Assembly: GCF_020171315.1 (NCBI RefSeq) | Contig: NZ_JAIUZP010000011.1 | Location: forward strand, 62,001-126,000 | Length of the DNA: 64,000 nucleotides | Source of the DNA: Pseudooceanicola nanhaiensis | GTDB lineage: Bacteria > Pseudomonadota > Alphaproteobacteria > Rhodobacterales > Rhodobacteraceae | Direction of reading: 5' to 3' | Shown here: positions 1 to 64,000 of the stretch, piece after piece | How the letters are laid out: the number at the start of each line of letters is the position of its first letter | How positions within the stretch are numbered: position 1 is the stretch's first letter | Translations under genes and position numbers: made by a program | The notes under the pieces: generated by a model | What the model was told of the DNA's origin: nothing | What the model saw: the letters and a program-made list of their open reading frames with translations, nothing else | The model's database searches: none

Positions 1-37
1 CGTTGACGCTGCCAAGACCCACCATATACTCCGCCGC

Positions 38-667
38 ATGACACGCCGCGCCGATGCCGTTAGAAACCGCGCCCGCCTGCTTCAGGCCGCGCATGAGGTC
101 TTCCTGAACGAGGGGATCACCGCACCGCTGGATCATATCCGGCAGGTGGCCGGTGTCGGGCGCGCAACGCTCTACCGCAATTTCCCCGACAGGGGGGCGC
201 TGGTGGAGGCGCTGCTCGAACGCTCCTTCCGGCGGATCGAGACGCTGGTCGAGGGGCGGCAGGATCCGCACGCCTTCTTCGATCTGCTGAGCGCGACGGT
301 CAGCGAGATAGCCGACAATTGCACGCTCTACGATTTCTGGCGCGCCCAGACGGCTGAACCGCAGGCGGTGGAACGCCTGCAGGAGCGGCTGATGCGCTGC
401 TTCGAGCCGCCGATCGGCGCCGCCAAGGGCGCGGGCCTGCTGCGCGAGGACATGACCGCCGCGGACATGGCGCTCGGCCTGCGGATGATCGGCTCGATGC
501 TGAGCGGCCAGCCCCCCGAGGACCGCCCGGCGCAGGCCTGGCGCGCGGTGCACCTGATCATCCACGGCATGATCACCCCCGAAGGCGCCGAACAAGTGGG
601 CCCCTGCCCGCAGCCCGGCGTGCTGATGCAAAACGGGGACGCCCAGAAGGACGCCCCCGCCGCCTGA
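38..667 (+). CDS. TetR/AcrR family transcriptional regulator
   Basis: The 209-residue product has a TetR-type N-terminal helix-turn-helix at about residues 10-55, with the typical VGRATLYRNFPDR segment in which the recognition helix leads into the TLYRxFP motif. The C-terminal two thirds is the variable, helical ligand-binding and dimerisation part, so the ligand cannot be read from sequence. The gene starts 38 bases into the window, so its promoter is mostly outside. It runs toward the iron alcohol dehydrogenase gene and the two stops are only 15 bases apart, so it is not part of that operon. The target genes are unknown; it may control something to the left of the window. Confidence 0.9.
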   Translation: MTRRADAVRNRARLLQAAHEVFLNEGITAPLDHIRQVAGVGRATLYRNFPDRGALVEALLERSFRRIETLVEGRQDPHAFFDLLSATVSEIADNCTLYDFWRAQTAEPQAVERLQERLMRCFEPPIGAAKGAGLLREDMTAADMALGLRMIGSMLSGQPPEDRPAQAWRAVHLIIHGMITPEGAEQVGPCPQPGVLMQNGDAQKDAPAA

Positions 668-682
668 TCCCGTCTGCCGCGG

Positions 683-1828
683 TCAGATGACCGCTTCGAA
701 GAGCGCCTTGGTGTTCTCGACCGTCATCGCAACCGGATTGCCGCCCACCGAGGGATCGGTCAGGGCCATTTCGGTCAGCAGGTCGATCTTGTCGGTTCCC
801 ACGCCAAGTGCCGAGAGCTTCGCCGGGATGCCCAGCATCTCGTTCAGCTCCACCACGCGGGCGCAGAAGCCCTCGTAGCCGCCCGCGATGCCCATGTAGG
901 CCGCGGCCTTGTCCAGCCGGTCCTCGATCTCGGGCCGGTTGAAGTCGAGGCAGGCGGGCATGACGACGGCATTCGTGGTGCCGTGGTGCGTGTTGTAGAG
1001 CGCGCCGACCGGGTGGCTCAGCGCATGGATCACGCCGAGGCCCTTCTGGAAGGCCACCGCCCCCATCATCGCCGCCGACATCATATGCGCCCGCGCCTCA
1101 AGGTCCGTGCCATCGGCATAGGCCCGCGGCAGATACTCGTTCACCAGCCGCAGCCCTTCCAGTGCAACGCCCTGGCTCATCGGGTGGTAGAAGGGCGAGG
1201 AATAGGCCTCGAGGCAATGGGCGAAAGCATCCATGCCGGTGCCCGCGGTGATCATCCTGGGCATGCCCACCGTCAGCTCGGGGTCGCAGATCACGACCGC
1301 GGGCAGCATCTTGGGGTGGAAGATGATCTTCTTGTAATGGGTCTCGGAGTTGGTGAGCACCGTGGCGCGGCCCACTTCCGAGCCTGTCCCGGCGGTGGTG
1401 GGCACGGCGACGATGGGCGCGATCTTCGAGGCATCCGCGCGGGTCCACCAATCGCCGATGTCCTCGAAATCCCAGACCGGGCGGGTCTGGCCCGCCATGA
1501 AGGCAATCGTCTTGGCCAGGTCGAGGCCAGAGCCGCCGCCGAAGGCGATCACGCCATCATGGCCGCCGGCCTTGTAGGCCGCGATCCCGGCGGCGAGGTT
1601 GATCTCGGTCGGGTTCGGATCGACCTCGGCAAAGAGCGCGGCGCCAAGGCCCGCAGCCTCCATGATCGCCAGCGTGTCCTGCGTGATCGGCAGCGCGGCG
1701 AGGCCCTTGTCCGTCACCAGCAGGGGCTTGGAGATCCCCGCCTGCTTGCAGGCTTCGGGCAGTTCCTTGATCCGGCCTGCGCCGAACTTGATCGCCGTGG
1801 GATAGGACCAGTTTCCAACGAGGTTCAT
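683..1828 (-). CDS. Iron-containing alcohol dehydrogenase
   Basis: The 381-residue product matches the usual length of group III (Fe) alcohol dehydrogenases. The GGGS nucleotide-binding loop is at about residues 97-100. Metal ligands are visible as DAFAH (about D200 and H204) and in HALSHPVGALYNTHHG (about H268 and H282). The family oxidises primary alcohols or reduces aldehydes with NAD(P). The chosen ATG overlaps the stop of the upstream aldehyde dehydrogenase as ATGA, which indicates translational coupling; a longer in-frame reading would extend into that gene and is rejected. It is the last gene of the leftward operon with a TRAP transporter, a glutamine-synthetase-like ligase and an aldehyde dehydrogenase. 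An alcohol-to-aldehyde step feeding the neighbouring dehydrogenase is inferred. Confidence 0.92.
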   Translation of the reverse strand: MNLVGNWSYPTAIKFGAGRIKELPEACKQAGISKPLLVTDKGLAALPITQDTLAIMEAAGLGAALFAEVDPNPTEINLAAGIAAYKAGGHDGVIAFGGGSGLDLAKTIAFMAGQTRPVWDFEDIGDWWTRADASKIAPIVAVPTTAGTGSEVGRATVLTNSETHYKKIIFHPKMLPAVVICDPELTVGMPRMITAGTGMDAFAHCLEAYSSPFYHPMSQGVALEGLRLVNEYLPRAYADGTDLEARAHMMSAAMMGAVAFQKGLGVIHALSHPVGALYNTHHGTTNAVVMPACLDFNRPEIEDRLDKAAAYMGIAGGYEGFCARVVELNEMLGIPAKLSALGVGTDKIDLLTEMALTDPSVGGNPVAMTVENTKALFEAVI

Positions 1829-3213
1829 GCTTTCACCTTTCTGAAATGGTAGGAGCGCGGCCGGGTCAGGGCGTGGAAGCCCAGAACCGAGAGCGAGGCG
1901 CCCCGCCCGGTATCCTTGCAGCCGGTCCAGCACATGGCCGGATCGAGGTAATCGGCGCGGTTGAGGAAGACGGTGCCCGTCTCGATCCTGCGCCCCAGCG
2001 CCATGGCGCGGTCCACGTCCTGCGTCCAGAGCGAGGCCGTCAGCCCGTAGTCGCAATCGTTCATCAGGGCGAGTGCCTCGGCATCGTCCTTCACCGGCAT
2101 GATGCCGACAACGGGGCCAAAGCTCTCTTCCTTCATGACGCGCATGTCGTGGGTCACATCGACGAGGATCTGCGGCATCAGGTAGGCGCCGCCGTCATCG
2201 GCCGGGAAATTGGCCGGGTCGATCAGCGGCTTGGCGCCCTGCGCCACCGCCTCGGCCACCTGTTCGCGCACCACCTTGGCAAACCGCGCGTTGGCCATCG
2301 GCCCCAGCGTCGTCGCCTGCTCCAGCGGGTTGCCCAGCGTCAGGGCGTTGACGAAGGCCACGGCCTTTTCGACGAAGGCATCGTAGAGGCTTTCGTGGAC
2401 ATAGATCCGCTCGATCCCGCAGCAGCACTGGCCCGCGTTGAACATCGCCCCGTCCAGCAGCGTGTCCACCGCCCAGTCGAGGTCCGCGTCCTCCATGACA
2501 TAGCCCGGGTCTTTGCCGCCCAGCTCCAGCCCGACGCCGGTGAAGGTGCCCGCCGCCGCGCGTTCGATGGCCTTGCCGCCGCCGACCGAGCCTGTGAAGT
2601 TGATGAAGCCGAAGGCGCGTTCGCCGATCAGCGCCTCGGTCACGTCATGGGTGAGGAAGAGGTTCTGGAACAGCTCCGCCGGGACACCGCCCCGGGCAAA
2701 GGCCTTGGCCATCCGCTCGCCCACCAGAAGGGTCTGGGCGGAATGTTTCAGGATCACCGCATTGCCCGCGATCAGCGCGGGCGCGACGGCGTTGATCGCC
2801 GTCATGTAGGGGTAATTCCACGGCGCGATGACAAGGATCACCCCATGGGGGGCCCGTTCGATCCGGCGCTCGAACTTGTCCGAGCTTTCCACCACGAGGG
2901 GCGCCAGCGCCTCCTCGGCGACCGAGGCCATGTAGCCCGCCCGCTCGTTCATGCCGCCGAATTCGCCGCCGTAGCGCACGGGGCGGCCCATCTGCCAGGC
3001 CAGTTCCTCAACGGCCTCGGCGCTCTCCTCGTTCAGCGCGGCAAGGCCCGCCTCCACGATGGCGATCCGCTCTGCCAGCGGTTTCTCGGCCCACTCGGCC
3101 TGCGCGGTGGCGGCGCGGGCCACGGCGGCGCGCGCCTCGTCCAGCGGCATCGCCGGACGCTCCGCATAAACCCGCCCGTCAACGGGCGAGATACATTGGA
3201 TCATGTCAGTCAT
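1825..3213 (-). CDS. Aldehyde dehydrogenase (NAD(P)-dependent, short succinate-semialdehyde-type)
   Basis: This 462-residue member of the aldehyde dehydrogenase superfamily carries the WNYPYMTAINAVAPAL cofactor segment, the general-base glutamate in LELGGKDPGYV and the catalytic cysteine in NAGQCCCGIERIYV. The run of three cysteines at the active site is slightly unusual, because many relatives have one or two. It oxidises an aldehyde to a carboxylate. It is translationally coupled to the iron alcohol dehydrogenase downstream (4-base ATGA overlap) and follows the glutamine-synthetase-like gene by 21 bases. The pairing suggests that an alcohol group is taken to an acid in two steps, as in gamma-glutamylated amine or amino-alcohol pathways (PuuC or IpuI-like roles). 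The substrate is inferred, not shown. Confidence 0.9.
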   Translation of the reverse strand: MTDMIQCISPVDGRVYAERPAMPLDEARAAVARAATAQAEWAEKPLAERIAIVEAGLAALNEESAEAVEELAWQMGRPVRYGGEFGGMNERAGYMASVAEEALAPLVVESSDKFERRIERAPHGVILVIAPWNYPYMTAINAVAPALIAGNAVILKHSAQTLLVGERMAKAFARGGVPAELFQNLFLTHDVTEALIGERAFGFINFTGSVGGGKAIERAAAGTFTGVGLELGGKDPGYVMEDADLDWAVDTLLDGAMFNAGQCCCGIERIYVHESLYDAFVEKAVAFVNALTLGNPLEQATTLGPMANARFAKVVREQVAEAVAQGAKPLIDPANFPADDGGAYLMPQILVDVTHDMRVMKEESFGPVVGIMPVKDDAEALALMNDCDYGLTASLWTQDVDRAMALGRRIETGTVFLNRADYLDPAMCWTGCKDTGRGASLSVLGFHALTRPRSYHFRKVKA

Positions 3214-3234
3214 GTCTTACGCTCCGGTAAAGGC

Positions 3235-4599
3235 TTACGCCTGTTCGAAACCGTGCCGGACTTCCCAGTCGGTCACGATACGGTCCCGCTCTTCGATCTC
3301 CCACAGGGCCGCGCGGTGGTAGTGTTCCACCACATCGTCGCCGAAGGCGTCACGCAGCATCTTGGAATTCCACAGCAATTCCGCCGCCTCGTCCATCGAG
3401 CGCGGCACCTCGCGCACCTTGTCGGCCTGGTAGACATCGCCATGGGTGGCGGGTTCCAGTTCCAGCCCGCGCTCCAGCCCGTCAAGGCCCGCGGCCAGCT
3501 GTGCCGCCAGCGCCAGGTAGGGGTTCAGGTCCGCGCCGCCGATGCGGCATTCCACCCGCACGCCCTTGGTCCGCTCGCCGCAGACGCGGAAGCCCGCGGT
3601 GCGGTTGTCGGTCGACCAGACCGCCTTGGTCGGCGCGAAGAGCCCGACGCAGAAGCGCTTGTAGCTGTTGGGATAGGGCGCGAGGAAATAGGTGATGTCG
3701 CGGGCATGTTCAAGCAGGCCGGCCATGTAGCTCTTCATGGTCGCGGACATGCCGTAGGTGTCTTCCATGTCGAGGAAGGCGGGCTGGCCGTCCTTCCAGA
3801 GCGACTGGTGCACATGGGAGGAATTGCCCGCCCGGTCGGTGTGATACTTCGCCATGAAGGTGACGGACCGCCCGTGCTTGTGGGCGATCTCCTTGGTGGC
3901 GTTCTTGGTGATCGTGTGCATGTCGGCGGTGTCGAGCGCGTCGGAATATTTGACGTTGATCTCTTCCTGCCCGACCTCGGCCTCGCCCTTGGTGTTCTCC
4001 ACCAGAATACCGGCGCCGTAGAGCCCGTTGCGGATGTCGCGCATCACGCTCTCTTCCTTCGTGGTGCCGAAGATCGAGTAGTCGATGTTGTAGCGCCCGA
4101 AGGTCTGCATGTTCTGGTAATTGCCGTCGCGCATCGCGTCGAAGCTCTGCTCGAAGAGGAAGAACTCCAGCTCGGTGGCCATCATGACGTCGAAGCCCAA
4201 GGCCTTGGCGCGGGCCACCTGCTTTTTCAGGATCGCGCGCGGCGAGATCGGCACGGGTTCGTGGGTGTGGTGGTCCAGCAGGTCGCACATCACCATCGCG
4301 GTGCCCGGCAGCCAGGGCACCAGACGCAGCGTGCTGAGATCGGGCTTGTGCACGTAATCCCCATAGCCCGCCTCCCAGTTGGTGGACTTGAAGCCCTGCA
4401 CCGTCGTCATTTCGAGGTCGGTGGCCAGCAGGTAGTTGCAGCCGTGGGTTTCCTCGTAGCCGCTGTTCACGAAATGCACCGCGTGGAAGCGTTTGCCCAT
4501 CAGACGCCCCTGCATGTCCACGATGCAGGTCAGCACCGTGTCGATCTCGCCCGCGGCGACCATTTCCTTGAGCTTATCGAACGTCAGATTGGCAGGCAT
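3235..4599 (-). CDS. Glutamine synthetase family ligase (probable gamma-glutamyl-amine synthetase)
   Basis: The 454-residue protein has the two-domain glutamine synthetase fold. The catalytic domain shows ELEFFLF (about residues 135-145), EAEVGQEEI, the nucleotide-site motif GNSSHVHQSLW and the glutamate-binding stretch VECRIGGADLNPYLALAA. It lacks the adenylylation-loop context of GlnA-I and there is no glnB or ntr gene beside it. Relatives in catabolic operons (PuuA, IpuC, GlnA4-like) use ATP to join the gamma-carboxyl of glutamate to an amine, putrescine, isopropylamine or ethanolamine. The neighbours (TRAP importer upstream; aldehyde and alcohol dehydrogenases downstream) fit gamma-glutamylation of an imported amino alcohol. 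No gamma-glutamyl hydrolase (PuuD-like) is seen in the window. The ligase role is well supported; the amine is unknown. Confidence 0.85.
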   Translation of the reverse strand: MPANLTFDKLKEMVAAGEIDTVLTCIVDMQGRLMGKRFHAVHFVNSGYEETHGCNYLLATDLEMTTVQGFKSTNWEAGYGDYVHKPDLSTLRLVPWLPGTAMVMCDLLDHHTHEPVPISPRAILKKQVARAKALGFDVMMATELEFFLFEQSFDAMRDGNYQNMQTFGRYNIDYSIFGTTKEESVMRDIRNGLYGAGILVENTKGEAEVGQEEINVKYSDALDTADMHTITKNATKEIAHKHGRSVTFMAKYHTDRAGNSSHVHQSLWKDGQPAFLDMEDTYGMSATMKSYMAGLLEHARDITYFLAPYPNSYKRFCVGLFAPTKAVWSTDNRTAGFRVCGERTKGVRVECRIGGADLNPYLALAAQLAAGLDGLERGLELEPATHGDVYQADKVREVPRSMDEAAELLWNSKMLRDAFGDDVVEHYHRAALWEIEERDRIVTDWEVRHGFEQA

Positions 4600-4685
4600 G
4601 TCCGTCTCTTCTTTGGAAAATCAGCGCCCTCGGGCGCGAAGTTGCGGTTGGGCCGGGCGGCGCGGTGCGCCCGGCCCGGAAGGCG

Positions 4686-5759
4686 TCAGCGGTAGGGATA
4701 GCCCGCTTTTTCCATGGTTGCAGCGTATTTCTTGAAGGCCTCGACGACCTTCGCGGGGCGCTCGCCCTGGGCCGCGATCTCGTCCCAGAAGGTTTCGGCG
4801 TCCTTGACCACGGTCGACCATTCTTCCGGCGGGATCGAGGTCAGTTCCATCTTCTCGCCCTCGACGCGCAGCTTGGCCTCGCCGCCCCAGTACCAGACCG
4901 CGCGGTAGTAATGCGACTGGTCGATGGTGATCTTGAACAGCTCCTGCAGGTGCGGGGGCACCTTGTTCCAGCTTTCGGTGTTTGCAAAATACGAACCAAA
5001 CCACGCTCCGGTGACACTGTTGGTGAGGGCATAATTGCACAAATCAGCCCAACCGACCTCGTAGGCCTCGGTGAAGCCGCACCAGGCCACGCCGTCCAGC
5101 TCGCCGGTCTGAAGCGCCACCTCGACGTCGTCCCACGGCACGGTCACGGGGATCAGCCCGTATTGCGACAGGAAGCGCCCGGCGGTCGGCACGCCGAAGA
5201 CGCGCTTGCCCTTCATGTCGGCGAGCGAGCGGATCGGGTCCTTGGTGAAGATGTGCAGCGGGTCCCAGGCCCCGGCGGAGAGCCAGGTCACGTTGTCGAC
5301 CTCGGAATAGGCGTCTTCCCAGATTTCCTTAAGCCCGTAGTAGTTGAACAGCGCCGGCACATCGAGCGAGTAGCGCGTGGCGAAGGGGAAGTAGCCGCCG
5401 AAGACCGAGATATCGACCGGCGAGGCCATGGTGGCCTCATCCGACTGCACGGCGTCGATGGTGCCGTTCTGCATGGCGCGGAACAGCTCGCCCGTGGGCA
5501 CCAGCTGGTCGGCGTAGTAGAGCTCGATCTCCATCTCGCCGTTCGCCGCCTCGTTGAAGGCGTCGATCTGCGGCTTGATGACATGGGCCCCCAGCGGCGC
5601 GCCGGAGTAGGTCTGCAGGCGCCACTTGATCGCGCCGGTCTGGGCGATCACGGCGGGGGCCGCCAGCGTGGCCGCGGCGCCGACGCCCGCGCCCTTCAGG
5701 AAGCGGCGGCGGGACGACAGGATCTTCTCGGACGGTGTGGGTTTGATCAAATCACTCAT
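4686..5759 (-). CDS. TRAP transporter substrate-binding protein (DctP family), Tat-exported
   Basis: This 357-residue protein opens with a twin-arginine signal, SRRRFLKG at about residues 16-23, followed by a hydrophobic stretch and an alanine-rich cleavage region ending near residue 40, so it is exported folded to the periplasm. The mature part has the DctP-type fold with the DMKGKRVFGVPTAGRF segment, where an arginine usually binds the carboxylate of the ligand. It resembles the COG4663 subgroup, whose members often carry keto or hydroxy acids and whose ligand cannot be assigned here. The start is backed by AGGAGAGAGAT just upstream of the ATG. It lies 58 bases after the DctM gene and is the recognition part of this importer. 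Confidence 0.92.
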   Translation of the reverse strand: MSDLIKPTPSEKILSSRRRFLKGAGVGAAATLAAPAVIAQTGAIKWRLQTYSGAPLGAHVIKPQIDAFNEAANGEMEIELYYADQLVPTGELFRAMQNGTIDAVQSDEATMASPVDISVFGGYFPFATRYSLDVPALFNYYGLKEIWEDAYSEVDNVTWLSAGAWDPLHIFTKDPIRSLADMKGKRVFGVPTAGRFLSQYGLIPVTVPWDDVEVALQTGELDGVAWCGFTEAYEVGWADLCNYALTNSVTGAWFGSYFANTESWNKVPPHLQELFKITIDQSHYYRAVWYWGGEAKLRVEGEKMELTSIPPEEWSTVVKDAETFWDEIAAQGERPAKVVEAFKKYAATMEKAGYPYR

Positions 5760-5817
5760 ATCTCTCTCCTGGGGTTAAAGGGTGGCCTCTTGTCGGGCCT
5801 TTGGTGGAACGGGGGCC

Positions 5818-7152
5818 TCAGCGCCCCCGCACGTATTCCGGCAGCCACAGTGCGATCTGCGGGAAAATCATGACCAGTGCGATGGTCAGCGCCATCATCG
5901 CCACGAAGGGCCAGATGGAGCGGTAGATGTCGGGCAGCGTGATCTCTTTCGGTGCCATGGCCCGCATCAGGAACAGGTTATAGCCGAAGGGCGGCGTGAT
6001 ATAGGCGATCTGGCAGGTCATCGTGTAGAGCACGCCGAACCAGATCAACTGGTTGCCGAAGCCGAGATCCAGCAGCTTGACCAGCGGCACGTAGAGCGGC
6101 GCCACGATCACCAGCATCGCCGTGTCGTCGAGGAACATGCCCATGACGATGAAGCTGAGCTGCATCATGATGATCACCTGCCACGGCGTCAGTTCCCACC
6201 GGGTGATGAAGAGGTTCTCGATCGCGCGCACCGCGCCGATGCCGTCGAAGACCGCGCCAAAGGCCAGCGCTGCGAGGATCAGCCACAGGAACATGCAGGA
6301 GATCGCCAGCGTCTTGCGCGCCGTCTCGTGCATCATGCGGAAGGTCAGCCGCCCCTTCACTGCCGCCGCCAGCGTGGCCGCCGTGGCCCCCACGGCGGAG
6401 CTTTCCACCAGCGAGGTGATCCCCATGATGAAGAGCCCGGTCATGGCGAAGAAGATCAGGAAGGGAATGATGCCCGCGCGCAGCAGCTTCAGCTTCTCGC
6501 TGAGCGGCATGTTCATTTCCTCGTCCGAGACGGTCGGCGCGAGGCTGGGGTTCAGCTTGCAGCGCACCACGACGTAGACGAGGAACATCCCCGCCATCAG
6601 CAACCCCGGCAGCACGCCCGCCAGCCACAGCTGGCTGACCGGCTGGCGCGCGATCATCCCGTAAAGCACCATGACGACCGAGGGCGGCACGAGGATCCCC
6701 AGCGAGGACCCCCCCTGCACCACCCCGGTGATCAGTACCTTGTCATAGCCCCGGCGCAGCATCTCGGGCAGCGCGATGGTGGCCCCGATGGCCATGCCCG
6801 CCACCGACAGGCCGTTCATGGCCGAGATGATGACCATCAGAAAGATCGTCCCGATCGCCAGCCCGCCCCGGACCCGGCCGAACCAGACATGGAGCATCTT
6901 GTAGAGGTCTTCGGCGATGCCTGCCTCGCTCAGCACATAGCCCATGTAGATGAAGAGCGGCAGCGTCAGCATCGGGAACCAGTTGAAGAGCTTGAAGGCC
7001 GCCGAGAAGGGGATCTCGATCCCGCCGGTGCCATAGAGCAGCAGCACCGCCCCCGAGGCGACGAAGCCGATGGCCGCAAAGACCCGCTGCCCGGTGAGCA
7101 GCAGCACCATCATCGAGGCGAACATCAAAAGCGCGATGAGTTCATAGCTCAT
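5818..7152 (-). CDS. TRAP transporter large permease (DctM)
   Basis: The 444-residue, strongly hydrophobic protein has about 12-13 predicted membrane segments and the DctM-type glycine/proline motifs, such as GGSSLGILVPPSVVMVLYG and the C-terminal TPPFGYNLFLMR. It forms the sodium-driven transport channel of a TRAP system in the inner membrane together with DctQ and receives ligand from DctP. Its start overlaps the stop of dctQ by four bases (ATGA), so the two membrane subunits are translationally coupled. The length is normal for the COG4664-like class. Confidence 0.93.
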   Translation of the reverse strand: MSYELIALLMFASMMVLLLTGQRVFAAIGFVASGAVLLLYGTGGIEIPFSAAFKLFNWFPMLTLPLFIYMGYVLSEAGIAEDLYKMLHVWFGRVRGGLAIGTIFLMVIISAMNGLSVAGMAIGATIALPEMLRRGYDKVLITGVVQGGSSLGILVPPSVVMVLYGMIARQPVSQLWLAGVLPGLLMAGMFLVYVVVRCKLNPSLAPTVSDEEMNMPLSEKLKLLRAGIIPFLIFFAMTGLFIMGITSLVESSAVGATAATLAAAVKGRLTFRMMHETARKTLAISCMFLWLILAALAFGAVFDGIGAVRAIENLFITRWELTPWQVIIMMQLSFIVMGMFLDDTAMLVIVAPLYVPLVKLLDLGFGNQLIWFGVLYTMTCQIAYITPPFGYNLFLMRAMAPKEITLPDIYRSIWPFVAMMALTIALVMIFPQIALWLPEYVRGR

Positions 7153-7703
7153 GCCACGTCCTCCTCGCCCATCTCGTTCGGGTCATGCTCATCCGTCAGC
7201 GGCGCACCGCGCAGGATCGCCCAGTACTTGAAGCAGAGCGAGACGGTCTGAAGCATCATCAGGATGATACAACCCACCATCAGCGACTTGATCGGGATCA
7301 TCGAGGGGTTCCACATGGAGAACCGGCGCTCGTTGGTCTGGATCGCATATTCCAGCGAGGAGACCGCGCCCGTCAGCAGCACGCCGAGGTAGAACAGCAG
7401 GCAGATCATCGTGATCAGGTCGAGCCGCGCCTTCCCCGTCACCGAAAGCCGGTCATAGAGCAAGTCCATGCGGACGTGATCGTTGTCCTTCAGGGTCATT
7501 GCCCCGCCCAGGAAGTAGTAGCTTGCCAGCGTGAACTGCGCTGCCTCGATGCACCAGTGCAGCGGGATGTCGATGACATTGCGCGTCACCGCGTCCAGCA
7601 GCAGGATCCCCACCATGAGGAAGATGAGGTACATGGCCACGTAGCCCACGTATTGCGATAGGGTGTCCACCACCCGGACATAGGTCCTGATTGCCTTGGG
7701 CAT
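7149..7703 (-). CDS. TRAP transporter small permease (DctQ)
   Basis: The product from the chosen ATG is 184 residues, typical of DctQ, with four predicted transmembrane helices. They include YVAMYLIFLMVGILLLDAV near the N-terminus and the AQFTLASYYFLGGAMTLKD stretch usual for this family. The ATG is preceded by CAGGGAG at a suitable distance. A longer in-frame start about 96 bases upstream would add a basic, non-homologous tail and overlap the DeoR gene, so it is rejected. It is the first structural gene after the DeoR-family regulator and is coupled to dctM. Confidence 0.9.
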   Translation of the reverse strand: MPKAIRTYVRVVDTLSQYVGYVAMYLIFLMVGILLLDAVTRNVIDIPLHWCIEAAQFTLASYYFLGGAMTLKDNDHVRMDLLYDRLSVTGKARLDLITMICLLFYLGVLLTGAVSSLEYAIQTNERRFSMWNPSMIPIKSLMVGCIILMMLQTVSLCFKYWAILRGAPLTDEHDPNEMGEEDVA

Positions 7704-7749
7704 CTGCCCGTACTCCCTGTTCTTTTTCCCCGCCCCCGTTGATCGGGGG

Positions 7750-8505
7750 TCAGAGCAGCTCCACCTTCGCCCGCGCCAGAGCGGCCGTGAAAGCCTCATC
7801 CGGTGTGACGTTGGTGATCAGCGTGTCGATTGCATCCAGTCTGCACAGCCGGAAGGCGGCGCGGCGGCCGATCTTGGCCCCGTTGGCCAGAACCACCACC
7901 CGTTCCGAGCGTGCCATCATCGCGCGGGCGACATGGGCCTCCTGCGCATCCGAATCCATGGCGCCGGTTTCGGCGTCCACCGCGGCCACCGTAATCACCG
8001 CCTGATCCGCCTGAAACCGGTCGATCTGGTCGATCACCATGGGCCCGACGGTCTGGGCATTGCCCGCGCCATAGGCCCCGCCCAGCAGGAAGACCTTCAC
8101 GGTGCCCCCCGCCTGCCCCAGCACCTGCGCGACCCCCAGCGAATTGGTGATCACCGTCAGCCCCGGCACCTCGGCCAGCGCCCGCGCCCCGATCACCGTG
8201 GTCGATCCCGTGTCGACAAAGATCGTCTCGCCGGGCCGCACATGGGCGGCCAGCTTGCGACCGATCTCTTCCTTGCCGGCGGTGTCCTCTTCCATCCGCT
8301 CGGGCAGCGGCCCCTCGATATGGAGCCGCGGGCGCCGCGCGCCGCCGTGCATCTTCTGCAGCCGCCCCGCCTCGTCCAGCTGCGCGAGGTCGCGCCGGAT
8401 CGTCTCGGCCGAGACCTCGAAGAGATCCGCAAGCGCCTCGACGGACATCTGCCCGGCCGCTGCGACGGCCTCGGCGATCCGCGAACGGCGCTCGGTTGGT
8501 TTCAT
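7750..8505 (-). CDS. DeoR/GlpR family transcriptional regulator
   Basis: The 251-residue protein has a DeoR-type winged helix at residues 5-58, with MSVEALADLFEVSAETIRRDL as the helix-turn-helix. It is followed by the sugar-phosphate-sensing domain of the DeoR C-terminal family, with the conserved DTGSTTV loop and a VDAETGAMD segment. Such regulators usually repress a neighbouring operon and are released by a phosphorylated intermediate. It sits between two candidate targets: the TRAP/glutamylation operon downstream on its own strand, and the glycerol-like operon facing away. The second is the classical partner (GlpR with glpD/glpK), so glycerol 3-phosphate is a likely effector. The start is the ATG of MKPTERRSR; the longer reading has no ribosome-binding site. 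Confidence 0.88.
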   Translation of the reverse strand: MKPTERRSRIAEAVAAAGQMSVEALADLFEVSAETIRRDLAQLDEAGRLQKMHGGARRPRLHIEGPLPERMEEDTAGKEEIGRKLAAHVRPGETIFVDTGSTTVIGARALAEVPGLTVITNSLGVAQVLGQAGGTVKVFLLGGAYGAGNAQTVGPMVIDQIDRFQADQAVITVAAVDAETGAMDSDAQEAHVARAMMARSERVVVLANGAKIGRRAAFRLCRLDAIDTLITNVTPDEAFTAALARAKVELL

Positions 8506-8587
8506 CGGGGGGACCTCGGCGGGATCATGTGTGTGAAAACAATGGCCAGAGCAAATCCGAGGCCTCCCGCCCGTGTCAACATTTTTT

Positions 8588-8635
8588 CCGATCAATCGGT
8601 CAAAACCGCTGCGTCGTGCCGGCCACAATTGACCG
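8588..8635. promoter_or_regulatory. Putative DeoR/GlpR operator in the divergent promoter region
   Basis: The 197-base gap between the DeoR gene and the FAD dehydrogenase gene holds CCGAT-CA-ATCGG (8588-8599), flanked by T-rich and A-rich sides. It also holds an inverted pair CGGTCAA (8597-8603) and TTGACCG (8629-8635). These are the only clear dyads in the gap and lie where a repressor shared by both directions would act. Binding by the adjacent regulator is inferred. Confidence 0.4.
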
Positions 8636-8702
8636 AACGGGCAAAGCATGCCACAAAATCCACGACTTTACCCACGACCTATTCACCATTCTCTGGGGCA
8701 GC

Positions 8703-10097
8703 ATGGCATTGGAACGCTACGATATCGCGGTAATCGGGGCCGGGGTGATCGGCTGCGCCATCGCCCGGGCCTTCACGCTGGACGGGGCCAAGGTCGTGGT
8801 GCTCGAAAAGGCAGCGGATGTGCTCGACGGGGCCTCCAAGGGCAACTCCGCCATCCTCCACACCGGGTTCGACGCGCCCGAGGGCTCGCTGGAACAGCGC
8901 TGCGTGGCCGAGGGCCATGCCGAATACCTCTCGATCCGCGAAGGTCTCGGCCTGCCGCTCGATCCCTGCGGCGCCCTCGTGCTGGCCTGGAACGCGGAGG
9001 AAGAGGCCCGCCTGCCCGCCCTGCTGGCCCAGGGCCATGCCAATGGCGTCAGGGATGCCACGCCCCTCACCGCCGCCCAGATCCGCAGCGAGGAGCCCAA
9101 CCTCTCCCCCCGCCTGCGCGCCGGTTTCCGCGTCCCGGGCGAGTCGCTGATCGACCCGTGGTCCGCGCCCCATGCCTACCTGCTTCAGGCGCTGCTCAAC
9201 GGCGCCACCCTGCTGCGCAACGCAGAGGTGACGGGCGGCCAGCACGACGGCACCGACTGGCACCTCGACACTGCCGCAGGCCCGCTGCGCGCCGGCCTCG
9301 TGATCAATGCCGCCGGCCTCTGGGGCGATCTCCTCGACGAGCGCCTCCTGGGCCAGCGCGATTTCACCATCCGCCCGCGCAAGGGCCAATTCGTGGTCTA
9401 CGACAAATCCGCCGCCGCCCTCGCCCGCCACATCCTGCTGCCGGTGCCGACCGAGAAGACCAAGGGCATCGTCCTCTGCCGCACCGCCTTCGGCAATCTC
9501 CTCGTCGGCCCCACCGCCGAGGATCAGGAGGACCGCGTCACCGCCGCCCTCGTGCCCGACACCCTCGCCGCCCTGCGGGCGAAGGGCGAGGAGATCCTGC
9601 CCCGCCTGCGCGACCACGAGGTGACATCGCTCTACGCCGGCCTGCGCCCCGCGACGCAGTACAAGGAATACCGTATCAAGGCGCACCCCGACCGCGCGAT
9701 GATCACCGTGGGCGGCATCCGCTCCACCGGCCTCTCCTCCGCCCTCGGCACCGCGAAACACGTCCGCGCCCTGGCCGAAACCCTCGGGCACCGCGCCGCC
9801 CCCCTCGCCGATCCGGTCACCCCGCGCCTGCCCAATATCTCCGCCACCGCGCCGCGCGATTGCCACGCCCCCGGCCACGATGGCCTGATCTGCCCCTGCG
9901 AAGAAGTCACCCGCCGCGAGGTGGAGGCCGCCCTCACAGGCCCCCTCGCCCCGAACACGCTCGCGGGCCTCAAGCGCCGCACCCGCGTCACCATGGGCCG
10001 CTGCCAGGGCTTCTACTGCTCAGCAGCCCTCGCCAGGCTCACCGAAGGCCGCCTCGCCCAGCCCATGACCGGCCCTACAGACCGGATGGAGGACTGA
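8703..10097 (+). CDS. FAD-dependent glycerol-3-phosphate dehydrogenase-like oxidoreductase with C-terminal [2Fe-2S] domain
   Basis: The 464-residue protein begins with a DAO-family FAD-binding site (VIGAGVIGCAIARAF, about residues 9-23) and continues with the substrate domain seen in GlpA/GlpD and LhgO-type enzymes (GLRPATQYKEY). The last 60 residues form a BFD-like [2Fe-2S] module with cysteines in CPCEE and GRCQGFYC. This layout is known from anaerobic-type GlpA and from Thermotoga-like glycerol operons. It most likely oxidises glycerol 3-phosphate to dihydroxyacetone phosphate and passes electrons through the cluster. The ATG was chosen because the Rossmann motif follows it directly. It leads an operon with a second FAD protein and an FGGY kinase. 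A related hydroxy-acid substrate is possible. Confidence 0.82.
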   Translation: MALERYDIAVIGAGVIGCAIARAFTLDGAKVVVLEKAADVLDGASKGNSAILHTGFDAPEGSLEQRCVAEGHAEYLSIREGLGLPLDPCGALVLAWNAEEEARLPALLAQGHANGVRDATPLTAAQIRSEEPNLSPRLRAGFRVPGESLIDPWSAPHAYLLQALLNGATLLRNAEVTGGQHDGTDWHLDTAAGPLRAGLVINAAGLWGDLLDERLLGQRDFTIRPRKGQFVVYDKSAAALARHILLPVPTEKTKGIVLCRTAFGNLLVGPTAEDQEDRVTAALVPDTLAALRAKGEEILPRLRDHEVTSLYAGLRPATQYKEYRIKAHPDRAMITVGGIRSTGLSSALGTAKHVRALAETLGHRAAPLADPVTPRLPNISATAPRDCHAPGHDGLICPCEEVTRREVEAALTGPLAPNTLAGLKRRTRVTMGRCQGFYCSAALARLTEGRLAQPMTGPTDRMED

Positions 10098-10274
10098 ATG
10101 CCCCGCACACCTCCCCATCACGGCACCCGCGCCCATCATCCACTGTTCGAAAATATCCTCGGGGGGAGTCGCGCCCTGCGCGACGGGGGGCAGACAGCCC
10201 CCCTCTCCCGCCCGCCGCAGGCGCAGACCCCGCCCTCGCCAGCGTCCCCCCCTAACCCGCAGCCCACCCCATGA
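10098..10274 (+). CDS. Possible 58-residue coupling ORF, proline-rich (may be non-coding repeat DNA)
   Basis: An open frame starts immediately after the dehydrogenase stop (TGA then ATG) and ends as ATGA across the start of the next gene, so it would translationally link both neighbours. The predicted peptide is rich in proline and alanine in its second half, has no cysteine and no recognisable domain. The reading passes through the hairpin repeat listed separately, which argues that the frame is accidental. In Thermotoga-like operons this position is taken by a small CxxC protein (DUF1667); this ORF does not resemble it. Confidence 0.2.
   Translation: MPRTPPHHGTRAHHPLFENILGGSRALRDGGQTAPLSRPPQAQTPPSPASPPNPQPTP
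10145..10203. repeat. Intergenic hairpin repeat (GTTCGAAAATATCCTC type)
   Basis: This stretch begins with the A/T-containing word GTTCGAAAATATCCTC in very GC-rich surroundings. It continues into a small stem, GTCGCG-CCCTG-CGCGAC, and then a perfect stem GGGGGGC-AGACA-GCCCCCC at 10185-10203. I recall similar words ending genes in many Rhodobacterales genomes, but that is memory and not a search. It lies inside the operon and may stabilise or attenuate the message. Confidence 0.5.
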
Positions 10275-11473
10275 CCCGGATCGCCATCATCGGCGCCGGC
10301 CCCACCGGCCTCTCCGCCGCCGCCACCCTTGCCTCCGCCGGCCATGCCGTCACCGTGATCGAGCGCGAGCCCGAACCGGGCGGCATCCCACGCCACTGCG
10401 GCCATTCCCCCTACGGGATGCGCGAATACCGCCGCCTGCTCTCGGGCCGCGCCTATGCCCGCCGCCTCGCCGCAACCGCCGCCACAGCAGGCGCGCAGAT
10501 CCGCCTCTCGACCCATGTCACCGCACTCCATCCCGGCGGGCGGATCGACCTGCTCACGCCCGACGGCCCCGAGACGCTCACCCCCGACCGAGTGCTGCTC
10601 GCCATGGGCTGCCGGGAAAGCTCCCGCGCGGCGCGGATGATCGGCGGCACCAAGCCCGGCGGCGTGCTCAACACCGGCGCGCTGCAGGGCCTCGTCTACC
10701 TCGACCATCTCACGCCCTTCCGCCGCCCGGTGATCCTCGGGACCGAGATGGTCGCCTTCTCCGCCCTGCTCACCTGCCGCCACGCGGGCATCCGCCCCGT
10801 GGCCATGGTCGAGCCCGGTCCACGCCCCATTGCCCGCTTCCCGGCCGCCCTGCTGCCGAAGGCCCTCGGCGTGCCGCTCCTCACCCGGACGCAGGTCACC
10901 GCCATCGAGGGCGAGGACCGCGTCCGCGCGATCCACCTCGCCACGCCCAAGGGCGCACGGCGGATCGAGGCTGACGGGCTCATCCTCACCGGGCTCTTCC
11001 GGCCCGAAACGCAGTTGCTCCGCCCCGGCCCCGTCCTGCTCGACCCGGGCACCGGCGGGCCGCAGATTGACCAATACGGGCGCTGCTCCGATCCCGCCTA
11101 TTTCGCGGCCGGCAACCTGCTGCGCGGGGTCGAGACGGCAGGCCACTGCTGGGCCGAGGGCCGCGCAGTGGCCCAGGCCGTCCTGGCCGACCTCGAAGGC
11201 CACCTGCCCGCGCCCGAAACCGGCTGCGCCCTGACCACCGGGGCACCGCTGCGCTATGTCCTGCCGCAGCGCATCGTCACCGGCGACCTGCCGCCCGCCT
11301 TCCCGCAGCTGTACCTGCGCCTTGCCGAGCCCGCGCGCGGCACCCTTCTGCTCACCGCGCCCGAAACGCAAGCCGCCCTCGGCCAGATCGACAGCCGCCC
11401 CGAACGGCGCCTCTCCCTGCCCCTGCCCGCGCCCTCTGTCGCAGCCGCCGAAGTCACCCTGAGGCAGCCATGA
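10271..11473 (+). CDS. FAD/NAD(P)-binding oxidoreductase, partner of the glycerol-3-phosphate dehydrogenase
   Basis: The 400-residue protein has an N-terminal Rossmann site (IAIIGAGPTGLSAAATL) and a flavin-enzyme layout with the GIPRHCGHSPYGMREY segment common to the small subunit-like oxidoreductases of glycerol and opine dehydrogenase complexes. A second nucleotide-binding region follows near residue 155 and an FAD-closing motif, YFAAGNLLRGVETAGHCWAEGR, lies near residue 280. It probably works with the upstream iron-sulfur flavoprotein as an electron-transfer or NAD(P)-linked subunit. The last 90 residues are not recognised. Its stop overlaps the kinase start by four bases (ATGA), so it belongs to the same operon. 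Confidence 0.8.
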   Translation: MTRIAIIGAGPTGLSAAATLASAGHAVTVIEREPEPGGIPRHCGHSPYGMREYRRLLSGRAYARRLAATAATAGAQIRLSTHVTALHPGGRIDLLTPDGPETLTPDRVLLAMGCRESSRAARMIGGTKPGGVLNTGALQGLVYLDHLTPFRRPVILGTEMVAFSALLTCRHAGIRPVAMVEPGPRPIARFPAALLPKALGVPLLTRTQVTAIEGEDRVRAIHLATPKGARRIEADGLILTGLFRPETQLLRPGPVLLDPGTGGPQIDQYGRCSDPAYFAAGNLLRGVETAGHCWAEGRAVAQAVLADLEGHLPAPETGCALTTGAPLRYVLPQRIVTGDLPPAFPQLYLRLAEPARGTLLLTAPETQAALGQIDSRPERRLSLPLPAPSVAAAEVTLRQP

Positions 11474-12903
11474 CCCTACTGGCCATCGACCAGGGCACCA
11501 CCTCGACCCGCGCGCTGCTGGCACAGCCGGACGGCCGCCTGCAGCTGCTGGCCAGCCACGCGCACCGCCAAGTCTACCCCGCGCCGGGCCACGTCGAACA
11601 CAACCCCGAAGAGCTGATCGCCAATCTCGCCGCCTGCCTCGCTGCCGCGCCGCAGGACGTCACCGCCGTGGGCTTCGCCAACCAGGGCGAAAGCTGCCTC
11701 GCCTGGGACGGCGAAACCGGGCGTGCCGTCAGCCCGGTCATCGTCTGGCAGGACAGCCGCACCGCCCCGGAGACGGAGCGCCTGAAGGCCGAGGGCGCCG
11801 AGGCCCTGACGCTGGCCCGCGCGGGGCTTCCGCTTGATCCCTATTTCTCCGCCTCCAAGCTGGGCTGGATCCTGCGCCATATCCCCGAAGCGCAGGACCT
11901 CGCCGCCCGGGGCCGCCTGCGGCTCGGCACCACGGATGCCTTCTTCCGCGACCGGCTCACCGGGCGGTATGAGACCGACATCACCACCGCCTCGCGCACC
12001 TCGCTGATGACCCTCGACACCGGCCAGTGGGATGCGGATCTCTGCGCGCTCTTCGGCGTGCCGATGGAGCTGCTGCCACCGATCACGCCGTGCGCCGGGG
12101 CGTTCGGCACCGTGCAGACCGGCGCGGGCCCCCGGCCCCTGACCGCCAGCCTCGTGGACCAGCAGGCGGCGCTCTACGGCCATGGTTGCCGTGCGGCGGG
12201 GGATGCCAAGATCACCTTCGGCACCGGGGCCTTCGCCCTTGCGGTGACCGGAGAGGCACTTTGCCGCCCAGCCTCCGGCCCGGTCCCCACGATCGCGTGG
12301 CAGATCGCCGGGGCCGCTCCGACCTATGCGCTCGACGGTGGCGTCTACGCCGCCTCCTCGGCGGTGAACTGGGCGCGGGACATGCGGCTCTTCCAGACCT
12401 TCGACGCGATCGCCCGCTTCGAGGCGCCCTCCGCCATCGCCCGGGGCCTCGCCTTCGTGCCGGCGCTTGCGGGCCTCGCCTGCCCGCATTGGGACCGCGC
12501 GGCGCGCGGCGCATGGATGGGGCTCTCGCTCGACACATCCCCCGCCGACATGATGCAGGCGCTGCTGGAGGGCGTGGCCTTCCGTTCGGCCGAAGTGCTG
12601 GAGAGCATGGGCAATGCGGTGCCGCTGTCCGCCCCCGTCTCGATCGACGGCGGGATGAGCGCGAACCCCTATTTCTGCCAGTTTCTCTGCGATGCGCTCG
12701 GCCGCGAGATCCGCCTCTCGGACGAGGCAGAGCTGACCGCGCTCGGCACGGCAGCGATGGCGGCAGCGGGGGCCAGCCTGTCTCTGGAGGCCGCGCCGAA
12801 GGGCCGCCTGCTGCACCCGCGCGCCCTGCCAGACGGCGCTATGGCCCGATTCCGGGCCGCGCGGGAAGCGGTGCAGGCCTATGGCCACGCCGTAACGGGC
12901 TGA
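11470..12903 (+). CDS. FGGY-family carbohydrate kinase, glycerol kinase-like
   Basis: The 477-residue protein has the FGGY ATPase fold with DQGTTSTRA at residues 7-15 and GGMSANPYFCQ in the C-terminal half. It matches GlpK in order: VWQDSRT (tryptophan of the glycerol site), GLPLDPYFSASKL (tyrosine), DQQAAL (catalytic aspartate) and FGTGAFAL. One difference stands out: E. coli GlpK has the pair Arg-Glu in NQRETT, whereas this protein reads NQGESC, so the arginine is replaced by glycine. It would phosphorylate glycerol or another polyol in the cytoplasm. The operon context (dehydrogenase, DeoR/GlpR) favours glycerol or a close analogue. Length is slightly below the roughly 500 residues of GlpK. 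Confidence 0.85.
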   Translation: MTLLAIDQGTTSTRALLAQPDGRLQLLASHAHRQVYPAPGHVEHNPEELIANLAACLAAAPQDVTAVGFANQGESCLAWDGETGRAVSPVIVWQDSRTAPETERLKAEGAEALTLARAGLPLDPYFSASKLGWILRHIPEAQDLAARGRLRLGTTDAFFRDRLTGRYETDITTASRTSLMTLDTGQWDADLCALFGVPMELLPPITPCAGAFGTVQTGAGPRPLTASLVDQQAALYGHGCRAAGDAKITFGTGAFALAVTGEALCRPASGPVPTIAWQIAGAAPTYALDGGVYAASSAVNWARDMRLFQTFDAIARFEAPSAIARGLAFVPALAGLACPHWDRAARGAWMGLSLDTSPADMMQALLEGVAFRSAEVLESMGNAVPLSAPVSIDGGMSANPYFCQFLCDALGREIRLSDEAELTALGTAAMAAAGASLSLEAAPKGRLLHPRALPDGAMARFRAAREAVQAYGHAVTG

Positions 12904-12982
12904 AAGGTTGCCCCCGGCCCGCTCAGGCCTCCGCCCGGGCGGTCGGAAACGCGCGGGCCGATGACCAGCCCGCGCCCGCGCC

Positions 12983-13822
12983 TCAGTCGGCGACGATTTC
13001 CTGCCGCTGCTGGCCGAGGCCCTCGATCCCCAGTTCTACCACGTCGCCCACCTTCAGGTAACGCGGCGGCTTCATCCCCATGCCCACGCCCGGGGGCGTG
13101 CCGGTGGAGATCACGTCGCCCGGCATCAGGGTCATGAACTGGCTCAGGTAGCTGACCACATGGGCCACGCCGTAGACCATCGTCGTGGTGGCGCCGTCCT
13201 GCATCGTCTCGCCGTTCACCGTCAGCCACATCTTGAGGGCCTGCGGATCGGCGACCTCGTCCTTGGTCACCAGCCAGGGCCCCAGCGGGGCGAAGTTGTC
13301 GCAGCTCTTGCCCTTGGTCCACTGGCCCGCGCGCTCGGTCTGGTAGGCGCGTTCGCTGACGTCGTTCGACACCGCATAGCCCGCGACATAGTCGAGCGCC
13401 TCGGCCTCCGAGACGTATTTCGCGGGCTTGCCGATGATCACCGCCAGCTCGACCTCCCAGTCCAGCTTCTCCGACCCGCGCGGCAGCGGCGTGGCATCGT
13501 TCGGCCCGCAGATCGCGGTCAGGCCCTTGAGGAAGAGCACCGGCTCGGGCGGGACCTGCATGCCCGCTTCCTCGGCGTGGTCGGCATAGTTGAGGCCGAT
13601 GCAGAGGAACTTGGTGGTGCCCGCGACGCAGGCACCGATGCGGTCTGCGGCCAGTTCCGGCAGGCTCATCGGATCGAGCGCGGCAATCTTGGCCAACCCC
13701 TCGGGCGAGAGCACATCGCCCTTGATGTCCTCCACCACGCCGCTGAGATCGCGGATCGAGCCGTCTTCTGCGAGAATGGCCGGTTTTTCAGCCCCTTGCG
13801 GGCCGACACGCATCAATTTCAT
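12983..13822 (-). CDS. Fumarylacetoacetate hydrolase (FAH) family protein
   Basis: The 279-residue protein carries the FAH domain from about residue 70 on. The metal site and core motif are visible as CIGLNYADHAEE, then PVLFLKGLTAICGPND, LDWEVELAVIIGK and GDVISTGTPPGVGMGMKP. The N-terminal 60 residues are the usual small cap domain. Members of this branch include ureidoglycolate lyase-like and 2,4-diketo-3-deoxy-fuconate-type hydrolases, which cleave or hydrate acylpyruvate-like compounds in the cytoplasm. It stands alone on its strand, converging with the kinase gene with 79 bases between stops, so its pathway cannot be inferred from neighbours. Confidence 0.88.
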   Translation of the reverse strand: MKLMRVGPQGAEKPAILAEDGSIRDLSGVVEDIKGDVLSPEGLAKIAALDPMSLPELAADRIGACVAGTTKFLCIGLNYADHAEEAGMQVPPEPVLFLKGLTAICGPNDATPLPRGSEKLDWEVELAVIIGKPAKYVSEAEALDYVAGYAVSNDVSERAYQTERAGQWTKGKSCDNFAPLGPWLVTKDEVADPQALKMWLTVNGETMQDGATTTMVYGVAHVVSYLSQFMTLMPGDVISTGTPPGVGMGMKPPRYLKVGDVVELGIEGLGQQRQEIVAD

Positions 13823-13977
13823 GGAAACCTCCCTGTTGGTCTTGCCCCTTTCCTAGCGGAAGCGCGGGGGAATGACAGCCCTTCATGGCGGTGTCAGCGG
13901 GGCGTCAGGGAGAACCGCCCCTGATCCCTTGCCCTTCGGCAGGGTCGCGCCCGTCCCGGGGCCGGAGGGCGTCTTGC

Positions 13978-14087
13978 AAAGGCTCCGGCAGAGCCTTTGA
14001 GCCCGCAGGGGGCGTCAGCCCCGGGGGCGCAAGGCGCGCCCGCCCAGGGGGCGGGACGGGCGCGGCCCGGGCGCGGGGCGCCCGGGC
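13978..14087. repeat. Cluster of GC hairpins between the FAH gene and putA
   Basis: Three perfect dyads stand in line: AAAGGCTC-CGGCA-GAGCCTTT (13978-13998), GGGGC-GTCA-GCCCC (14009-14022) and GCCCGGGCGC-GGG-GCGCCCGGGC (14065-14087). The last one begins 18 bases after the putA stop on the minus strand and could end that transcript, although no U-run follows. The 283-base gap contains no credible gene. Confidence 0.6.
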
Positions 14088-14105
14088 GGTGACTTTCGAG
14101 AGCGG

Positions 14106-17100
14106 TCAGCCCGCCAGCAGCTCGGCGTTGCCGCCTGCAGCGGCGGTGTTGATGCAGCAATGCCGCTCCAGCACCAGCCAGCGGGTGAAGTCGCGATCCG
14201 CCAGCAGCGGCACCAGCGCGCCGTCGCGGCCCGCGAGCGCGCGGCGGATGTCACCGGCCTCGGCCTGCCACGAAACGACCGCGGCGAGGTCGGGCAGCGC
14301 GGCCAGCACCTCTGCCGTCACCACGCCGTCGAGACCCAGGCCATAGCCCGGCGCCACGCCCACTGCGCGGCAGCCCAGACGGCGCGCCTGTGCGACCTGC
14401 TTGGCCACCGCCTCGGCCGTCGGCCCGAGGCAGAGCACGCGATCGCGGGCGAAGGTCCGCAGCGTGTTCTTCTCACCCGTGGGCCCCGGCAGCTCGACCT
14501 CTTCGAGGCAGGCCGTGGGCACCGGCAGTGCTGCGAAGGCGGCCTCGATCTCGGCGGCGGACACCTCACGCCCCGCAGGCGCGGGCAGCGCCGGGGCCTC
14601 CACCGCGCGGAAGCGGGTCAGGTAGCGCGGGCCGCCTGCCTTGGGGCCGGTGCCCGACAGCCCCTCGCCGCCAAAGGGCTGCGAGCCGACGATGGCACCG
14701 ATCTGGTTCCGGTTCACATAGGCGTTGCCGACGCGGATGCGCGACGTGATATCCGCCACCCGGCCGCCGATCCGGCTGTGCAGCCCGAAGGTCAGGCCGT
14801 AGCCGCAGCCATTCACCGCCTCGACCACGCGGTCGAGGTCGCGCGCCTTGTAGGTGGCCACATGCAGGACCGGGCCGAAGATCTCCTCGGCGAGGTCCTC
14901 GATGCCGCCTACCTTGATCACGGCGGGGCCGACAAACGTCCCCTGCCCCGGCGCCGCGATCTGGCGCAGCAGTCGGCCCTCCTTGCGGGCGGCCTCCACA
15001 TGGGCGTCGATCTTGGCCTTTGCGGCAGCGTCGATCACCGGGCCCACGTCGGTGGTGATCTGCGCCGGATCGCCGAGGCGCAGCTCGTCCATCGCGCCAT
15101 AGAGCATTTCGAGGAAGCCCTCGGCGATGTCTTCCTGTAGGTAGAGCACCCGCAGCGCGGAGCAGCGCTGACCGGCGGACTGGAAGGAGGAGGCGATGAT
15201 ATCGGTGATCGCCTGTTCCGGCAGAGCCGTGGCATCGACGATCATCGCGTTGAGGCCGCCGGTCTCCGCGATCAGCGGCGCCCCTGCGGGCAGGCTGTCG
15301 GCCATGGTGCGGTGGATGCGCTGTGCCGTGGCGGTGGAGCCGGTGAAGCAGACGCCCGCGATGCGCGGATGCGCGGTGATCGCGCCGCCCACCTCGGCCC
15401 CGGTGCCGGGCAGCAGTTGCAGCACGTCGCCGGGCACGCCCGCCTCGTGCAGCAGCGCCACGGCGAAATCGGCGGTGAGGCAGGTGGCCTCTGCCGGTTT
15501 CGCCACGACCCCGTTGCCGGTGGCAAGGGCGGCCGAGATCTGGCCGGTGAAGATCGCCAGCGGGAAGTTCCACGGCGAGATACAGGCGAAGATGCCCGCA
15601 GGCGCCGCCTCCGACGCGGTCGCCTGAGCGGCGTAGTAGCGCAGGAAGTCGACCGCCTCGCGCAGCTCCGCCACGCCATCGGCCAGCACCTTGCCCGCCT
15701 CGCGCGACAGCAGGGCGAAGATCTCGGCCGCGTGCGCCTCGTAGAGGTCGGCGGCGCGGTTCAGGATCGCGGCGCGTTCGGCCACGGGCGTGTCGGACCA
15801 GTCGCGCGCCCGGTCACAGGCCGCCACGGCGGCTGCGGCGGACACACGGCGGACGCGGCCCACTTCGGCCCCGGTGGCGGGGTTGATCACGGGATGCTCT
15901 TCGCCGCCCTCGGGGCCTGCGACGTATTGCTTGGTGGCGAAGGGCTCCATCGCCACGGCAAGGCCTGCCAGCTCTGCCGGATCGTCGAGGTCGAAACCCT
16001 TGGAGTTCGGACGCTCGGGCGCGAACAGCCCCTCGGGCAGGTCGATCGCCGGGTTGTGCGGGGCGGCAAGCCAGCCCTCGACGGCAAGGAAGGGATCGGC
16101 GGCGATCTCTTCCGGCGCGACGTTTTCATCGGCGATCTGGTGCACGAAGGAGGAGTTCGCCCCGTTCTCCAGAAGGCGCCGCACGAGATAGGCCAGCAGG
16201 TCGCGGTAGGAGCCGACGGGCGCGTAGATCCGGCAGCGGGTGCCTTCCGCCTTGCGCACCAGCGCGTGCAGTTCCTCGCCCATGCCATGCAGGCGCTGGA
16301 ACTCGAACACGTCCTTGGAGGGCGCCATTTCGAGGATCGCGGCCATGGTATGGGCGTTGTGGGTGGCGAACTGCGGATAGATCCGGTCCGTCAGCTCCAG
16401 CAGCTTGGCCGCATTGCAGATGTAGCTGACATCGGTCGAGGCCTTCTGCGTGTAGACCGGGAAGCCCTCCAGCCCCTCGACCTGCGCGCGCTTGATCTCG
16501 GCGTCCCAGTAGGCGCCCTTCACCAGACGGACCATGATCTTGCGGTCCAGACGCCCGGCCAGCCCGTAGAGCCAGTCGATCACCTCGCCGGCGCGCAGGC
16601 CATAGGCCTGCACCACCACGCCGAAGCCGTCCCAGCCCGCCAGTTCGGGATCGGCCATGACGGCGGCGATCACGTCCAGCGACAGCTCCAGCCGTGCGGC
16701 CTCCTCGGCGTCGATGTTGAGCCCGATGCCCGCGGCCTTGGCCTGACGGGCGAGGTCCCGGGTGCGCGCCACGAGGTCGACCATCACGCGGTCGGCCTGC
16801 GCGGTCTCGTAGCGCGGGAAGAGCGCCGAGAGCTTGATCGAGATGCCCGGGTTGGCGCGGATGTCATCGCCCTTTGCCCGGCTCGCCAGATGGGCGATGG
16901 CCTTGGCATAGGCGGCGATGTAGCGCTGCGCGTCGGCCTCGGTCAGGGCGGCCTCGCCCAGCATGTCGTAGGAATGGGTGACGCCCTTGGCCTCCAGCGT
17001 CGCGGCCCGCTTGGTGGCGCCCTCGATGGTCTCGCCCAGCACGAACTGGCGGCCTGCGGCCTCCATCACCTGCCCCACGGCCTTGCGGATCGCAGGCTCG

Positions 17101-17543
17101 CCCACGCGCTTGACCGCGCGGTGCAGCGCGCCCGAGAGCGGCCCGGTGGAGCCTTCGCCCAGAACCTTGCCCGCCGTGGTCAGCGCCAGCGTCGAGGCGT
17201 TCACCATCCAGCTGCCGGAGTGACCGAGATGCCCGGCCCAGTCATGGCGGGCGATCTTGTCCTGGATCAGCGCGTCGCGGGTGTGGCTGTCGGGCACGCG
17301 CAGCAGCGCCTCGGCCAGCGACATCAGCGCGACGCCCTCTTCGGTCGAAAGGCCGTATTCGGCAAGGAAGAGCTCCATCATCCCCGGGCCGCCGGAGCCG
17401 CGCAGGTCGCGCACCATCTGGGTGGCGCGGGTCGAGATGCGCGCGCGCAGGGCGGCATCGACCGTGGTCGCGCGCAGCAGGGCGGCGAGGGCGGCGGCCT
17501 CATCGGGCAGCGGGGAAAGCGGGGCTTGGAAAGGCGCGGTCAT
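14106..17543 (-). CDS. putA: Bifunctional proline dehydrogenase / L-glutamate gamma-semialdehyde dehydrogenase
   Basis: PutA oxidises proline to pyrroline-5-carboxylate with FAD and then to glutamate with NAD. From the chosen ATG it is 1145 residues. The proline dehydrogenase barrel spans about residues 80-480 (MVRLVKGAYWDAEIKRAQ; YAPVGSYRDLLAYLVRRLLE). The aldehyde dehydrogenase domain spans about 560-1000, with WNFPLAIFTGQISAALA, the glutamate in AETGGLNAMIVD and the cysteine in SAGQRCSALRVL, and a C-terminal domain follows. There is no N-terminal ribbon-helix-helix domain, so unlike the E. coli protein it cannot repress its own gene; control is likely by the divergent putR. The start at 17543 has GGAG six bases upstream; two further in-frame ATGs at 17555 and 17570 are weaker. 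Confidence 0.96.
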   Translation of the reverse strand: MTAPFQAPLSPLPDEAAALAALLRATTVDAALRARISTRATQMVRDLRGSGGPGMMELFLAEYGLSTEEGVALMSLAEALLRVPDSHTRDALIQDKIARHDWAGHLGHSGSWMVNASTLALTTAGKVLGEGSTGPLSGALHRAVKRVGEPAIRKAVGQVMEAAGRQFVLGETIEGATKRAATLEAKGVTHSYDMLGEAALTEADAQRYIAAYAKAIAHLASRAKGDDIRANPGISIKLSALFPRYETAQADRVMVDLVARTRDLARQAKAAGIGLNIDAEEAARLELSLDVIAAVMADPELAGWDGFGVVVQAYGLRAGEVIDWLYGLAGRLDRKIMVRLVKGAYWDAEIKRAQVEGLEGFPVYTQKASTDVSYICNAAKLLELTDRIYPQFATHNAHTMAAILEMAPSKDVFEFQRLHGMGEELHALVRKAEGTRCRIYAPVGSYRDLLAYLVRRLLENGANSSFVHQIADENVAPEEIAADPFLAVEGWLAAPHNPAIDLPEGLFAPERPNSKGFDLDDPAELAGLAVAMEPFATKQYVAGPEGGEEHPVINPATGAEVGRVRRVSAAAAVAACDRARDWSDTPVAERAAILNRAADLYEAHAAEIFALLSREAGKVLADGVAELREAVDFLRYYAAQATASEAAPAGIFACISPWNFPLAIFTGQISAALATGNGVVAKPAEATCLTADFAVALLHEAGVPGDVLQLLPGTGAEVGGAITAHPRIAGVCFTGSTATAQRIHRTMADSLPAGAPLIAETGGLNAMIVDATALPEQAITDIIASSFQSAGQRCSALRVLYLQEDIAEGFLEMLYGAMDELRLGDPAQITTDVGPVIDAAAKAKIDAHVEAARKEGRLLRQIAAPGQGTFVGPAVIKVGGIEDLAEEIFGPVLHVATYKARDLDRVVEAVNGCGYGLTFGLHSRIGGRVADITSRIRVGNAYVNRNQIGAIVGSQPFGGEGLSGTGPKAGGPRYLTRFRAVEAPALPAPAGREVSAAEIEAAFAALPVPTACLEEVELPGPTGEKNTLRTFARDRVLCLGPTAEAVAKQVAQARRLGCRAVGVAPGYGLGLDGVVTAEVLAALPDLAAVVSWQAEAGDIRRALAGRDGALVPLLADRDFTRWLVLERHCCINTAAAGGNAELLAG

Positions 17544-17601
17544 GGAGGGCTCCATCGGTGAGAGGGGCATTTGTCTCTAGTATCGCAGATTGCAGACTTC
17601 C

Positions 17602-17616
17602 ATTTTCTCCGAAAAT
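17602..17616. promoter_or_regulatory. Candidate PutR operator in the putA-putR divergent promoter
   Basis: The 110-base gap between putA and putR contains ATTTTC-TCC-GAAAAT, a perfect A/T-rich dyad in GC-rich DNA. It lies about 38 bases from the putR start and 59 from the putA start. Lrp-family proteins bind A/T-rich dyads of about 15 bases, so this is the best candidate. Binding is inferred. Confidence 0.4.
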
Positions 17617-17653
17617 CGTCAAATCATGGTCGATACGACCTTTGTGAGGCCTC

Positions 17654-18145
17654 ATGGCAGAGAAAGTGACAGACCCTTGGGTCGCCCGCAGTGATCTTGA
17701 CGCATTGGACCGCAGGATTCTCGACGCGCTGAGCCACAATGCGCGGATCACCGTGACCGATCTGGCCGCCGCGGTGGGCCTGTCCAAGACACCCTGCGCC
17801 GCGCGCATCAGGCGGCTGGAGTCGGAGGGCTATATCCTCGGCTACCGGGCGCAGCTCGACCCGGTGAAGCTGGGGCTGGAGAACGTCGCCTTCGTGGAGG
17901 TGAAGCTGCGCGACACGACGGAACGCGCCCTGAAGGAGTTCAACGCCGCCGTGGCCCGCCTGCCCGAGGTGGAGCAATGCCACATGATCGCGGGGGGCTT
18001 CGACTACCTCGTGAAGATCCGCACGCGGGACATCACCGCCTACCGGCGTTTCCTCGGTGAGCAGCTTTCCGCCTTGCCCCATGTGGCGCAAACTTCGACC
18101 TACATGGCGATGGAGAGCGTCAAGGACGCTGCGATGACGGCCTGA
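17654..18145 (+). CDS. putR: Lrp/AsnC-family regulator of proline catabolism
   Basis: The 163-residue protein has an Lrp-type helix-turn-helix at about residues 17-65 (LDRRILDALSHNARIT, then VGLSKTPCAARIRRLE) and the RAM/AsnC effector domain at about 75-155. It is transcribed away from putA across a short shared promoter. In Rhodobacter capsulatus a gene of this type and position, putR, activates putA in response to proline and represses itself; the same role is inferred here from synteny. The start is the first ATG, giving the usual short N-terminal tail. No other amino-acid gene is nearby. Confidence 0.9.
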   Translation: MAEKVTDPWVARSDLDALDRRILDALSHNARITVTDLAAAVGLSKTPCAARIRRLESEGYILGYRAQLDPVKLGLENVAFVEVKLRDTTERALKEFNAAVARLPEVEQCHMIAGGFDYLVKIRTRDITAYRRFLGEQLSALPHVAQTSTYMAMESVKDAAMTA

Positions 18146-18457
18146 GACGCCCTTTTTTCACGTGAATGTGACGCTATCGGCCAGCATGTCGCAGTCCGCG
18201 CCATGGACAGTGCGCCGCGCAGACCCCAAGTAGGCGGACGCTTTCAAGGGTGGCCGCAGCGTCGGACAACCTATTGTTGTGCGTATCAGGATCGGCCTGT
18301 TATCCTCTCTCCACAGGTAGCAGGCCCCCTTCTTGCGTCGCCAGCGCTCCGCACGCCAGCCAGCGAGACGGTTCCGACAACCGCCCCGAGGCCCCCGGGC
18401 CGAAGCGCACGCCCCATCCCCAGCCCCGCCTCCCCGGGGCAATGAGACGACCTAGAG
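18146..18457. other. Intergenic stretch without recognised content
   Basis: About 310 bases separate putR from the ABC exporter gene. The stretch is C-rich in its second half. I see no conserved coding frame, no terminator with a U-run and no clear promoter; a weak GGCCTG/CAGGCC pair near 18293 is the only dyad. The exporter start has a poor ribosome-binding site. Confidence 0.5.
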
Positions 18458-20323
18458 ATGACTGAGACACCCGACAGGGCCGCATCCGCCGGCCCCGCAC
18501 CCGATCCCGTTCTGACCCCCAAGCCCGACGCCGCCGCGGCCAAGCCCGCGCGCGCCAGCCTCAAGGAAGAGCGCAACAAGAGCTTCGTGCGGCGGCTCGT
18601 GTTGACCGGTTTGAGGGCGCAGGCCAGCACCTATGCGATTGCCATCCTCGCGATGGCCGTGGCCGCCGCGGGCTCGGCCCTGACGGCCTGGGTGATGGAA
18701 GGCATCGTCGACGCCATGAGCGACAGCGGCAACCGGCGGCGGGTGTTCTACGTCGCAATGGCCGTGGCCGCGATCTTTACCGTGAAGGGCATCGCGACCT
18801 ACGTGCAGACGGTCTTCATGACCCGCGCGGGCAATCGGCTGGTCGCCATGCTGCAGATGAAGTTCTTCGACCGGCTGCTGGCGCAGAGCGTGAGCTTCTT
18901 CAACGTCAACGAATCCTCCAACCTGCTGCTGCACACGACCCGCAGCGCGCAGAACGCGCGACAGATGATCGACCTTGTCGTGACCTCCTTCGTGCGCGAC
19001 CTGCTGACGCTGATCGGGCTGATCTTCGTCATGTTCTGGCAGCAACCCCTGCTGACCGTCGTCTCGATGGTGGGCGGGCCCATCGTCCTGCTCGGCGTGC
19101 GGACGATCCTCAAGAAGGTGCGCACCATCGTCGAGAAGGAGACCGCCTCGCTGACAGAGATCGTGAAGGTGACGCAGGAGACGGCGAAGGGCTTCCAGAT
19201 CATCAAGCTCTTCGGGCTGGAGCCGCAGATGTCGCGCCACATGGATGGTGCCGTCCGGCAGGTGGAGAAGCGCTCCAACGCCGTGGCGCGGCTGAATGCC
19301 ATCACCTCGCCCCTGATCGAGACGCTCTCGGGCCTCGTCATCGCCGCCGTGGTGCTGATCAGCGCGATCGACTTCGTCGATGGCCAGCCGACCACGCCGG
19401 GGCAGCTGATGTCCTTCATCACCGCGCTGCTGATGGCCTATGAACCGGCCAAGCGGCTGACCCGGATGCGGGTGCGGATCGAAGGCCTGATCGTGCCGCT
19501 GCGGATGATGTTCGACCTGATCGACCAGCCGCTGACCGTCGAGGACCCGGAGGACGAGCGCGCCCTGCCCGCAGGCCCCGGCGCGGTGGAGATGAAGGAC
19601 GTGCATTTCGGCTACCGCGACAAGACGCCGGTGTTGAACGGGATCGACCTGACCTTCCCGGCGGGCCAGACCACGGCGCTTGTCGGCGCCTCGGGCAGCG
19701 GCAAGTCGACGATCCTGAACCTGCTGATGCGGCTCTACGACCCCACCGCAGGGGTGGTCAGCGTCGATGGGCTGGACCTGCGCGATGTCACGGCCAAGTC
19801 GCTGCACAAGCGGCTGTCCTACGTCGGGCAGGATACCTTCCTCTTCTCCACCACGGTGATGAACAACCTCCGCCTCGCGCGCCCCGGCGCCACCGAGGAC
19901 GAGGTCATCGCCGCCGCGAAGGAGGCCAACGCGCATGACTTCATCACCGCGCTGCCACAGGGCTACTACACCGAGGTCGGCGAGAACGGGGCCTTCCTCT
20001 CGGGCGGGCAGCGTCAGCGGCTGGCGATCGCGCGGGCCTTCCTGCGCGGCGGCAGCATCCTGCTGCTGGACGAGGCCACCAGCGCGCTCGACGCCAATTC
20101 GGAGCGGTTGATCAAGGAGGCGCTCGCCCGGATCAGCAAGGACACGACGACGATCGTGATCGCGCACCGGCTCTCGACCGTGATGGAGGCGGACCAGATC
20201 CACGTGATCGACGCGGGCCGCGTGGTGCAATCCGGCAGTCCGAAGGACCTGCTCGACCGGCCCGGCCCGTTCCGGGCGCTCTTCGACCAGCAGTTCGGCG
20301 GCATCGCCCACGGTCAGGGCTGA
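18458..20323 (+). CDS. ABC exporter, fused permease and ATP-binding protein (MsbA-like)
   Basis: The 621-residue half-transporter has a basic, proline-rich N-terminal tail, a six-helix type IV exporter domain at about residues 45-345, and an ATPase domain at about 375-615. ATPase motifs are complete: GASGSGKST (Walker A), the Q-loop in [18 protein letters not shown] (signature), ILLLDEATSALD (Walker B) and IAHRLST (H-loop). Proteins of this type flip lipid A, lipids or drugs as homodimers in the inner membrane. It is monocistronic and followed by a strong terminator. It could be a true MsbA or a more general lipid/multidrug exporter; no lipid A gene is adjacent, so no symbol is given. Confidence 0.9.
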   Translation: MTETPDRAASAGPAPDPVLTPKPDAAAAKPARASLKEERNKSFVRRLVLTGLRAQASTYAIAILAMAVAAAGSALTAWVMEGIVDAMSDSGNRRRVFYVAMAVAAIFTVKGIATYVQTVFMTRAGNRLVAMLQMKFFDRLLAQSVSFFNVNESSNLLLHTTRSAQNARQMIDLVVTSFVRDLLTLIGLIFVMFWQQPLLTVVSMVGGPIVLLGVRTILKKVRTIVEKETASLTEIVKVTQETAKGFQIIKLFGLEPQMSRHMDGAVRQVEKRSNAVARLNAITSPLIETLSGLVIAAVVLISAIDFVDGQPTTPGQLMSFITALLMAYEPAKRLTRMRVRIEGLIVPLRMMFDLIDQPLTVEDPEDERALPAGPGAVEMKDVHFGYRDKTPVLNGIDLTFPAGQTTALVGASGSGKSTILNLLMRLYDPTAGVVSVDGLDLRDVTAKSLHKRLSYVGQDTFLFSTTVMNNLRLARPGATEDEVIAAAKEANAHDFITALPQGYYTEVGENGAFLSGGQRQRLAIARAFLRGGSILLLDEATSALDANSERLIKEALARISKDTTTIVIAHRLSTVMEADQIHVIDAGRVVQSGSPKDLLDRPGPFRALFDQQFGGIAHGQG

Positions 20324-20368
20324 GCCCCCCTGCGGGCCGCCCCCGCCCGCGCAGCGAAACGTTGTCCC

Positions 20369-20400
20369 AAAGGCCCGCCATCCGTGCGGGCCTTTGTCTT
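20369..20400 (+). terminator. Rho-independent terminator after the ABC exporter gene
   Basis: AAAGGCCCGC-CATCCGT-GCGGGCCTTT forms a perfect 10-bp stem with a 7-base loop, followed by GTCTT. The A-tract on the left side means it can also act leftward on the convergent gene pair. Confidence 0.85.
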
Positions 20401-20443
20401 GAGGGCCGCCCGACAGGCGGGCTTGGCCGCTGCGGGCCGCCGC

Positions 20444-21178
20444 TCAGGACGTCACGAGGTCATAGCGCGCCATCTCTTCGCGGCTGAGGATGTAGATCGA
20501 CTGCGGCGGGGTCGCGAGGCCCGGGGCCATCAGCATCGGGTCCACGCCCATCTCCTCGAGGTATTCCATCACCTCGCCCTGCCCGCGCTGGATGTCCTGC
20601 ACTGCGAGGAAGGCGGGCAGCAGGGTATTCTCGCCATAGTAATGCTGGTGCAGGCCGATGCGGGCGCCCTGCTCTGCCTGCCGCTCGGTCCCGGCCGCAA
20701 AGATGTAGGGACAGGCCGAGAGGCAGACATCGCCTGCGCGCATCGCGGTGGCCTTGCCCGCCTGCCGCAGGGCGCGGCCCAGCTCCATCGCGTCGCGGAC
20801 CGAGCCGCCGGGCGAATGCAGCAGGATCGTCCCTGCCTCGGAGGCCGCGATCTGCTTGGCGATCCGCGCCCCGTCCCCCGGTTCGATCTTGCCAGTCAGC
20901 AGCGCGGTGTCGTCGTCGATCCGTTCGAGGATCAGCCGCTCCGGCATCGGGCCGGTCTCGACACCCGGGCCTGCGGGCAGGGTCGGATCATAGCGGCGGG
21001 TCTGGTCGCCGGGCCGCGTGGGCCGGTCGAACTCCGGCGCGGCGGGCCCGCGCGACGGCAGGACGAAATCGCGCCCCACGTCGCCGAGGAAGAGGAAGGC
21101 CGCGATCACCAGCTGCACCGCCAGCACGCCGGTCAGCATCCGGCGGATCGGGCGCAGCTTCTCCTGATCGCTGATCAT
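20444..21178 (-). CDS. ClpP/crotonase-like periplasmic protein, membrane-anchored (COG3904-like)
   Basis: The 244-residue protein has one N-terminal membrane anchor (about residues 13-33), a proline-rich linker and a ClpP-like domain from about residue 80. The SPGGSVRDAMELGRAL segment matches the oxyanion/first helix region of ClpP folds. The nucleophile position falls in CLSACPYIFAAG, where a serine sits between two cysteines, and a histidine follows in GLHQHYYGE. These features suit a periplasm-facing serine protease or a remnant of one; activity is not established. Its start overlaps the stop of the gene upstream (ATGA), so it is translated together with the coiled-coil membrane protein. 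Confidence 0.75.
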   Translation of the reverse strand: MISDQEKLRPIRRMLTGVLAVQLVIAAFLFLGDVGRDFVLPSRGPAAPEFDRPTRPGDQTRRYDPTLPAGPGVETGPMPERLILERIDDDTALLTGKIEPGDGARIAKQIAASEAGTILLHSPGGSVRDAMELGRALRQAGKATAMRAGDVCLSACPYIFAAGTERQAEQGARIGLHQHYYGENTLLPAFLAVQDIQRGQGEVMEYLEEMGVDPMLMAPGLATPPQSIYILSREEMARYDLVTS

Positions 21179-22554
21179 GCCGTGCCCCCGGCAGAGGGAT
21201 CGTGCGGCGTGGTCGTCCGCTCGCTGGAGGTCTCCGTGTCGGACCCTGACGGGGCCTGGGCCTCCTCCGCCGTCTGGTCTGCGCGGTGCCCGGATGAGGC
21301 AGGCCCCACCGGCGCCACGCCCCTGCCAACGCTGGTCGCCTCGGTCGCCAGAAACGCCCGGTCCACGTCACGCGCCGCATGGAGCGCTGCACGCAGTTCC
21401 GCGATCGTCATCGTGTCCTCGATCGGTGCGCCCTCGCGGCCATGGCGGATGGCGCCCTGCGTGATGGCCACGATCAGCACCAGCACCGCGGGCAGCAAGT
21501 CGATGGCGATGGCCCCGGCCCAGCTGGGAATGAAGTTGCCCGCATAGAGGATCACCGCATCGGCGGCAGAGACCGGCGTATAGGTCGTTTCGGCAGGCGG
21601 CGGCATGGCAAGCACCTCTGCCGCCGCGCTGCGCAGGGTCTCGGCCCGCTGCGCCAACACCTCCAGCACCGAGGTGATCGTGGCCGACTGGTCAGTGCGG
21701 TTCGCCTCGGTGCGCCCGTCCAGCTCCGGCAGCACCACCGAGGCCGAGAGGTCCTGCGCTGCACGCTCCACCAGCTGCGCCACGGAAAGCTGCCGCAGCC
21801 GCGTGATGATCCCCGCCAGCTGCACCGCCTGTTCCGAGAATTCGACCGAGCGCGCCTCGACCGGGCCCGGCTCCACCGTCAGCGCGCGCATCCGCGACAG
21901 CAGCGCATTGCCCTCAACGAAGGCGCTGTTGATCGCAGGTTCCTGCGCCGCGATCTGGCTTTCCAGCGCCGTCAGCTCTGCCGATTTCTGCCGCAGCACC
22001 CGGAAGACCGCGCCCCGCCCGGCAAGGCCCGACAGCGTACCCGCCGCTTCCTGTTCGGACAGGTCCTCGAAGCTTTGCCGCACCCGGGCCACGTCACGCT
22101 CCAGCCCCTGCGCCGAAATCGCGATCTCGTGGGCGCGTTCCAGCGAGGCCTGATAGTCCTGCACCGTCTCCGCCAGATGCTGCTCCACCGCCGCCGCGCC
22201 CGCCAGCGCCGCCGCGTTCAGCCAGGACGACATGGCGACGATGGCGAGGCTGCCCAGCCCCATGGCGCCCAAGAGCCCCATGCGCGAACGCGCGGTGCGC
22301 ATCGCCGGGAAGAGCCGCATCATGTAGGACCAGAAGACGAAGATGCCGGTGGAGACCGCGATGGAATAGGCGATCGCCGCAAAGGCCGTCATCGCCCCGT
22401 CCCCATCCAGCAGCGAGGAGACACCGAGGTAGGTGTAGATGCCCGATGCCACCGAGAGGACGCCCAGCGCGGCCCCGGTAAAGCTGTCGAGCCAGCCAAG
22501 GTGGCCCTCCAGTTCGCGCGCCATGCGGGCGCCGCGGTCGCTCGTATTGGTCAT
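21175..22554 (-). CDS. Membrane protein with periplasmic or cytoplasmic coiled-coil domain, function unknown
   Basis: The 459-residue protein has three hydrophobic segments near the N-terminus (about residues 26-48, 57-80 and 95-118), a long helical middle part rich in alanine, glutamate and glutamine (about 125-325) that looks like a coiled coil, and another membrane helix at about 350-375 (IPSWAGAIAIDLLPAVLVLI). The C-terminal tail of about 80 residues is acidic, Ser/Thr-rich and probably disordered. I do not recognise the family. It is coupled to the ClpP-like gene by a four-base overlap, so the two may form a membrane complex. GGGGGGACCT stands just before the ATG. Confidence 0.75.
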   Translation of the reverse strand: MTNTSDRGARMARELEGHLGWLDSFTGAALGVLSVASGIYTYLGVSSLLDGDGAMTAFAAIAYSIAVSTGIFVFWSYMMRLFPAMRTARSRMGLLGAMGLGSLAIVAMSSWLNAAALAGAAAVEQHLAETVQDYQASLERAHEIAISAQGLERDVARVRQSFEDLSEQEAAGTLSGLAGRGAVFRVLRQKSAELTALESQIAAQEPAINSAFVEGNALLSRMRALTVEPGPVEARSVEFSEQAVQLAGIITRLRQLSVAQLVERAAQDLSASVVLPELDGRTEANRTDQSATITSVLEVLAQRAETLRSAAAEVLAMPPPAETTYTPVSAADAVILYAGNFIPSWAGAIAIDLLPAVLVLIVAITQGAIRHGREGAPIEDTMTIAELRAALHAARDVDRAFLATEATSVGRGVAPVGPASSGHRADQTAEEAQAPSGSDTETSSERTTTPHDPSAGGTA

Positions 22555-22612
22555 AGGTCCCCCCGGGTGGCCTGAAAGCTAGAAAAATAGGGGGTACGGC
22601 CCCCAGCACCAG

Positions 22613-22654
22613 TGTCACAGGACATATTCACGGTATGTTCATGCCCTTGTGACA
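22613..22654. promoter_or_regulatory. Nested palindrome upstream of two divergent genes
   Basis: TGTCACA (22613-22619) pairs with TGTGACA (22648-22654), enclosing a second pair ACATA (22622-22626) and TATGT (22634-22638). It lies 59 bases upstream of the membrane-protein gene and about 270 upstream of the GAF/Fis regulator gene. The outer arms resemble the TGTCTCA/TGAGACA dyad found before the aldehyde dehydrogenase gene, so the same regulator might bind, but spacing differs. Confidence 0.35.
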
Positions 22655-22927
22655 GGCCCCGCCCTGCCTCGACGGCATGCCGCGGGGGCACGACAGGGTC
22701 ACACCACGGCAGAGAGCCCCGCGAAGTCAGGGGCTTGCGCGGCGCACCGGCCCGGTCCCGCCGCTGCGCCGCGGTGCAGGATGGCCCGCTTGCCAGACGG
22801 AAGCGCCGGGACTAGCATCGCCCTTACCCTGCTGGAGGAGCGGGGACAGGTCTCCGAAGTCCCCGGCGCCATGTCGGCAGGACTTAAGAGGCGAGAGCAT
22901 GACGCCCTGACGCGGAGGAGGACGCCC

Positions 22928-23896
22928 GTGCAATTTGGTGCCCAGACCGGCCGGCATATCGACCGGGTTTACGAGACCGCGCAGTCGAAATCTGCCGCGG
23001 CCCGCTCGCGGCTGGCCGCCTCCTGGCGGCGCTCGCTGGAGAAACACGGGCTCGACCCCGGGGAACGCCGCGCCCCCGGACGGGTGGAGGCGACCTCGCT
23101 GGGGGACCGGCGTGCGGCGCTCGGAGATTTCCTGCAACTCGCCACCCCGCGTCTGGATCAGCTGTTCCAGCTTGTCGGCGGATCGGGCTGCGGCGTGCTG
23201 CTGACGGATGCGCAGGGCGTCGTGCTGGAAACCCGCTGCCGCGAGGCCGATGCCCCGGTGTTCCGCGAATGGGGCCTCTGGGAAGGCGCCGACTGGAGCG
23301 AGGCCGCGGAAGGCACCAACGGGATCGGGACCTGCCTTGCCGAGCGGCGGCAGGTGGTCATCCACCGCGAAGATCATTTCTATGCCCGCAACACCGCGAT
23401 GTCCTGCCTCGACGCGCCGATCCACGGGCCCGACGGGCGGCTGCTGGCCGCGCTCGATGTCTCCTCGGCCCGGGCCGACCAGACGGAGGGGTTCAACCGG
23501 CTGATCGCGGCCACCGTCGCCCAGACCGCCCGCCAGATCGAAGGCGATTTCTTCCGCGCGGCCTTCCCGCGGGCCCGCATCGTCGCGGCCGAGGGGGAAA
23601 GCGCGGAGGGCGCCGCCCTGCTGGCGGTGGACAAGGACGACCTCGTCATCGGGGCCACGCGCGAGGCGCGCCGCGCGTTCGGGCTGGACGCCGAGGGGCG
23701 GATCAAGCCCCGCCCTGCCTCTGACCTGCTGGGCCGCGACGGCGCGGAGACCGGCCTCGACCGGGCCGAACGGGCCGCCATTGTGCGGGCGCTCGCCCGG
23801 GCCGATGGCAATGTCTCGGCTGCCGCGCGGGCGCTTGGCATGGGGCGCGCCACGCTCTATCGCCGCATGAACCGCCTCGGCATCGGCGAGGGCTGA
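22928..23896 (+). CDS. GAF-domain regulator with Fis-type helix-turn-helix (AcoR-like, no AAA+ domain)
   Basis: The 322-residue product starts at GTG, preceded by GGAGGA; the longer in-frame reading has no such site. A GAF sensor domain lies at about residues 70-195 (GCGVLLTDAQGVVLE; EGTNGIGTCLAERR), as in AcoR-type regulators. A Fis-like HTH ends the protein (ADGNVSAAARALGMGRATLYRR). The central AAA+ ATPase that lets AcoR activate sigma-54 promoters is absent, so it must act on ordinary promoters or as a co-regulator. It sits immediately upstream of an aldehyde dehydrogenase gene, with a perfect operator-like dyad between them, so control of that gene is likely. The effector is unknown; small alcohols or aldehydes are plausible. 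Confidence 0.85.
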   Translation: MQFGAQTGRHIDRVYETAQSKSAAARSRLAASWRRSLEKHGLDPGERRAPGRVEATSLGDRRAALGDFLQLATPRLDQLFQLVGGSGCGVLLTDAQGVVLETRCREADAPVFREWGLWEGADWSEAAEGTNGIGTCLAERRQVVIHREDHFYARNTAMSCLDAPIHGPDGRLLAALDVSSARADQTEGFNRLIAATVAQTARQIEGDFFRAAFPRARIVAAEGESAEGAALLAVDKDDLVIGATREARRAFGLDAEGRIKPRPASDLLGRDGAETGLDRAERAAIVRALARADGNVSAAARALGMGRATLYRRMNRLGIGEG

Positions 23897-23948
23897 GCGG
23901 CCCGAACCGCCGCCCGCCCCGCCAGACCCGCATCGAAGCCGCCAAAAG

Positions 23949-23966
23949 TGTCTCACCGCTGAGACA
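23949..23966. promoter_or_regulatory. Operator-like palindrome TGTCTCA-N4-TGAGACA
   Basis: A perfect 7+4+7 inverted repeat lies 109 bases before the aldehyde dehydrogenase ATG and 52 bases after the GAF/Fis gene. Fis-type HTH proteins of the AcoR group bind long dyads of this kind upstream of their target promoters. No -24/-12 sigma-54 promoter is seen downstream of it. Confidence 0.6.
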
Positions 23967-24033
23967 GGGGCGAGATACTCCCGGTTTGGGTGTAGTGATC
24001 TCTTAAGACAGCCGCGTCATCCTCTTTACGTGT

Positions 24034-24052
24034 TCCGGACACAGCGTCCGGA
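24034..24052 (+). promoter_or_regulatory. Leader hairpin before the aldehyde dehydrogenase gene
   Basis: TCCGGAC-ACAGC-GTCCGGA forms a perfect 7-bp stem that ends 11 bases before the GGGAGGAAG ribosome-binding region. It would lie in the 5' leader and could protect the message or be a second protein-binding dyad. Its role is not known. Confidence 0.4.
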
Positions 24053-24075
24053 CCTCGTCATTTGGGAGGAAGACC

Positions 24076-25599
24076 ATGAACGAGATGACGCAGACCGCAG
24101 GCACGCAGTTCGCCTCGCCCTTCAAGCAGCGCTATGACAACTTCATCGGCGGCAAGTTCGTTGCCCCGAAAGCCGGGCGCTACTTCGACAACACCACGCC
24201 GATCACCGGCGCCAAGATTTGCGAGATCGCCCGCTCCGACGCGGATGACATCAACCTCGCCCTCGACGCGGCCCATGCCGCCAAGGACGCATGGGGTGCT
24301 ACCGCCCCCGCCGCCCGCGCCGCCGTCCTGCTGCAGATCGCGGACCGCCTGGAGGCCAACCTCGAACTTCTCGCCACCTGCGAGACCTGGGACAACGGCA
24401 AGGCAATCCGCGAGACGATGGCCGCCGACCTGCCGCTGGCCGTCGACCACTTCCGCTACTTCGCCGGTGTCCTGCGCGGACAGGAAGGCACCATGTCGGA
24501 GATCGACGCCGACACCGTCGCCTACCACTACCATGAGCCGCTCGGCGTGGTCGGCCAGATCATCCCGTGGAACTTCCCGCTGCTGATGGCCGCATGGAAG
24601 ATGGCCCCGGCGCTTGCCGCCGGCAACTGCATCGTGCTGAAACCGGCCGAGCAGACGCCCGCCACGATCATGGTCTTTGCCGAACTGGTGGCCGACATCC
24701 TGCCCGCAGGCGTGCTGAACATCGTGAACGGCTTCGGGCTGGAGGCAGGCAAGCCGCTGGCGCAGAGCCCACGCATCGCCAAGATCGCCTTCACCGGCGA
24801 AACCTCGACCGGCCGCCTGATCATGCAATACGCGACCGAGAACCTGATCCCGGTCACGCTGGAACTGGGGGGCAAGTCGCCCAACATCTTCCACAAGGAC
24901 GTGGCCAACGAGGATGACGCCTTCTTCGACAAGGCGATCGAGGGCTTCGTGCTCTTCGCGCTGAACCAGGGCGAGGTCTGCACCTGCCCGTCCCGCGCGC
25001 TGATCCACGAATCGATCTACGACCGCTTCATGGAGCGGGCCGTTGCGCGCACCAATGCCATCAAGATGGGCGACCCGCGGGTGGCCGAGACGATGATGGG
25101 CGCGCAGGCCTCGGAAGAGCAGCAGCAGAAGATCCTCTCCTACCTCGACATCGGGCGTCAGGAAGGCGCGGAAGTGCTGACCGGCGGCGCGGCGGCGGAC
25201 CTCGGCGGCGACCTCGCGGGCGGCTACTACGTGCAGCCGACGATCCTGCGCGGCCACAACAAGATGCGCGTCTTCCAGGAGGAAATCTTCGGGCCCGTCG
25301 TCTCGGTCACGACCTTCAAGGACGAGGACGAGGCGCTCGCCATCGCCAATGACACGCTCTACGGCCTCGGCGCCGGTGTCTGGTCGCGCGACATGAACAC
25401 CTGCTACCGCTTCGGCCGCGCCATTCAGGCCGGGCGCGTCTGGGTGAACAACTACCACGCCTACCCGGCCCATGCGGCCTTCGGCGGGTACAAGCAGTCC
25501 GGGATCGGGCGGGAGACCCACAAGATGATGCTGGATCACTACCAGCAGACCAAGAACATGCTGGTCTCCTACAACCCGAACAAGCTGGGCTTCTTCTGA
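24076..25599 (+). CDS. Aldehyde dehydrogenase (AldB/AcoD/ExaC-like)
   Basis: This 507-residue NAD(P)-dependent enzyme belongs to the acetaldehyde/chloroacetaldehyde dehydrogenase branch. Motifs in order are [20 protein letters not shown], the glutamate in [11 protein letters not shown] and the catalytic cysteine in [14 protein letters not shown], where the branch-typical CTCPSR replaces the more common GQxC context. It oxidises short aldehydes such as acetaldehyde to acids, often during ethanol or acetoin growth. A strong GGGAGGAAG site precedes the ATG. It lies between a GAF/Fis regulator and a DUF779 gene, an arrangement common for this enzyme, so the three genes are probably one functional unit. 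Confidence 0.95.
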
Positions 25600-25880
25600 G
25601 CCCGGCCGCCTGATGGCGGGGCCGCCCCCCGGCCCCGTCCCTTTACACCGGCCACCCTGCCGCCCGCCCCTTGCGTCCCTCCCGGCGCGGGGGCGGTGCC
25701 TGCCTGCCGGACCTGTCCTCCTCCCCGGTCGCTGACCCCGGGACCCGGCAGGCGGCGCGGCGCGGACGGCCCAGCCCCTCCGGTGCACCGGAGGGGCGCC
25801 ATTTCACGAAACGCCGTCCCGCAAGGTCACGGCAACTTTTCTCAACGACACCACTCACGTCCCGCAACCGGAGAGCCCCG

Positions 25881-26246
25881 ATGTCAGAGCCAGAGCGCGT
25901 CACCGCCACCGAGGCGGCCCTGCGTCTCATCGCCGAGATTGAGGCCGAGCATGGCGAGATCCTGTTTCACCAGTCGGGCGGCTGCTGTGACGGATCGGCG
26001 CCGATGTGCTTTCCGGCCGGCGAGTTCCGGCCCGGCGCCAGCGATGTGCTGCTGGGCCGGATCGCCGGTGTGCCGGTCTATATCTCCGGGCCTCAGTTCG
26101 AGGTCTGGAAACACACCCAGCTGATCCTCGACGCTGCCCCCGGGCGCGGTGGGGTCTTCAGCCTCGACAACAACCGCGGTCAGAGGTTCCTGACCAGGTC
26201 CCGCGTGTTCGGTCCGGATGAGTTGGCAGCCCTGACCAAGGCTTAA
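25881..26246 (+). CDS. DUF779 family protein, companion of aldehyde dehydrogenase
   Basis: The 121-residue protein has the DUF779 signature with clustered cysteines, HQSGGCCDGSAPMC at about residues 32-45, followed by a conserved VYISGPQFEVWKHTQLILD segment. The cysteines suggest metal or redox chemistry. The family is often found beside AcoD/AldB-type aldehyde dehydrogenases, as here, but its activity is not established. It follows the dehydrogenase by 281 bases, a gap with no gene, so it may have its own promoter or lie on a long transcript. The start is the ATG that gives the normal family length. Confidence 0.85.
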   Translation: MSEPERVTATEAALRLIAEIEAEHGEILFHQSGGCCDGSAPMCFPAGEFRPGASDVLLGRIAGVPVYISGPQFEVWKHTQLILDAAPGRGGVFSLDNNRGQRFLTRSRVFGPDELAALTKA

Positions 26247-26277
26247 CCCAGCTCACATCTCCCTCCTCCGGGCCGAC

Positions 26278-26337
26278 GACCGGCGCGGCGTCTTTTCCAG
26301 AGTCCTCCTGACGGGAAAAGGCGCCGCGCTCCCGGTC
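26278..26337 (+). terminator. Long stem-loop after the DUF779 gene
   Basis: Arms 26283-26298 and 26314-26329 pair over 16 positions with a single G-U pair, and GACCG/CGGTC outside extend the structure. The loop is 15 bases. It starts 31 bases after the DUF779 stop, so a terminator or 3'-end protecting structure is likely, although no U-run follows. The rest of the 300-base gap up to the next gene shows no feature. Confidence 0.5.
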
Positions 26338-26546
26338 CTGACCCGGCCTGCGGTGCGGCGGGCCCTAACCCAGCTCCCGCCTGCCACAAACCACTCAGCC
26401 CGAAACCGCCCTGCCCCAAACCGCCCCATCCGCGGCCTGCTTCCCCGATTGTACGCCCCGCGCGGACCGTGTTACTGTCTCCGCAAAACACCAAAGAGCA
26501 GGCCACAGCTGACGGCCGCAAAGCCAGGCGGATACGGGCCCCACCC

Positions 26547-27572
26547 ATGACGGCGCTTAACCAATACCAGCGGCTGGAAGCCTCCGGCCTGTGGCGCGAC
26601 GGCCCCGAGGCGCAGCGCCGGGATGTGATCGTGTCGATTGGCGATGCGACGCTGGTGATCACCGACATGCGCGATCAGGCCCTGACCCATTGGTCCCTGC
26701 CCGCCGTCGTGCGCGCCAACCCGGGCAAGCTGCCCGCGATCTACCACCCCGACGGCGATCCCGGCGAGACCCTCGAACTGGCCGAGGGCGAGGCCGACAT
26801 GATCGAGGCGATCGAGACCGTCCGGCAGGCGATCGAGCGTCGGCGTCCCAAGCCGGGGCGGCTGCGCGCGGTGATGGCCGGGGCCACGGCGGTGGCTGTC
26901 GTCGCGCTCGGGGTGTTCTGGCTGCCGGGGGCGGTGAAGGAGCATGCGCTGTCGGTCGTGCCGCAGGTGAAGCGCGACACGGTCGGGCGCAACCTGCTGG
27001 CGGCGATCCAGCGCGTGTCCGGCCCGCCCTGCGGCGACGGCCAGGGGCCCCAGGCGCTGGCCAAGATGGCGGCCCGCCTGCCCGGGCGCGATGGCGCACC
27101 GCAGCTTGTCGTCCTGCGGCAGGGCATCCCCGATGCGACCCACCTGCCGGGCAACATCATCCTGCTGAACCGCTCGGTGATCGAGGACTACGAAGAGCCC
27201 GACGTGGCCGCGGGCTATGTCATCGCCGAACATCTGCGCGCCCGGTCCCATGATCCGCTGCGCGACCTGCTCGACTATGCCGGGCCGCTCGCCTCCTTCA
27301 ACCTGCTGCTGCGCGGCAAGGTGGGCGACGGACGGCTTGAGAAATACGCCGAGCATCTGCTGACCACCGCGCCCCATCCGCTGAGCGACGATGTGCTTCT
27401 GGCGGGTTTCACCGCATGGGGCGTGGCGGCCGCCCCCTATGCCTATGCGCTGGATGTGACCGGCGAGAAGACCCTGCACCTGATCGAGGCCGATCCCTTC
27501 CCCGCAGGCGCGCCCGACCCGGTGCTGCCCGATGCGGACTGGCTGCGGCTTCAGGCGATCTGCGGCGCCTGA
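26547..27572 (+). CDS. Membrane-anchored protein resembling an M48 peptidase without the HExxH site
   Basis: The 341-residue protein has a cytoplasmic N-terminal part of about 105 residues, one membrane helix at about 108-130, and an outer domain. Around residues 195-245 it reads like the core of an M48 peptidase: a THLPGNIILLNRSVIEDY strand pattern, then a helix with YVIAEHLRAR where active enzymes have HExxH. The two zinc histidines are therefore not both present, so it is probably not a protease. I do not recognise a named family. It is monocistronic and followed by a strong terminator. The ATG was chosen over an upstream in-frame codon because the family-like part begins there; the resemblance is by eye only. 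Confidence 0.7.
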   Translation: MTALNQYQRLEASGLWRDGPEAQRRDVIVSIGDATLVITDMRDQALTHWSLPAVVRANPGKLPAIYHPDGDPGETLELAEGEADMIEAIETVRQAIERRRPKPGRLRAVMAGATAVAVVALGVFWLPGAVKEHALSVVPQVKRDTVGRNLLAAIQRVSGPPCGDGQGPQALAKMAARLPGRDGAPQLVVLRQGIPDATHLPGNIILLNRSVIEDYEEPDVAAGYVIAEHLRARSHDPLRDLLDYAGPLASFNLLLRGKVGDGRLEKYAEHLLTTAPHPLSDDVLLAGFTAWGVAAAPYAYALDVTGEKTLHLIEADPFPAGAPDPVLPDADWLRLQAICGA

Positions 27573-27605
27573 CACAGGCCCCTGCCCTCTCCCTGCACAA
27601 ACGAA

Positions 27606-27635
27606 AACGCCGCCCCGGAGGGCGGCGTTCGTGTG
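27606..27635 (+). terminator. Rho-independent-like terminator
   Basis: AACGCCGCCC-CGGA-GGGCGGCGTT is a perfect 10-bp stem with a tetraloop, flanked by AAA on the left and TTCGTGT on the right. It lies between convergent genes and can serve both directions. Confidence 0.75.
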
Positions 27636-27665
27636 TCAGGTCAGCGCGCCGTCTGCGCCCCGGCC

Positions 27666-29237
27666 TCAGCGGCGGGTGAAGGCATCCGAGAAGCCCGCCC
27701 GACGCGCGCTTTGCAGCGCCGAGGTCAGCTGCCCCTGCGAGGCGAAGGGCCCGGCCAGCACGATCTGGTAGCTCCGGCCGCCCTTGGTATAGCCCGCGGT
27801 GCGCACCGGCAGCCCGAGGGACTGCAACCGCGCTACGCTGCGGCTGGCATTGGCGGGCTGGCCGAAGGTCCCGACCTGCACGTAGCGATGGGCGGCGGGG
27901 GCCGTGGCCACCGCGGCTGCGGCGGGCTGGGTCTGCACCGTCCGGCGCACCGGCTGTGCCGTGACCGGCGCCGCCTTCACCGTCGCGCCCGAGGTCGAGA
28001 GATAGGCCGCCCGGCTCTGCTGTTCCATGCTGGTGTAGGGATAGGCGAGGCCCGGATACTGCGCCGTGACATCGCGCCCGGTGGGCCGGTGGATCAGGCG
28101 GCGGGGCAGATCGCGCGTCCAGATCAGATCGGTCTGCGCAATCCCGTTGAAGGTCATCTCGGCCCGGTGCTTGTTCAGCCGGTCATCGTCCCAGGCCGCG
28201 CGGTAGCCCTTGGGCGTCGACATGCCCTGCACCGCGTTGGCGCGTTCCTCGTAAACGTGGCGCGGAACGACGCGGACGTAGGGCCCGACCTCGCCGCGCA
28301 CCACGACACGCCCCGGCACAGCGCCGGAGGGCACGCCGGTCCGGCTGTAGAGCACGGTGCCCTGCGTATTGGCCGAAGTGGTCACGGTGCGCGGGGCACT
28401 GTTGGCCACGACCGTCGCCGCCGGCACGCGGCCGGTATAGGTCACCTGCGCGGCCTTGGGCGCAACGCTGGGCGCGGCATAGGTCGTGGGCGCGGGAACG
28501 GTTGCGGGGGCGGCCTGCGGGGTGCGCACCACGTAGCGCGTGGGCGGGTTCGGGGCGGGCCCGCTGTAGGCCACCTGCGGGGCTTTCGGTGCCACGGTGC
28601 CGGTGCGGTAGACAGGCGCAGGCGCCGCCGTCACGGGCACGGCCAGACCGGTCGTACGCATGGGCGCGGCCAGCGGCGCAGGCGTGTCGTTGGGCCCGGC
28701 AAAGACGGTGGGCCCGGGCGCCGGAGAAGGACTTGCGCGTTGCACGGTGGTGACCGGGGCAGCGCTGGCCGTGCGGACCGGCGCGGCAGCGGGGGCCATG
28801 ACGACCGGCGCGGCACTGGCAACCGGGGCCGCGGGCGCCGGGCGCACGCTGCGCGGCGCAGGGGCTGCAACGACCTGCGGCTGCTGCACGGCGACCGGCG
28901 CAGGGGCCGCGTTTTCCGGCGCGGCGGCCTCGATGGTGACGGCCTTTTCAGTCGACATGGCGGGCGCCATGGCGGTCTGGCTGGCGGTGTCACCCAACGA
29001 AGGCTTGAACCCGCAGACCTGTTCGCGGTTGCGCGCCATGCGCGGCACCCATGTCACCGCCCCGTCGATCCCGGCACGGATGAAGACGCAGCCTTCGCTG
29101 TCGACATACTGGTTGCCCGAAAAACTCGACGGCGGATATTCCGCCGGCGCGAGGTTCGTGGTCAGGGATTGGGCAGTGGCAGCACCCGTCCCGAGAAGCG
29201 CCGCGAGGGCGGCGGTGGTAAAGACTTTGTTCAGCAT
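27666..29237 (-). CDS. Secreted SPOR-domain protein with Ala/Pro-rich linker
   Basis: The 523-residue protein has a Sec-type signal (about residues 1-23, ending at ATAQ), a short conserved N-terminal domain with two cysteines (about 45-80), a roughly 200-residue low-complexity region rich in Ala, Pro, Val and Thr, a second conserved part, and a C-terminal SPOR domain at about 445-523 (YVQVGTFGQPANASRSVARL). SPOR domains bind denuded peptidoglycan at the septum, so the protein is probably a periplasmic cell-wall or division factor. The low-complexity part would span the periplasm. The ATG is used; a TTG one codon upstream is also possible. It is not in an operon. Confidence 0.85.
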   Translation of the reverse strand: MLNKVFTTAALAALLGTGAATAQSLTTNLAPAEYPPSSFSGNQYVDSEGCVFIRAGIDGAVTWVPRMARNREQVCGFKPSLGDTASQTAMAPAMSTEKAVTIEAAAPENAAPAPVAVQQPQVVAAPAPRSVRPAPAAPVASAAPVVMAPAAAPVRTASAAPVTTVQRASPSPAPGPTVFAGPNDTPAPLAAPMRTTGLAVPVTAAPAPVYRTGTVAPKAPQVAYSGPAPNPPTRYVVRTPQAAPATVPAPTTYAAPSVAPKAAQVTYTGRVPAATVVANSAPRTVTTSANTQGTVLYSRTGVPSGAVPGRVVVRGEVGPYVRVVPRHVYEERANAVQGMSTPKGYRAAWDDDRLNKHRAEMTFNGIAQTDLIWTRDLPRRLIHRPTGRDVTAQYPGLAYPYTSMEQQSRAAYLSTSGATVKAAPVTAQPVRRTVQTQPAAAAVATAPAAHRYVQVGTFGQPANASRSVARLQSLGLPVRTAGYTKGGRSYQIVLAGPFASQGQLTSALQSARRAGFSDAFTRR

Positions 29238-29277
29238 CAATAACCCCCCACAGGTTACGCCGAACTCTGCCCGAGTT

Positions 29278-29300
29278 GCGGCCGCGAGTAAAGCGGCCGC
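29278..29300 (-). terminator. Hairpin between upp and the SPOR gene
   Basis: GCGGCCGC occurs twice with seven bases between (GAGTAAA), giving a perfect 8-bp stem 16 bases past the upp stop on the minus strand. It could end the nucleoside salvage transcript. On the minus strand the loop reads TTTACTC and no U-run follows. Confidence 0.5.
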
Positions 29301-29315
29301 TCCGGGGGGTGACCC

Positions 29316-29948
29316 TTATTTTGTGCCGAACATGCGGTCGCCCGCATCCCCTAGCCCCGGGACGATGTATCCGTGCTCGTTCAGTTTTTCGTCCAGCGCC
29401 GCCGTGACGATGGGCACATCGGGGTGGGCTTCCTTCATGCGGGCCACGCCCTCGGGGGCGGCCAGCAGGCAGAGGAAGCGGATGTTGGTGGCCCCGGCCT
29501 CCTTCAGCAGGTCGATGGCCGCGACGGAGGAATTGCCCGTGGCCAGCATCGGATCGACGGCGATGACAAGGCGATCGTCCAGCGATTCCGGCACCTTGAA
29601 GTAATACTGGATCGGTTGCAGCGTCTTCTCGTCCCGGTAGAGGCCGACGAAGCCGACCCGCGCCGCCGGGATCAGTTCCAGCACGCCGTCCATCAGGCCA
29701 TTGCCGGCCCGCAGGATCGAGATCAGCGCCAGCTTCTTGCCGTCCAGCGTGGGGGCCTCCATCTCGCACATGGGCGTTTCGATGGTCTTGGTGGTCATCG
29801 GCAGTTCGCTGGTGACTTCATAGGCGAGCAGTTGGCTGATCTCGCGCAGCAGGCGGCGGAAGGAGGCGGTCGAGGTCTCCTTCTGGCGCATGATCGTCAG
29901 CTTGTGCTGCACGAGGGGGTGTTTCACGATGGTCAGATGCTCGGTCAT
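29316..29948 (-). CDS. upp: Uracil phosphoribosyltransferase
   Basis: The 210-residue enzyme converts uracil and PRPP to UMP. Conserved features are visible: [16 protein letters not shown], the PRPP-binding loop [21 protein letters not shown] and the uracil-binding C-terminus [15 protein letters not shown]. Length is that of E. coli Upp. Its ATG overlaps the add stop (ATGA), making it the last gene of the five-gene salvage operon, where it recovers the uracil formed by nucleoside breakdown. Confidence 0.97.
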
Positions 29949-30925
29949 GATGTCTCCAGTCGCTTGGCGATACGTGTCTTGGTGGCCTCGTCACAGAAGG
30001 CCGCGTCGAGGGAGGTCCGGGCGATCTGGTCAAAGATCTCCTCGTCCCAGCCGAAGGTGCGGTTGAGCGCCTCGTATTCGCGGCTCATCGTGGTGTGGAA
30101 GAAGGGCGGGTCATCGGTGGATACGGTGACTTTCACGCCGCGTTCGCGCAAGCGTTCGATGGGATGGGCCGACCATTTCGAATAGACCCCCAGCGTCACG
30201 TTGGAGCCGGGGCAGACCTCCAGCACCACGCCGTTCTCTGCCAGCTCATCCACCAGCGCGAGGTCCTCGATGGCCCGCACGCCGTGGCCGATGCGTTCGA
30301 CCTTCAGGTCGCGCAGGGCCTCGCGCACCGATTGCGGCCCGCCCCATTCGCCCGCATGGGCGGTCAGCCGCAGCCCGGCCTCGCGCGCCATGTCGAAGCT
30401 GTAGGCGAAATCGCCCGGCCGACCCTTGTTCTCATCCCCCGCGATGCCGAAGCCCACGAGCCAGTCGCCCGCCGTCTCGGCCGCACAGAGCGCCGAGGCC
30501 TTGGCCTTCTCGGGGCCGAAGTGGCGGATGCAGGTGACGATCCCGCGCAGGGTGATGCCGAGGTCGCGCTCCGCCCGGTCGGCGGCCTCCTGCATCGCGT
30601 GCAGGTATTCGCGCCACGCGCCCACGTCGCTGCCACCGCAGAAATCGGGCGACAGGAACGTCTCGCAATAGACGACGCCCTGTTCGGCGCTCTCTTCCAG
30701 CACCGCGCGGGTCAGCCGGGCATAATCGTCGGGCGTCTTGAGGACCTGCGTCGCGGCTTCGTAGACCTCGAGGAAATGCACGAAGTCGGTGTACTTGTAG
30801 GTGCCGTCCTCAGCAAAGACGCCGGTGAGGTTGATGGATTTCTCCTGCCCCATGCGGCGGATCAGCTCCGGCGGGGCGGCGCCTTCGAGGTGCAGGTGCA
30901 GTTCGACCTTGGGCAGTTCTTTCAT
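29945..30925 (-). CDS. add: Adenosine deaminase
   Basis: The 326-residue product from the chosen ATG begins [16 protein letters not shown], with the HLHLEG metal-site motif. It continues with [26 protein letters not shown] and STDDPPFF, which supply the remaining zinc ligands and catalytic residues of adenosine deaminase. It turns adenosine and deoxyadenosine into inosine forms. A longer GTG reading that overlaps deoB would add a charged tail not seen in the family and is rejected. It is 56 bases downstream of deoB and coupled to upp. An adenine-deaminase-like specificity is possible, because the two subfamilies are close. Confidence 0.93.
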
Positions 30926-30981
30926 CGCTGGACCTTCTTCCTCCCGCTCCCGTTCCGCACGGCTCATACCCCGGCGCGCGC

Positions 30982-32193
30982 TCACAGGAAACGCCTCCCC
31001 GGTCCCTCTGCCGCAACGCCAAGATGCGCCGCGATGCTGGCCGCCACGTCGGCAAAGGCGACGATGCCGGGGCTGCCCGGCGCGGCGCCTGCCACCAGCA
31101 CCGGCACCCGCTCACGGGTGTGGTCGGTGCCGGGCCAGGTGGGATCGTTGCCATGGTCGGCGGTGATCACCAGCAGGTCACCCGGGCGCAGCTTGTCCAG
31201 CATCCGGCCCACGCCTGCGTCGAACCATTCCAGCGCGCGGGCATAGCCCGAAACGTCGCGGCGGTGGCCATAGAGGCTGTCGAACTCGACGAAATTGGCG
31301 AACGTCAGGCTCCCCTCCTCTGCCGTGTCGATCAGCCCCTCCAGCGCGGTCATCAGCTGGGCATCCGTGCCCTTGGCCACGTCGTCGATGCCCTGCATCG
31401 AGAAGATGTCGCCGATCTTGCCCACCGCGTGGACCTTGCCGCCCGCCACCTGCACCCAGTCGCAGAGCGTGGGCGCGGGCGGGGCCACGGCATAGTCATG
31501 CCGGTTGCCGGTGCGGGTAAAGCCCGCCGCGACGCTGCCCACGAAGGGGCGCGCGATGACCCGGCCGATCTTCATCTTATGCAAAGTGGGGGCCACCGCT
31601 TTGCAAAGATCCAGCAAAGCCTCGAGGCCAAAGCTCTCCTCATGCGCCGCGATCTGGAACACGCTGTCGGCGGAGGTGTAGCAGATCGGCCAGCCGCTCT
31701 GCATGTGCTCCGCCCCCAGCCGGTTGATGATCTCGGTCCCCGAGGCATGGCAATTGCCGAGGATGCCCTTGGTCCCCGCCGCGCGGCAGACCTCGGCGAT
31801 CAGATCAGGCGGGAAGGAGTTTTCCTTGTCGGTGAAATAGCCCCAGTCCCAGGGCACCGGCACGCCTGCCAGTTCCCAGTGGCCCGAGGGCGTGTCCTTG
31901 CCGCGGCTTTCCTCCTGCGCGACGGCCCAGAGGCCCGTGGGCTCTGCCGCCAGCCCCGGCGTCAGCGCGCCCGAGGCCAGGCGGATCGCGGCGCCAAGGC
32001 CCATGGCATCCATGTGCGGCACCTTCAGCGGCCCGCTGCGGCCCTCCTCGGCCCGGCCCGCGGCACAGGCCTGCGCGATATGGGCCAGCGTGTTGGCGCC
32101 GGTGTCCGGCAGGGCGTCATTGAAAAAGCGGTCGGCGTCGGGGGCGCCGCCACAGCCGACGCTGTCGATCACGGCAAGAAAGGCGCGCGACAT
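30982..32193 (-). CDS. deoB: Phosphopentomutase
   Basis: The 403-residue enzyme interconverts (deoxy)ribose 1- and 5-phosphate. It has the alkaline-phosphatase-superfamily metal site: [16 protein letters not shown] at the N-terminus with the [14 protein letters not shown] segment that carries the phosphorylated threonine, and [14 protein letters not shown] near the C-terminus. Length is normal. The start overlaps the deoA stop by one base (TGATG), so the pair is translationally coupled and the sugar phosphate made by DeoA passes to DeoB. Confidence 0.96.
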
Positions 32194-33497
32194 CAGCCGA
32201 TCCTCCCAAGGACAAGCGGCGGCGGGGTCACCGGCCCCGGGCCGAGGGTGACGGCGGCCTGCACGGCGCGCACGGCGGCATCGGCGGCGTCGGTGCGGCT
32301 GGCGTGGATGCGGGCGATGGCCTCGCCCTTCGCGACCGCGGTGCCGAGCGGCAGGATATCGGCGATGCCCACCGCCGGGTCGATGCGGTCGCTTTCCACC
32401 TGACGCCCCCCGCCAAGCGCGACCACGGCCAGCCCCAGCGCCTCGCCGTCCATGGCACTCACGATGCCGGAGGCAGGCGCGGGCACCTCGCGGATCACGT
32501 TGGCCTCGGGCAGGAAGCGGTCATATTGCTCGATGAACTGCACCGGCCCGCCCATGGCGGCGACCATGCGGCCGAAGTGATCGGCAGCGGCCCCGCTTTC
32601 CAGCGCCTCGCGCAGCTTTGCCTCGGCCGCCGTCGTATCCGCGGCCAGCCCGCCCTGCGCCAGAAGCGCCCCGCCGAGGGTTACGGTCAACTCCGCCAGC
32701 GGGCCGCCGACCTGCCGGGTCAGCACGCGCAGCGCCTCGCGGACCTCCAGCGCATTGCCGAGCGCAGGCGCCAGCGGTTGGTTCATGTCAGAGAGCACCG
32801 CACAGGTCGGGCACCCGGCGGCATTGGCGGTGGAAACCAGCGCCTCGGCCAGCGCCCGCGCCTCCGCTTCGGTCTTCATGAAGGCGCCGGAGCCGAGCTT
32901 AACATCCAGCACCAGCCCCTCCAGCCCGGCGGCGAGTTTCTTCGACAGGATCGAGGCTGTGATCAGGTCGAGGCTCTCGACCGTGCCCGTCACGTCGCGG
33001 ATCGCGTAGAGCCGCTTGTCCGCCGGGGCCACGTCGGCGGAGGCCGAAACGATGGCGCAGCCCGCACGGGCGACCACGTCGCGGAACCGCGCCTCGGAGA
33101 GCGCCGTCTCGACGCCGGGAATCGCCTCCATCTTGTCGAGCGTGCCGCCGGTATGGCCCAGCCCCCGGCCCGAGATCATCGGCACATAGGCCCCGCAGGC
33201 CGCCAGCGCCGGGGCCAGCACGAGGCTGACGCAATCCCCCACCCCGCCGGTGGAATGCTTGTCGAGCACCGGCCCGGGCAGGTCCCAGTCGAGCCGCCGC
33301 CCGCTGTCGCGCATCGCCAGCGTCAAGGCCACGCGGCTCTCCTCCCCCAGCCCCTTGAGCAGCACCGCCATGGCAAAGGCCCCGGCCTGCGCATCGCTGA
33401 CCGCCCCGTCGGCAAGGCCACGGGCGAACCATGCGAGGGCCTCGGGCCCCGGCGCGCGGCCATCACGGACGGCGGAGATCAGGCTGCGGGCGTCCAT
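32193..33497 (-). CDS. deoA: Thymidine phosphorylase
   Basis: The 434-residue protein is a pyrimidine nucleoside phosphorylase. The glycosyltransferase-family phosphate loop is visible as [10 protein letters not shown], and the substrate site as [19 protein letters not shown]. The C-terminal part holds the third domain. It splits thymidine and deoxyuridine with phosphate to base and deoxyribose 1-phosphate. It starts five bases after the cdd stop and ends across the deoB start. Confidence 0.96.
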
Positions 33498-33501
33498 GGT
33501 G

Positions 33502-33894
33502 TCAGGTGCGCTCCATATGCGAGGCGTCGAAGCGGCCCGGCAGCACCTCGGCCAGCGTCATGACCGTCTCGGCACCGTCGGTGGTGCACATGGTCAGCTT
33601 GACCTCGGCCTTGCCGAATTCCACCAGCTTCTGGCGGCAGCCGCCGCAGGGCGGCACCGGCGTGGGGCTGTCGGCAATGACCAGCGCCTCGGTGAACTCG
33701 GTCTCGCCGGCGGCGACCATGGCGGCGATGGCGCCTGCCTCGGCGCAGGTGCCCTCCGGGTAGGCCACGTTCTCGACGTTGCAGCCGACGTAGATCGTGC
33801 CCGAGGCCCCGCGCAGCGCCGCGCCGACCTTGAACTTGGAATAGGGAACATAGGCGTTTTCACGCACCTTTTCGGCGGCCTCTCGCAGGTCCAT
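33502..33894 (-). CDS. cdd: Cytidine deaminase
   Basis: The 130-residue enzyme matches the small homotetrameric cytidine deaminases. The zinc site is clear: CAEAGAI (catalytic glutamate) and PCGGCRQKL with the two cysteine ligands. It deaminates cytidine and deoxycytidine and opens the salvage operon cdd-deoA-deoB-add-upp. The promoter must lie in the 286-base gap shared with maeB on the other strand. Confidence 0.97.
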   Translation of the reverse strand: MDLREAAEKVRENAYVPYSKFKVGAALRGASGTIYVGCNVENVAYPEGTCAEAGAIAAMVAAGETEFTEALVIADSPTPVPPCGGCRQKLVEFGKAEVKLTMCTTDGAETVMTLAEVLPGRFDASHMERT

Positions 33895-33964
33895 GGGACA
33901 GCTCCGTCAGGGAATGGGAGTCCATCCTTCCGCCGCGGCCGCCCCAATGCAAGCGTGAAACCCC

Positions 33965-33984
33965 GGCGCGGGCGCGCCCGCGCC
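33965..33984. promoter_or_regulatory. 20-bp perfect GC palindrome in the cdd-maeB gap
   Basis: The 20 bases from 33965 to 33984 equal their own reverse complement (half-site GGCGCGGGCG). They lie about 70 bases before cdd and 197 before maeB. This may be a hairpin in either leader or a protein site; the remaining gap shows no other clear signal. Confidence 0.4.
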
Positions 33985-34180
33985 CTGTCACCGAACGTAA
34001 ACACGGGCAGGGTATGGCGGGGAAACCGGCAGCCGCGCCCCGAAGAGGCCCGCCCCATTCCGGCACGGGTGGCGGAAACCGGCGCCCGGCGGCGGATGCT
34101 GCCCTGCAGCGCGCAGGGCATCTTTCACCCGCCCGAAAAAAGGTTTAATGCTAAACCATTCCGATCGAGGGGAGAGCACC

Positions 34181-36472
<2,292 letters not shown>

Positions 36473-36483
36473 GGCTGTCGCCA

Positions 36484-36636
36484 TTTTCTGCGCAGAAAAC
36501 GGTCCGGAATTTTTGAAAATTCCGGGCAGCGTGGCGGCGGGCGGCGATCCCGTCAGAGATCACCGCTCCCTTGCCGGGGGGCGGTGAAAATTCTTGAGAA
36601 AGAATTTTCCTAAGAATTTTTCTTAAAATTCTTAGG
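36484..36636. repeat. Cluster of four perfect A/T-rich palindromes downstream of maeB
   Basis: Four dyads follow the maeB stop: TTTTCTGCGCAGAAAA (36484-36499), CCGGAATTTT-TG-AAAATTCCGG arms (36504-36525), AAAATTCTT-GAGA-AAGAATTTT arms (36587-36608) and CCTAAGAATTTT-TCTT-AAAATTCTTAGG arms (36609-36636). The last two touch each other and share the AAGAATTTT word. The A/T content contrasts sharply with the genome. They could terminate maeB and may belong to a dispersed repeat family. The remaining gap up to 37025 holds no gene that I can support. Confidence 0.75.
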
Positions 36637-37025
36637 CGCGCAGGGATGGTGCCTCTGCCCATTCAACCCGCCCGGGGATGAGACCGGGGCGGGCGCCCCC
36701 TCTCTCCGTGAGATCAGCCCGCCCCCTTCCCCCTCGCGTGTGGCGTCCTGCGGGCACCTCAGCGACAGCGAGGGCCGCGCTGATACGCACGCACCGGCAG
36801 CCCTTTCGGCGGCGGTCCCATGGCCTGCCCCCGTTGCCCCCCTGTTGCCCTCCTGTTGCCCTCCGGGCCACGCGGCCCTGTCGTAGCTGTCGCTTCGGCA
36901 AGGGGCAGCCGGGCGGAAAATCCCCGATTGCACAGGGCAACGCGCCCCCCTATGTGCACCTGTCACACTGGCCGGATAGAGCCGTGCAGAAGAGCGCCCG
37001 CCAGAGAGGCGCGAAAGGAAACGAG

Positions 37026-38420
37026 ATGTCGCAATTCACGCTCGGATGGGAAGAATGGCTGGCCCTGCCCGGCCTCGGCCTGCCCGCGATCCATGCCAAG
37101 GTCGACACCGGCGCCCGGACCTCGGCGCTGCATGCCTTCGCCATCGAGCCCTTCGGCCCGGCGGACAAGCCCATGGTGCGCTTTGCGATCCATCCCGATC
37201 CCCATGACCCCGAGCTGGAGATCATCTGCTCCGCCCCCCTGAAGGACCGGCGCGAGGTGACCTCCTCCAACGGCGAGACCGAGCTGCGCTTCGTGATCGA
37301 GACCGAGGTCGCCATGGGCGGGCGCAGCTGGCCCATCGAGGTGACGCTGACCGACCGGGGCTCCATGGCCTACCGGATGCTGCTCGGGCGTTCTGCCCTG
37401 GCGGAGGACATGGTGGTGACGCCGAGCCAGAGCTTCTGCCAGCCGGAGCTTTCCTTCGGCGAATACCGCGACATGCCGCGCCACAAGCGCCACCGCCGCG
37501 CCCTGCGGCTGGCCGTGCTGACGCGCGAGCCGCGCAACTACTCCACCCGCCGCCTGATCGAGGCGGCAGAGGCGCGCGGCCACACGATGGAAGTGATCGA
37601 CACCACCCGGTGCTACATGAACATCCACGCCGTGGGCGGCGAGGTGCATTACGACGGGCGCCGCCTGCCCCACTACGACGCGGTGATCCCGCGCATCGGG
37701 GCCTCGATCACCAACTACGGCACCGCCGTGGTGCGGCAGTTCGAATCGATGGGCACCTATTGCCTCGCGGGCTCCGAGGGGATCACCGTCTCGCGCGACA
37801 AGCTCCATGCCCACCAGGTGCTGGCACGGCACAGGATCGGCACGCCGACCACCGCCTTCGCCCGCAGCCCGAAGGATTCGGGCAACGTGATCTCGCTCGT
37901 CGGGGGCGCGCCGCTGGTGCTGAAGCTGCTGGAGAGCACGCAGGGCAAGGGCGTCGTGCTGGCCGAGACCCAGAAGGCGGCGGAGAGCGTGATCTCGGCC
38001 TTCCAGGGGCTGAAGGCGGATTTCCTTGTCCAGAACTTCGTCAAGGAAGCCGCGGGCGAGGACATCCGCTGCCTCGTGGTGGGCGGCAAGGTCGTGGCCG
38101 CCATGCGCCGCCGGGGCCAGCCGGACGAATTCCGTTCGAACCTGCACCAGGGCGGGACGGCGGAATACGTGCGCATCAGCAAGGAAGAGCGCGACACGGC
38201 ACAGCGCGCGGCGCGGGCCATGAAACTGGACGCGGCCGGCGTGGACCTTCTGCGCGGGCAGGACGGGCCGAAGGTGCTGGAGGTGAACTCCTCCCCCGGG
38301 CTGGAGGGGATCGAGGCCGTTTCGAAGAAGGACATCGCCGGGCTGATCATCCAGCATATCGAGGGCAAGGTGGCGCCCAAGGCCCCGCGCCGCAGCCGGA
38401 CAGCGCCGCGCAAGGGCTGA
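37026..38420 (+). CDS. Fusion of RimB-like ATP-dependent zinc protease domain and RimK-type ATP-grasp ligase
   Basis: The 464-residue protein has two parts. Residues about 5-150 match the retropepsin-like zinc-protease family often encoded beside rimK ([26 protein letters not shown]). Residues about 160-455 are a RimK ATP-grasp ligase with a [21 protein letters not shown] lid, [14 protein letters not shown], the [18 protein letters not shown] stretch and the metal site [20 protein letters not shown]. RimK adds glutamates to the C-terminus of ribosomal protein S6 or makes poly-glutamate; the protease domain may remove or trim the product. GAAAGGAAACGAG precedes the ATG. It is transcribed alone and followed by a terminator. 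Confidence 0.9.
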
Positions 38421-38451
38421 GTCCCAGACATCGCCCCAATCATCGGACAGG

Positions 38452-38484
38452 ACACCCGCCGCGCCCCGGCGGGTGTTTGCTTTC
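38452..38484 (+). terminator. Terminator after the RimK fusion gene
   Basis: ACACCCGCC-GCGCCCC-GGCGGGTGT is a perfect 9-bp stem followed by TTGCTTTC. It lies 31 bases after the stop. Confidence 0.8.
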
Positions 38485-38668
38485 GCGCCCGCCCCTGCGC
38501 GGATGAGGTCCCCACCCGACGCCGGAACGCATTACACAAGATAGATATTTACAGCGCAGCGGGCGTCAGCCCATCATCACCGCGGCCCCGTTTCAGGGCC
38601 GGGGCCCCTGCCCCGCATTTGCAAGACAAGGGGCGCATGCGCCGCCCCGCATTTCGAGAAGGTGACAG

Positions 38669-39439
38669 ATGGCGGCAATCGGCATTGCCCTGCTCTTCGT
38701 GGCGGGCACCATCCTCATCGCCTGGAGCGTCTATTTCGCGACGCGGGCGCTGGTGGGCAAGACCTTCGGCAGCGACACGGAGGCCCTCGCCTCCTCGGTG
38801 ATCTTCCGGGTCTCGGCCCTGCACGGGCTGATCCTCGCCCTTGTCTTTGCGCAGGAACTGCTGGACTACAACGAGTTGCAGCGCGTCGTCCTGCAGGAGG
38901 CCACCGCGGTGGCCGACATCTACAATGACGTGCGCCGCTATGGCGGGGAGGAGATGGCCCCAGTACAGACCGCACTGTCGGACTACCTGCGGGTGGTGAG
39001 CGGGCCGGAATGGGCCTCGCTCAGCGAGACGCAGCGCCTCACCGGCGAGGGCTGGCGGATCTGGGACGACATCTATGGCCGCCTGCTGGACCTGCCGCCC
39101 GACACGCCGCGCCATGCGGCCCTGCGCGATCACATGCTGCACAAGGTCCAGACCATGGCCGCCCTGCGTCAGGAACGCGAGGCCACGGCGCTGCATGGGA
39201 TCAGCCCGCTGTTCTGGTTCGCGGCGCTTGCGGGCGTGGTGCTGGTGACGATCCCCTATTTCATCTTTGCCCCCAGTCGGCTGCACCTCGTGCTGCTGAG
39301 CATCTATGGCGGGTTCACCGGATTCGTGATGTACGTGATCTTTGCCTTCTCCGATCCCTTCGGCGGGCCGGGCGCACTGGATCCCGCCCCCTTCACCCGG
39401 CTTCTGGAGACCGAGATCGGACAGCCCGCCCCATCGTGA
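38669..39439 (+). CDS. DUF4239-type membrane protein
   Basis: The 256-residue protein has two N-terminal membrane helices (about residues 3-27 and 42-64), a soluble helical part of about 110 residues, and two C-terminal helices (about 178-200 and 206-228, with HLVLLSIYGGFTGFVMYVIFAF). The layout, and the LHGLILALVFAQEL and SDPFGG segments, match the DUF4239 family of unknown function. It stands alone between a terminator and the prpE promoter region. GAAGGTGACAG precedes the ATG. Confidence 0.8.
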   Translation: MAAIGIALLFVAGTILIAWSVYFATRALVGKTFGSDTEALASSVIFRVSALHGLILALVFAQELLDYNELQRVVLQEATAVADIYNDVRRYGGEEMAPVQTALSDYLRVVSGPEWASLSETQRLTGEGWRIWDDIYGRLLDLPPDTPRHAALRDHMLHKVQTMAALRQEREATALHGISPLFWFAALAGVVLVTIPYFIFAPSRLHLVLLSIYGGFTGFVMYVIFAFSDPFGGPGALDPAPFTRLLETEIGQPAPS

Positions 39440-39638
39440 GGGAGCGCGCGGGGGCCTCAAAGTCGGTAAATTTATTAACCGTGCCTTTTCAGACCTGTAA
39501 ACACCCTGCACAAATCTCGATGTTAGCGCCGAAGGGCGGCAGAAGGGCGCAGTCTGGCCACTTGCGCGGTGCGAAACCCCGCGCCTAACAAGGTGTGATA
39601 GAGTGTTTCGTGTTCACGTGGGATGGAGGAGGACCGCG

Positions 39639-41549
39639 ATGACGACCTACGCTGACGTCTATGACAGCTGGAAGGCCGACCCGGAGAAATTCTGGATGGA
39701 GGCCGCCGAGGGGATCAGCTGGTACCAGAAGCCGAGCAAGGCGCTCTTCGACGAGGGTGCGCCGCTTTACGAGTGGTTCTCGGACGGGATGGTGAATGCC
39801 TGCTACAACGCCGTGGACCGCCACGTCGAAGCCGGCCGCGGCCCGCAGGTTGCCATCATCCACGACAGCCCGGTGACCGGCGTCACCCAGAAGATCACCT
39901 ATTCCGCCCTGCGGAACCGCGTTGCCACGCTGGCCGGCGCCCTTCGTGCCAAGGGCATCGGCAAGGGCGACCGCGTCATCATCTACATGCCCATGGTCCC
40001 CGAAGCGCTGGAGGCGATGCTGGCCTGTGCCCGTCTGGGCGCCGTGCACTCGGTCGTCTTCGGGGGCTTTGCCGCTCATGAGCTGGCGGTGCGGATCGAC
40101 GATGCCAAGCCCAAGTGCATCATTGCCGCCTCCTGCGGGATCGAGCCGGGCCGCGTGGTCCACTACAAGCCCCTGCTGGACGGCGCGCTGGAGCAATCCA
40201 CCCACCAGCCCGATTTCTGCGTGATCTTCCAGCGCGAACAGGAAGTGGCCGAGATCGTGGAAGGCCGCGACTACGGCTGGCACTCGTTCCAGTACGGGGT
40301 GGAGCCCGCCGAGTGCGTGCCCGTCGAGGGCAACCACCCGGCCTATATCCTCTATACCTCCGGCACGACCGGCCAGCCCAAGGGCGTGGTACGCCACACG
40401 GCGGGCCATATCGTGGCGCTGAACTGGACGATGAAGAACATCTACAATGTGGATCAGGGCGACAGCTTCTGGGCCGCATCGGACGTGGGCTGGGTCGTGG
40501 GGCACAGCTACATCTGCTACGGGCCGCTGCTGGCGGGCTGTTCCACCATCGTCTTCGAGGGCAAGCCCATCGGCACGCCCGATGCGGGCACCTTCTGGCG
40601 CATCATCTCGGACTACAAGGTAAAGAGCTTCTTCACCGCCCCCACCGCCTTCCGCGCGGTGAAGCGCGAGGACCCGAAGGGCGAGTTCGTCAAGAAATAC
40701 GACCTCTCCTGCCTCAAGCAGGTCTACCTCGCAGGGGAACGGGCGGACCCGGACACGATCCTCTGGGCGCAGGACCAGCTGGGCGTGCCGGTGATCGACC
40801 ACTGGTGGCAGACCGAGACCGGCTGGGCCATCGCGGCCAACCCCATGGGGATCGAGCCGCTGCCGGTGAAGGTGGGCTCCCCGTCCGTGCCGATGCCGGG
40901 CTACGATGTGCAGGTGCTGGACGAGGCCGGGCATCCGGTCGCCCCCGGTCAACTGGGCGCCATCGCCATCAAGCTGCCGCTGCCGCCGGGCACGCTGCCG
41001 ACGCTCTGGAACGCCGAGGCGCGGTTCAAGAAGAGTTATCTGGAGCATTTCCCGGGCTACTACGAGACCGGGGACGCCGGGATGATCGACGAGGACGGCT
41101 ACCTCTACATCATGGCGCGCACCGATGACGTGATCAACGTGGCGGGCCACCGGCTCTCCACCGGCGCGATGGAGGAGGTTCTGGCCTCCCATCCTGATGT
41201 GGCGGAATGCGCGGTGATCGGCGTGGCGGATACGCTGAAGGGGCAGATGCCGCTCGGCTTCCTGTGTCTGAACGCGGGCTGCAACAAGCCCCACGGCGAC
41301 GTGGTGAAGGAAGTGGTCAAGCTGGTGCGCGATCAGATCGGCCCGGTGGCCGCCTTCAAGCTGGCCGTGGTGGTGGACCGCCTACCCAAGACGCGCTCGG
41401 GCAAGATCCTGCGGGCGACGATGGTCAAGATCGCGGATGGCGCGGAGTTCAAGATCCCCGCCACGATCGACGATCCGGCGATCCTGGATGAAATCCGCGA
41501 GGCACTGCGGACGCTGGGCTATGCCGGGGGCGAACCGGCGCACGCCTGA
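39639..41549 (+). CDS. prpE: Propionyl-CoA synthetase (propionate-CoA ligase)
   Basis: The 636-residue acyl-CoA synthetase activates propionate with ATP and CoA. ANL-family motifs are present: YILYTSGTTGQPKGVVRHT (P-loop), WWQTETGW, YYETGDAGMIDEDGYLY and the acylation lysine in PKTRSGKILRATM. The N-terminal block with YDSWKADPEKFW and the CYNAVDRHVEAGRG segment is closer to PrpE than to acetyl-CoA synthetase. GGAGGAGGACCGCG precedes the ATG, so the longer in-frame reading is rejected. No methylcitrate or methylmalonyl gene is adjacent. It stands alone. Confidence 0.92.
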   Translation: MTTYADVYDSWKADPEKFWMEAAEGISWYQKPSKALFDEGAPLYEWFSDGMVNACYNAVDRHVEAGRGPQVAIIHDSPVTGVTQKITYSALRNRVATLAGALRAKGIGKGDRVIIYMPMVPEALEAMLACARLGAVHSVVFGGFAAHELAVRIDDAKPKCIIAASCGIEPGRVVHYKPLLDGALEQSTHQPDFCVIFQREQEVAEIVEGRDYGWHSFQYGVEPAECVPVEGNHPAYILYTSGTTGQPKGVVRHTAGHIVALNWTMKNIYNVDQGDSFWAASDVGWVVGHSYICYGPLLAGCSTIVFEGKPIGTPDAGTFWRIISDYKVKSFFTAPTAFRAVKREDPKGEFVKKYDLSCLKQVYLAGERADPDTILWAQDQLGVPVIDHWWQTETGWAIAANPMGIEPLPVKVGSPSVPMPGYDVQVLDEAGHPVAPGQLGAIAIKLPLPPGTLPTLWNAEARFKKSYLEHFPGYYETGDAGMIDEDGYLYIMARTDDVINVAGHRLSTGAMEEVLASHPDVAECAVIGVADTLKGQMPLGFLCLNAGCNKPHGDVVKEVVKLVRDQIGPVAAFKLAVVVDRLPKTRSGKILRATMVKIADGAEFKIPATIDDPAILDEIREALRTLGYAGGEPAHA

Positions 41550-41626
41550 GGCGAGGCTTGAGTGGGACCCGGCAGTCGACTGACGGGTCGCGCGAGGAAA
41601 TTGAGGGGCGTCCGGCTGGATCGGGC

Positions 41627-41654
41627 GCCCTGTTTCGTTTGCCCTGTTTCGTTT
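41627..41654. repeat. Tandem duplication of a 14-base unit
   Basis: GCCCTGTTTCGTTT occurs twice head to tail (41627-41640 and 41641-41654), 78 bases after prpE. It looks like a recent slippage event. The T-rich end could help termination after prpE. Confidence 0.8.
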
Positions 41655-41775
41655 TCGGGGGAGCAAGGCTGTTTTGGCGGGGGCAAGGCCGCGAGGCCGC
41701 CTCTCGGCTCGAATTGGTCTCTTCGCGAAAATGCCCTCCCCTGCAGACAGCCTCCCACTATCCGGATTGCGATTA

Positions 41776-41891
41776 GGGCAGCGCCGTCCCGCGGGGAGGC
41801 GCAATAGCGCCGGTCGCCATTGGTGCGCCATTGGTTCGAGCACCAATGGCGACGGGGGGCGGGTCGGCGCTGCCCGGCCTATCGGCCGGGC
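41776..41891. repeat. Nested palindrome array between prpE and csbD
   Basis: Outer arms GGGCAGCGCCG (41776-41786) and CGGCGCTGCCC (41865-41875) are perfect complements. They enclose GGCGC-AATA-GCGCC and the perfect 14-base arms GTCGCCATTGGTGC (41813-41826) and GCACCAATGGCGAC (41840-41853). A second copy of GCCATTGG inside the loop lets an alternative stem form. GCCCGGCC-TATC-GGCCGGGC (41872-41891) follows and overlaps the outer arm. No protein-coding frame is credible in the 510-base gap 41550-42059. Confidence 0.75.
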
Positions 41892-42007
41892 GGGACAGTG
41901 CGAGAGGGCAGTTTTGCCCGATGGAGAGTGGGGGCCTGCGTGAAATCCTCTGGCGCAGCGCTGGAACACAATGACGCGAACTGTGCCGCAACAAAGCCCC
42001 CTCCCCC

Positions 42008-42037
42008 AAAAGGAAAGGGCGGCCCGCTGGCCGCCCT
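42008..42037 (-). terminator. Terminator of csbD (minus strand)
   Basis: AGGGCGGCC-CGCT-GGCCGCCCT is a perfect 9-bp stem with a tetraloop. On the minus strand it is followed by TTCCTTTT, and it lies 22 bases after the csbD stop. Confidence 0.8.
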
Positions 42038-42059
42038 GTTCCCAATCCGTCACCGTCGC

Positions 42060-42257
42060 TCAGTAGCGCCCGGCGAAATCGTCCACCTGGCGTTCCGCCT
42101 CGTCCTTGGCGATGCCATAGCGTTCCTGCAGCTTGCCGACGAGCTGCTCGCGCTTGCCGTTCACCACGTCCATGTCGTCATTCGTCAGCTTGCCCCAGTT
42201 CTCCAGAGCGTTGCCTTTGAGTTGCTTCCAGTTGCCTTCGATACGGTCCCAATTCAT
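42060..42257 (-). CDS. CsbD-family small stress protein
   Basis: The 65-residue protein matches the CsbD family over its whole length: an N-terminal MNWDRIEGNWKQLKGN, a KGNALENWGKLT segment and a C-terminal YGIAKDEAERQVDDF helix. These small helical proteins accumulate in general stress response in many bacteria; their biochemical role is unknown. AGGAGACCCTGTG precedes the ATG. A longer in-frame start upstream is rejected. It is monocistronic with its own terminator. Confidence 0.93.
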   Translation of the reverse strand: MNWDRIEGNWKQLKGNALENWGKLTNDDMDVVNGKREQLVGKLQERYGIAKDEAERQVDDFAGRY

Positions 42258-42352
42258 CACAGGGTCTCCTTCTTCGATTGCTCTGCCAGCCTCTTTGCCG
42301 GCTCGTGTGAACAACCGCGAAGCCCCTGCCCCGGTTCCCGTAAAAGTGGCGT

Positions 42353-42832
42353 TCAGAGCGGACGGCGCCACATCTCGCCGATGAGGTCCACGCCGAAGGA
42401 ATGATGCGGCGCCACCTCCTGCAGCTCGAACCCGCGGGCGCCGTAGATGCGCCGTGCGCCGGTCAGGCAGTCCTGCGTCCAGAGCTCCATTTCGCGGTAG
42501 CCCGCCGCCTTCGCGAAGGCGATGCAGGCCTCCACCAGCGCACTGCCCACGCCTTTGCCGCGGGCAAAGCTCTCCACGTGCAGCAGGCGCAGTTTGGCCA
42601 CGCCCTCGGCCCCGGCCATGCAGAAGACCGCGCCCGCGCGCTGCCCCTCCACCTCGGCGATCCAGCCGCGCTCGCGCGCAGGGTCCAGCGTCTCGGCGAA
42701 ATCCGCGAGGATGCGCAGGACCAGCGCCTCGTATTCGCCGTTCCAGCCATATTCCGCGGCATAGATCGCGGACTGGCGGTCGATGACCCAGCCCATGTCG
42801 CCGGGGGCCAGCTCTCTCAGGGTGACACTCAC
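42353..42832 (-). CDS. GNAT-family N-acetyltransferase
   Basis: The 159-residue protein has a GNAT fold with the acetyl-CoA pyrophosphate loop [19 protein letters not shown] at about residues 90-110 and a [18 protein letters not shown]-terminal strand pair. The substrate is unknown. It starts at GTG that overlaps the nadK stop (GTGA), so it is translationally coupled to NAD kinase. The larger in-frame reading through the nadK gene is a frame shadow and is rejected. Confidence 0.85.
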
Positions 42833-43590
42833 AGGAACTGCTCGCTGATCAGGCGCTCCTCCAGCCCGTGACCGGGATCGAAGAGGATGCGGTGGGTGAC
42901 CGTCGGGTCGGAATGGATCTCGACCCGCACCACGTTGCGGACCGAGCGGCTGTCGGCATCGGCCATGACCGGGCGCTTCTCGTGCTCCAGCACCTCGAAG
43001 GTGACATGGGCCCGCTTGGGCAGCAGTGCCCCGCGCCAGCGGCGGGGCCGGAACGGCGCGATCGCCGTCAGGGCCAGCACATCCGAGCCGATCGGCAGGA
43101 TCGGCCCGTGGGCGGAATAATTGTAGGCGGTGGAGCCCGCGGGGGTGGAGAGCAGCGCCCCGTCGCAGACCAGCTCTTCCATCCGCATCTTTCCATCCAC
43201 GTGGATGCGAAGCTTGGCCGCCTGCGGCCCCTGCCGCAGCAGCGAGACCTCGTTGATCGCCAGCGCCCGGTGCTCCTTGCCGTCGGCGCGCGTCGCGGTC
43301 ATGGCGAGCGGGTTCACCAGCGCCTCCTCGGCGCGGCCCAGCCGGTCGATCAGCCCGTCCTCGTGATAGGCGTTCATCAGGAAGCCGACGGTGCCCCGGT
43401 TCATGCCATAGACCGGCGCCCCCAGCGACTGGGTCCGGTGCAGCGTGGCCAGCATGAAACCGTCGCCGCCAAGGGCCACGATCACGTCGGCCTCGGATTC
43501 GGGCACGTCCCCGTAGCGCGCCACCAGCGCAGTACGCGCCGAGCGCGCAAGCGGCCCGCGGCTGGCGGCGAAGGCGATCTTCAGGCTCAT
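42829..43590 (-). CDS. nadK: NAD kinase
   Basis: The 253-residue enzyme phosphorylates NAD to NADP. The family motifs are clear: [16 protein letters not shown] (GGDG), [19 protein letters not shown] and [22 protein letters not shown]. An in-frame ATG 33 bases upstream would add an acidic tail; the start at [11 protein letters not shown] fits alphaproteobacterial NadK better. The gene is divergent from glyA and coupled to the GNAT gene. Confidence 0.95.
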
Positions 43591-43764
43591 CCCGTCCCAC
43601 TCTTCTTCTGGTCTTTCCGTCATTTAGAAGCACAGGACGCCCCGAATGACCAGTCATGGCCGCTTTGCGGGTGCGCTGTGCCGTTTTCGCCCCTTTCCGT
43701 GGCGACCGCTTTTCTGTAAACCGCGCCCATCTTAACGCCCCGACTGCCATTCGGAGATGCAGAC

Positions 43765-45048
43765 ATGAAAGACGCAGGCTTCTTCACCACCCCGCTCGAA
43801 GAGCGCGATCCCGAGATCTTCGGCGCCATCCGCGACGAGCTGGGTCGCCAGCGGGACGAGATCGAGCTGATCGCCTCGGAAAACATCGTTTCCGCCGCCG
43901 TTCTGGAAGCGCAGGGCTCGGTCCTGACCAACAAATACGCCGAAGGCTACCCGGGCAAGCGCTACTACGGTGGTTGCCAGTACGTCGACGTGGCCGAAAC
44001 CCTGGCCATCGAGCGCGCGAAAGAGCTGTTCAACTGCAAGTTCGCAAACGTGCAGCCGAACTCCGGCAGCCAGATGAACCAGGCTGTCTTCCTCGCGCTG
44101 CTGCAGCCGGGCGACACCTTCATGGGCCTCGACCTGAACTCGGGTGGTCACCTGACCCACGGCTCGCCGGTCAACATGTCGGGCAAGTGGTTCAACGTCG
44201 TCTCCTACGGCGTGCGCCAGCAGGACGAGATGCTCGACATGGACGCGATCCGCGAGAGCGCGCGCGAGCACAAGCCCAAGCTGATCGTCGCCGGCGGCAC
44301 CGCCTACTCCCGGATCTGGGACTGGGCCGAGTTCCGCGCCATCGCCGATGAAGTGGGCGCCTACCTGATGGTCGACATGGCCCACATCGCGGGCCTCGTG
44401 GCCGGCGGCGTGCACCCCTCGCCGATCCCCCACGCCCATGTCGTGACCACCACCACCCACAAGTCGCTGCGCGGCCCCCGTGGCGGCATGATCCTGTGCA
44501 ACGACGCGGACATCGCCAAGAAGATCAACTCGGCCGTGTTCCCCGGCCTGCAGGGCGGCCCGCTGATGCATGTCATCGCCGCCAAGGCCGTGGCCTTCGG
44601 TGAAGCGCTCAAGCCCGAGTTCCAGGACTACGCGGTTCAGGTCGTCGCCAACGCGAAGGCCATGGCAGACCAGCTGATGAAGGGCGGGATCAACGTCGTC
44701 TCCGGCGGCACCGACAACCACCTCTGCCTCGCCGACCTGCGTCCCAAGGGCGTGACCGGCAAGGCCGCAGAGGCCGCCCTGGGCCGTGCGCACATCACCT
44801 GCAACAAGAACGGTGTGCCCTTCGACCCCGAGAAGCCCTTCGTGACCTCCGGCATCCGTCTGGGCGCCCCGGCCGGCACCACCCGCGGCTTCGGCGAGGA
44901 TGAGTTCCGCCAGATCGCGGACTGGATCGTCGAAGTGGTCGATGGCCTTGCGGCCAACGGTGAAGAGGGCAACGACGAGGTCGAGGCCAAGGTCCGCGGC
45001 GAAGTCGCAGCGCTCTGCGCCCGCTTCCCGCTCTACCCCGAAATGTAA
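43765..45048 (+). CDS. glyA: Serine hydroxymethyltransferase
   Basis: The 427-residue PLP enzyme interconverts serine plus tetrahydrofolate and glycine plus methylene-tetrahydrofolate. Visible motifs are LIASENIVS, the [10 protein letters not shown] stretch, [12 protein letters not shown] and the PLP lysine in [19 protein letters not shown]. The codon usage is cleaner than that of its neighbours (few rare codons), as expected for a highly expressed gene. No riboswitch-like leader is evident in the 140-base upstream gap. A GC hairpin follows. Confidence 0.97.
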
Positions 45049-45054
45049 GGTGCA

Positions 45055-45076
45055 GGCGGGGGCTCCGGCCCCCGCC
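45055..45076 (+). terminator. GC hairpin between glyA and the DUF817 gene
   Basis: GGCGGGGGC-TCCG-GCCCCCGCC forms a perfect 9-bp stem with a UNCG-type tetraloop (TCCG). There is no U-run and the next gene begins eight bases later, so it may reduce rather than end read-through. Confidence 0.55.
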
Positions 45077-45083
45077 CCCTGAC

Positions 45084-45989
45084 ATGGCCTCTGACCTGGC
45101 ACGGGATCTTCCCATCGAAGCACGGGCCGAAGCATGGCTTTCGGCCCGCCTGCCCGGATCCCTCGGGGTCTGGGTTCTTTTCGTCGTGAAGCAGCTCTGG
45201 GCTTGTCTCTTCGGCCTGTCGATCCTCGCGGCGATCATCCTCTCCAAGGCGATCTGGCAGGCCGACTGGCCGATCTGGCGCTATGACGCGCTGGTGGTCT
45301 TTGCGGTGGCCATGCAGGGGCTGATGCTGGCGCTCAAGCTCGAGTCCAAGCACGAGGCGCTGGTCATCCTGATCTTCCACATCACCGGCACGGTGATGGA
45401 GCTTTTCAAGACAAGCGCAGGCTCATGGGCCTATCCGGAGGCGGGCTATCTCAAGATCGGAATGGTGCCGCTCTTCACCGGGTTCATGTATGCCTCTGTC
45501 GGCAGCTACATGGCGCGGGCGATCCGGCTCTTCGACATCCGCTTTGCCCCCTACCCGCCGTTCTGGACCACGGTCCTGCTGGCCACCGCGATCTACGTGA
45601 ACTTCTACAGCCACCACTTCCTGCCCGACGCGCGGGTCGTGCTCTTCGCGGGCACGGTGCTGCTCTTCTGGCGCACAAGGGTGCACATGCGGCTGGGGGG
45701 CTCGGGCGAGGTGACGATCCGCCTGCCGCTGGCGGCGCTGGCCACGGCCTTCGGCCTCTGGATCGCCGAGAACATCGGCACCTTCACCGGCACATGGCTC
45801 TACCACGGCCAGAGCCCGTGGGATCGGGTCCGGCTGGGCACGATGGGATCGTGGTACCTGCTGATCTACGTGGCCTTCGTGACGGTGACGCTGGTCTACC
45901 GCGACATGCTGCTGCGCGAACCGCTGGTCAAAGCCAGCCGCGCCAGCGGGCCACGACAAGACAGATCGCCAGGAACAGCAGCAGATTGA
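45084..45989 (+). CDS. DUF817-family integral membrane protein
   Basis: The 301-residue protein is predicted to have about eight membrane helices. The central HITGTVMELFKTSAGSW segment, with a YPEAGYLKIGMVPLFTGFMYASVGSY continuation split across two helices, is characteristic of DUF817 proteins, whose function is unknown. The C-terminal 20 residues are polar, and the gene end overlaps the convergent neighbour by 62 bases. Its ATG lies 35 bases after the glyA stop, so it may be co-transcribed in part. Confidence 0.85.
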   Translation: MASDLARDLPIEARAEAWLSARLPGSLGVWVLFVVKQLWACLFGLSILAAIILSKAIWQADWPIWRYDALVVFAVAMQGLMLALKLESKHEALVILIFHITGTVMELFKTSAGSWAYPEAGYLKIGMVPLFTGFMYASVGSYMARAIRLFDIRFAPYPPFWTTVLLATAIYVNFYSHHFLPDARVVLFAGTVLLFWRTRVHMRLGGSGEVTIRLPLAALATAFGLWIAENIGTFTGTWLYHGQSPWDRVRLGTMGSWYLLIYVAFVTVTLVYRDMLLREPLVKASRASGPRQDRSPGTAAD

Positions 45990-46302
45990 ACGCGACGGAG
46001 CCGAGCACCTCGAGGATCATGCCAATGCGGCGGTCCTTGGGGTCGATCGTCTCCAGTGCACGGGTGAGCCGGCCAAAGGCCTTGTCCACACCCGCCGGGT
46101 CGATCTGCACCGCCAGCTTGGGATTGCCCATCAGACCCTCGGCCGCGACAAGTTCCGCCCCTGCCTTGCGGGCATAGCGCGGCAGGCGGCGCCCCGCCTT
46201 GCGCAGCGCGGGGGACAGCTCCTCCGCCTGCACCGACAATTGCGTGTGAAACAGCTTCAGCACACGCGCCTTGCGGGTGTGAAACGCATTGGTGTCAATC
46301 AC
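45928..46302 (-). CDS. Small helical protein with C-terminal membrane anchor, function unknown
   Basis: From a GTG with AAGGAG seven bases upstream the product is 124 residues. It is basic and helical at the N-terminus (FHTRKARVLKLFHTQLSVQ), with a middle region rich in Ala and Gly, and one C-terminal membrane helix (about residues 99-120, SVAFNLLLFLAICLVVARW). I do not recognise a named family. The final 62 bases overlap the end of the DUF817 gene on the other strand. Confidence 0.7.
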   Translation of the reverse strand: MIDTNAFHTRKARVLKLFHTQLSVQAEELSPALRKAGRRLPRYARKAGAELVAAEGLMGNPKLAVQIDPAGVDKAFGRLTRALETIDPKDRRIGMILEVLGSVAFNLLLFLAICLVVARWRGWL

Positions 46303-46424
46303 TTGTCGCTCCTTCTGCGGGCTCAGGTTAGACCCGCCGCGCAGCCGCCACAAGGCCCCCTGCCGACCCATGCAGGCGCATCGGCCCCTCTGGCGGCGGG
46401 CCGGGCGCTGCGCTATGCAGGGGC

Positions 46425-47183
46425 ATGCTGAACACGATCCTCCACGGTGAGCCCACCGAGAACCCCACCCTCGTCATCGTTCACGGCCTCTTCGGCTCTG
46501 GCCGGAACTGGGGCGTGATCGCCAAGCGCCTGTCGGAAGACCGGCAGGTGATCGCCGTGGACCAGCGCAACCACGGGTATTCGCCGTGGTTCGACGCCCA
46601 TGACTACGAACACATGGCCGCCGACATCGCCGAGGTGATCGAACAGGGCCCGGGCCGCGCCGACGTGCTGGGCCATTCCATGGGCGGCAAGGCCGCCATG
46701 GTGCTGGCCCTGACGCGGCCCGAACTGGTGAACCGGCTGGTGATCGCGGATGTGGCGCCCGTGGCCTACAGCCACGACCAGAACCAGAACATCGACGCCA
46801 TGCGCTCGGTCGACCTGTCGAAGGTCGAGCGGCGCTCGGACGCGATGGCGCAACTGGCCGAGGTGCTGGACGACGCCACCCTGCCCTCGTTCTTCACGCA
46901 GTCGCTCGACGTGCCCGAGAAACGCTGGCGGTTGAACCTCGACGTGCTGGAACGCGAGATGCCCAAGATCATCGGCTTCCCCGAGGTGGGCAGCCCCTTC
47001 GGCGGGCCGACGCTCTTCCTGTCAGGGGCCAACAGCTCCTACGTGAAGCCCGAGTACCGGGACCGGATCAAGGCGCTCTTCCCCAAGGCGCGCTTCGCCA
47101 AGATCCCCGGCGCGGGCCATTGGCTCCACGCCGAGAAACCGCGCGAGTTCGAGCAGACCGTGGGCGCCTTCCTGCGGGCCTGA
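46425..47183 (+). CDS. Alpha/beta-fold hydrolase (YbfF-like esterase)
   Basis: The 252-residue protein shows the oxyanion segment VIVHGLFGSGRNWGVIA, the DQRNHGYSPW turn, the nucleophile elbow GHSMGGKAAM (serine about residue 87) and the histidine in GAGHWLHAEKP. The order and length match YbfF-type acyl-CoA thioesterase/esterases of the cytoplasm. The natural substrate is unknown. It is monocistronic; the next gene faces it from the other strand three bases away. Confidence 0.9.
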   Translation: MLNTILHGEPTENPTLVIVHGLFGSGRNWGVIAKRLSEDRQVIAVDQRNHGYSPWFDAHDYEHMAADIAEVIEQGPGRADVLGHSMGGKAAMVLALTRPELVNRLVIADVAPVAYSHDQNQNIDAMRSVDLSKVERRSDAMAQLAEVLDDATLPSFFTQSLDVPEKRWRLNLDVLEREMPKIIGFPEVGSPFGGPTLFLSGANSSYVKPEYRDRIKALFPKARFAKIPGAGHWLHAEKPREFEQTVGAFLRA

Positions 47184-47186
47184 GCC

Positions 47187-47366
47187 CTACTCCACCATCT
47201 TCTTCGCGACGAACCACGACACCGGCAGTGCCAGCACGAAGCCGGTCGCGGCGGCGGCGAGGATCGGCACCAGCGTGTCATAGCCCGCCACGAGGACGGC
47301 AATCACCGCCGTCCCGGCCAGCGTGGTCGAGATGAGAGAGAAGAGGATCGAGGCAAGGCGCATCAT
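47187..47366 (-). CDS. Small two-helix membrane protein (59 residues)
   Basis: This short frame has an ATG-ATG start with GGAG nine bases upstream. The product starts MMRLASILFSLISTT and has two hydrophobic helices (about residues 5-27 and 33-53), with a short polar turn and a lysine-rich end, FVAKKMVE. I recall very similar 57-60 residue proteins throughout Rhodobacterales, sometimes mislabelled as CTP synthetase; it has no relation to that enzyme. Function is unknown. It converges with the hydrolase gene. Confidence 0.8.
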   Translation of the reverse strand: MMRLASILFSLISTTLAGTAVIAVLVAGYDTLVPILAAAATGFVLALPVSWFVAKKMVE

Positions 47367-47436
47367 CGTCAGGGTCTCCTGTCACAGGGTCCCCAGACAC
47401 ATAGCGATTCCAGAATGCGACTTCCTTGATCTGTGT

Positions 47437-47466
47437 CAGCCCGGCGCCGCTGGGGACGCCGGGCTG
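47437..47466 (-). terminator. Hairpin after the amidase gene (minus strand)
   Basis: CAGCCCGGCG and CGCCGGGCTG form a perfect 10-bp stem around a 10-base loop, six bases past the amidase stop. There is no clear U-run. Confidence 0.6.
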
Positions 47467-47472
47467 CATGTT

Positions 47473-48948
47473 TCAGAGGTTGGTCACATGCACCGCAGGC
47501 CGGTCGCCCATGCACCACTTGCCCTCGATGGCGCGTTCGACCTGCGCCGCCAGTTGCAGCAGCAGCCCGTCGTTGCCCTGTGCCGCCTGCGCCTGAATGC
47601 CGAGCGGCAAGCCATTGGCGTGTTTCGCCAGCGGCATCGACAGGCCGGGCGTGCCGCAGAGGTTGTTCAGCGGCGTATAGGCGAAGAAACCCCAGAGGTT
47701 GCCGAACCAGTCCAGCGCCGAGGGGTTCTCGGTGATGGTCAGGTATTCGGTGGTGCCGATGGGGGGCGTCTCGCGGGCCGTGGTGGGCGTCAGGATGATG
47801 TCCCAGTCCTCGTAGAAGGCCCCGAAGGCGCGCGAGGTCTCGTTGAAGGCCAGCTCCATGTCGGCGCGTTCGGTGTAGCCTGCGTTGATGCCCTGCTCCC
47901 AGATGCGGATGTTCATCGGCTCGATCAGGTCGGCGGGCGGCGAGTCGAGGCCACGGGCCCGCAGCATCCGGTTCACCGTCTGGGCAAAGTTGGTGATGTA
48001 GCAGGTGGTCTGCGCGGCATAGGCCTTTTCGAAGTCGACCTTGGGCGTGACCCATTCCACGTGGTGGCCCAGCGTGGCGAGGAAGGCCGCGACGCGCTCC
48101 AACTCCGCCGCGATATGGGGCGTGGCGCTGTAGGGCCCCCATTCGTGCGAGACGGCGATGCGCAGCGGCTTGGGGTCGCTCTCCACCAGTGTCAGGAAGG
48201 GCGTGTCGGGGTGCCAGTAGGGCATGAACTCGCCCGGCGCGCCGCCCCGGCAGGTATCGACGAAGGCCGCGGTGTCGCGGACCGAGCGGCTGATGCAGCC
48301 CTGGGTCGAAACGACGGAGGCGAAATCCGAGGAATAGGGCGAGATCGAGAAGGTCCCGCGCGAGGATTTCAGCCCGATCGCGCCGCAGGTGCCCGCCGGG
48401 ATGCGGATCGAGCCGCCCCCGTCCGTGCCGTGCGCAATCGGCAGCACGCCCGCGCCCACCATGACGGCAGAACCGGCGGAGGAACCGCAGCTGGTGAAAT
48501 CCGTGTCCCACGGGTTGCGGGTGACATACATCGCCGGGTTCTCGGCCGAAGAGCAGCATCCGAATTCCGGCGTCGTGGTGCGCCCGATGATGTTGAGCCC
48601 CGCGGCCTTCATCTTGGTGACGAGGAAACTGTCGCTGGCCGGCCGGTTGCCCTGCATGAAGAAGGAGCCCTGTTCCTGAAGCCGTCCGCCCAGCGTGGGG
48701 CCAAGATCCTTCAGCAGGAAGGGCAGCCCGGCAAAGACGCCCTCCGGGTCCGCGCCGTTGACGGTGGCATCGGCCACCGCGTCGTCGAAGACCTCGACCA
48801 CGCCGCAGATCGCTTCGTTGACGCCGCTGATTCCCGCCGCGACCTGCGCCGCCAGCTCCTCCGCCGAGACCTCGCCGGCCTTCACCTTCTGGGCTAGACC
48901 GATGCCATCGTGGCTGAACCACTCTTCCCAGCTCATCGTCAGCGTCAT
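47473..48948 (-). CDS. Amidase-signature family hydrolase
   Basis: The 491-residue enzyme carries the amidase-signature core: catalytic lysine in FLLKDLGP, the serine-rich region CGSSAGSA and the nucleophile serine in HGTDGGGSIRIPAG. The first serine motif reads CGSSAGSA where GGSSGGSA is usual. Such enzymes hydrolyse amides of small acids or amines in the cytoplasm. AAGGAT stands six bases before the ATG. It is divergent from an M20 gene, and a copy of the 19-bp operator lies 89 bases upstream of its start, so it belongs to the inferred GntR regulon. The specific amide is unknown. Confidence 0.9.
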   Translation of the reverse strand: MTLTMSWEEWFSHDGIGLAQKVKAGEVSAEELAAQVAAGISGVNEAICGVVEVFDDAVADATVNGADPEGVFAGLPFLLKDLGPTLGGRLQEQGSFFMQGNRPASDSFLVTKMKAAGLNIIGRTTTPEFGCCSSAENPAMYVTRNPWDTDFTSCGSSAGSAVMVGAGVLPIAHGTDGGGSIRIPAGTCGAIGLKSSRGTFSISPYSSDFASVVSTQGCISRSVRDTAAFVDTCRGGAPGEFMPYWHPDTPFLTLVESDPKPLRIAVSHEWGPYSATPHIAAELERVAAFLATLGHHVEWVTPKVDFEKAYAAQTTCYITNFAQTVNRMLRARGLDSPPADLIEPMNIRIWEQGINAGYTERADMELAFNETSRAFGAFYEDWDIILTPTTARETPPIGTTEYLTITENPSALDWFGNLWGFFAYTPLNNLCGTPGLSMPLAKHANGLPLGIQAQAAQGNDGLLLQLAAQVERAIEGKWCMGDRPAVHVTNL

Positions 48949-49036
48949 GAATTATCCTTTATGATACAGAGGCTTATCTCGTGAAATCAGGCGCTTGCCG
49001 CGGCCTGCGAGGGCGGTGTCCCGTGAACGCTAGGCC

Positions 49037-49055
49037 GATTGTCGACAATGGTCAA
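49037..49055 (+). promoter_or_regulatory. Operator copy A (GATTGTCGACAATGGTCAA)
   Basis: This matches GATTGWCGACAATNGTCRA and contains the perfect palindrome ATTGTCGACAAT (49038-49049). It lies 89 bases before the amidase start, in the 358-base gap between divergent amidase and M20 genes. Binding by the GntR/FCD protein at the end of the island is inferred. Confidence 0.7.
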
Positions 49056-49166
49056 TTCGCTCTTCACCGGGATTTTCGCAGCCCCGCAGGCTCTGCCTAA
49101 TCGCAGGGCAATCGCTTCGCCAGCCGGGACTCGACGATGTGGCGCGGCGCGAATGCGCAGATTGAG

Positions 49167-49185
49167 GATTGACGACAATTGTCAA
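49167..49185 (+). promoter_or_regulatory. Operator copy B (GATTGACGACAATTGTCAA)
   Basis: This is the second match to the 19-bp consensus, containing the perfect palindrome GACAATTGTC (49174-49183) and outer TTGAC/GTCAA arms. It lies 122 bases before the M20 start and 111 bases from copy A, a distance that would allow looping. Confidence 0.7.
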
Positions 49186-49306
49186 AGTGCCGTCTTTTTG
49201 ACGGAGATGCGGGCCAGCCCGACGCTTGTCCGATGGCCGCATCGCCCGAATGCCCGGTCCCGGCGATCCTGCCCCGGACCGCACCATCCGCACACGGAGA
49301 CGCCCG

Positions 49307-50443
49307 ATGACCCTTCCCGATCTTCCCTTCGATGCGCAGCAGATCGTCGCCGGGCTGAAGCCCTGGATCGAATGCGAGAGCCCCACCTACGATCCCGCGG
49401 CGCTGGCCCGGATGATGGACCTCGTGGCCTTCGAATGCGCCGCCATCGGCGCCTCGGTCGAGATCATCCCGGGCCGCATGGGCTGTGGCCCCTCGGTGCG
49501 CGCGAAGATGCCCCACAAGGATCTGGGCAAGCCCGGCATCCTCGTCTCCGGCCACATGGACACGGTGCACCCCATCGGCACGCTGGCCAAGAACCCGTTC
49601 CGGGTGGAGGGCGACAAGGCCTATGGCCCCGGCATTCAGGACATGAAATCCGGCAATTACATCGCGCTGGAGGCGATGCGCCAGATCGCCCGCGCCGGGC
49701 TGGAAACGCCCCTGCCCGTCACTTTCCTCTTCACCCCCGACGAAGAGATCGGCTCGCCCGCCACGCGGGAACTGATCGAGGGCGAGGCGCTGAAGAACAA
49801 GTATTTCCTCTGCCCCGAGCCCGCGCATCTGAACAACGCCGTCACCACCGGCCGCTATGCGATCGCCCGGTTCGAGATCACCTGCTCCGGCAAGCCCAGC
49901 CATGCGGGCGCCAACGTGAAGGGCGGCATCTCGGCGGTGCGCGAACTGGCGCACCGGATCATCGAGATCGAGGCCATGACCACCGAGGATTGCACCTTCT
50001 CCTGCAATGACGTGACCTCGGGCCAATGGGTGAACTGCGTGCCCAGCTTTGCCCGGGCGCAGGTGCTGTCCATGGCGAAGAAGCAGGAAGACCTCGATGC
50101 GGGCGAGGCCGCGATGCTGGCGCTTGCGGGCACCCGCAACGGGGTGGAGTTCACCGTGAAGACCACCGTCGTGCGCCCCGTGTGGGAGAACGAGCAGCCC
50201 GAGACAATGGCGCTCTACGAGATCGCCAAGGGGCTGGCCGCCGAGATCGGGATGGAGCTGCCCTATGTCTCCTCCGGCGGCGGGTCGGATGCGAACTTCT
50301 CGGGCGCGCTGCGCATTCCCTCGCTCTGCTCCCTCGGCGTCTCCGGCGCGGGCCTGCACACGCTGGAGGAGCATATCGACATCGCCAGCATCGTGCCCCG
50401 CACCCGCCTGCTGGCCGGGCTCTTCATGACGCTCGAAGGCTGA
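49307..50443 (+). CDS. M20-family metallopeptidase (carboxypeptidase G2-like)
   Basis: The 378-residue zinc hydrolase has the M20 ligands in order: GHMDTVHP (histidine), GIQDMKSG (aspartate), TPDEEIGSP (glutamates) and the C-terminal GLHTLEEH. A dimerisation lid domain lies at about residues 180-290. The Ser/Gly-rich SSGGGSDANF segment resembles glutamate carboxypeptidases (CPG2 type), which remove a C-terminal glutamate or deacylate amino acids. GGAG precedes the ATG; a longer reading into the operator region is rejected. It opens the rightward arm of the island and is followed by the kinase gene after 81 bases. Confidence 0.9.
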   Translation: MTLPDLPFDAQQIVAGLKPWIECESPTYDPAALARMMDLVAFECAAIGASVEIIPGRMGCGPSVRAKMPHKDLGKPGILVSGHMDTVHPIGTLAKNPFRVEGDKAYGPGIQDMKSGNYIALEAMRQIARAGLETPLPVTFLFTPDEEIGSPATRELIEGEALKNKYFLCPEPAHLNNAVTTGRYAIARFEITCSGKPSHAGANVKGGISAVRELAHRIIEIEAMTTEDCTFSCNDVTSGQWVNCVPSFARAQVLSMAKKQEDLDAGEAAMLALAGTRNGVEFTVKTTVVRPVWENEQPETMALYEIAKGLAAEIGMELPYVSSGGGSDANFSGALRIPSLCSLGVSGAGLHTLEEHIDIASIVPRTRLLAGLFMTLEG

Positions 50444-50524
50444 GCCCCCCTGAGCCCACCCCTGAGCCCACGCGCAGACCGGCGGCCCGGACCGGGCCGC
50501 CCGACAAGACCTCCCGGAGGCCGA

Positions 50525-51586
50525 ATGACACCGACCCAGATGCAGGGTGCCGAGATCGACATTGGCGCACTGTCCACCCCCTTCACGCCGATGACCGCCG
50601 AGGAGGCCGCCGAGGTCGCCCGCGACCTCTATGGGCTGGAGGGCGATCTGAAACGCTTTGCGACCGAGAAGGACGATACCTTCCGGCTGCGCACGCCTTC
50701 GGGCGCCTATGTCCTGAAAATCGCCAACCCGGGCGAGAGCGCCGAGGAACTGGACCTCCAGATCAAGGTGCTGCGCCATATCGAGCGGACCGACCCCGGC
50801 CTGCCGGTGCCGCGCATCTTCGCGGACCGCGACGGGAACGATCAGCCGATCATCCTCGACCGGACGGGTGCTGCGCGACGGGTGCGGCTGATGAGCTTCC
50901 TCGACGGGACGCTCCTCGACACGACGGAGCCGCTGGCGGCGGAACTGCCGGTGATCGGGCGCATGTGCGCGCGGCTGCGGCTGGCGATGGCCGGGTTTTC
51001 GCATCCCGGTGCGCAACGGGTCGTGGCATGGGACGTGCGGCAGCTGCCCGGCCTCGGCACGCTGCTGGCGGATGTGAAGGACCCGGGCCAGAAGGCCATG
51101 CTGGAGGCCGGATACGCCCGCTACATGGACCTCTTTCCGCGGATCGACGCCCTGCCCCGGCAGGTGGTGCACAACGATTTCAGCCGCTCCAACCTGCTGG
51201 TCGACCGCTCCGGCCCCGCGAACCTCGTGGGGATCATCGACTTCGGCGACACGGTGGAGACGGCGATTGCCATCGACATCTCCACCGCGCTGCTGAACCA
51301 ACTGCCCCGCGACGCCGCCGAGAACCCAGTGGAGGATCTGCTGGCCGCGCCCAAGGCGGTGCTGCAGGGGTATCTGGAGGTCGCCCCCCTGACCGATGAG
51401 GAACGCGCCCTGCTGCCCCACCTCGTCATGGGCCGGGTCATTGCCCGCGCGCTGATCACCCTGTGGCGCGCGCGCGAATTCCCCGACAACGAAACCTACA
51501 TCCTACGCAACACGGAACAGGGCTGGGCCCAGCTCAACTGGTTCCTCGCCCGCGATCCCGACGACATCTCTGCGCTGCTGGCCTGA
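50525..51586 (+). CDS. APH-family small-molecule kinase (hydroxylysine kinase/AGPHD1-like)
   Basis: The 353-residue protein has the aminoglycoside-phosphotransferase/choline-kinase fold. The catalytic loop reads VVHNDFSRSNLLVDR and the metal-binding motif IIDFGDTVET; the ATP lysine is in GAYVLKIANPGE. It is not adjacent to resistance genes. The closest functional analogy is the human hydroxylysine kinase AGPHD1, because the next gene is a PLP enzyme of the AGXT2L type, its partner in hydroxylysine breakdown. It would phosphorylate the hydroxyl of an amino alcohol. GGAGG precedes the ATG. Ethanolamine or 1-amino-2-propanol are alternative substrates. Confidence 0.82.
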   Translation: MTPTQMQGAEIDIGALSTPFTPMTAEEAAEVARDLYGLEGDLKRFATEKDDTFRLRTPSGAYVLKIANPGESAEELDLQIKVLRHIERTDPGLPVPRIFADRDGNDQPIILDRTGAARRVRLMSFLDGTLLDTTEPLAAELPVIGRMCARLRLAMAGFSHPGAQRVVAWDVRQLPGLGTLLADVKDPGQKAMLEAGYARYMDLFPRIDALPRQVVHNDFSRSNLLVDRSGPANLVGIIDFGDTVETAIAIDISTALLNQLPRDAAENPVEDLLAAPKAVLQGYLEVAPLTDEERALLPHLVMGRVIARALITLWRAREFPDNETYILRNTEQGWAQLNWFLARDPDDISALLA

Positions 51587-51611
51587 GCAGCCCATCCGAA
51601 AGGCCCCCCCG

Positions 51612-52964
51612 ATGACCTCTTCGATCTCCACCCGCGGCAAGATGGTGAACGCCTTCGACCCGAACAGCCTCTACCATCTCGACCCGCTGCGCCGGGCTGC
51701 CATTGAACGGCGCACCCGCCTGCTGGGCCCCGCCTACCGCCTGTTCTATCAGGACCCGGTGGAGGTGCGCGAAGGCCGCGGCACAAGGCTCTTCGACAGC
51801 GAGGGGCGCGAATACCTCGACGCCTACAACAACGTGGTCTCCGTCGGGCATTGCCACCCCAAGGTGGTGGAGGCCGTGCACAAGCAGATGTCCACCCTCT
51901 GCACCCACACGCGCTATATCCAGGAAGGCATCCTCGATTACGCCGAGGCAATGCTGCCGACCTTCGGCGGGCGGATCGCGGCGGGCGGGCACATGATGTT
52001 CACCTGCACCGGCTCCGAGGCCAATGACCTCGCCATGCGGATCGCCAAGCATTACACCGGCCATCAGGGGATCATCATCACCCGCGAGGCCTACCACGGG
52101 AATTCCGACCTGACGGCGGGCTTCTCTGCCTCGCTCGGCACCTCCTCGCCGCTGGGGGCGTGGGTGCGCACCGTCTCCGCGCCCGACAGCTACCGCGAGG
52201 ACCCGGCGACGCTGGGCCAGCGGATGGCCGAAGAGGTCGCGGAACAGGCATGGCACCTCAAGCGCAACGGCAACGGTCTGGCCGCCTTCATCGCCGACAG
52301 CCTGTTCTCCTCCGACGGGATCTATGCCACGCCCGAGGTGCTCAAACCCGTGGCCGATGCCGTCCATGCCGCAGGCGGGCTCTTCGTCGCGGACGAGGTG
52401 CAATCGGGCTTTGGCCGGTCGGGCGATGCGATGTGGGGCTTCCAGCGCCACGGGATCGACCCGGACATCGTCTCGATGGGCAAGCCCATGGGCAACGGCT
52501 ACCCGGTGGCCGGCATCGCGCTGGTGCCCGAGATCGTCGAGAAATTCGGCAAGGACACGCGCTATTTCAACACCTTCGGTGGCAATGGCGTGGCCATGGC
52601 CGCCGCGCAGGCGGTCTTTGACGTGATCCGCGAGGAGAACCTTCAGGAAAACGCCCGCCTGCGCGGGCAGGAGATCCAGGACGGCTTCAACCGGCTGGCC
52701 GAACGCTTCGAGGGCATCGGCGACGTGCGCGGCGCCGGGCTCTACATCGGGGTCGAGCTGGTCACGGACCGGGACAACAAGATCCCCGATGCCGATGCCG
52801 CCACGCGGATCGTGAACGGCCTGCGCGAAAAACGCGTGCTGATCTCGGCCACCGGGCCCGATGCCAACGTGTTGAAGATCCGCCCGCCCGTGGTCTTCAC
52901 GGAAGCCGATGTAGCGTGGCTGCTCGCCGCCTCGGAAGAGGTGCTGTCGCACGTCTACGGCTGA
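51612..52964 (+). CDS. Class III PLP enzyme, probable O-phospho-amine phospho-lyase (AGXT2L-like)
   Basis: The 450-residue protein has the class III aminotransferase fold with TCTGSEANDLAMRIAK (about residues 135-150), the PLP aspartate in FVADEVQSGFGRSG and the Schiff-base lysine in SMGKPMGNGYPVAG. The AGXT2L/PHYKPL group with this MGKPMGNG motif releases phosphate and ammonia from phosphoethanolamine or 5-phosphohydroxylysine rather than transferring an amino group. Its position directly after an APH-type kinase (25 bases) supports that reading. It would give acetaldehyde or 2-aminoadipate semialdehyde, respectively. A plain aminotransferase remains possible. Confidence 0.82.
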   Translation: MTSSISTRGKMVNAFDPNSLYHLDPLRRAAIERRTRLLGPAYRLFYQDPVEVREGRGTRLFDSEGREYLDAYNNVVSVGHCHPKVVEAVHKQMSTLCTHTRYIQEGILDYAEAMLPTFGGRIAAGGHMMFTCTGSEANDLAMRIAKHYTGHQGIIITREAYHGNSDLTAGFSASLGTSSPLGAWVRTVSAPDSYREDPATLGQRMAEEVAEQAWHLKRNGNGLAAFIADSLFSSDGIYATPEVLKPVADAVHAAGGLFVADEVQSGFGRSGDAMWGFQRHGIDPDIVSMGKPMGNGYPVAGIALVPEIVEKFGKDTRYFNTFGGNGVAMAAAQAVFDVIREENLQENARLRGQEIQDGFNRLAERFEGIGDVRGAGLYIGVELVTDRDNKIPDADAATRIVNGLREKRVLISATGPDANVLKIRPPVVFTEADVAWLLAASEEVLSHVYG

Positions 52965-53068
52965 GACGCCCCTGTCGGTGCCCGTCAAAGTGGCGGGCCC
53001 CCAAGGGCCGTCGCGTAAAACGGCAGTGGCCCGGCGCGGGCCATTGACGCCGGGGCAGACCCGGCTTG

Positions 53069-53079
53069 GATTGTCGACA
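53069..53079 (+). promoter_or_regulatory. Partial operator match before the second M20 gene
   Basis: GATTGTCGACA matches the first 11 bases of the island operator, then diverges (CATCGGA). It is 75 bases before the ATG of the downstream M20 gene and may be a weaker site. Confidence 0.35.
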
Positions 53080-53154
53080 CATCGGAACACGCCGGAACAG
53101 ACCGGCCCGGCCCTCTCCACCCCTCACCTGCAACATCAGACTGGAAGACCCGCG

Positions 53155-54438
53155 ATGCCCCTCAGCGCAGACCTCAAAGAGAAGATCCTGAAATCGGTGG
53201 ACGACGGCTTCGATGAGCAGACCGCCTACCTCAAGACGCTGGTCTCCTTCGCCTCGCAGCGTGGTGAGGAAGTGCCGATGCAGGAGTTCATCTACACGGA
53301 TTTCGCCGAACGCGGCCTGACGATGGACCGCTTCGCCATGGACGAGGCGGCGCTGACCGCTCACGAGGGCGGCGCCCCCTTCTCCGCCACCCATTCCAAG
53401 GCCCCGATCGTGGTGGGGACCCATCATCCCAAGGAGGCCAAGGGCCGGTCGCTGATCCTGCAGCATCACCTCGACGTGGTGCCGATCGGCCCGCGCGAGA
53501 TGTGGGAACATGACCCCTACGCCGCCGAGATCGTCGACGGCTGGATGTACGGCCGCGGCGCGGGCGACATGAAGGCCGGCGCCTCGGCCAACGTCTATGC
53601 GCTGGAGGCGCTCAAGCGGATCGGCCTGCAACCGGCGGCCACCGTCCACCTGCAATCGGTGGTCGAGGAGGAATCGACCGGCAACGGCGCGATGCAATGC
53701 TTCCTGCGCGGCTATACCGCCGAGGCGGCGATGATCCCCGAGCCCTCGAACATGACGCTGGCACGCGGCGCGCTCGGGGTTCTGTGGTTCGAGGTGCTGG
53801 TGCGCGGTTTCCCGACCCACGTCAGCGTCATGGGCACCGGCAACAACGCCATCGACAGCGCCTATCGCCTGATGGGCGCCCTGCGCGAGGTCGAGGAGAA
53901 GTGGAACGCCGAGAAGGATCAGCACCCCTACTGCGCCCATATGGAGCACCCGATCAACCTGAACATCGGCAAGATCGAGGGCGGCGACTGGGGCTCCTCC
54001 GTGCCGGCGTGGTGCAAGTTCCAGGTGCGTGTGTCGATCTACCCGGGCCAGAAGGCACAGGACAAGCTGAAGGAGATCGTGGATCACGCCCTCGCCTTCG
54101 CCAAGCAGGACCCGTTCCTCGCGCAGAACCTGCCGACCTTCACCCAGAACGGCTTCAACTCCGAGGGGTTCATCCTCGAACCCGGCTCCGAGGCAGAGGA
54201 AACGCTGGGCCGCGCCCACGAGGCGACCTTCGGCACGCCGCTCGAAAGCTTCACCACCCCGGCCTATATCGATGCCCGGGTCTATGCGCTCTACAACAAG
54301 ATCCCCGTGCTGAATTACGGGCCCGAGGGCAGGCTGTCCCACGGGTTCGATGAATGCGTGAACCTCGAATCCCTGCGCCGGACGACCCAGTCCATGGCGC
54401 TCTTCATCGCCGAGTGGTGCGGCACCGAAGACATCTGA
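53155..54438 (+). CDS. M20-family deacylase/peptidase (ArgE/DapE-like)
   Basis: The 427-residue protein is a second, distinct M20 enzyme. Metal ligands appear in LQHHLDVVPIGP, GAGDMKAGASAN, VVEEESTGNG and IPEPSN, and the last histidine in GRLSHGFDECV. A lid domain lies at about residues 205-320. This ArgE/DapE-type branch removes acyl or carbamoyl groups from amino acids or cleaves dipeptides. Its first metal motif is QHHLD where GHxD is usual. It is followed by a strong terminator, so the kinase, lyase and M20 genes probably end here. Confidence 0.9.
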   Translation: MPLSADLKEKILKSVDDGFDEQTAYLKTLVSFASQRGEEVPMQEFIYTDFAERGLTMDRFAMDEAALTAHEGGAPFSATHSKAPIVVGTHHPKEAKGRSLILQHHLDVVPIGPREMWEHDPYAAEIVDGWMYGRGAGDMKAGASANVYALEALKRIGLQPAATVHLQSVVEEESTGNGAMQCFLRGYTAEAAMIPEPSNMTLARGALGVLWFEVLVRGFPTHVSVMGTGNNAIDSAYRLMGALREVEEKWNAEKDQHPYCAHMEHPINLNIGKIEGGDWGSSVPAWCKFQVRVSIYPGQKAQDKLKEIVDHALAFAKQDPFLAQNLPTFTQNGFNSEGFILEPGSEAEETLGRAHEATFGTPLESFTTPAYIDARVYALYNKIPVLNYGPEGRLSHGFDECVNLESLRRTTQSMALFIAEWCGTEDI

Positions 54439-54465
54439 CCTGCACTCAGGTCATGGCGCTGCGCC

Positions 54466-54500
54466 CCCGGCCACCCCGTGTGGCCGGGCCTTTGCGTTTG
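54466..54500 (+). terminator. Terminator after the second M20 gene
   Basis: CCCGGCCAC-CCCGT-GTGGCCGGG is a perfect 9-bp stem followed by CCTTTGCGTTT. It separates the catabolic genes from the importer operon. Confidence 0.75.
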
Positions 54501-54661
54501 GGCCTGCGGTGAAGGCGCGCAACTTACGCCGCACCGCAGAATGCACGGAAATTGGGCAAATCGGCAACATATTAACGCTTTGATTTTGCTTATATTTATT
54601 CATTTCTGCATTTGCACGACAGTCATATGACAGGAATCTCCGACTGTCCTCGGGTTCATCG

Positions 54662-54691
54662 TTGCCTCGCAAAAAACTTCGGTCCTATCCT
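54662..54691 (+). promoter_or_regulatory. Candidate promoter of the peptide-type importer operon
   Basis: TTGCCT and TATCCT are separated by 18 bases, inside the most A/T-rich stretch of the window (about 54541-54720). Transcription from it would begin near 54698, so the operator at 54702-54720 would lie over the start. This is a motif guess. Confidence 0.35.
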
Positions 54692-54701
54692 CTGGAATGA
54701 T

Positions 54702-54720
54702 GATTGACGACAATCGTCGA
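54702..54720 (+). promoter_or_regulatory. Operator copy C (GATTGACGACAATCGTCGA)
   Basis: This is the third match to GATTGWCGACAATNGTCRA, with the inner dyad GACGA-CAA-TCGTC (54706-54718). It ends 33 bases before the binding-protein ATG, a position suited to repression. Confidence 0.7.
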
Positions 54721-54753
54721 ATAATAATCTCAAAGTCTGTCAGGGAGACTGAA

Positions 54754-56343
54754 ATGCTCACCAAAAGTTTCTGCAGCAACCTGCTGAAGCCGACGATGCT
54801 GGCGCTTGCGCTTGGCACCGTGTCCGGCGCCGCCGTTCAGGCACAGACCATCACCGCCGTGATGCACGCGCCGCTGCGCGCCGTGGACCCGGTCATCAGC
54901 ACCGCCTACATCCTGCGTAACTTCGGTTACATGATCTATGACACGCCGCTGGCCCTCGACAGCGCCGGCACCCCGCAGCCGCAGATGGCCAGCTGGGAAG
55001 TCTCCGAGGATGGCAAGACCTACACCTTCACCCTGCGCGACGGCCTGACCTTCCACGATGGCGCCCCCGTCACCGCGGCAGACGTCGTCGCCTCGGTCAC
55101 CCGCTGGAGCAAGGTCGACAAGACCGGCCAGGTGATGGCCTCGCTGATGACCGAAATGGTCGCTGTCGACGACAAGACCTGGACCATGACCTTCGGCGAG
55201 CCCACCGGCATCGCGCTGATCGCCCTGTCCAAGCCCTCGGGCCTCGCCCCCTTCATCATGCCCGCCTCGGTCGCAGCCACCCCCGTGAGCGAGCCGATCA
55301 CCTCGACCATCGGCTCCGGCCCCTTCAAGTTCGTCGAAGCGGACTACCGTCCCGGCGTCTCGGCCACCTTCGCCAAGTTCGAGGAATACGTGCCCCGTGA
55401 AGAGCCCTCCGACGGCATGGCCGGCGGCAAGGTCGTGAAGGTCGACGAAGTGGTCTGGACCACGATGCCCGACCCGATGACCTCGCTCAACGCGCTGATG
55501 TCCGGCGAGATCGACTTCCTCGAACAGACCCCGCATGACCTGCTGCCGGTGATCGAGGGCAACCCCGACATCAGCACCCGTCAGGTGAAGAAGCAGGGTT
55601 CGCAGAACCTCGTGCGGATGAACCACACCCTGCCGCCCTTCGACAATCCGAAGTACCGCGAAGCCGTGCTGCTCGCGCTTGGCCAGCAGCCCATGCTGGA
55701 CGCGCAGGTCGGTGCCGGGTCGGAATACTCGCAGGCCTGTGCAGCGGTCTTCGGCTGCGGCTCGATCTACAACTACGACTACCGCGCGGATGACATCATG
55801 TATGCGCATCCCGACAAGGCCAAGGCGATCCTCGACGAAGTGGGCTATGACGGCACCCCGATCCTGCTGATGCACGCCACCGACCTCGCCACGCTGAACC
55901 CGCAGGGTCCGGTTATCGCGGCACAACTGCGTGACGCTGGCTTCACGGTCGACATGGTCTCGATGGACTGGGCCTCGGTCGTTGCCCGCCGCGCCTCCAA
56001 GGCAACGCTGGCCGATGGCGGCTGGAACATGTTCTCCACCACCAACGTTCTGCCCGACGTGGCCAACCCGATCGGCTTCATCGGCGTCGCGGCTGGCGGC
56101 GATTCGGCATGGTTCGGCTGGCCCAACGTCCCCGAGATCGAAGAACTCCGCATGGCGGTCGCACAGACCGCCGACGTGGATCAGCAGATCGAATACGCCA
56201 AGAAGATCGACGAACTGGTCATCGACAACGGCGTCATGGTCCCGATGGGCGAACTCTTCAACGTGAACGCCTATTCGTCCAAGCTGACCGGTCTCGTCGA
56301 AGCCGAGGCGCCGGTGTTCTGGAACGTCGAAAAGGCCGAGTGA
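54754..56343 (+). CDS. ABC importer substrate-binding protein, family 5 (peptide/opine/nickel type)
   Basis: The 529-residue protein has a Sec signal (about residues 1-31, ending AVQAQ) with no lipobox cysteine, so it is periplasmic. It has the family 5 layout with LTFHDGAPVTAADVVASVTRW at about residues 100-120 and a C-terminal lobe ending VMVPMGELFNVNAY. Family members bind oligopeptides, opines, glutathione or nickel complexes. CAGGGAG precedes the ATG. It is the first gene of the importer operon and lies directly under operator copy C. The ligand is presumably the parent compound of the island. Confidence 0.92.
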   Translation: MLTKSFCSNLLKPTMLALALGTVSGAAVQAQTITAVMHAPLRAVDPVISTAYILRNFGYMIYDTPLALDSAGTPQPQMASWEVSEDGKTYTFTLRDGLTFHDGAPVTAADVVASVTRWSKVDKTGQVMASLMTEMVAVDDKTWTMTFGEPTGIALIALSKPSGLAPFIMPASVAATPVSEPITSTIGSGPFKFVEADYRPGVSATFAKFEEYVPREEPSDGMAGGKVVKVDEVVWTTMPDPMTSLNALMSGEIDFLEQTPHDLLPVIEGNPDISTRQVKKQGSQNLVRMNHTLPPFDNPKYREAVLLALGQQPMLDAQVGAGSEYSQACAAVFGCGSIYNYDYRADDIMYAHPDKAKAILDEVGYDGTPILLMHATDLATLNPQGPVIAAQLRDAGFTVDMVSMDWASVVARRASKATLADGGWNMFSTTNVLPDVANPIGFIGVAAGGDSAWFGWPNVPEIEELRMAVAQTADVDQQIEYAKKIDELVIDNGVMVPMGELFNVNAYSSKLTGLVEAEAPVFWNVEKAE

Positions 56344-56349
56344 TCAAGT

Positions 56350-57291
56350 ATGCTGAGCTTCGTTGTCAAACGGGTCCTCTCGGCCGTGCCGGTGCTGTTC
56401 ATGGTGGCGGTCATCGTCTTCATGGTGCTGCGCCTGTCGCCCGGTGACCCGGCGGTCATGATCGCCGGCCCCAACGCAACCTCCGAACAGCTTGCCGATC
56501 TGCGCGAGAGCATGGGGCTGAACCGGCCGCTGCTCGAACAGCTGCTGATCTGGCTGGGCGACATCGGCCGGGGTGACTTCGGCACCTCGCTCGTGTCCGG
56601 CAAGCCGGTGACAGAGCTTGTCATGGACCGGCTGTGGCCGACTCTGGCGCTCAGCACCTCCACGATCATCCTGGCGGTGGCCGTCGCGCTGCCGCTGGGG
56701 GTCATCGCGGCCTGGCAGCAGGGCAAGTGGCTGGACCGGCTGGTCATGGCCGGGTCGGTTGTCGGCTTCTCGGTGCCGGTGTTCATCATCGGCTACGTCA
56801 TGATCCTGATCTTCGCGCGCAAGCTGGGTTGGTTCCCCGTGCAGGGCTACAAGCCCCTGTCCGCGGGATTCGGAGAATTCGCCTCGCGGCTGGTTCTTCC
56901 GTCCATCGCGCTGAGCTTCCCCTATATCGCCCTGATCGCCCGCATCGTGCGGACCAACGTGATCGAGGTGATGGGCGAGGATTACATCCGCACCGCCCGG
57001 GCCAAGGGCCAGACGGAACGCGGGGTGATGACCGAACACGCGCTGCGCAATGCGGCCGTGCCGATCGTCACGATCATCGGTGTTTCCATCGCCATGCTGA
57101 TTTCCGGCGTGGTGGTGACCGAGTCGGTGTTCAACATCCCCGGCCTCGGCCGTCTCGTCCTCGAGGCGGTGCTGGCCCGGGATTACACCGTCATCCAGGC
57201 CGTGATCCTGCTCTTCTCGACGATCTACGTCTTCATCAACCTCTCGGTCGACCTGCTCTACGGGCTGTTCGATCCGCGGATCCGCTACTGA
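56350..57291 (+). CDS. ABC importer permease (DppB-like)
   Basis: The 313-residue protein has six predicted membrane helices and the DppB-type N-terminus (LSFVVKRVLSAVPVLFMVAV). The EAA loop is visible as YIRTARAKGQTERGVMTEHALRNA. It pairs with the next permease to form the channel of a peptide/opine-type importer. It begins six bases after the binding-protein stop. Confidence 0.93.
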   Translation: MLSFVVKRVLSAVPVLFMVAVIVFMVLRLSPGDPAVMIAGPNATSEQLADLRESMGLNRPLLEQLLIWLGDIGRGDFGTSLVSGKPVTELVMDRLWPTLALSTSTIILAVAVALPLGVIAAWQQGKWLDRLVMAGSVVGFSVPVFIIGYVMILIFARKLGWFPVQGYKPLSAGFGEFASRLVLPSIALSFPYIALIARIVRTNVIEVMGEDYIRTARAKGQTERGVMTEHALRNAAVPIVTIIGVSIAMLISGVVVTESVFNIPGLGRLVLEAVLARDYTVIQAVILLFSTIYVFINLSVDLLYGLFDPRIRY

Positions 57292-57384
57292 TCTGGCGGC
57301 TTGCCGGCCCCCTGCCCCGGGGGCCGGTCCAACGGGGACACGAACACGCGGCCCATCAAGAGCCGCAAGCAACGGACGTACACC

Positions 57385-58302
57385 ATGACCACTGACAGCG
57401 GAAACACGATGAAAGCCGAGGAGACACTCGCCCTTCCGGACATGGAAGAGGCGCAGAATGCCTCCGGCCTCGGACAGCTGATCCGCGGCATTCTCTCCAC
57501 CTGGCCGGCCCGCATCTCGGCCGTGGTCCTGCTGCTGATCATCCTCATGGCGGTCTTCGCCCCCTACCTCGGCACGGTGGACCCGGTGCGGCTTGACCCG
57601 TCGCAGCGTCTTCAGGGCTCCACCGCCGCCCATTGGCTGGGCACCGACAGCTTCGGCCGCGATCTCTATTCCCGCGTCGTCTATGGCGCGCGCATCTCCC
57701 TCGCCGTGGGGGCCGGCACCGTGATCGTCGCCCTGCTGGCGGGCGTCTTCTTCGGCGTGCTGACGGGCTACTTCCGCTGGGCCGACATCGTCGTCATGCG
57801 CTTCATGGACGGCCTGATGGCAATCCCCGGCATCCTGCTGGCCATCGCCCTCGTCGCCATTTCCGGTGCCACGCTGACCACCGTGCTGATCGCCATCTCG
57901 ATCCCCGAGGTGCCCCGCGTCGCCCGCATGGTCCGCTCGGTTATCATGGGCGTGCGCAACGAACCCTACGTCGAGGCGGCCTCGGTCCTCGGCACCTCCA
58001 CGATCAAGATGATCACCCGCCACATGCTGCCCAACACGATCGCGCCGCTGATCGTGCAAGGCACCTATATCTTCGCCTCGGCGATCATGACGGAATCGAT
58101 CCTGTCCTTCCTCGGCGCGGGCGTTCCGCCCGAAACGCCCAGCTGGGGCAACATGATGGCCGATGGCCGTCTCTACTTCCTCGTGAAGCCCGAACTCATC
58201 CTCTACCCCGGCGTCATGGTCTCGCTCACCGTTCTGAGCGTGAACATGCTGGGCGATGTTCTGCGCGACCGTCTCGACCCGCGCATGGCCAAACGTATCT
58301 GA
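57385..58302 (+). CDS. ABC importer permease (DppC-like)
   Basis: The product is 305 residues from this ATG; an ATG at 57409 with GGAAAC upstream is an alternative. It has an N-terminal cytoplasmic part, six membrane helices, a FGRDLYSRVVYGARISL segment typical of DppC, and the EAA loop EPYVEAASVLGTSTIKMITRH. The 93-base gap to the DppB-like gene holds no gene. Confidence 0.92.
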   Translation: MTTDSGNTMKAEETLALPDMEEAQNASGLGQLIRGILSTWPARISAVVLLLIILMAVFAPYLGTVDPVRLDPSQRLQGSTAAHWLGTDSFGRDLYSRVVYGARISLAVGAGTVIVALLAGVFFGVLTGYFRWADIVVMRFMDGLMAIPGILLAIALVAISGATLTTVLIAISIPEVPRVARMVRSVIMGVRNEPYVEAASVLGTSTIKMITRHMLPNTIAPLIVQGTYIFASAIMTESILSFLGAGVPPETPSWGNMMADGRLYFLVKPELILYPGVMVSLTVLSVNMLGDVLRDRLDPRMAKRI

Positions 58303-58322
58303 CCGAGAAGAGGATCATCATT

Positions 58323-59966
58323 ATGACGACCACCCCCGACAGCCAAGTCGTCCTCTCGGTCGAGGACGTGACGGTAGACACCCGCCCCAAGGGCAAGAAA
58401 CCCATCGTGCGCAACATCTCCTTCGACGTGAAGGAAGGCGAAACGGTCTGCATCGTGGGCGAATCCGGCTCCGGCAAATCGGTGACCTCGATGGCGGTGA
58501 TGGGCCTGCTGCCCAAGGACGCCCTTCAGGTCACCGGCGGCCGGATCATGCTGGATGGCGAAGACATCCTGAAGGTCACCCCCGCCCGGATGCGCGAGCT
58601 GCGCGCGGCCTCCGTCGCCATGGTCTTCCAGGAACCGATGACGGCGCTGAACCCGGTGAAGACCGTGGGCGACCAGATCGACGAGGTGCTGCGCCTGCAC
58701 ACCAAGGACAGCCCCGCCGAGCGCAAGAAGAAGGTCCTCTCCATGCTCGACCGGGTGCACCTGCCCGATATCGAGCGGGTCTACAAATCCTTCCCGCACG
58801 AGCTGTCCGGCGGGCAGCGGCAGCGGATCGTGATCGCCATGGCGCTGATCCTGCGCCCGCGCCTGCTGCTGGCGGATGAACCGACCACCGCGCTGGACGT
58901 GACGACGCAGAAGCAGATCCTCTACCTCATCAAGGAATTGCAGGAGCAGGAGAAGACCGCCGTCGTCTTCGTGACCCACGACTTCGGCGTCGTGTCCGAG
59001 ATCGCCGACCGCATCGTGGTGATGAACCGCGGCGATCTGGTGGAGACCGGCACGCGGGACGAGATCCTGACCGCGCCCAAGAAGGACTACACCCGGATGC
59101 TGGTCTCCTCGGTGCCCAGCCTGATCCCCCGCCGGGAGCCGATCGCGGCCCAGCCGAAGGTGCTGGACGTGATCTCGCTGCAAAAGCGCTACGGCAAGAA
59201 GGGCCTGCTCTCCGACAACACCGTGCTGGCGGCGCAGGACATCAACTTCACCGTCCACAAGGGCGAGATCACCGGCATCATCGGCGAAAGCGGCTCAGGC
59301 AAGTCGACGGTGGCGCGCTGCGTCATGCGGCTGACCGATCCGACTGAGGGCTCGGTCGTCGTCAACGGGCGCGACATCGTGCCGATGAACAACCTGCGCG
59401 ACGTGCGCAAGCAGGTGCAGTACATCTTCCAGGACCCCTACCGTTCGCTCAACCCGCGCCGCACCATCGGCCAGTCCCTGATGGAGGGGCTGATCAACTA
59501 CGGCATGGACGAGGCCGAGGCGAAGAAGCGCGTCGGCGAGACGCTGGAGCTGGTGAACATGCCCGCCTCGGTCATGAACCGCTATCCGCACCAGTTCTCG
59601 GGCGGGCAGCGCCAGCGGGTCGCCATCGCCCGCGCCGTGGTGATGGAGCCTGACCTGCTGATCGCGGACGAGGCCGTCTCGGCACTGGACGTGACGGTGC
59701 AGGCGCAGGTGCTGAAGCTGCTGGAAGACATCCGCGACAACACCGGGGTGTCGATCCTCTTCATCACCCACGACCTGCGCGTGGCGGCCCAGATCTGCAA
59801 CACGGTGGTCGTGATGCAGAAGGGCAAGATCGTGGAACACGGCGCGGCACGCGATATCCTCGCCAACCCGCAGCACGCCTACACCCGGGCCCTGATCGAC
59901 GCGGCCCCGGCCCCGGACTGGGATTTCCAGAACTTCCGGCCCGCCGCAGCCGCCGTCGCGGTCTGA
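58323..59966 (+). CDS. ABC importer ATP-binding protein with two fused ATPase domains (DppD-DppF type)
   Basis: The 547-residue protein contains two complete ATPase domains in one chain. Domain 1 (about residues 10-265) has [16 protein letters not shown] and [12 protein letters not shown]. Domain 2 (about 280-530) has [17 protein letters not shown] and [12 protein letters not shown], with an alanine in place of the usual proline after the Walker B glutamate. In most peptide importers these are two genes (dppD, dppF). Both domains keep the residues needed for hydrolysis. It begins 20 bases after the DppC-like gene and energises the same importer. Confidence 0.94.
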
Positions 59967-60003
59967 CCCCGGACCGCAGAGCAGAACGAAGAAAGGACAG
60001 GCA

Positions 60004-61539
60004 ATGCGCATCCTGCTTGCCGGTTTCAACCACGAGACCAACACCTTTGCCGACAGCCGCGCCGATGACGCGGCCTTTGCCCACGGCGGCGGCTTCCCGG
60101 GCTTCTGCACCGGCGCGGAGGTCCGCGCGGCGCTGAACCCCGAGGTGAACCTCGCCGGTGCGGGCTTCCTGCTGGCGGCCGAGGCGGCGGGCGACGAAGT
60201 GGAAACCCTGCTCTGGACCGCCGCGGTGCCCTCGGGCTACGTGGTGAAGGAGACCTATGACCGGATCGCGGGCGAGATCATCGCCCGGATCGCCGCCGCC
60301 CTGCCCGCCGATGCGGTCTACCTCGACCTGCATGGCGCCATGGTGGCCGAACATGCCGAGGACGGCGAGGGCGAACTTCTGGAGCGCATCCGCGCCGTCA
60401 CCGGCCCCGACCTGCCGATCATCGTCAGCCTCGACCTGCATGCCAATGTCTCGCAGCGGATGATGGACCTGTCGGATGCAATGGTGGCCTTCCGCACCTA
60501 TCCGCACGTGGACATGGCCGAAACCGGCCGCAAGGCCCATGCGCTGCTCACCCGCCGCATGGCCCATGGCAAGCCTTTCGCCAAGGCCATGGCCCGCATC
60601 CCCTATATGAAGCCGATCTGCTGGCAATCGACCGAAGACGCGCCCGCCCGCGACCTCTATGCCCTCGTCGGCACGCTGGAGGCCGAGACCGGCGCGCCCT
60701 CCGTCTCCTACTGCATGGGCTTCCCGGCGGCGGACATCCCCATGTGCGGCCCCGTGGTCTGGGCCTATGGCGAAACGCCCGAACAGGCCGCTGCCGCCTG
60801 CGATCCGCTGAACGCCGCCGTCGTCGCGGCCGAGATGGATTTCGAAGGGCCGCTCTACACCCCCGACGCGGCGGTAGAGAAAGCGCTGGAGCTGAATACC
60901 GCAGGCGTGAAACCTGTGGTCATCGCGGATGCGCAGGACAACCCCGGTGCAGGCGGCTCTTCCGACACGATGGGGCTGATCAAGGCGCTGGTGGCCCATG
61001 ACGTGCAGGGCGCAAGCGCGGGCCTCGTCTATGACCCCGAGGCCGCCAAGGCCGCCCATGCGGCCGGTGTCGGCGGGCAGGTCACCCTCGCGCTCGGCGG
61101 GCGCTCGCCTGCCAAGGGCGACAGCCCCTTCGAGGCGACCTTCACGGTCGAGGCGCTCTCCGACGGCGTGTTCCAGACCAAGGGCCCCTTCTACGGCGGG
61201 CGGACCATGGGGCTTGGCCTCTCGGCCTGCCTGCGCATCGGCGGGGTACGCATCGCCGTTGCCTCGGCCAAGGCACAGCTCGCCGATCAGGAGATGCTGC
61301 GCTACCTCGGGATCGAACCCACGACCGAGAACATCATCGTCGCCAAGAGCGCGATCCACTTCCGCGCCGATTTCCGCCCCATCGCCGGTGAGATCATCAC
61401 CGCCGTCGCCCCGGGCGAGATGATGATGCGCTCGACCGACTGGACCTGGCACAACCTGCCCGACGACCTGCGCATGATGCCCGGCGGCCCCACCTTCGCC
61501 GAAACGAAGACGCCAGCCAAAACGGCCGCCGACGCCTGA
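60004..61539 (+). CDS. M81-family metallopeptidase (MlrC-like)
   Basis: The 511-residue protein has an N-terminal NHETNTF motif (about residues 9-15), YLDLHGAMVAEHAEDGEG, LDLHANVS and AFRTYPHVDMAETG, which supply the zinc ligands of the M81 family. A C-terminal MlrC domain follows with GGRTMGLGLSACLRIGGVR. MlrC, the named member, cleaves linearised microcystin; many relatives sit in catabolic clusters with amidases and peptide importers, as here. No mlrA or mlrB is present. It follows the ATPase gene by 37 bases, so it belongs to the importer operon. AAAGGA precedes the ATG. Confidence 0.92.
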   Translation: MRILLAGFNHETNTFADSRADDAAFAHGGGFPGFCTGAEVRAALNPEVNLAGAGFLLAAEAAGDEVETLLWTAAVPSGYVVKETYDRIAGEIIARIAAALPADAVYLDLHGAMVAEHAEDGEGELLERIRAVTGPDLPIIVSLDLHANVSQRMMDLSDAMVAFRTYPHVDMAETGRKAHALLTRRMAHGKPFAKAMARIPYMKPICWQSTEDAPARDLYALVGTLEAETGAPSVSYCMGFPAADIPMCGPVVWAYGETPEQAAAACDPLNAAVVAAEMDFEGPLYTPDAAVEKALELNTAGVKPVVIADAQDNPGAGGSSDTMGLIKALVAHDVQGASAGLVYDPEAAKAAHAAGVGGQVTLALGGRSPAKGDSPFEATFTVEALSDGVFQTKGPFYGGRTMGLGLSACLRIGGVRIAVASAKAQLADQEMLRYLGIEPTTENIIVAKSAIHFRADFRPIAGEIITAVAPGEMMMRSTDWTWHNLPDDLRMMPGGPTFAETKTPAKTAADA

Positions 61540-61550
61540 AAGGACCCGCC

Positions 61551-61706
61551 ATGACAGACCTCTGGACGCTTTCCGCCAGCCTGCGCCCGAACGGGCCCCG
61601 GTCGCGGCAAGCTTCCGGGGCGCCTGCCGGGTCCCCCGCCCTCCGGTCTCAGATGCCTCCCCCTGCGCCGCACGGCGCGGGGCGCAGGCGTTTGTGCCTC
61701 CCCTGA
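61551..61706 (+). CDS. Possible 51-residue ORF, perhaps a remnant amidase N-terminus
   Basis: An ATG with AAAGGA upstream opens a frame beginning MTDLWTLSASLRPNGPRS, 11 bases after the M81 stop. The first eight residues resemble the LWxLxA opening of amidase-signature enzymes, and the next complete gene is such an amidase (PLWSLPATRIAALV). The rest is rich in Pro, Arg and Ala, with no domain. A decayed gene start or chance frame are both possible. It contains an 8-bp hairpin, CCTGCGCC/GGCGCAGG (61662-61688). Confidence 0.25.
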   Translation: MTDLWTLSASLRPNGPRSRQASGAPAGSPALRSQMPPPAPHGAGRRRLCLP

Positions 61707-61733
61707 TCCCGAAAACACCAGAAAGACACCGCA

Positions 61734-63152
61734 ATGGCAGACACAGCAGACCAGCCCCTCTGGAGCCTCCCCGCAACCCGTATCGCGGCGCTGGTCCGCG
61801 CCGGTGAGCTCAGCGCCGTCGAGGTGGCGCAATCCTCGCTCGCGCGGATGGAGGCGGTAAACCCCGCCATCAACGCCGTGGTCGATTGCCGCCCCGAGGA
61901 GGTCCTCGCCGCCGCCGCCGCCGTGGATGCCGTCGTGGCCGGGGGTGGCGATCCGGGCCCGCTGGCCGGTGTGCCGGTGACGATCAAGGTCAACGTGGAT
62001 CAGGCGGGCTATGCCACCACCAACGGCCTGAAGGCGCAGAAGGACCTGATCGCCAAGTCCCACAACCCCGTTGTGGCCAACCTGCTGGGCGCGGGCGCCG
62101 TGGCCGTGGGCCGCACGAACACCCCCGCTTTCAGCTATCGCTGGTTCACCAACAACCTCGTGCATGGGCACACCTACAACCCGCGCAACAAGGCGCTGAC
62201 GCCCGGCGGCTCTTCCGGCGGGGCGGGCTCGGCCACGGCGGCGGGGATCGGCGCCATCGGCCATGGCACGGACATCGCCGGCTCGGTCCGCTATCCGGCC
62301 TATGCCTGCGGCATCCACGGGCTGCGCCCGACCATCGGGCGGCTGGCGGCCTACAATGGTTCGGGCCCGGACCGGGCCGTGGGGCCGCAGATCATGGCCG
62401 TCTCGGGCCCGCTCGCCCGCACCATCGGGGACCTCCGCCTCGGCTTCGAGGCGATGGCCAAGGCCGATCCGCTTGACCCGTGGTCGGTGCCCGTGCCGCT
62501 GGTCGGCCCCTCGGTTGCCAAACGCGCCGCGCTCTGCCTCTGCCCCGATGGGATGGAGACCGCGCCGGAACTGCAAAAGGAACTGCTGGCCGCGGCCGAC
62601 AAGCTGCGCGACGCAGGCTGGCAGGTGGACGAGTTGGACACGCTGCCCCCGATTGACGCGGCGGTGGCAGTCCAACTGACCCTCTGGATGGGCGACAACT
62701 ATGCAGGCCAGGTCGCCGCAGCCCAGGCCGAGGGCGATCCCGGCGCCATCGCGGCCCTTGGCGGGCAAAAGGAGTTCGCCGAGTCCCTCGGCGCAATGGA
62801 CCTGTCGCAGGCGCTGATCGCCCGCATGGGCATCGCGCGGAAATGGGCGCTCTTCCTCGAAGAGTACCCCGTTGTCCTGCTGCCGCCCTCGGCCGAGTTG
62901 CCGTTTGCCGACAATCTTGACCTCAAAAGCCCCGAAGACTATCAGCGCGTCTGGACATCGCAGATGGCCATGGTGGGCCTGCCCGTTGCCGGGATGCCTG
63001 CCCTGACGCTCTGCACCGGGCTGATGGCGGACAATACGCCGCTCGGCATCCAGATCGTCTCCGGGCGGTTCCGGGAGGACGTGGCCCTCGAAGCCGCCGA
63101 GGCGATCGAGGCACGCGGAACGCCTGTTACAATCGCGGAGCCCGCCCCCTGA
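61734..63152 (+). CDS. Amidase-signature family hydrolase (second copy)
   Basis: The 472-residue enzyme has the complete amidase-signature triad: lysine in VPVTIKVNVDQ, TPGGSSGGAGSATAAG and the nucleophile serine in HGTDIAGSVRYPA. It is only distantly like the amidase at the left edge of the island, differing throughout the C-terminal half. In similar clusters such enzymes open amide or carbamoyl bonds of the imported compound. It lies downstream of the M81 gene and 94 bases before the GntR gene, on the same strand. Confidence 0.92.
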   Translation: MADTADQPLWSLPATRIAALVRAGELSAVEVAQSSLARMEAVNPAINAVVDCRPEEVLAAAAAVDAVVAGGGDPGPLAGVPVTIKVNVDQAGYATTNGLKAQKDLIAKSHNPVVANLLGAGAVAVGRTNTPAFSYRWFTNNLVHGHTYNPRNKALTPGGSSGGAGSATAAGIGAIGHGTDIAGSVRYPAYACGIHGLRPTIGRLAAYNGSGPDRAVGPQIMAVSGPLARTIGDLRLGFEAMAKADPLDPWSVPVPLVGPSVAKRAALCLCPDGMETAPELQKELLAAADKLRDAGWQVDELDTLPPIDAAVAVQLTLWMGDNYAGQVAAAQAEGDPGAIAALGGQKEFAESLGAMDLSQALIARMGIARKWALFLEEYPVVLLPPSAELPFADNLDLKSPEDYQRVWTSQMAMVGLPVAGMPALTLCTGLMADNTPLGIQIVSGRFREDVALEAAEAIEARGTPVTIAEPAP

Positions 63153-63246
63153 GCGGGCCGAGCCAACACATGCGAGCCGGGCCGCAGCGCCCGGACAAAC
63201 GCCAGCCGGGCCCCGCGGCCCGGCCAGCAGACAGAAGGGGGGAGAG

Positions 63247-63933
63247 ATGACCATAAGCAAGCTGCGCCCGGTGACGCGCCAGTCGACCGAGGCCATCGTG
63301 ACGGAGAACCTGCGCGACTACATCCTGTCGGGCGAAGTGGAGCCCGGCGGTCGCCTGACCGAGATCGCCCTGGCCGAACAACTGGGGGTCGCGCGGTCGA
63401 CCCTGCGGATGGGCCTGCAACGCCTGGCGGTCGAGGGCATTGTCGTCCAGATCCCCTATACCGGCTGGCAGGTCGCTTCGCTGTCCCCGCAGGATGTCTG
63501 GGAGATCTGGACGCTGCGCGGCAGCCTCGAAAGCCTTGCCTCGCGCCTTGCCGCCGCCCGTACCGAGCCCGAGGTCCGCGCCCGTCTCGACAGCGCCATC
63601 GAGGGCCTGCTGAGCGCCTGCAAGAGCGGCGACCTGCGCGCCATGACCGATGCCGATTTCGCGTTGCACCGCGCCATCGTCGAAAGCAGCGGCCATCAGC
63701 GTCTCGCCTCGCAGTACCGTGTCGTGGAACAGCAGGTGCGGCTCTTCATTGCCACGTCGAACAAGCATGTCGCCGCCGGGCCCGATGACATCATCGCCCA
63801 GCACGAGCCCCTGATCGCCGCCCTGCGCGCGCAGGACCCCGAGGCCGCCGCCCGCGCTGCATGGGAACATGACGAGACCGAGGGCGCGCGCCTGACCCGC
63901 TGGCTGGAACAACAGACCGAAGCGGTGGACTGA
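63247..63933 (+). CDS. GntR-family regulator, FadR/FCD subfamily
   Basis: The 228-residue protein has a winged helix at about residues 12-75 (LTEIALAEQLGVARSTLRMGL) and an all-helical FCD effector domain at about 85-215. The FCD metal-binding aspartate and histidines are likely those in DADFALHRAI, AQHEPL and WEHDE, so the ligand may be a metal-bound acid. FCD-type GntR proteins usually repress the catabolic genes beside them and are released by a pathway acid. It is the only regulator in the 16-kb island, and so the likely reader of the three 19-bp operators. Confidence 0.9.
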   Translation: MTISKLRPVTRQSTEAIVTENLRDYILSGEVEPGGRLTEIALAEQLGVARSTLRMGLQRLAVEGIVVQIPYTGWQVASLSPQDVWEIWTLRGSLESLASRLAAARTEPEVRARLDSAIEGLLSACKSGDLRAMTDADFALHRAIVESSGHQRLASQYRVVEQQVRLFIATSNKHVAAGPDDIIAQHEPLIAALRAQDPEAAARAAWEHDETEGARLTRWLEQQTEAVD

Positions 63934-63965
63934 GCCCCCGAAAGGCCCGGCACGGTCGCTCTGAT

Positions 63966-63986
63966 GCCCGCAGTTTCGGCGCGGGC
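63966..63986 (+). terminator. Weak hairpin after the GntR gene
   Basis: GCCCGC and GCGGGC form a 6-bp stem around a 9-base loop, 33 bases after the stop. The window ends shortly after, so nothing more can be said. Confidence 0.3.
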
Positions 63987-64000
63987 CCTTCGGCCTGCCG

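Follow-up and report, generated by a model that had tools for sequence, protein, structure and literature searches.

Within the 64,000-nucleotide stretch of DNA analysed here (the window), genes for a small-molecule kinase and for a class III PLP-dependent enzyme lie side by side among genes for hydrolases and an importer. This raises the question of what the two enzymes do together, and whether they and their neighbours form one pathway. An earlier note on this DNA had described a kinase gene followed 25 bases later by the gene of a class III PLP enzyme, surrounded by amidases, M20 and M81 hydrolases and an importer. Both open reading frames are present on the same strand with precisely this spacing, and the neighbourhood likewise agrees with the description, with two amidases, two M20 enzymes, one M81 enzyme and an SBP_bac_5-type importer made up of a solute-binding protein (SBP), two permeases and a double ATPase. 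The host genome comprises 4.82 Mb in 30 contigs and is 99.9% complete. The features of the cassette are as follows.

47473-48948, minus strand: amidase-signature enzyme, AMID2 (Pfam Amidase 6.1e-78)
49038-49049, strandless: predicted operator in the gap that separates the divergently oriented amidase and M20 genes, a perfect palindrome ATTGTCGACAAT
49168-49179, strandless: second predicted operator, one mismatch to ATTGTCGACAAT
49307-50443, plus strand: M20 metallo-hydrolase, PRK07473, carboxypeptidase-G2-like (NF005678 1.8e-174, 580 bits, cut-off 386)
50525-51586, plus strand: APH-fold small-molecule kinase, ATG start, 353 aa (Pfam APH 1.4e-30)
51612-52964, plus strand: class III PLP phospho-lyase, ATG start, 450 aa (Pfam Aminotran_3 2.2e-69)
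53070-53081, strandless: weak operator-like site in front of the second M20 gene, with two mismatches
53155-54438, plus strand: M20 ArgE/DapE-type deacylase, PRK06837 (NF005306 2.9e-184)
54703-54714, strandless: predicted operator in front of the likely SBP start, with one mismatch
54754-56343, plus strand: SBP_bac_5 solute-binding protein (Pfam 2.2e-66)
56350-57291, plus strand: ABC permease 1
57301-58302, plus strand: ABC permease 2
58299-59966, plus strand: double ABC ATPase, oligopeptide type
60004-61539, plus strand: M81 metallopeptidase, MlrC-like (Pfam 1.3e-94)
61734-63152, plus strand: amidase, PRK07487 subfamily (NF005687 7.1e-200)
63247-63933, plus strand: GntR/FCD regulator, predicted to bind ATTGTCGACAAT (Pfam FCD 1.8e-23, GntR 7.7e-13)

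The last of these is a neighbour that the earlier note had left unnamed. Some start sites are a matter of choice: the longest reading frame of the first M20 gene opens at a TTG at 49226 and that of the second at 52978, while for the SBP gene 54754 is the likely start and the longest frame opens at 54697; the corresponding frame of Maritimibacter alkaliphilus has 529 aa. The closest solved relative of AMID2 is the 6-aminohexanoate cyclic-dimer hydrolase (PDB 3a2p, 8.5e-64), and the first M20 enzyme matches PDB 1cg2 with 3.6e-39.

The PLP enzyme had been proposed to belong to the phospho-lyases and not to the true transaminases. Among solved structures it comes closest to the phospholyase A1RDF1 (5g4i, 9.4e-101) and to ETNPPL (6tor, 2.4e-96), and the next one, a GABA aminotransferase, follows at 4.4e-50. 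In a tree of 109 rows, calculated with a quick method and with its long branches flagged, A1RDF1 and ETNPPL both group with the lyases and are separated from an outgroup of seven class III rows (five unclassified class III genes of the host genome and two aminotransferases of the type found in its second cassette). Hereby, the SH-aLRT value is 83 for the lyase side including ETNPPL and 97 for the part that comprises A1RDF1 and the clade of the window enzyme; the latter belongs to a kinase-linked clade separate from both A1RDF1 and ETNPPL. Twelve signature residues (R34, N73, N74, V75, Q264, G290, P292, M293, N295, N320, N325 and K422) are each present in 96-100 of 100 lyases and occur in both A1RDF1 and ETNPPL. 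No more than one outgroup row carries any given one of them; at R34, five of the seven rows have gaps. Six of the twelve (N73, N74, V75, G290, P292 and N295) are invariant in all 100 lyases and absent from the outgroup except for V75 in one row. The AGXT2L-type MGKPMGNG site reported earlier is contained in the motif SMGKPMGNGYP, in which G290 to G296 are invariant throughout the 49-row alignment A4 and K291 is presumably the PLP lysine. By descent, as far as sequence can tell, the PLP enzyme is thus a phospho-lyase.

In the kinase, the APH-fold residues H216, D218, N223, D239, F240 and G241 are invariant in all 50 sequences of alignment A3, and the structure model has a pLDDT of 93.4. The protein matches the N-terminal part of PRK06148 with 5.7e-57. 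Homoserine kinase identity was considered and rejected: the kinase scores far below the cut-offs of the ThrB2 models (TIGR00938, 76.1 of 255.9 bits; NF003558, 69.1 of 271 bits), and two homoserine kinase rows (307 and 313 bits) are separated from it in the kinase tree by a branch of length 5.76, the support of the root split being only 47. A search of NCBIfam at 1e-3 returned no named resistance-kinase family for the kinase; amicoumacin and APH(2'') kinases are among its relatives by fold and profile, as remote kin only. The profile search is led by 6ef6 (5.7e-17), the aminopropanol kinase of the RMM/Aut system.

To see how regularly the two genes occur together, we compared 79 distinct loci representing the best 80 lyase matches from species genomes, a sample that favours close relatives because only the best matches were included. 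The kinase gene lies directly upstream of the lyase gene on the same strand in 67 of these 79 loci, so the pairing is not a product of chance. The spacing within the 67 ranges from -72 to +370 nt, depending on the choice of start, and stays within 166 nt in 66 of them. Among the 12 exceptions, L053 carries a kinase 8.5 kb away; in L060, L062, L063 and L064 an APH-type gene lies on the opposite strand about 2 kb upstream of the lyase (identified by Pfam and PDB in L060, by clustering in the other three); and L027 and L040 possess a glycerate-2-kinase type gene. No kinase was seen in L023, L068, L085, L088 and L097, some of which lie on short contigs. The distances of kinases and lyases are strongly correlated (Mantel r 0.886, with none of 2000 permutations as high, for 90 pairs thinned to 70), a value raised in part by shared genome ancestry. 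In L120, a genome of the same family, both enzymes form a single reading frame of 994 aa, which matches nearly all of PRK06148 with 938 bits, below the cut-off of 1128. Judged by this linkage and co-variation, the pair is a unit in its working, and its core chemistry is well supported by descent.

The host genome harbours three such pairs, the other two being 66%/50% and 52%/37% identical to the window pair (lyase/kinase). All three are situated at most 7 kb from an SBP5 gene, a bare count that carries no chance expectation in a genome with 30 SBP5 genes. The second pair ends a run of SBP, permease, permease, ATPase, class III aminotransferase, amidase, kinase and lyase genes, in which the permeases were assigned by position in the host genome and by annotation in Thioclava (L017); its importer, aminotransferase and amidase recur in Rhizobium wenxiniae (L084) and Methylobacterium (L094) beside a lyase of another clade.

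On a contrary reading, the PLP enzyme would be a genuine transaminase, and the kinase, either unrelated to it or serving detoxification, would be its neighbour by chance. Database names lend it some colour: lyase relatives at 1e-60 occur in 387 of 72,556 plasmid records, and among the 40 matches listed per search most annotated records call the lyase relative an aspartate aminotransferase family protein and the kinase relative a phosphotransferase. The kinase moreover shares its fold with APH resistance kinases. Against this stand the lyase tree and the signature residues, which side with the phospho-lyases, the kinase scores far under the homoserine-kinase cut-offs, and the adjacency, fusion and co-variation described above, so that we regard the transaminase reading as very improbable and retain the assignment as a kinase and phospho-lyase pair.

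Pairs of this kind are widespread in bacteria, and the earlier remark that no named bacterial system has such a gene set proved too strong in view of two precedents. The proteins catalogued as PRK06148/NF004799 unite the same kinase and lyase families in one chain, whereas in the window two separate genes match only the two ends of the PRK06148 model (193 and 449 of 1128 bits for kinase and lyase, respectively). The RMM/Aut cluster of Mycobacterium and Rhodococcus, as described in an excerpt of PMC6620236, combines an APH-family phosphotransferase with an aminotransferase-like enzyme, a GntR regulator and a permease; the same excerpt gives the order of steps proposed in 2019, with transamination first and the kinase last, and RMM is listed among compartments as an amino-alcohol type in the available part of PMC11346464. 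Compared to this system for aminoacetone and 1-amino-2-propanol, the window has a peptide importer and amide hydrolases instead of shell and SDR: by Pfam, neither a shell protein nor a 1-amino-2-propanol dehydrogenase/SDR occurs among the cassette genes. The RMM/Aut class III enzyme acts as a phospho-lyase after the kinase. Its kinase 6ef6 is a fold and profile relative of the window kinase but, at 18% identity, not its ortholog. The ethanolamine-phosphate phospho-lyases A1RDF1 and ETNPPL, in turn, belong to the same class III family and have the active-site signature in common with the window lyase, which differs in its separate, kinase-linked clade. The same two-step chemistry is expected for the animal hydroxylysine route of HYKK (AGPHD1) and PHYKPL, reportedly described by Veiga-da-Cunha in 2012, a work cited in PMC8154272 and PMC12138971; the comparison concerns the chemistry, and the bacterial genes stand in a context of import and amide hydrolysis. 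PbfA, the (R)-1-hydroxy-2-aminoethylphosphonate ammonia-lyase, acts on an unphosphorylated hydroxyl according to the accessible part of PMC8154272; going by that part, it and the window enzyme are both class III lyases for a terminal amine, although the window lyase reaches only 183.9 of 525 bits with the PbfA model NF049939. The pair itself is hence already known and catalogued, and the new part is the cassette at 47473-63933 with its switch. A literature search for this gene set, with the operator sequence outside its scope, found no description.

Two further routes were considered and set aside for the cassette. Hydroxyectoine degradation was rejected, none of the R. etli genes concerned being present in the cassette; in R. 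etli, ornithine cyclodeaminase and threonine/serine dehydratase genes lie between two HAD-kinase-lyase sets. What had suggested the azetidine-2-carboxylate route was the rhizobial HAD, to which haloacid dehalogenase and azetidine-2-carboxylate hydrolase come nearest. This route was likewise dismissed, as the cassette contains no HAD and the product, going by an excerpt of PMC8016842, has its amine and hydroxyl at non-adjacent positions.

The known relatives nevertheless suggest that the pair might degrade ethanolamine, 1-amino-2-propanol or hydroxylysine, the hydrolases merely supplying N-acyl or peptide forms. The closest solved lyases, A1RDF1 and the ethanolamine-phosphate enzyme ETNPPL, speak for this, as does the leading position of 6ef6 in the kinase search. 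The four Mycobacterium loci named above combine a lyase relative (55-56% identical) and the APH-type kinase with a permease and an AMP-binding enzyme (found by scan in L062 and by clustering in L060, L063 and L064); three of the four have an SDR-type gene, and the L060 kinase is related to 6ef6 with 1.9e-91. The low identity of the window kinase to 6ef6 points the other way, and so does the branch of 5.2 that separates it from the L060 and L064 kinases in the tree. By Pfam, the cassette contains neither an SDR nor an aldehyde dehydrogenase gene; one gene cluster of the aldehyde dehydrogenase type is represented in 19 of the 79 best-match loci. A glycerate-2-kinase type gene in the kinase's place (L018, L040) or beside the lyase (L027) is also not suggestive of ethanolamine or aminopropanol. 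We consider an amino alcohol of this series a serious possibility, somewhat short of an even chance.

Whether import and hydrolysis belong to the pair can be judged from other genera. The pair of M. alkaliphilus is nearly the same (lyase 98%, kinase 95% identical). AMID2 has counterparts in M. alkaliphilus, Pseudooceanicola, Paenirhodobacter and a Sphingomonadales MAG that are 80-82% identical to the Thioclava copy, all of them near a kinase-lyase pair. In Thioclava (L016, L185, L187) and Pseudooceanicola (L024, L122, L186; L122 and L186 are from G013, taken to be the same assembly as that of L024), the run SBP-permease-permease-ATPase-M81-amidase-GGT-amidase-GntR is divergent from an amidase, a C69-like peptidase (a weak match, 1.9e-6), the kinase and the lyase. 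The window cassette, which is of the Maritimibacter type, keeps this order without the gamma-glutamyltransferase (GGT) and one amidase; M20 hydrolases replace the C69-like gene, and the M20-kinase-lyase genes are on the strand of the importer. GGT relatives (27-32%) are also found in L029, L037 and L093, and the GGT of the relatives together with the carboxypeptidase-G2-like M20 enzyme suggests a glutamyl conjugate as the imported compound.

The kinase-lyase and the importer/M81/amidase operons could also be separate pathways that adjoin by chance or through clustering of peptide-utilisation genes. Two other contigs of the host genome (C8 and C17) do have M81 and SBP5 genes no more than about 10 kb apart, and the pair occurs with many other importers. 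Yet Maritimibacter, Thioclava and Pseudooceanicola all keep the two operons side by side and have one palindrome in common at their promoters, and in Bradyrhizobium (L028) an unbroken run leads from SBP, two permeases and ATPase to kinase and lyase, with GntR and amidase genes divergent. Two separate pathways thus appear improbable, and the cassette genes are probably under one switch.

This switch would consist of the GntR/FCD regulator and the palindrome ATTGTCGACAAT, which is common to the promoter regions of the three genera. In the window, six sites with up to two mismatches were found compared to 0.67 expected, including two-mismatch sites at 308 and 62904; the copy at 49038 is the only exact one in the 4.8-Mb genome, and the cassette holds three of the nine genomic sites that show one mismatch at most. 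In the 79 best-match loci (1.41 Mb), 12 exact copies are spread over 6 loci, and allowing up to one mismatch gives 25 sites, distributed over 10 loci; among controls, the reversed pattern occurs 0 times and 119 palindromes of equal composition have at most 2 exact copies. L022 and L024 represent the species or sequence of motif discovery and are therefore not independent; leaving them out reduces the exact copies to 9, in 4 loci. Each of the five loci with a GntR protein at least 40% identical to that of the window (L028, L029, L030, L037 and L040; 62% in L030) contains a site with no more than one mismatch, and the thirteen loci with a 30-35% relative contain none. L022, L024, L025, L026 and L027 show sites and no such GntR within the fetched flanks; for L022 and L024, its position in the window and in L186, where the relative is 66% identical, shows that the gene is located beyond these flanks. 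The palindrome alone is not diagnostic, since 88 of 386 genomes of the class carry an exact copy; only two of 30 fetched class-wide sites (L156, 44-50%; L166, 28%) are near a relative of the GntR group, and most of the class-wide hits look like chance.

Taken together, the region from 47473 to 63933 is fairly likely to be one catabolic regulon for conjugate import, hydrolysis, phosphorylation and elimination to an aldehyde. Of the complete pathway envisaged in the earlier note, the association of the pair with an importer and amide hydrolases stands, given its recurrence in three genera with a common promoter palindrome; the order of the steps is put forward here as a proposal. The regulator would bind ATTGTCGACAAT-like sites in three intergenic promoter regions, and the SBP5-type importer would bring in an amide or peptide conjugate, possibly a gamma-glutamyl one. 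From this, amidases, M20 and M81 hydrolases may release a compound with a terminal amine beside a hydroxyl, presumably an amino alcohol or a 3-amino-2-hydroxy acid. The kinase would phosphorylate that hydroxyl with ATP, and the PLP lyase would eliminate both phosphate and ammonia. The aldehyde so formed would then be oxidised by enzymes whose genes lie outside the cassette. With operator, importer and hydrolases defined, the physiological substrate of such a regulon becomes findable.

A direct clue to this substrate comes from loci in which two unrelated kinases are exchanged beside the same lyase. In L018 and in L040, a Lichenibacterium locus (lyases 64% and 66% identical to the window lyase, respectively), a DUF4147/MOFRL glycerate-2-kinase type gene replaces the APH kinase directly upstream of the lyase; L040 has a one-mismatch ATTGTCGACAAT site and L018 no exact one. 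In L027 (lyase 67%), such a gene and the lyase gene point away from each other and flank an exact palindrome; only about 190 bases of contig follow the lyase, and an APH kinase may lie beyond its end. Relatives of the glycerate-2-kinase type gene (54-65%) in Paraburkholderia caribensis and on a Salmonella plasmid adjoin an enolase gene preceded by an exact ATTGTCGACAAT, and the GntR proteins there are 38-40% identical to that of the window. Besides the early end of the L027 contig, a further point speaks against taking the exchange at face value: L027 and the P. caribensis locus, in which the stretch read contains no lyase, have in common an ABC importer, a RidA-type gene and a FAD oxidoreductase. 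These loci point rather to a small 2-hydroxy acid than to hydroxylysine or phosphoethanolamine, and the kinase exchange suggests, without showing it, a glycerate-like substrate such as isoserine. Phosphorylated isoserine would, by the expected chemistry, be turned into malonate semialdehyde by the lyase. A broader and rather speculative idea, which we hold to be unlikely though worth stating, is that a GntR/FCD-ATTGTCGACAAT regulon family governs an undescribed route for 3-amino-2-hydroxy acids such as isoserine, with release from amides or gamma-glutamyl conjugates, phosphorylation of the 2-hydroxyl by either kinase type and formation of malonate semialdehyde. If so, an APH-fold kinase and a glycerate-2-kinase homologue would serve one and the same step, and a substrate shaped like glycerate would explain why the operator is shared with the glycerate-2-kinase/enolase clusters.

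Beyond the window, loci of rhizobia, Pseudomonas and Arthrobacter (L043-L052, L057, L058, L061, L020 and L145) add a type II haloacid dehalogenase (HAD) to the pair of APH-fold kinase and class III PLP phospho-lyase. The R. etli locus L145 carries the HAD-kinase-lyase set twice, and between the two copies lie genes for ornithine cyclodeaminase and for a threonine/serine dehydratase. At the four Mycobacterium lyase loci (L060, L062, L063 and L064) an APH-type kinase is present together with a permease and a gene of the AMP-binding acyl-CoA synthetase type, and three of these loci additionally contain an SDR-type gene. The L060 kinase is related to 6ef6, the solved aminopropanol kinase of the RMM/Aut microcompartment (1.9e-91).

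In genome G013 (contig C4, locus L123), the importer, class III aminotransferase and amidase of the second cassette type occur along with a kinase, while a lyase was not found within the 18 kb fetched. The lyase stretch of Roseovarius aestuarii (L079:2414-3745) contains an internal stop codon in the reading used.

The exact palindrome ATTGTCGACAAT, the predicted operator of the window's GntR/FCD regulator, is also present at L143:7572-7583 and L144:6103-6114, where it precedes enolase genes on Paraburkholderia caribensis and Salmonella plasmids, and at both loci a glycerate-2-kinase type gene lies nearby. An enolase gene is also convergent to the second kinase-lyase run of the window's genome (L013:7217-8605 and 9017-10441); it may be linked to the run or may be a housekeeping gene.

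Within the window itself, two further genes adjoin each other:

43765-45048, serine hydroxymethyltransferase
45084-45989, DUF817 protein, function unassigned
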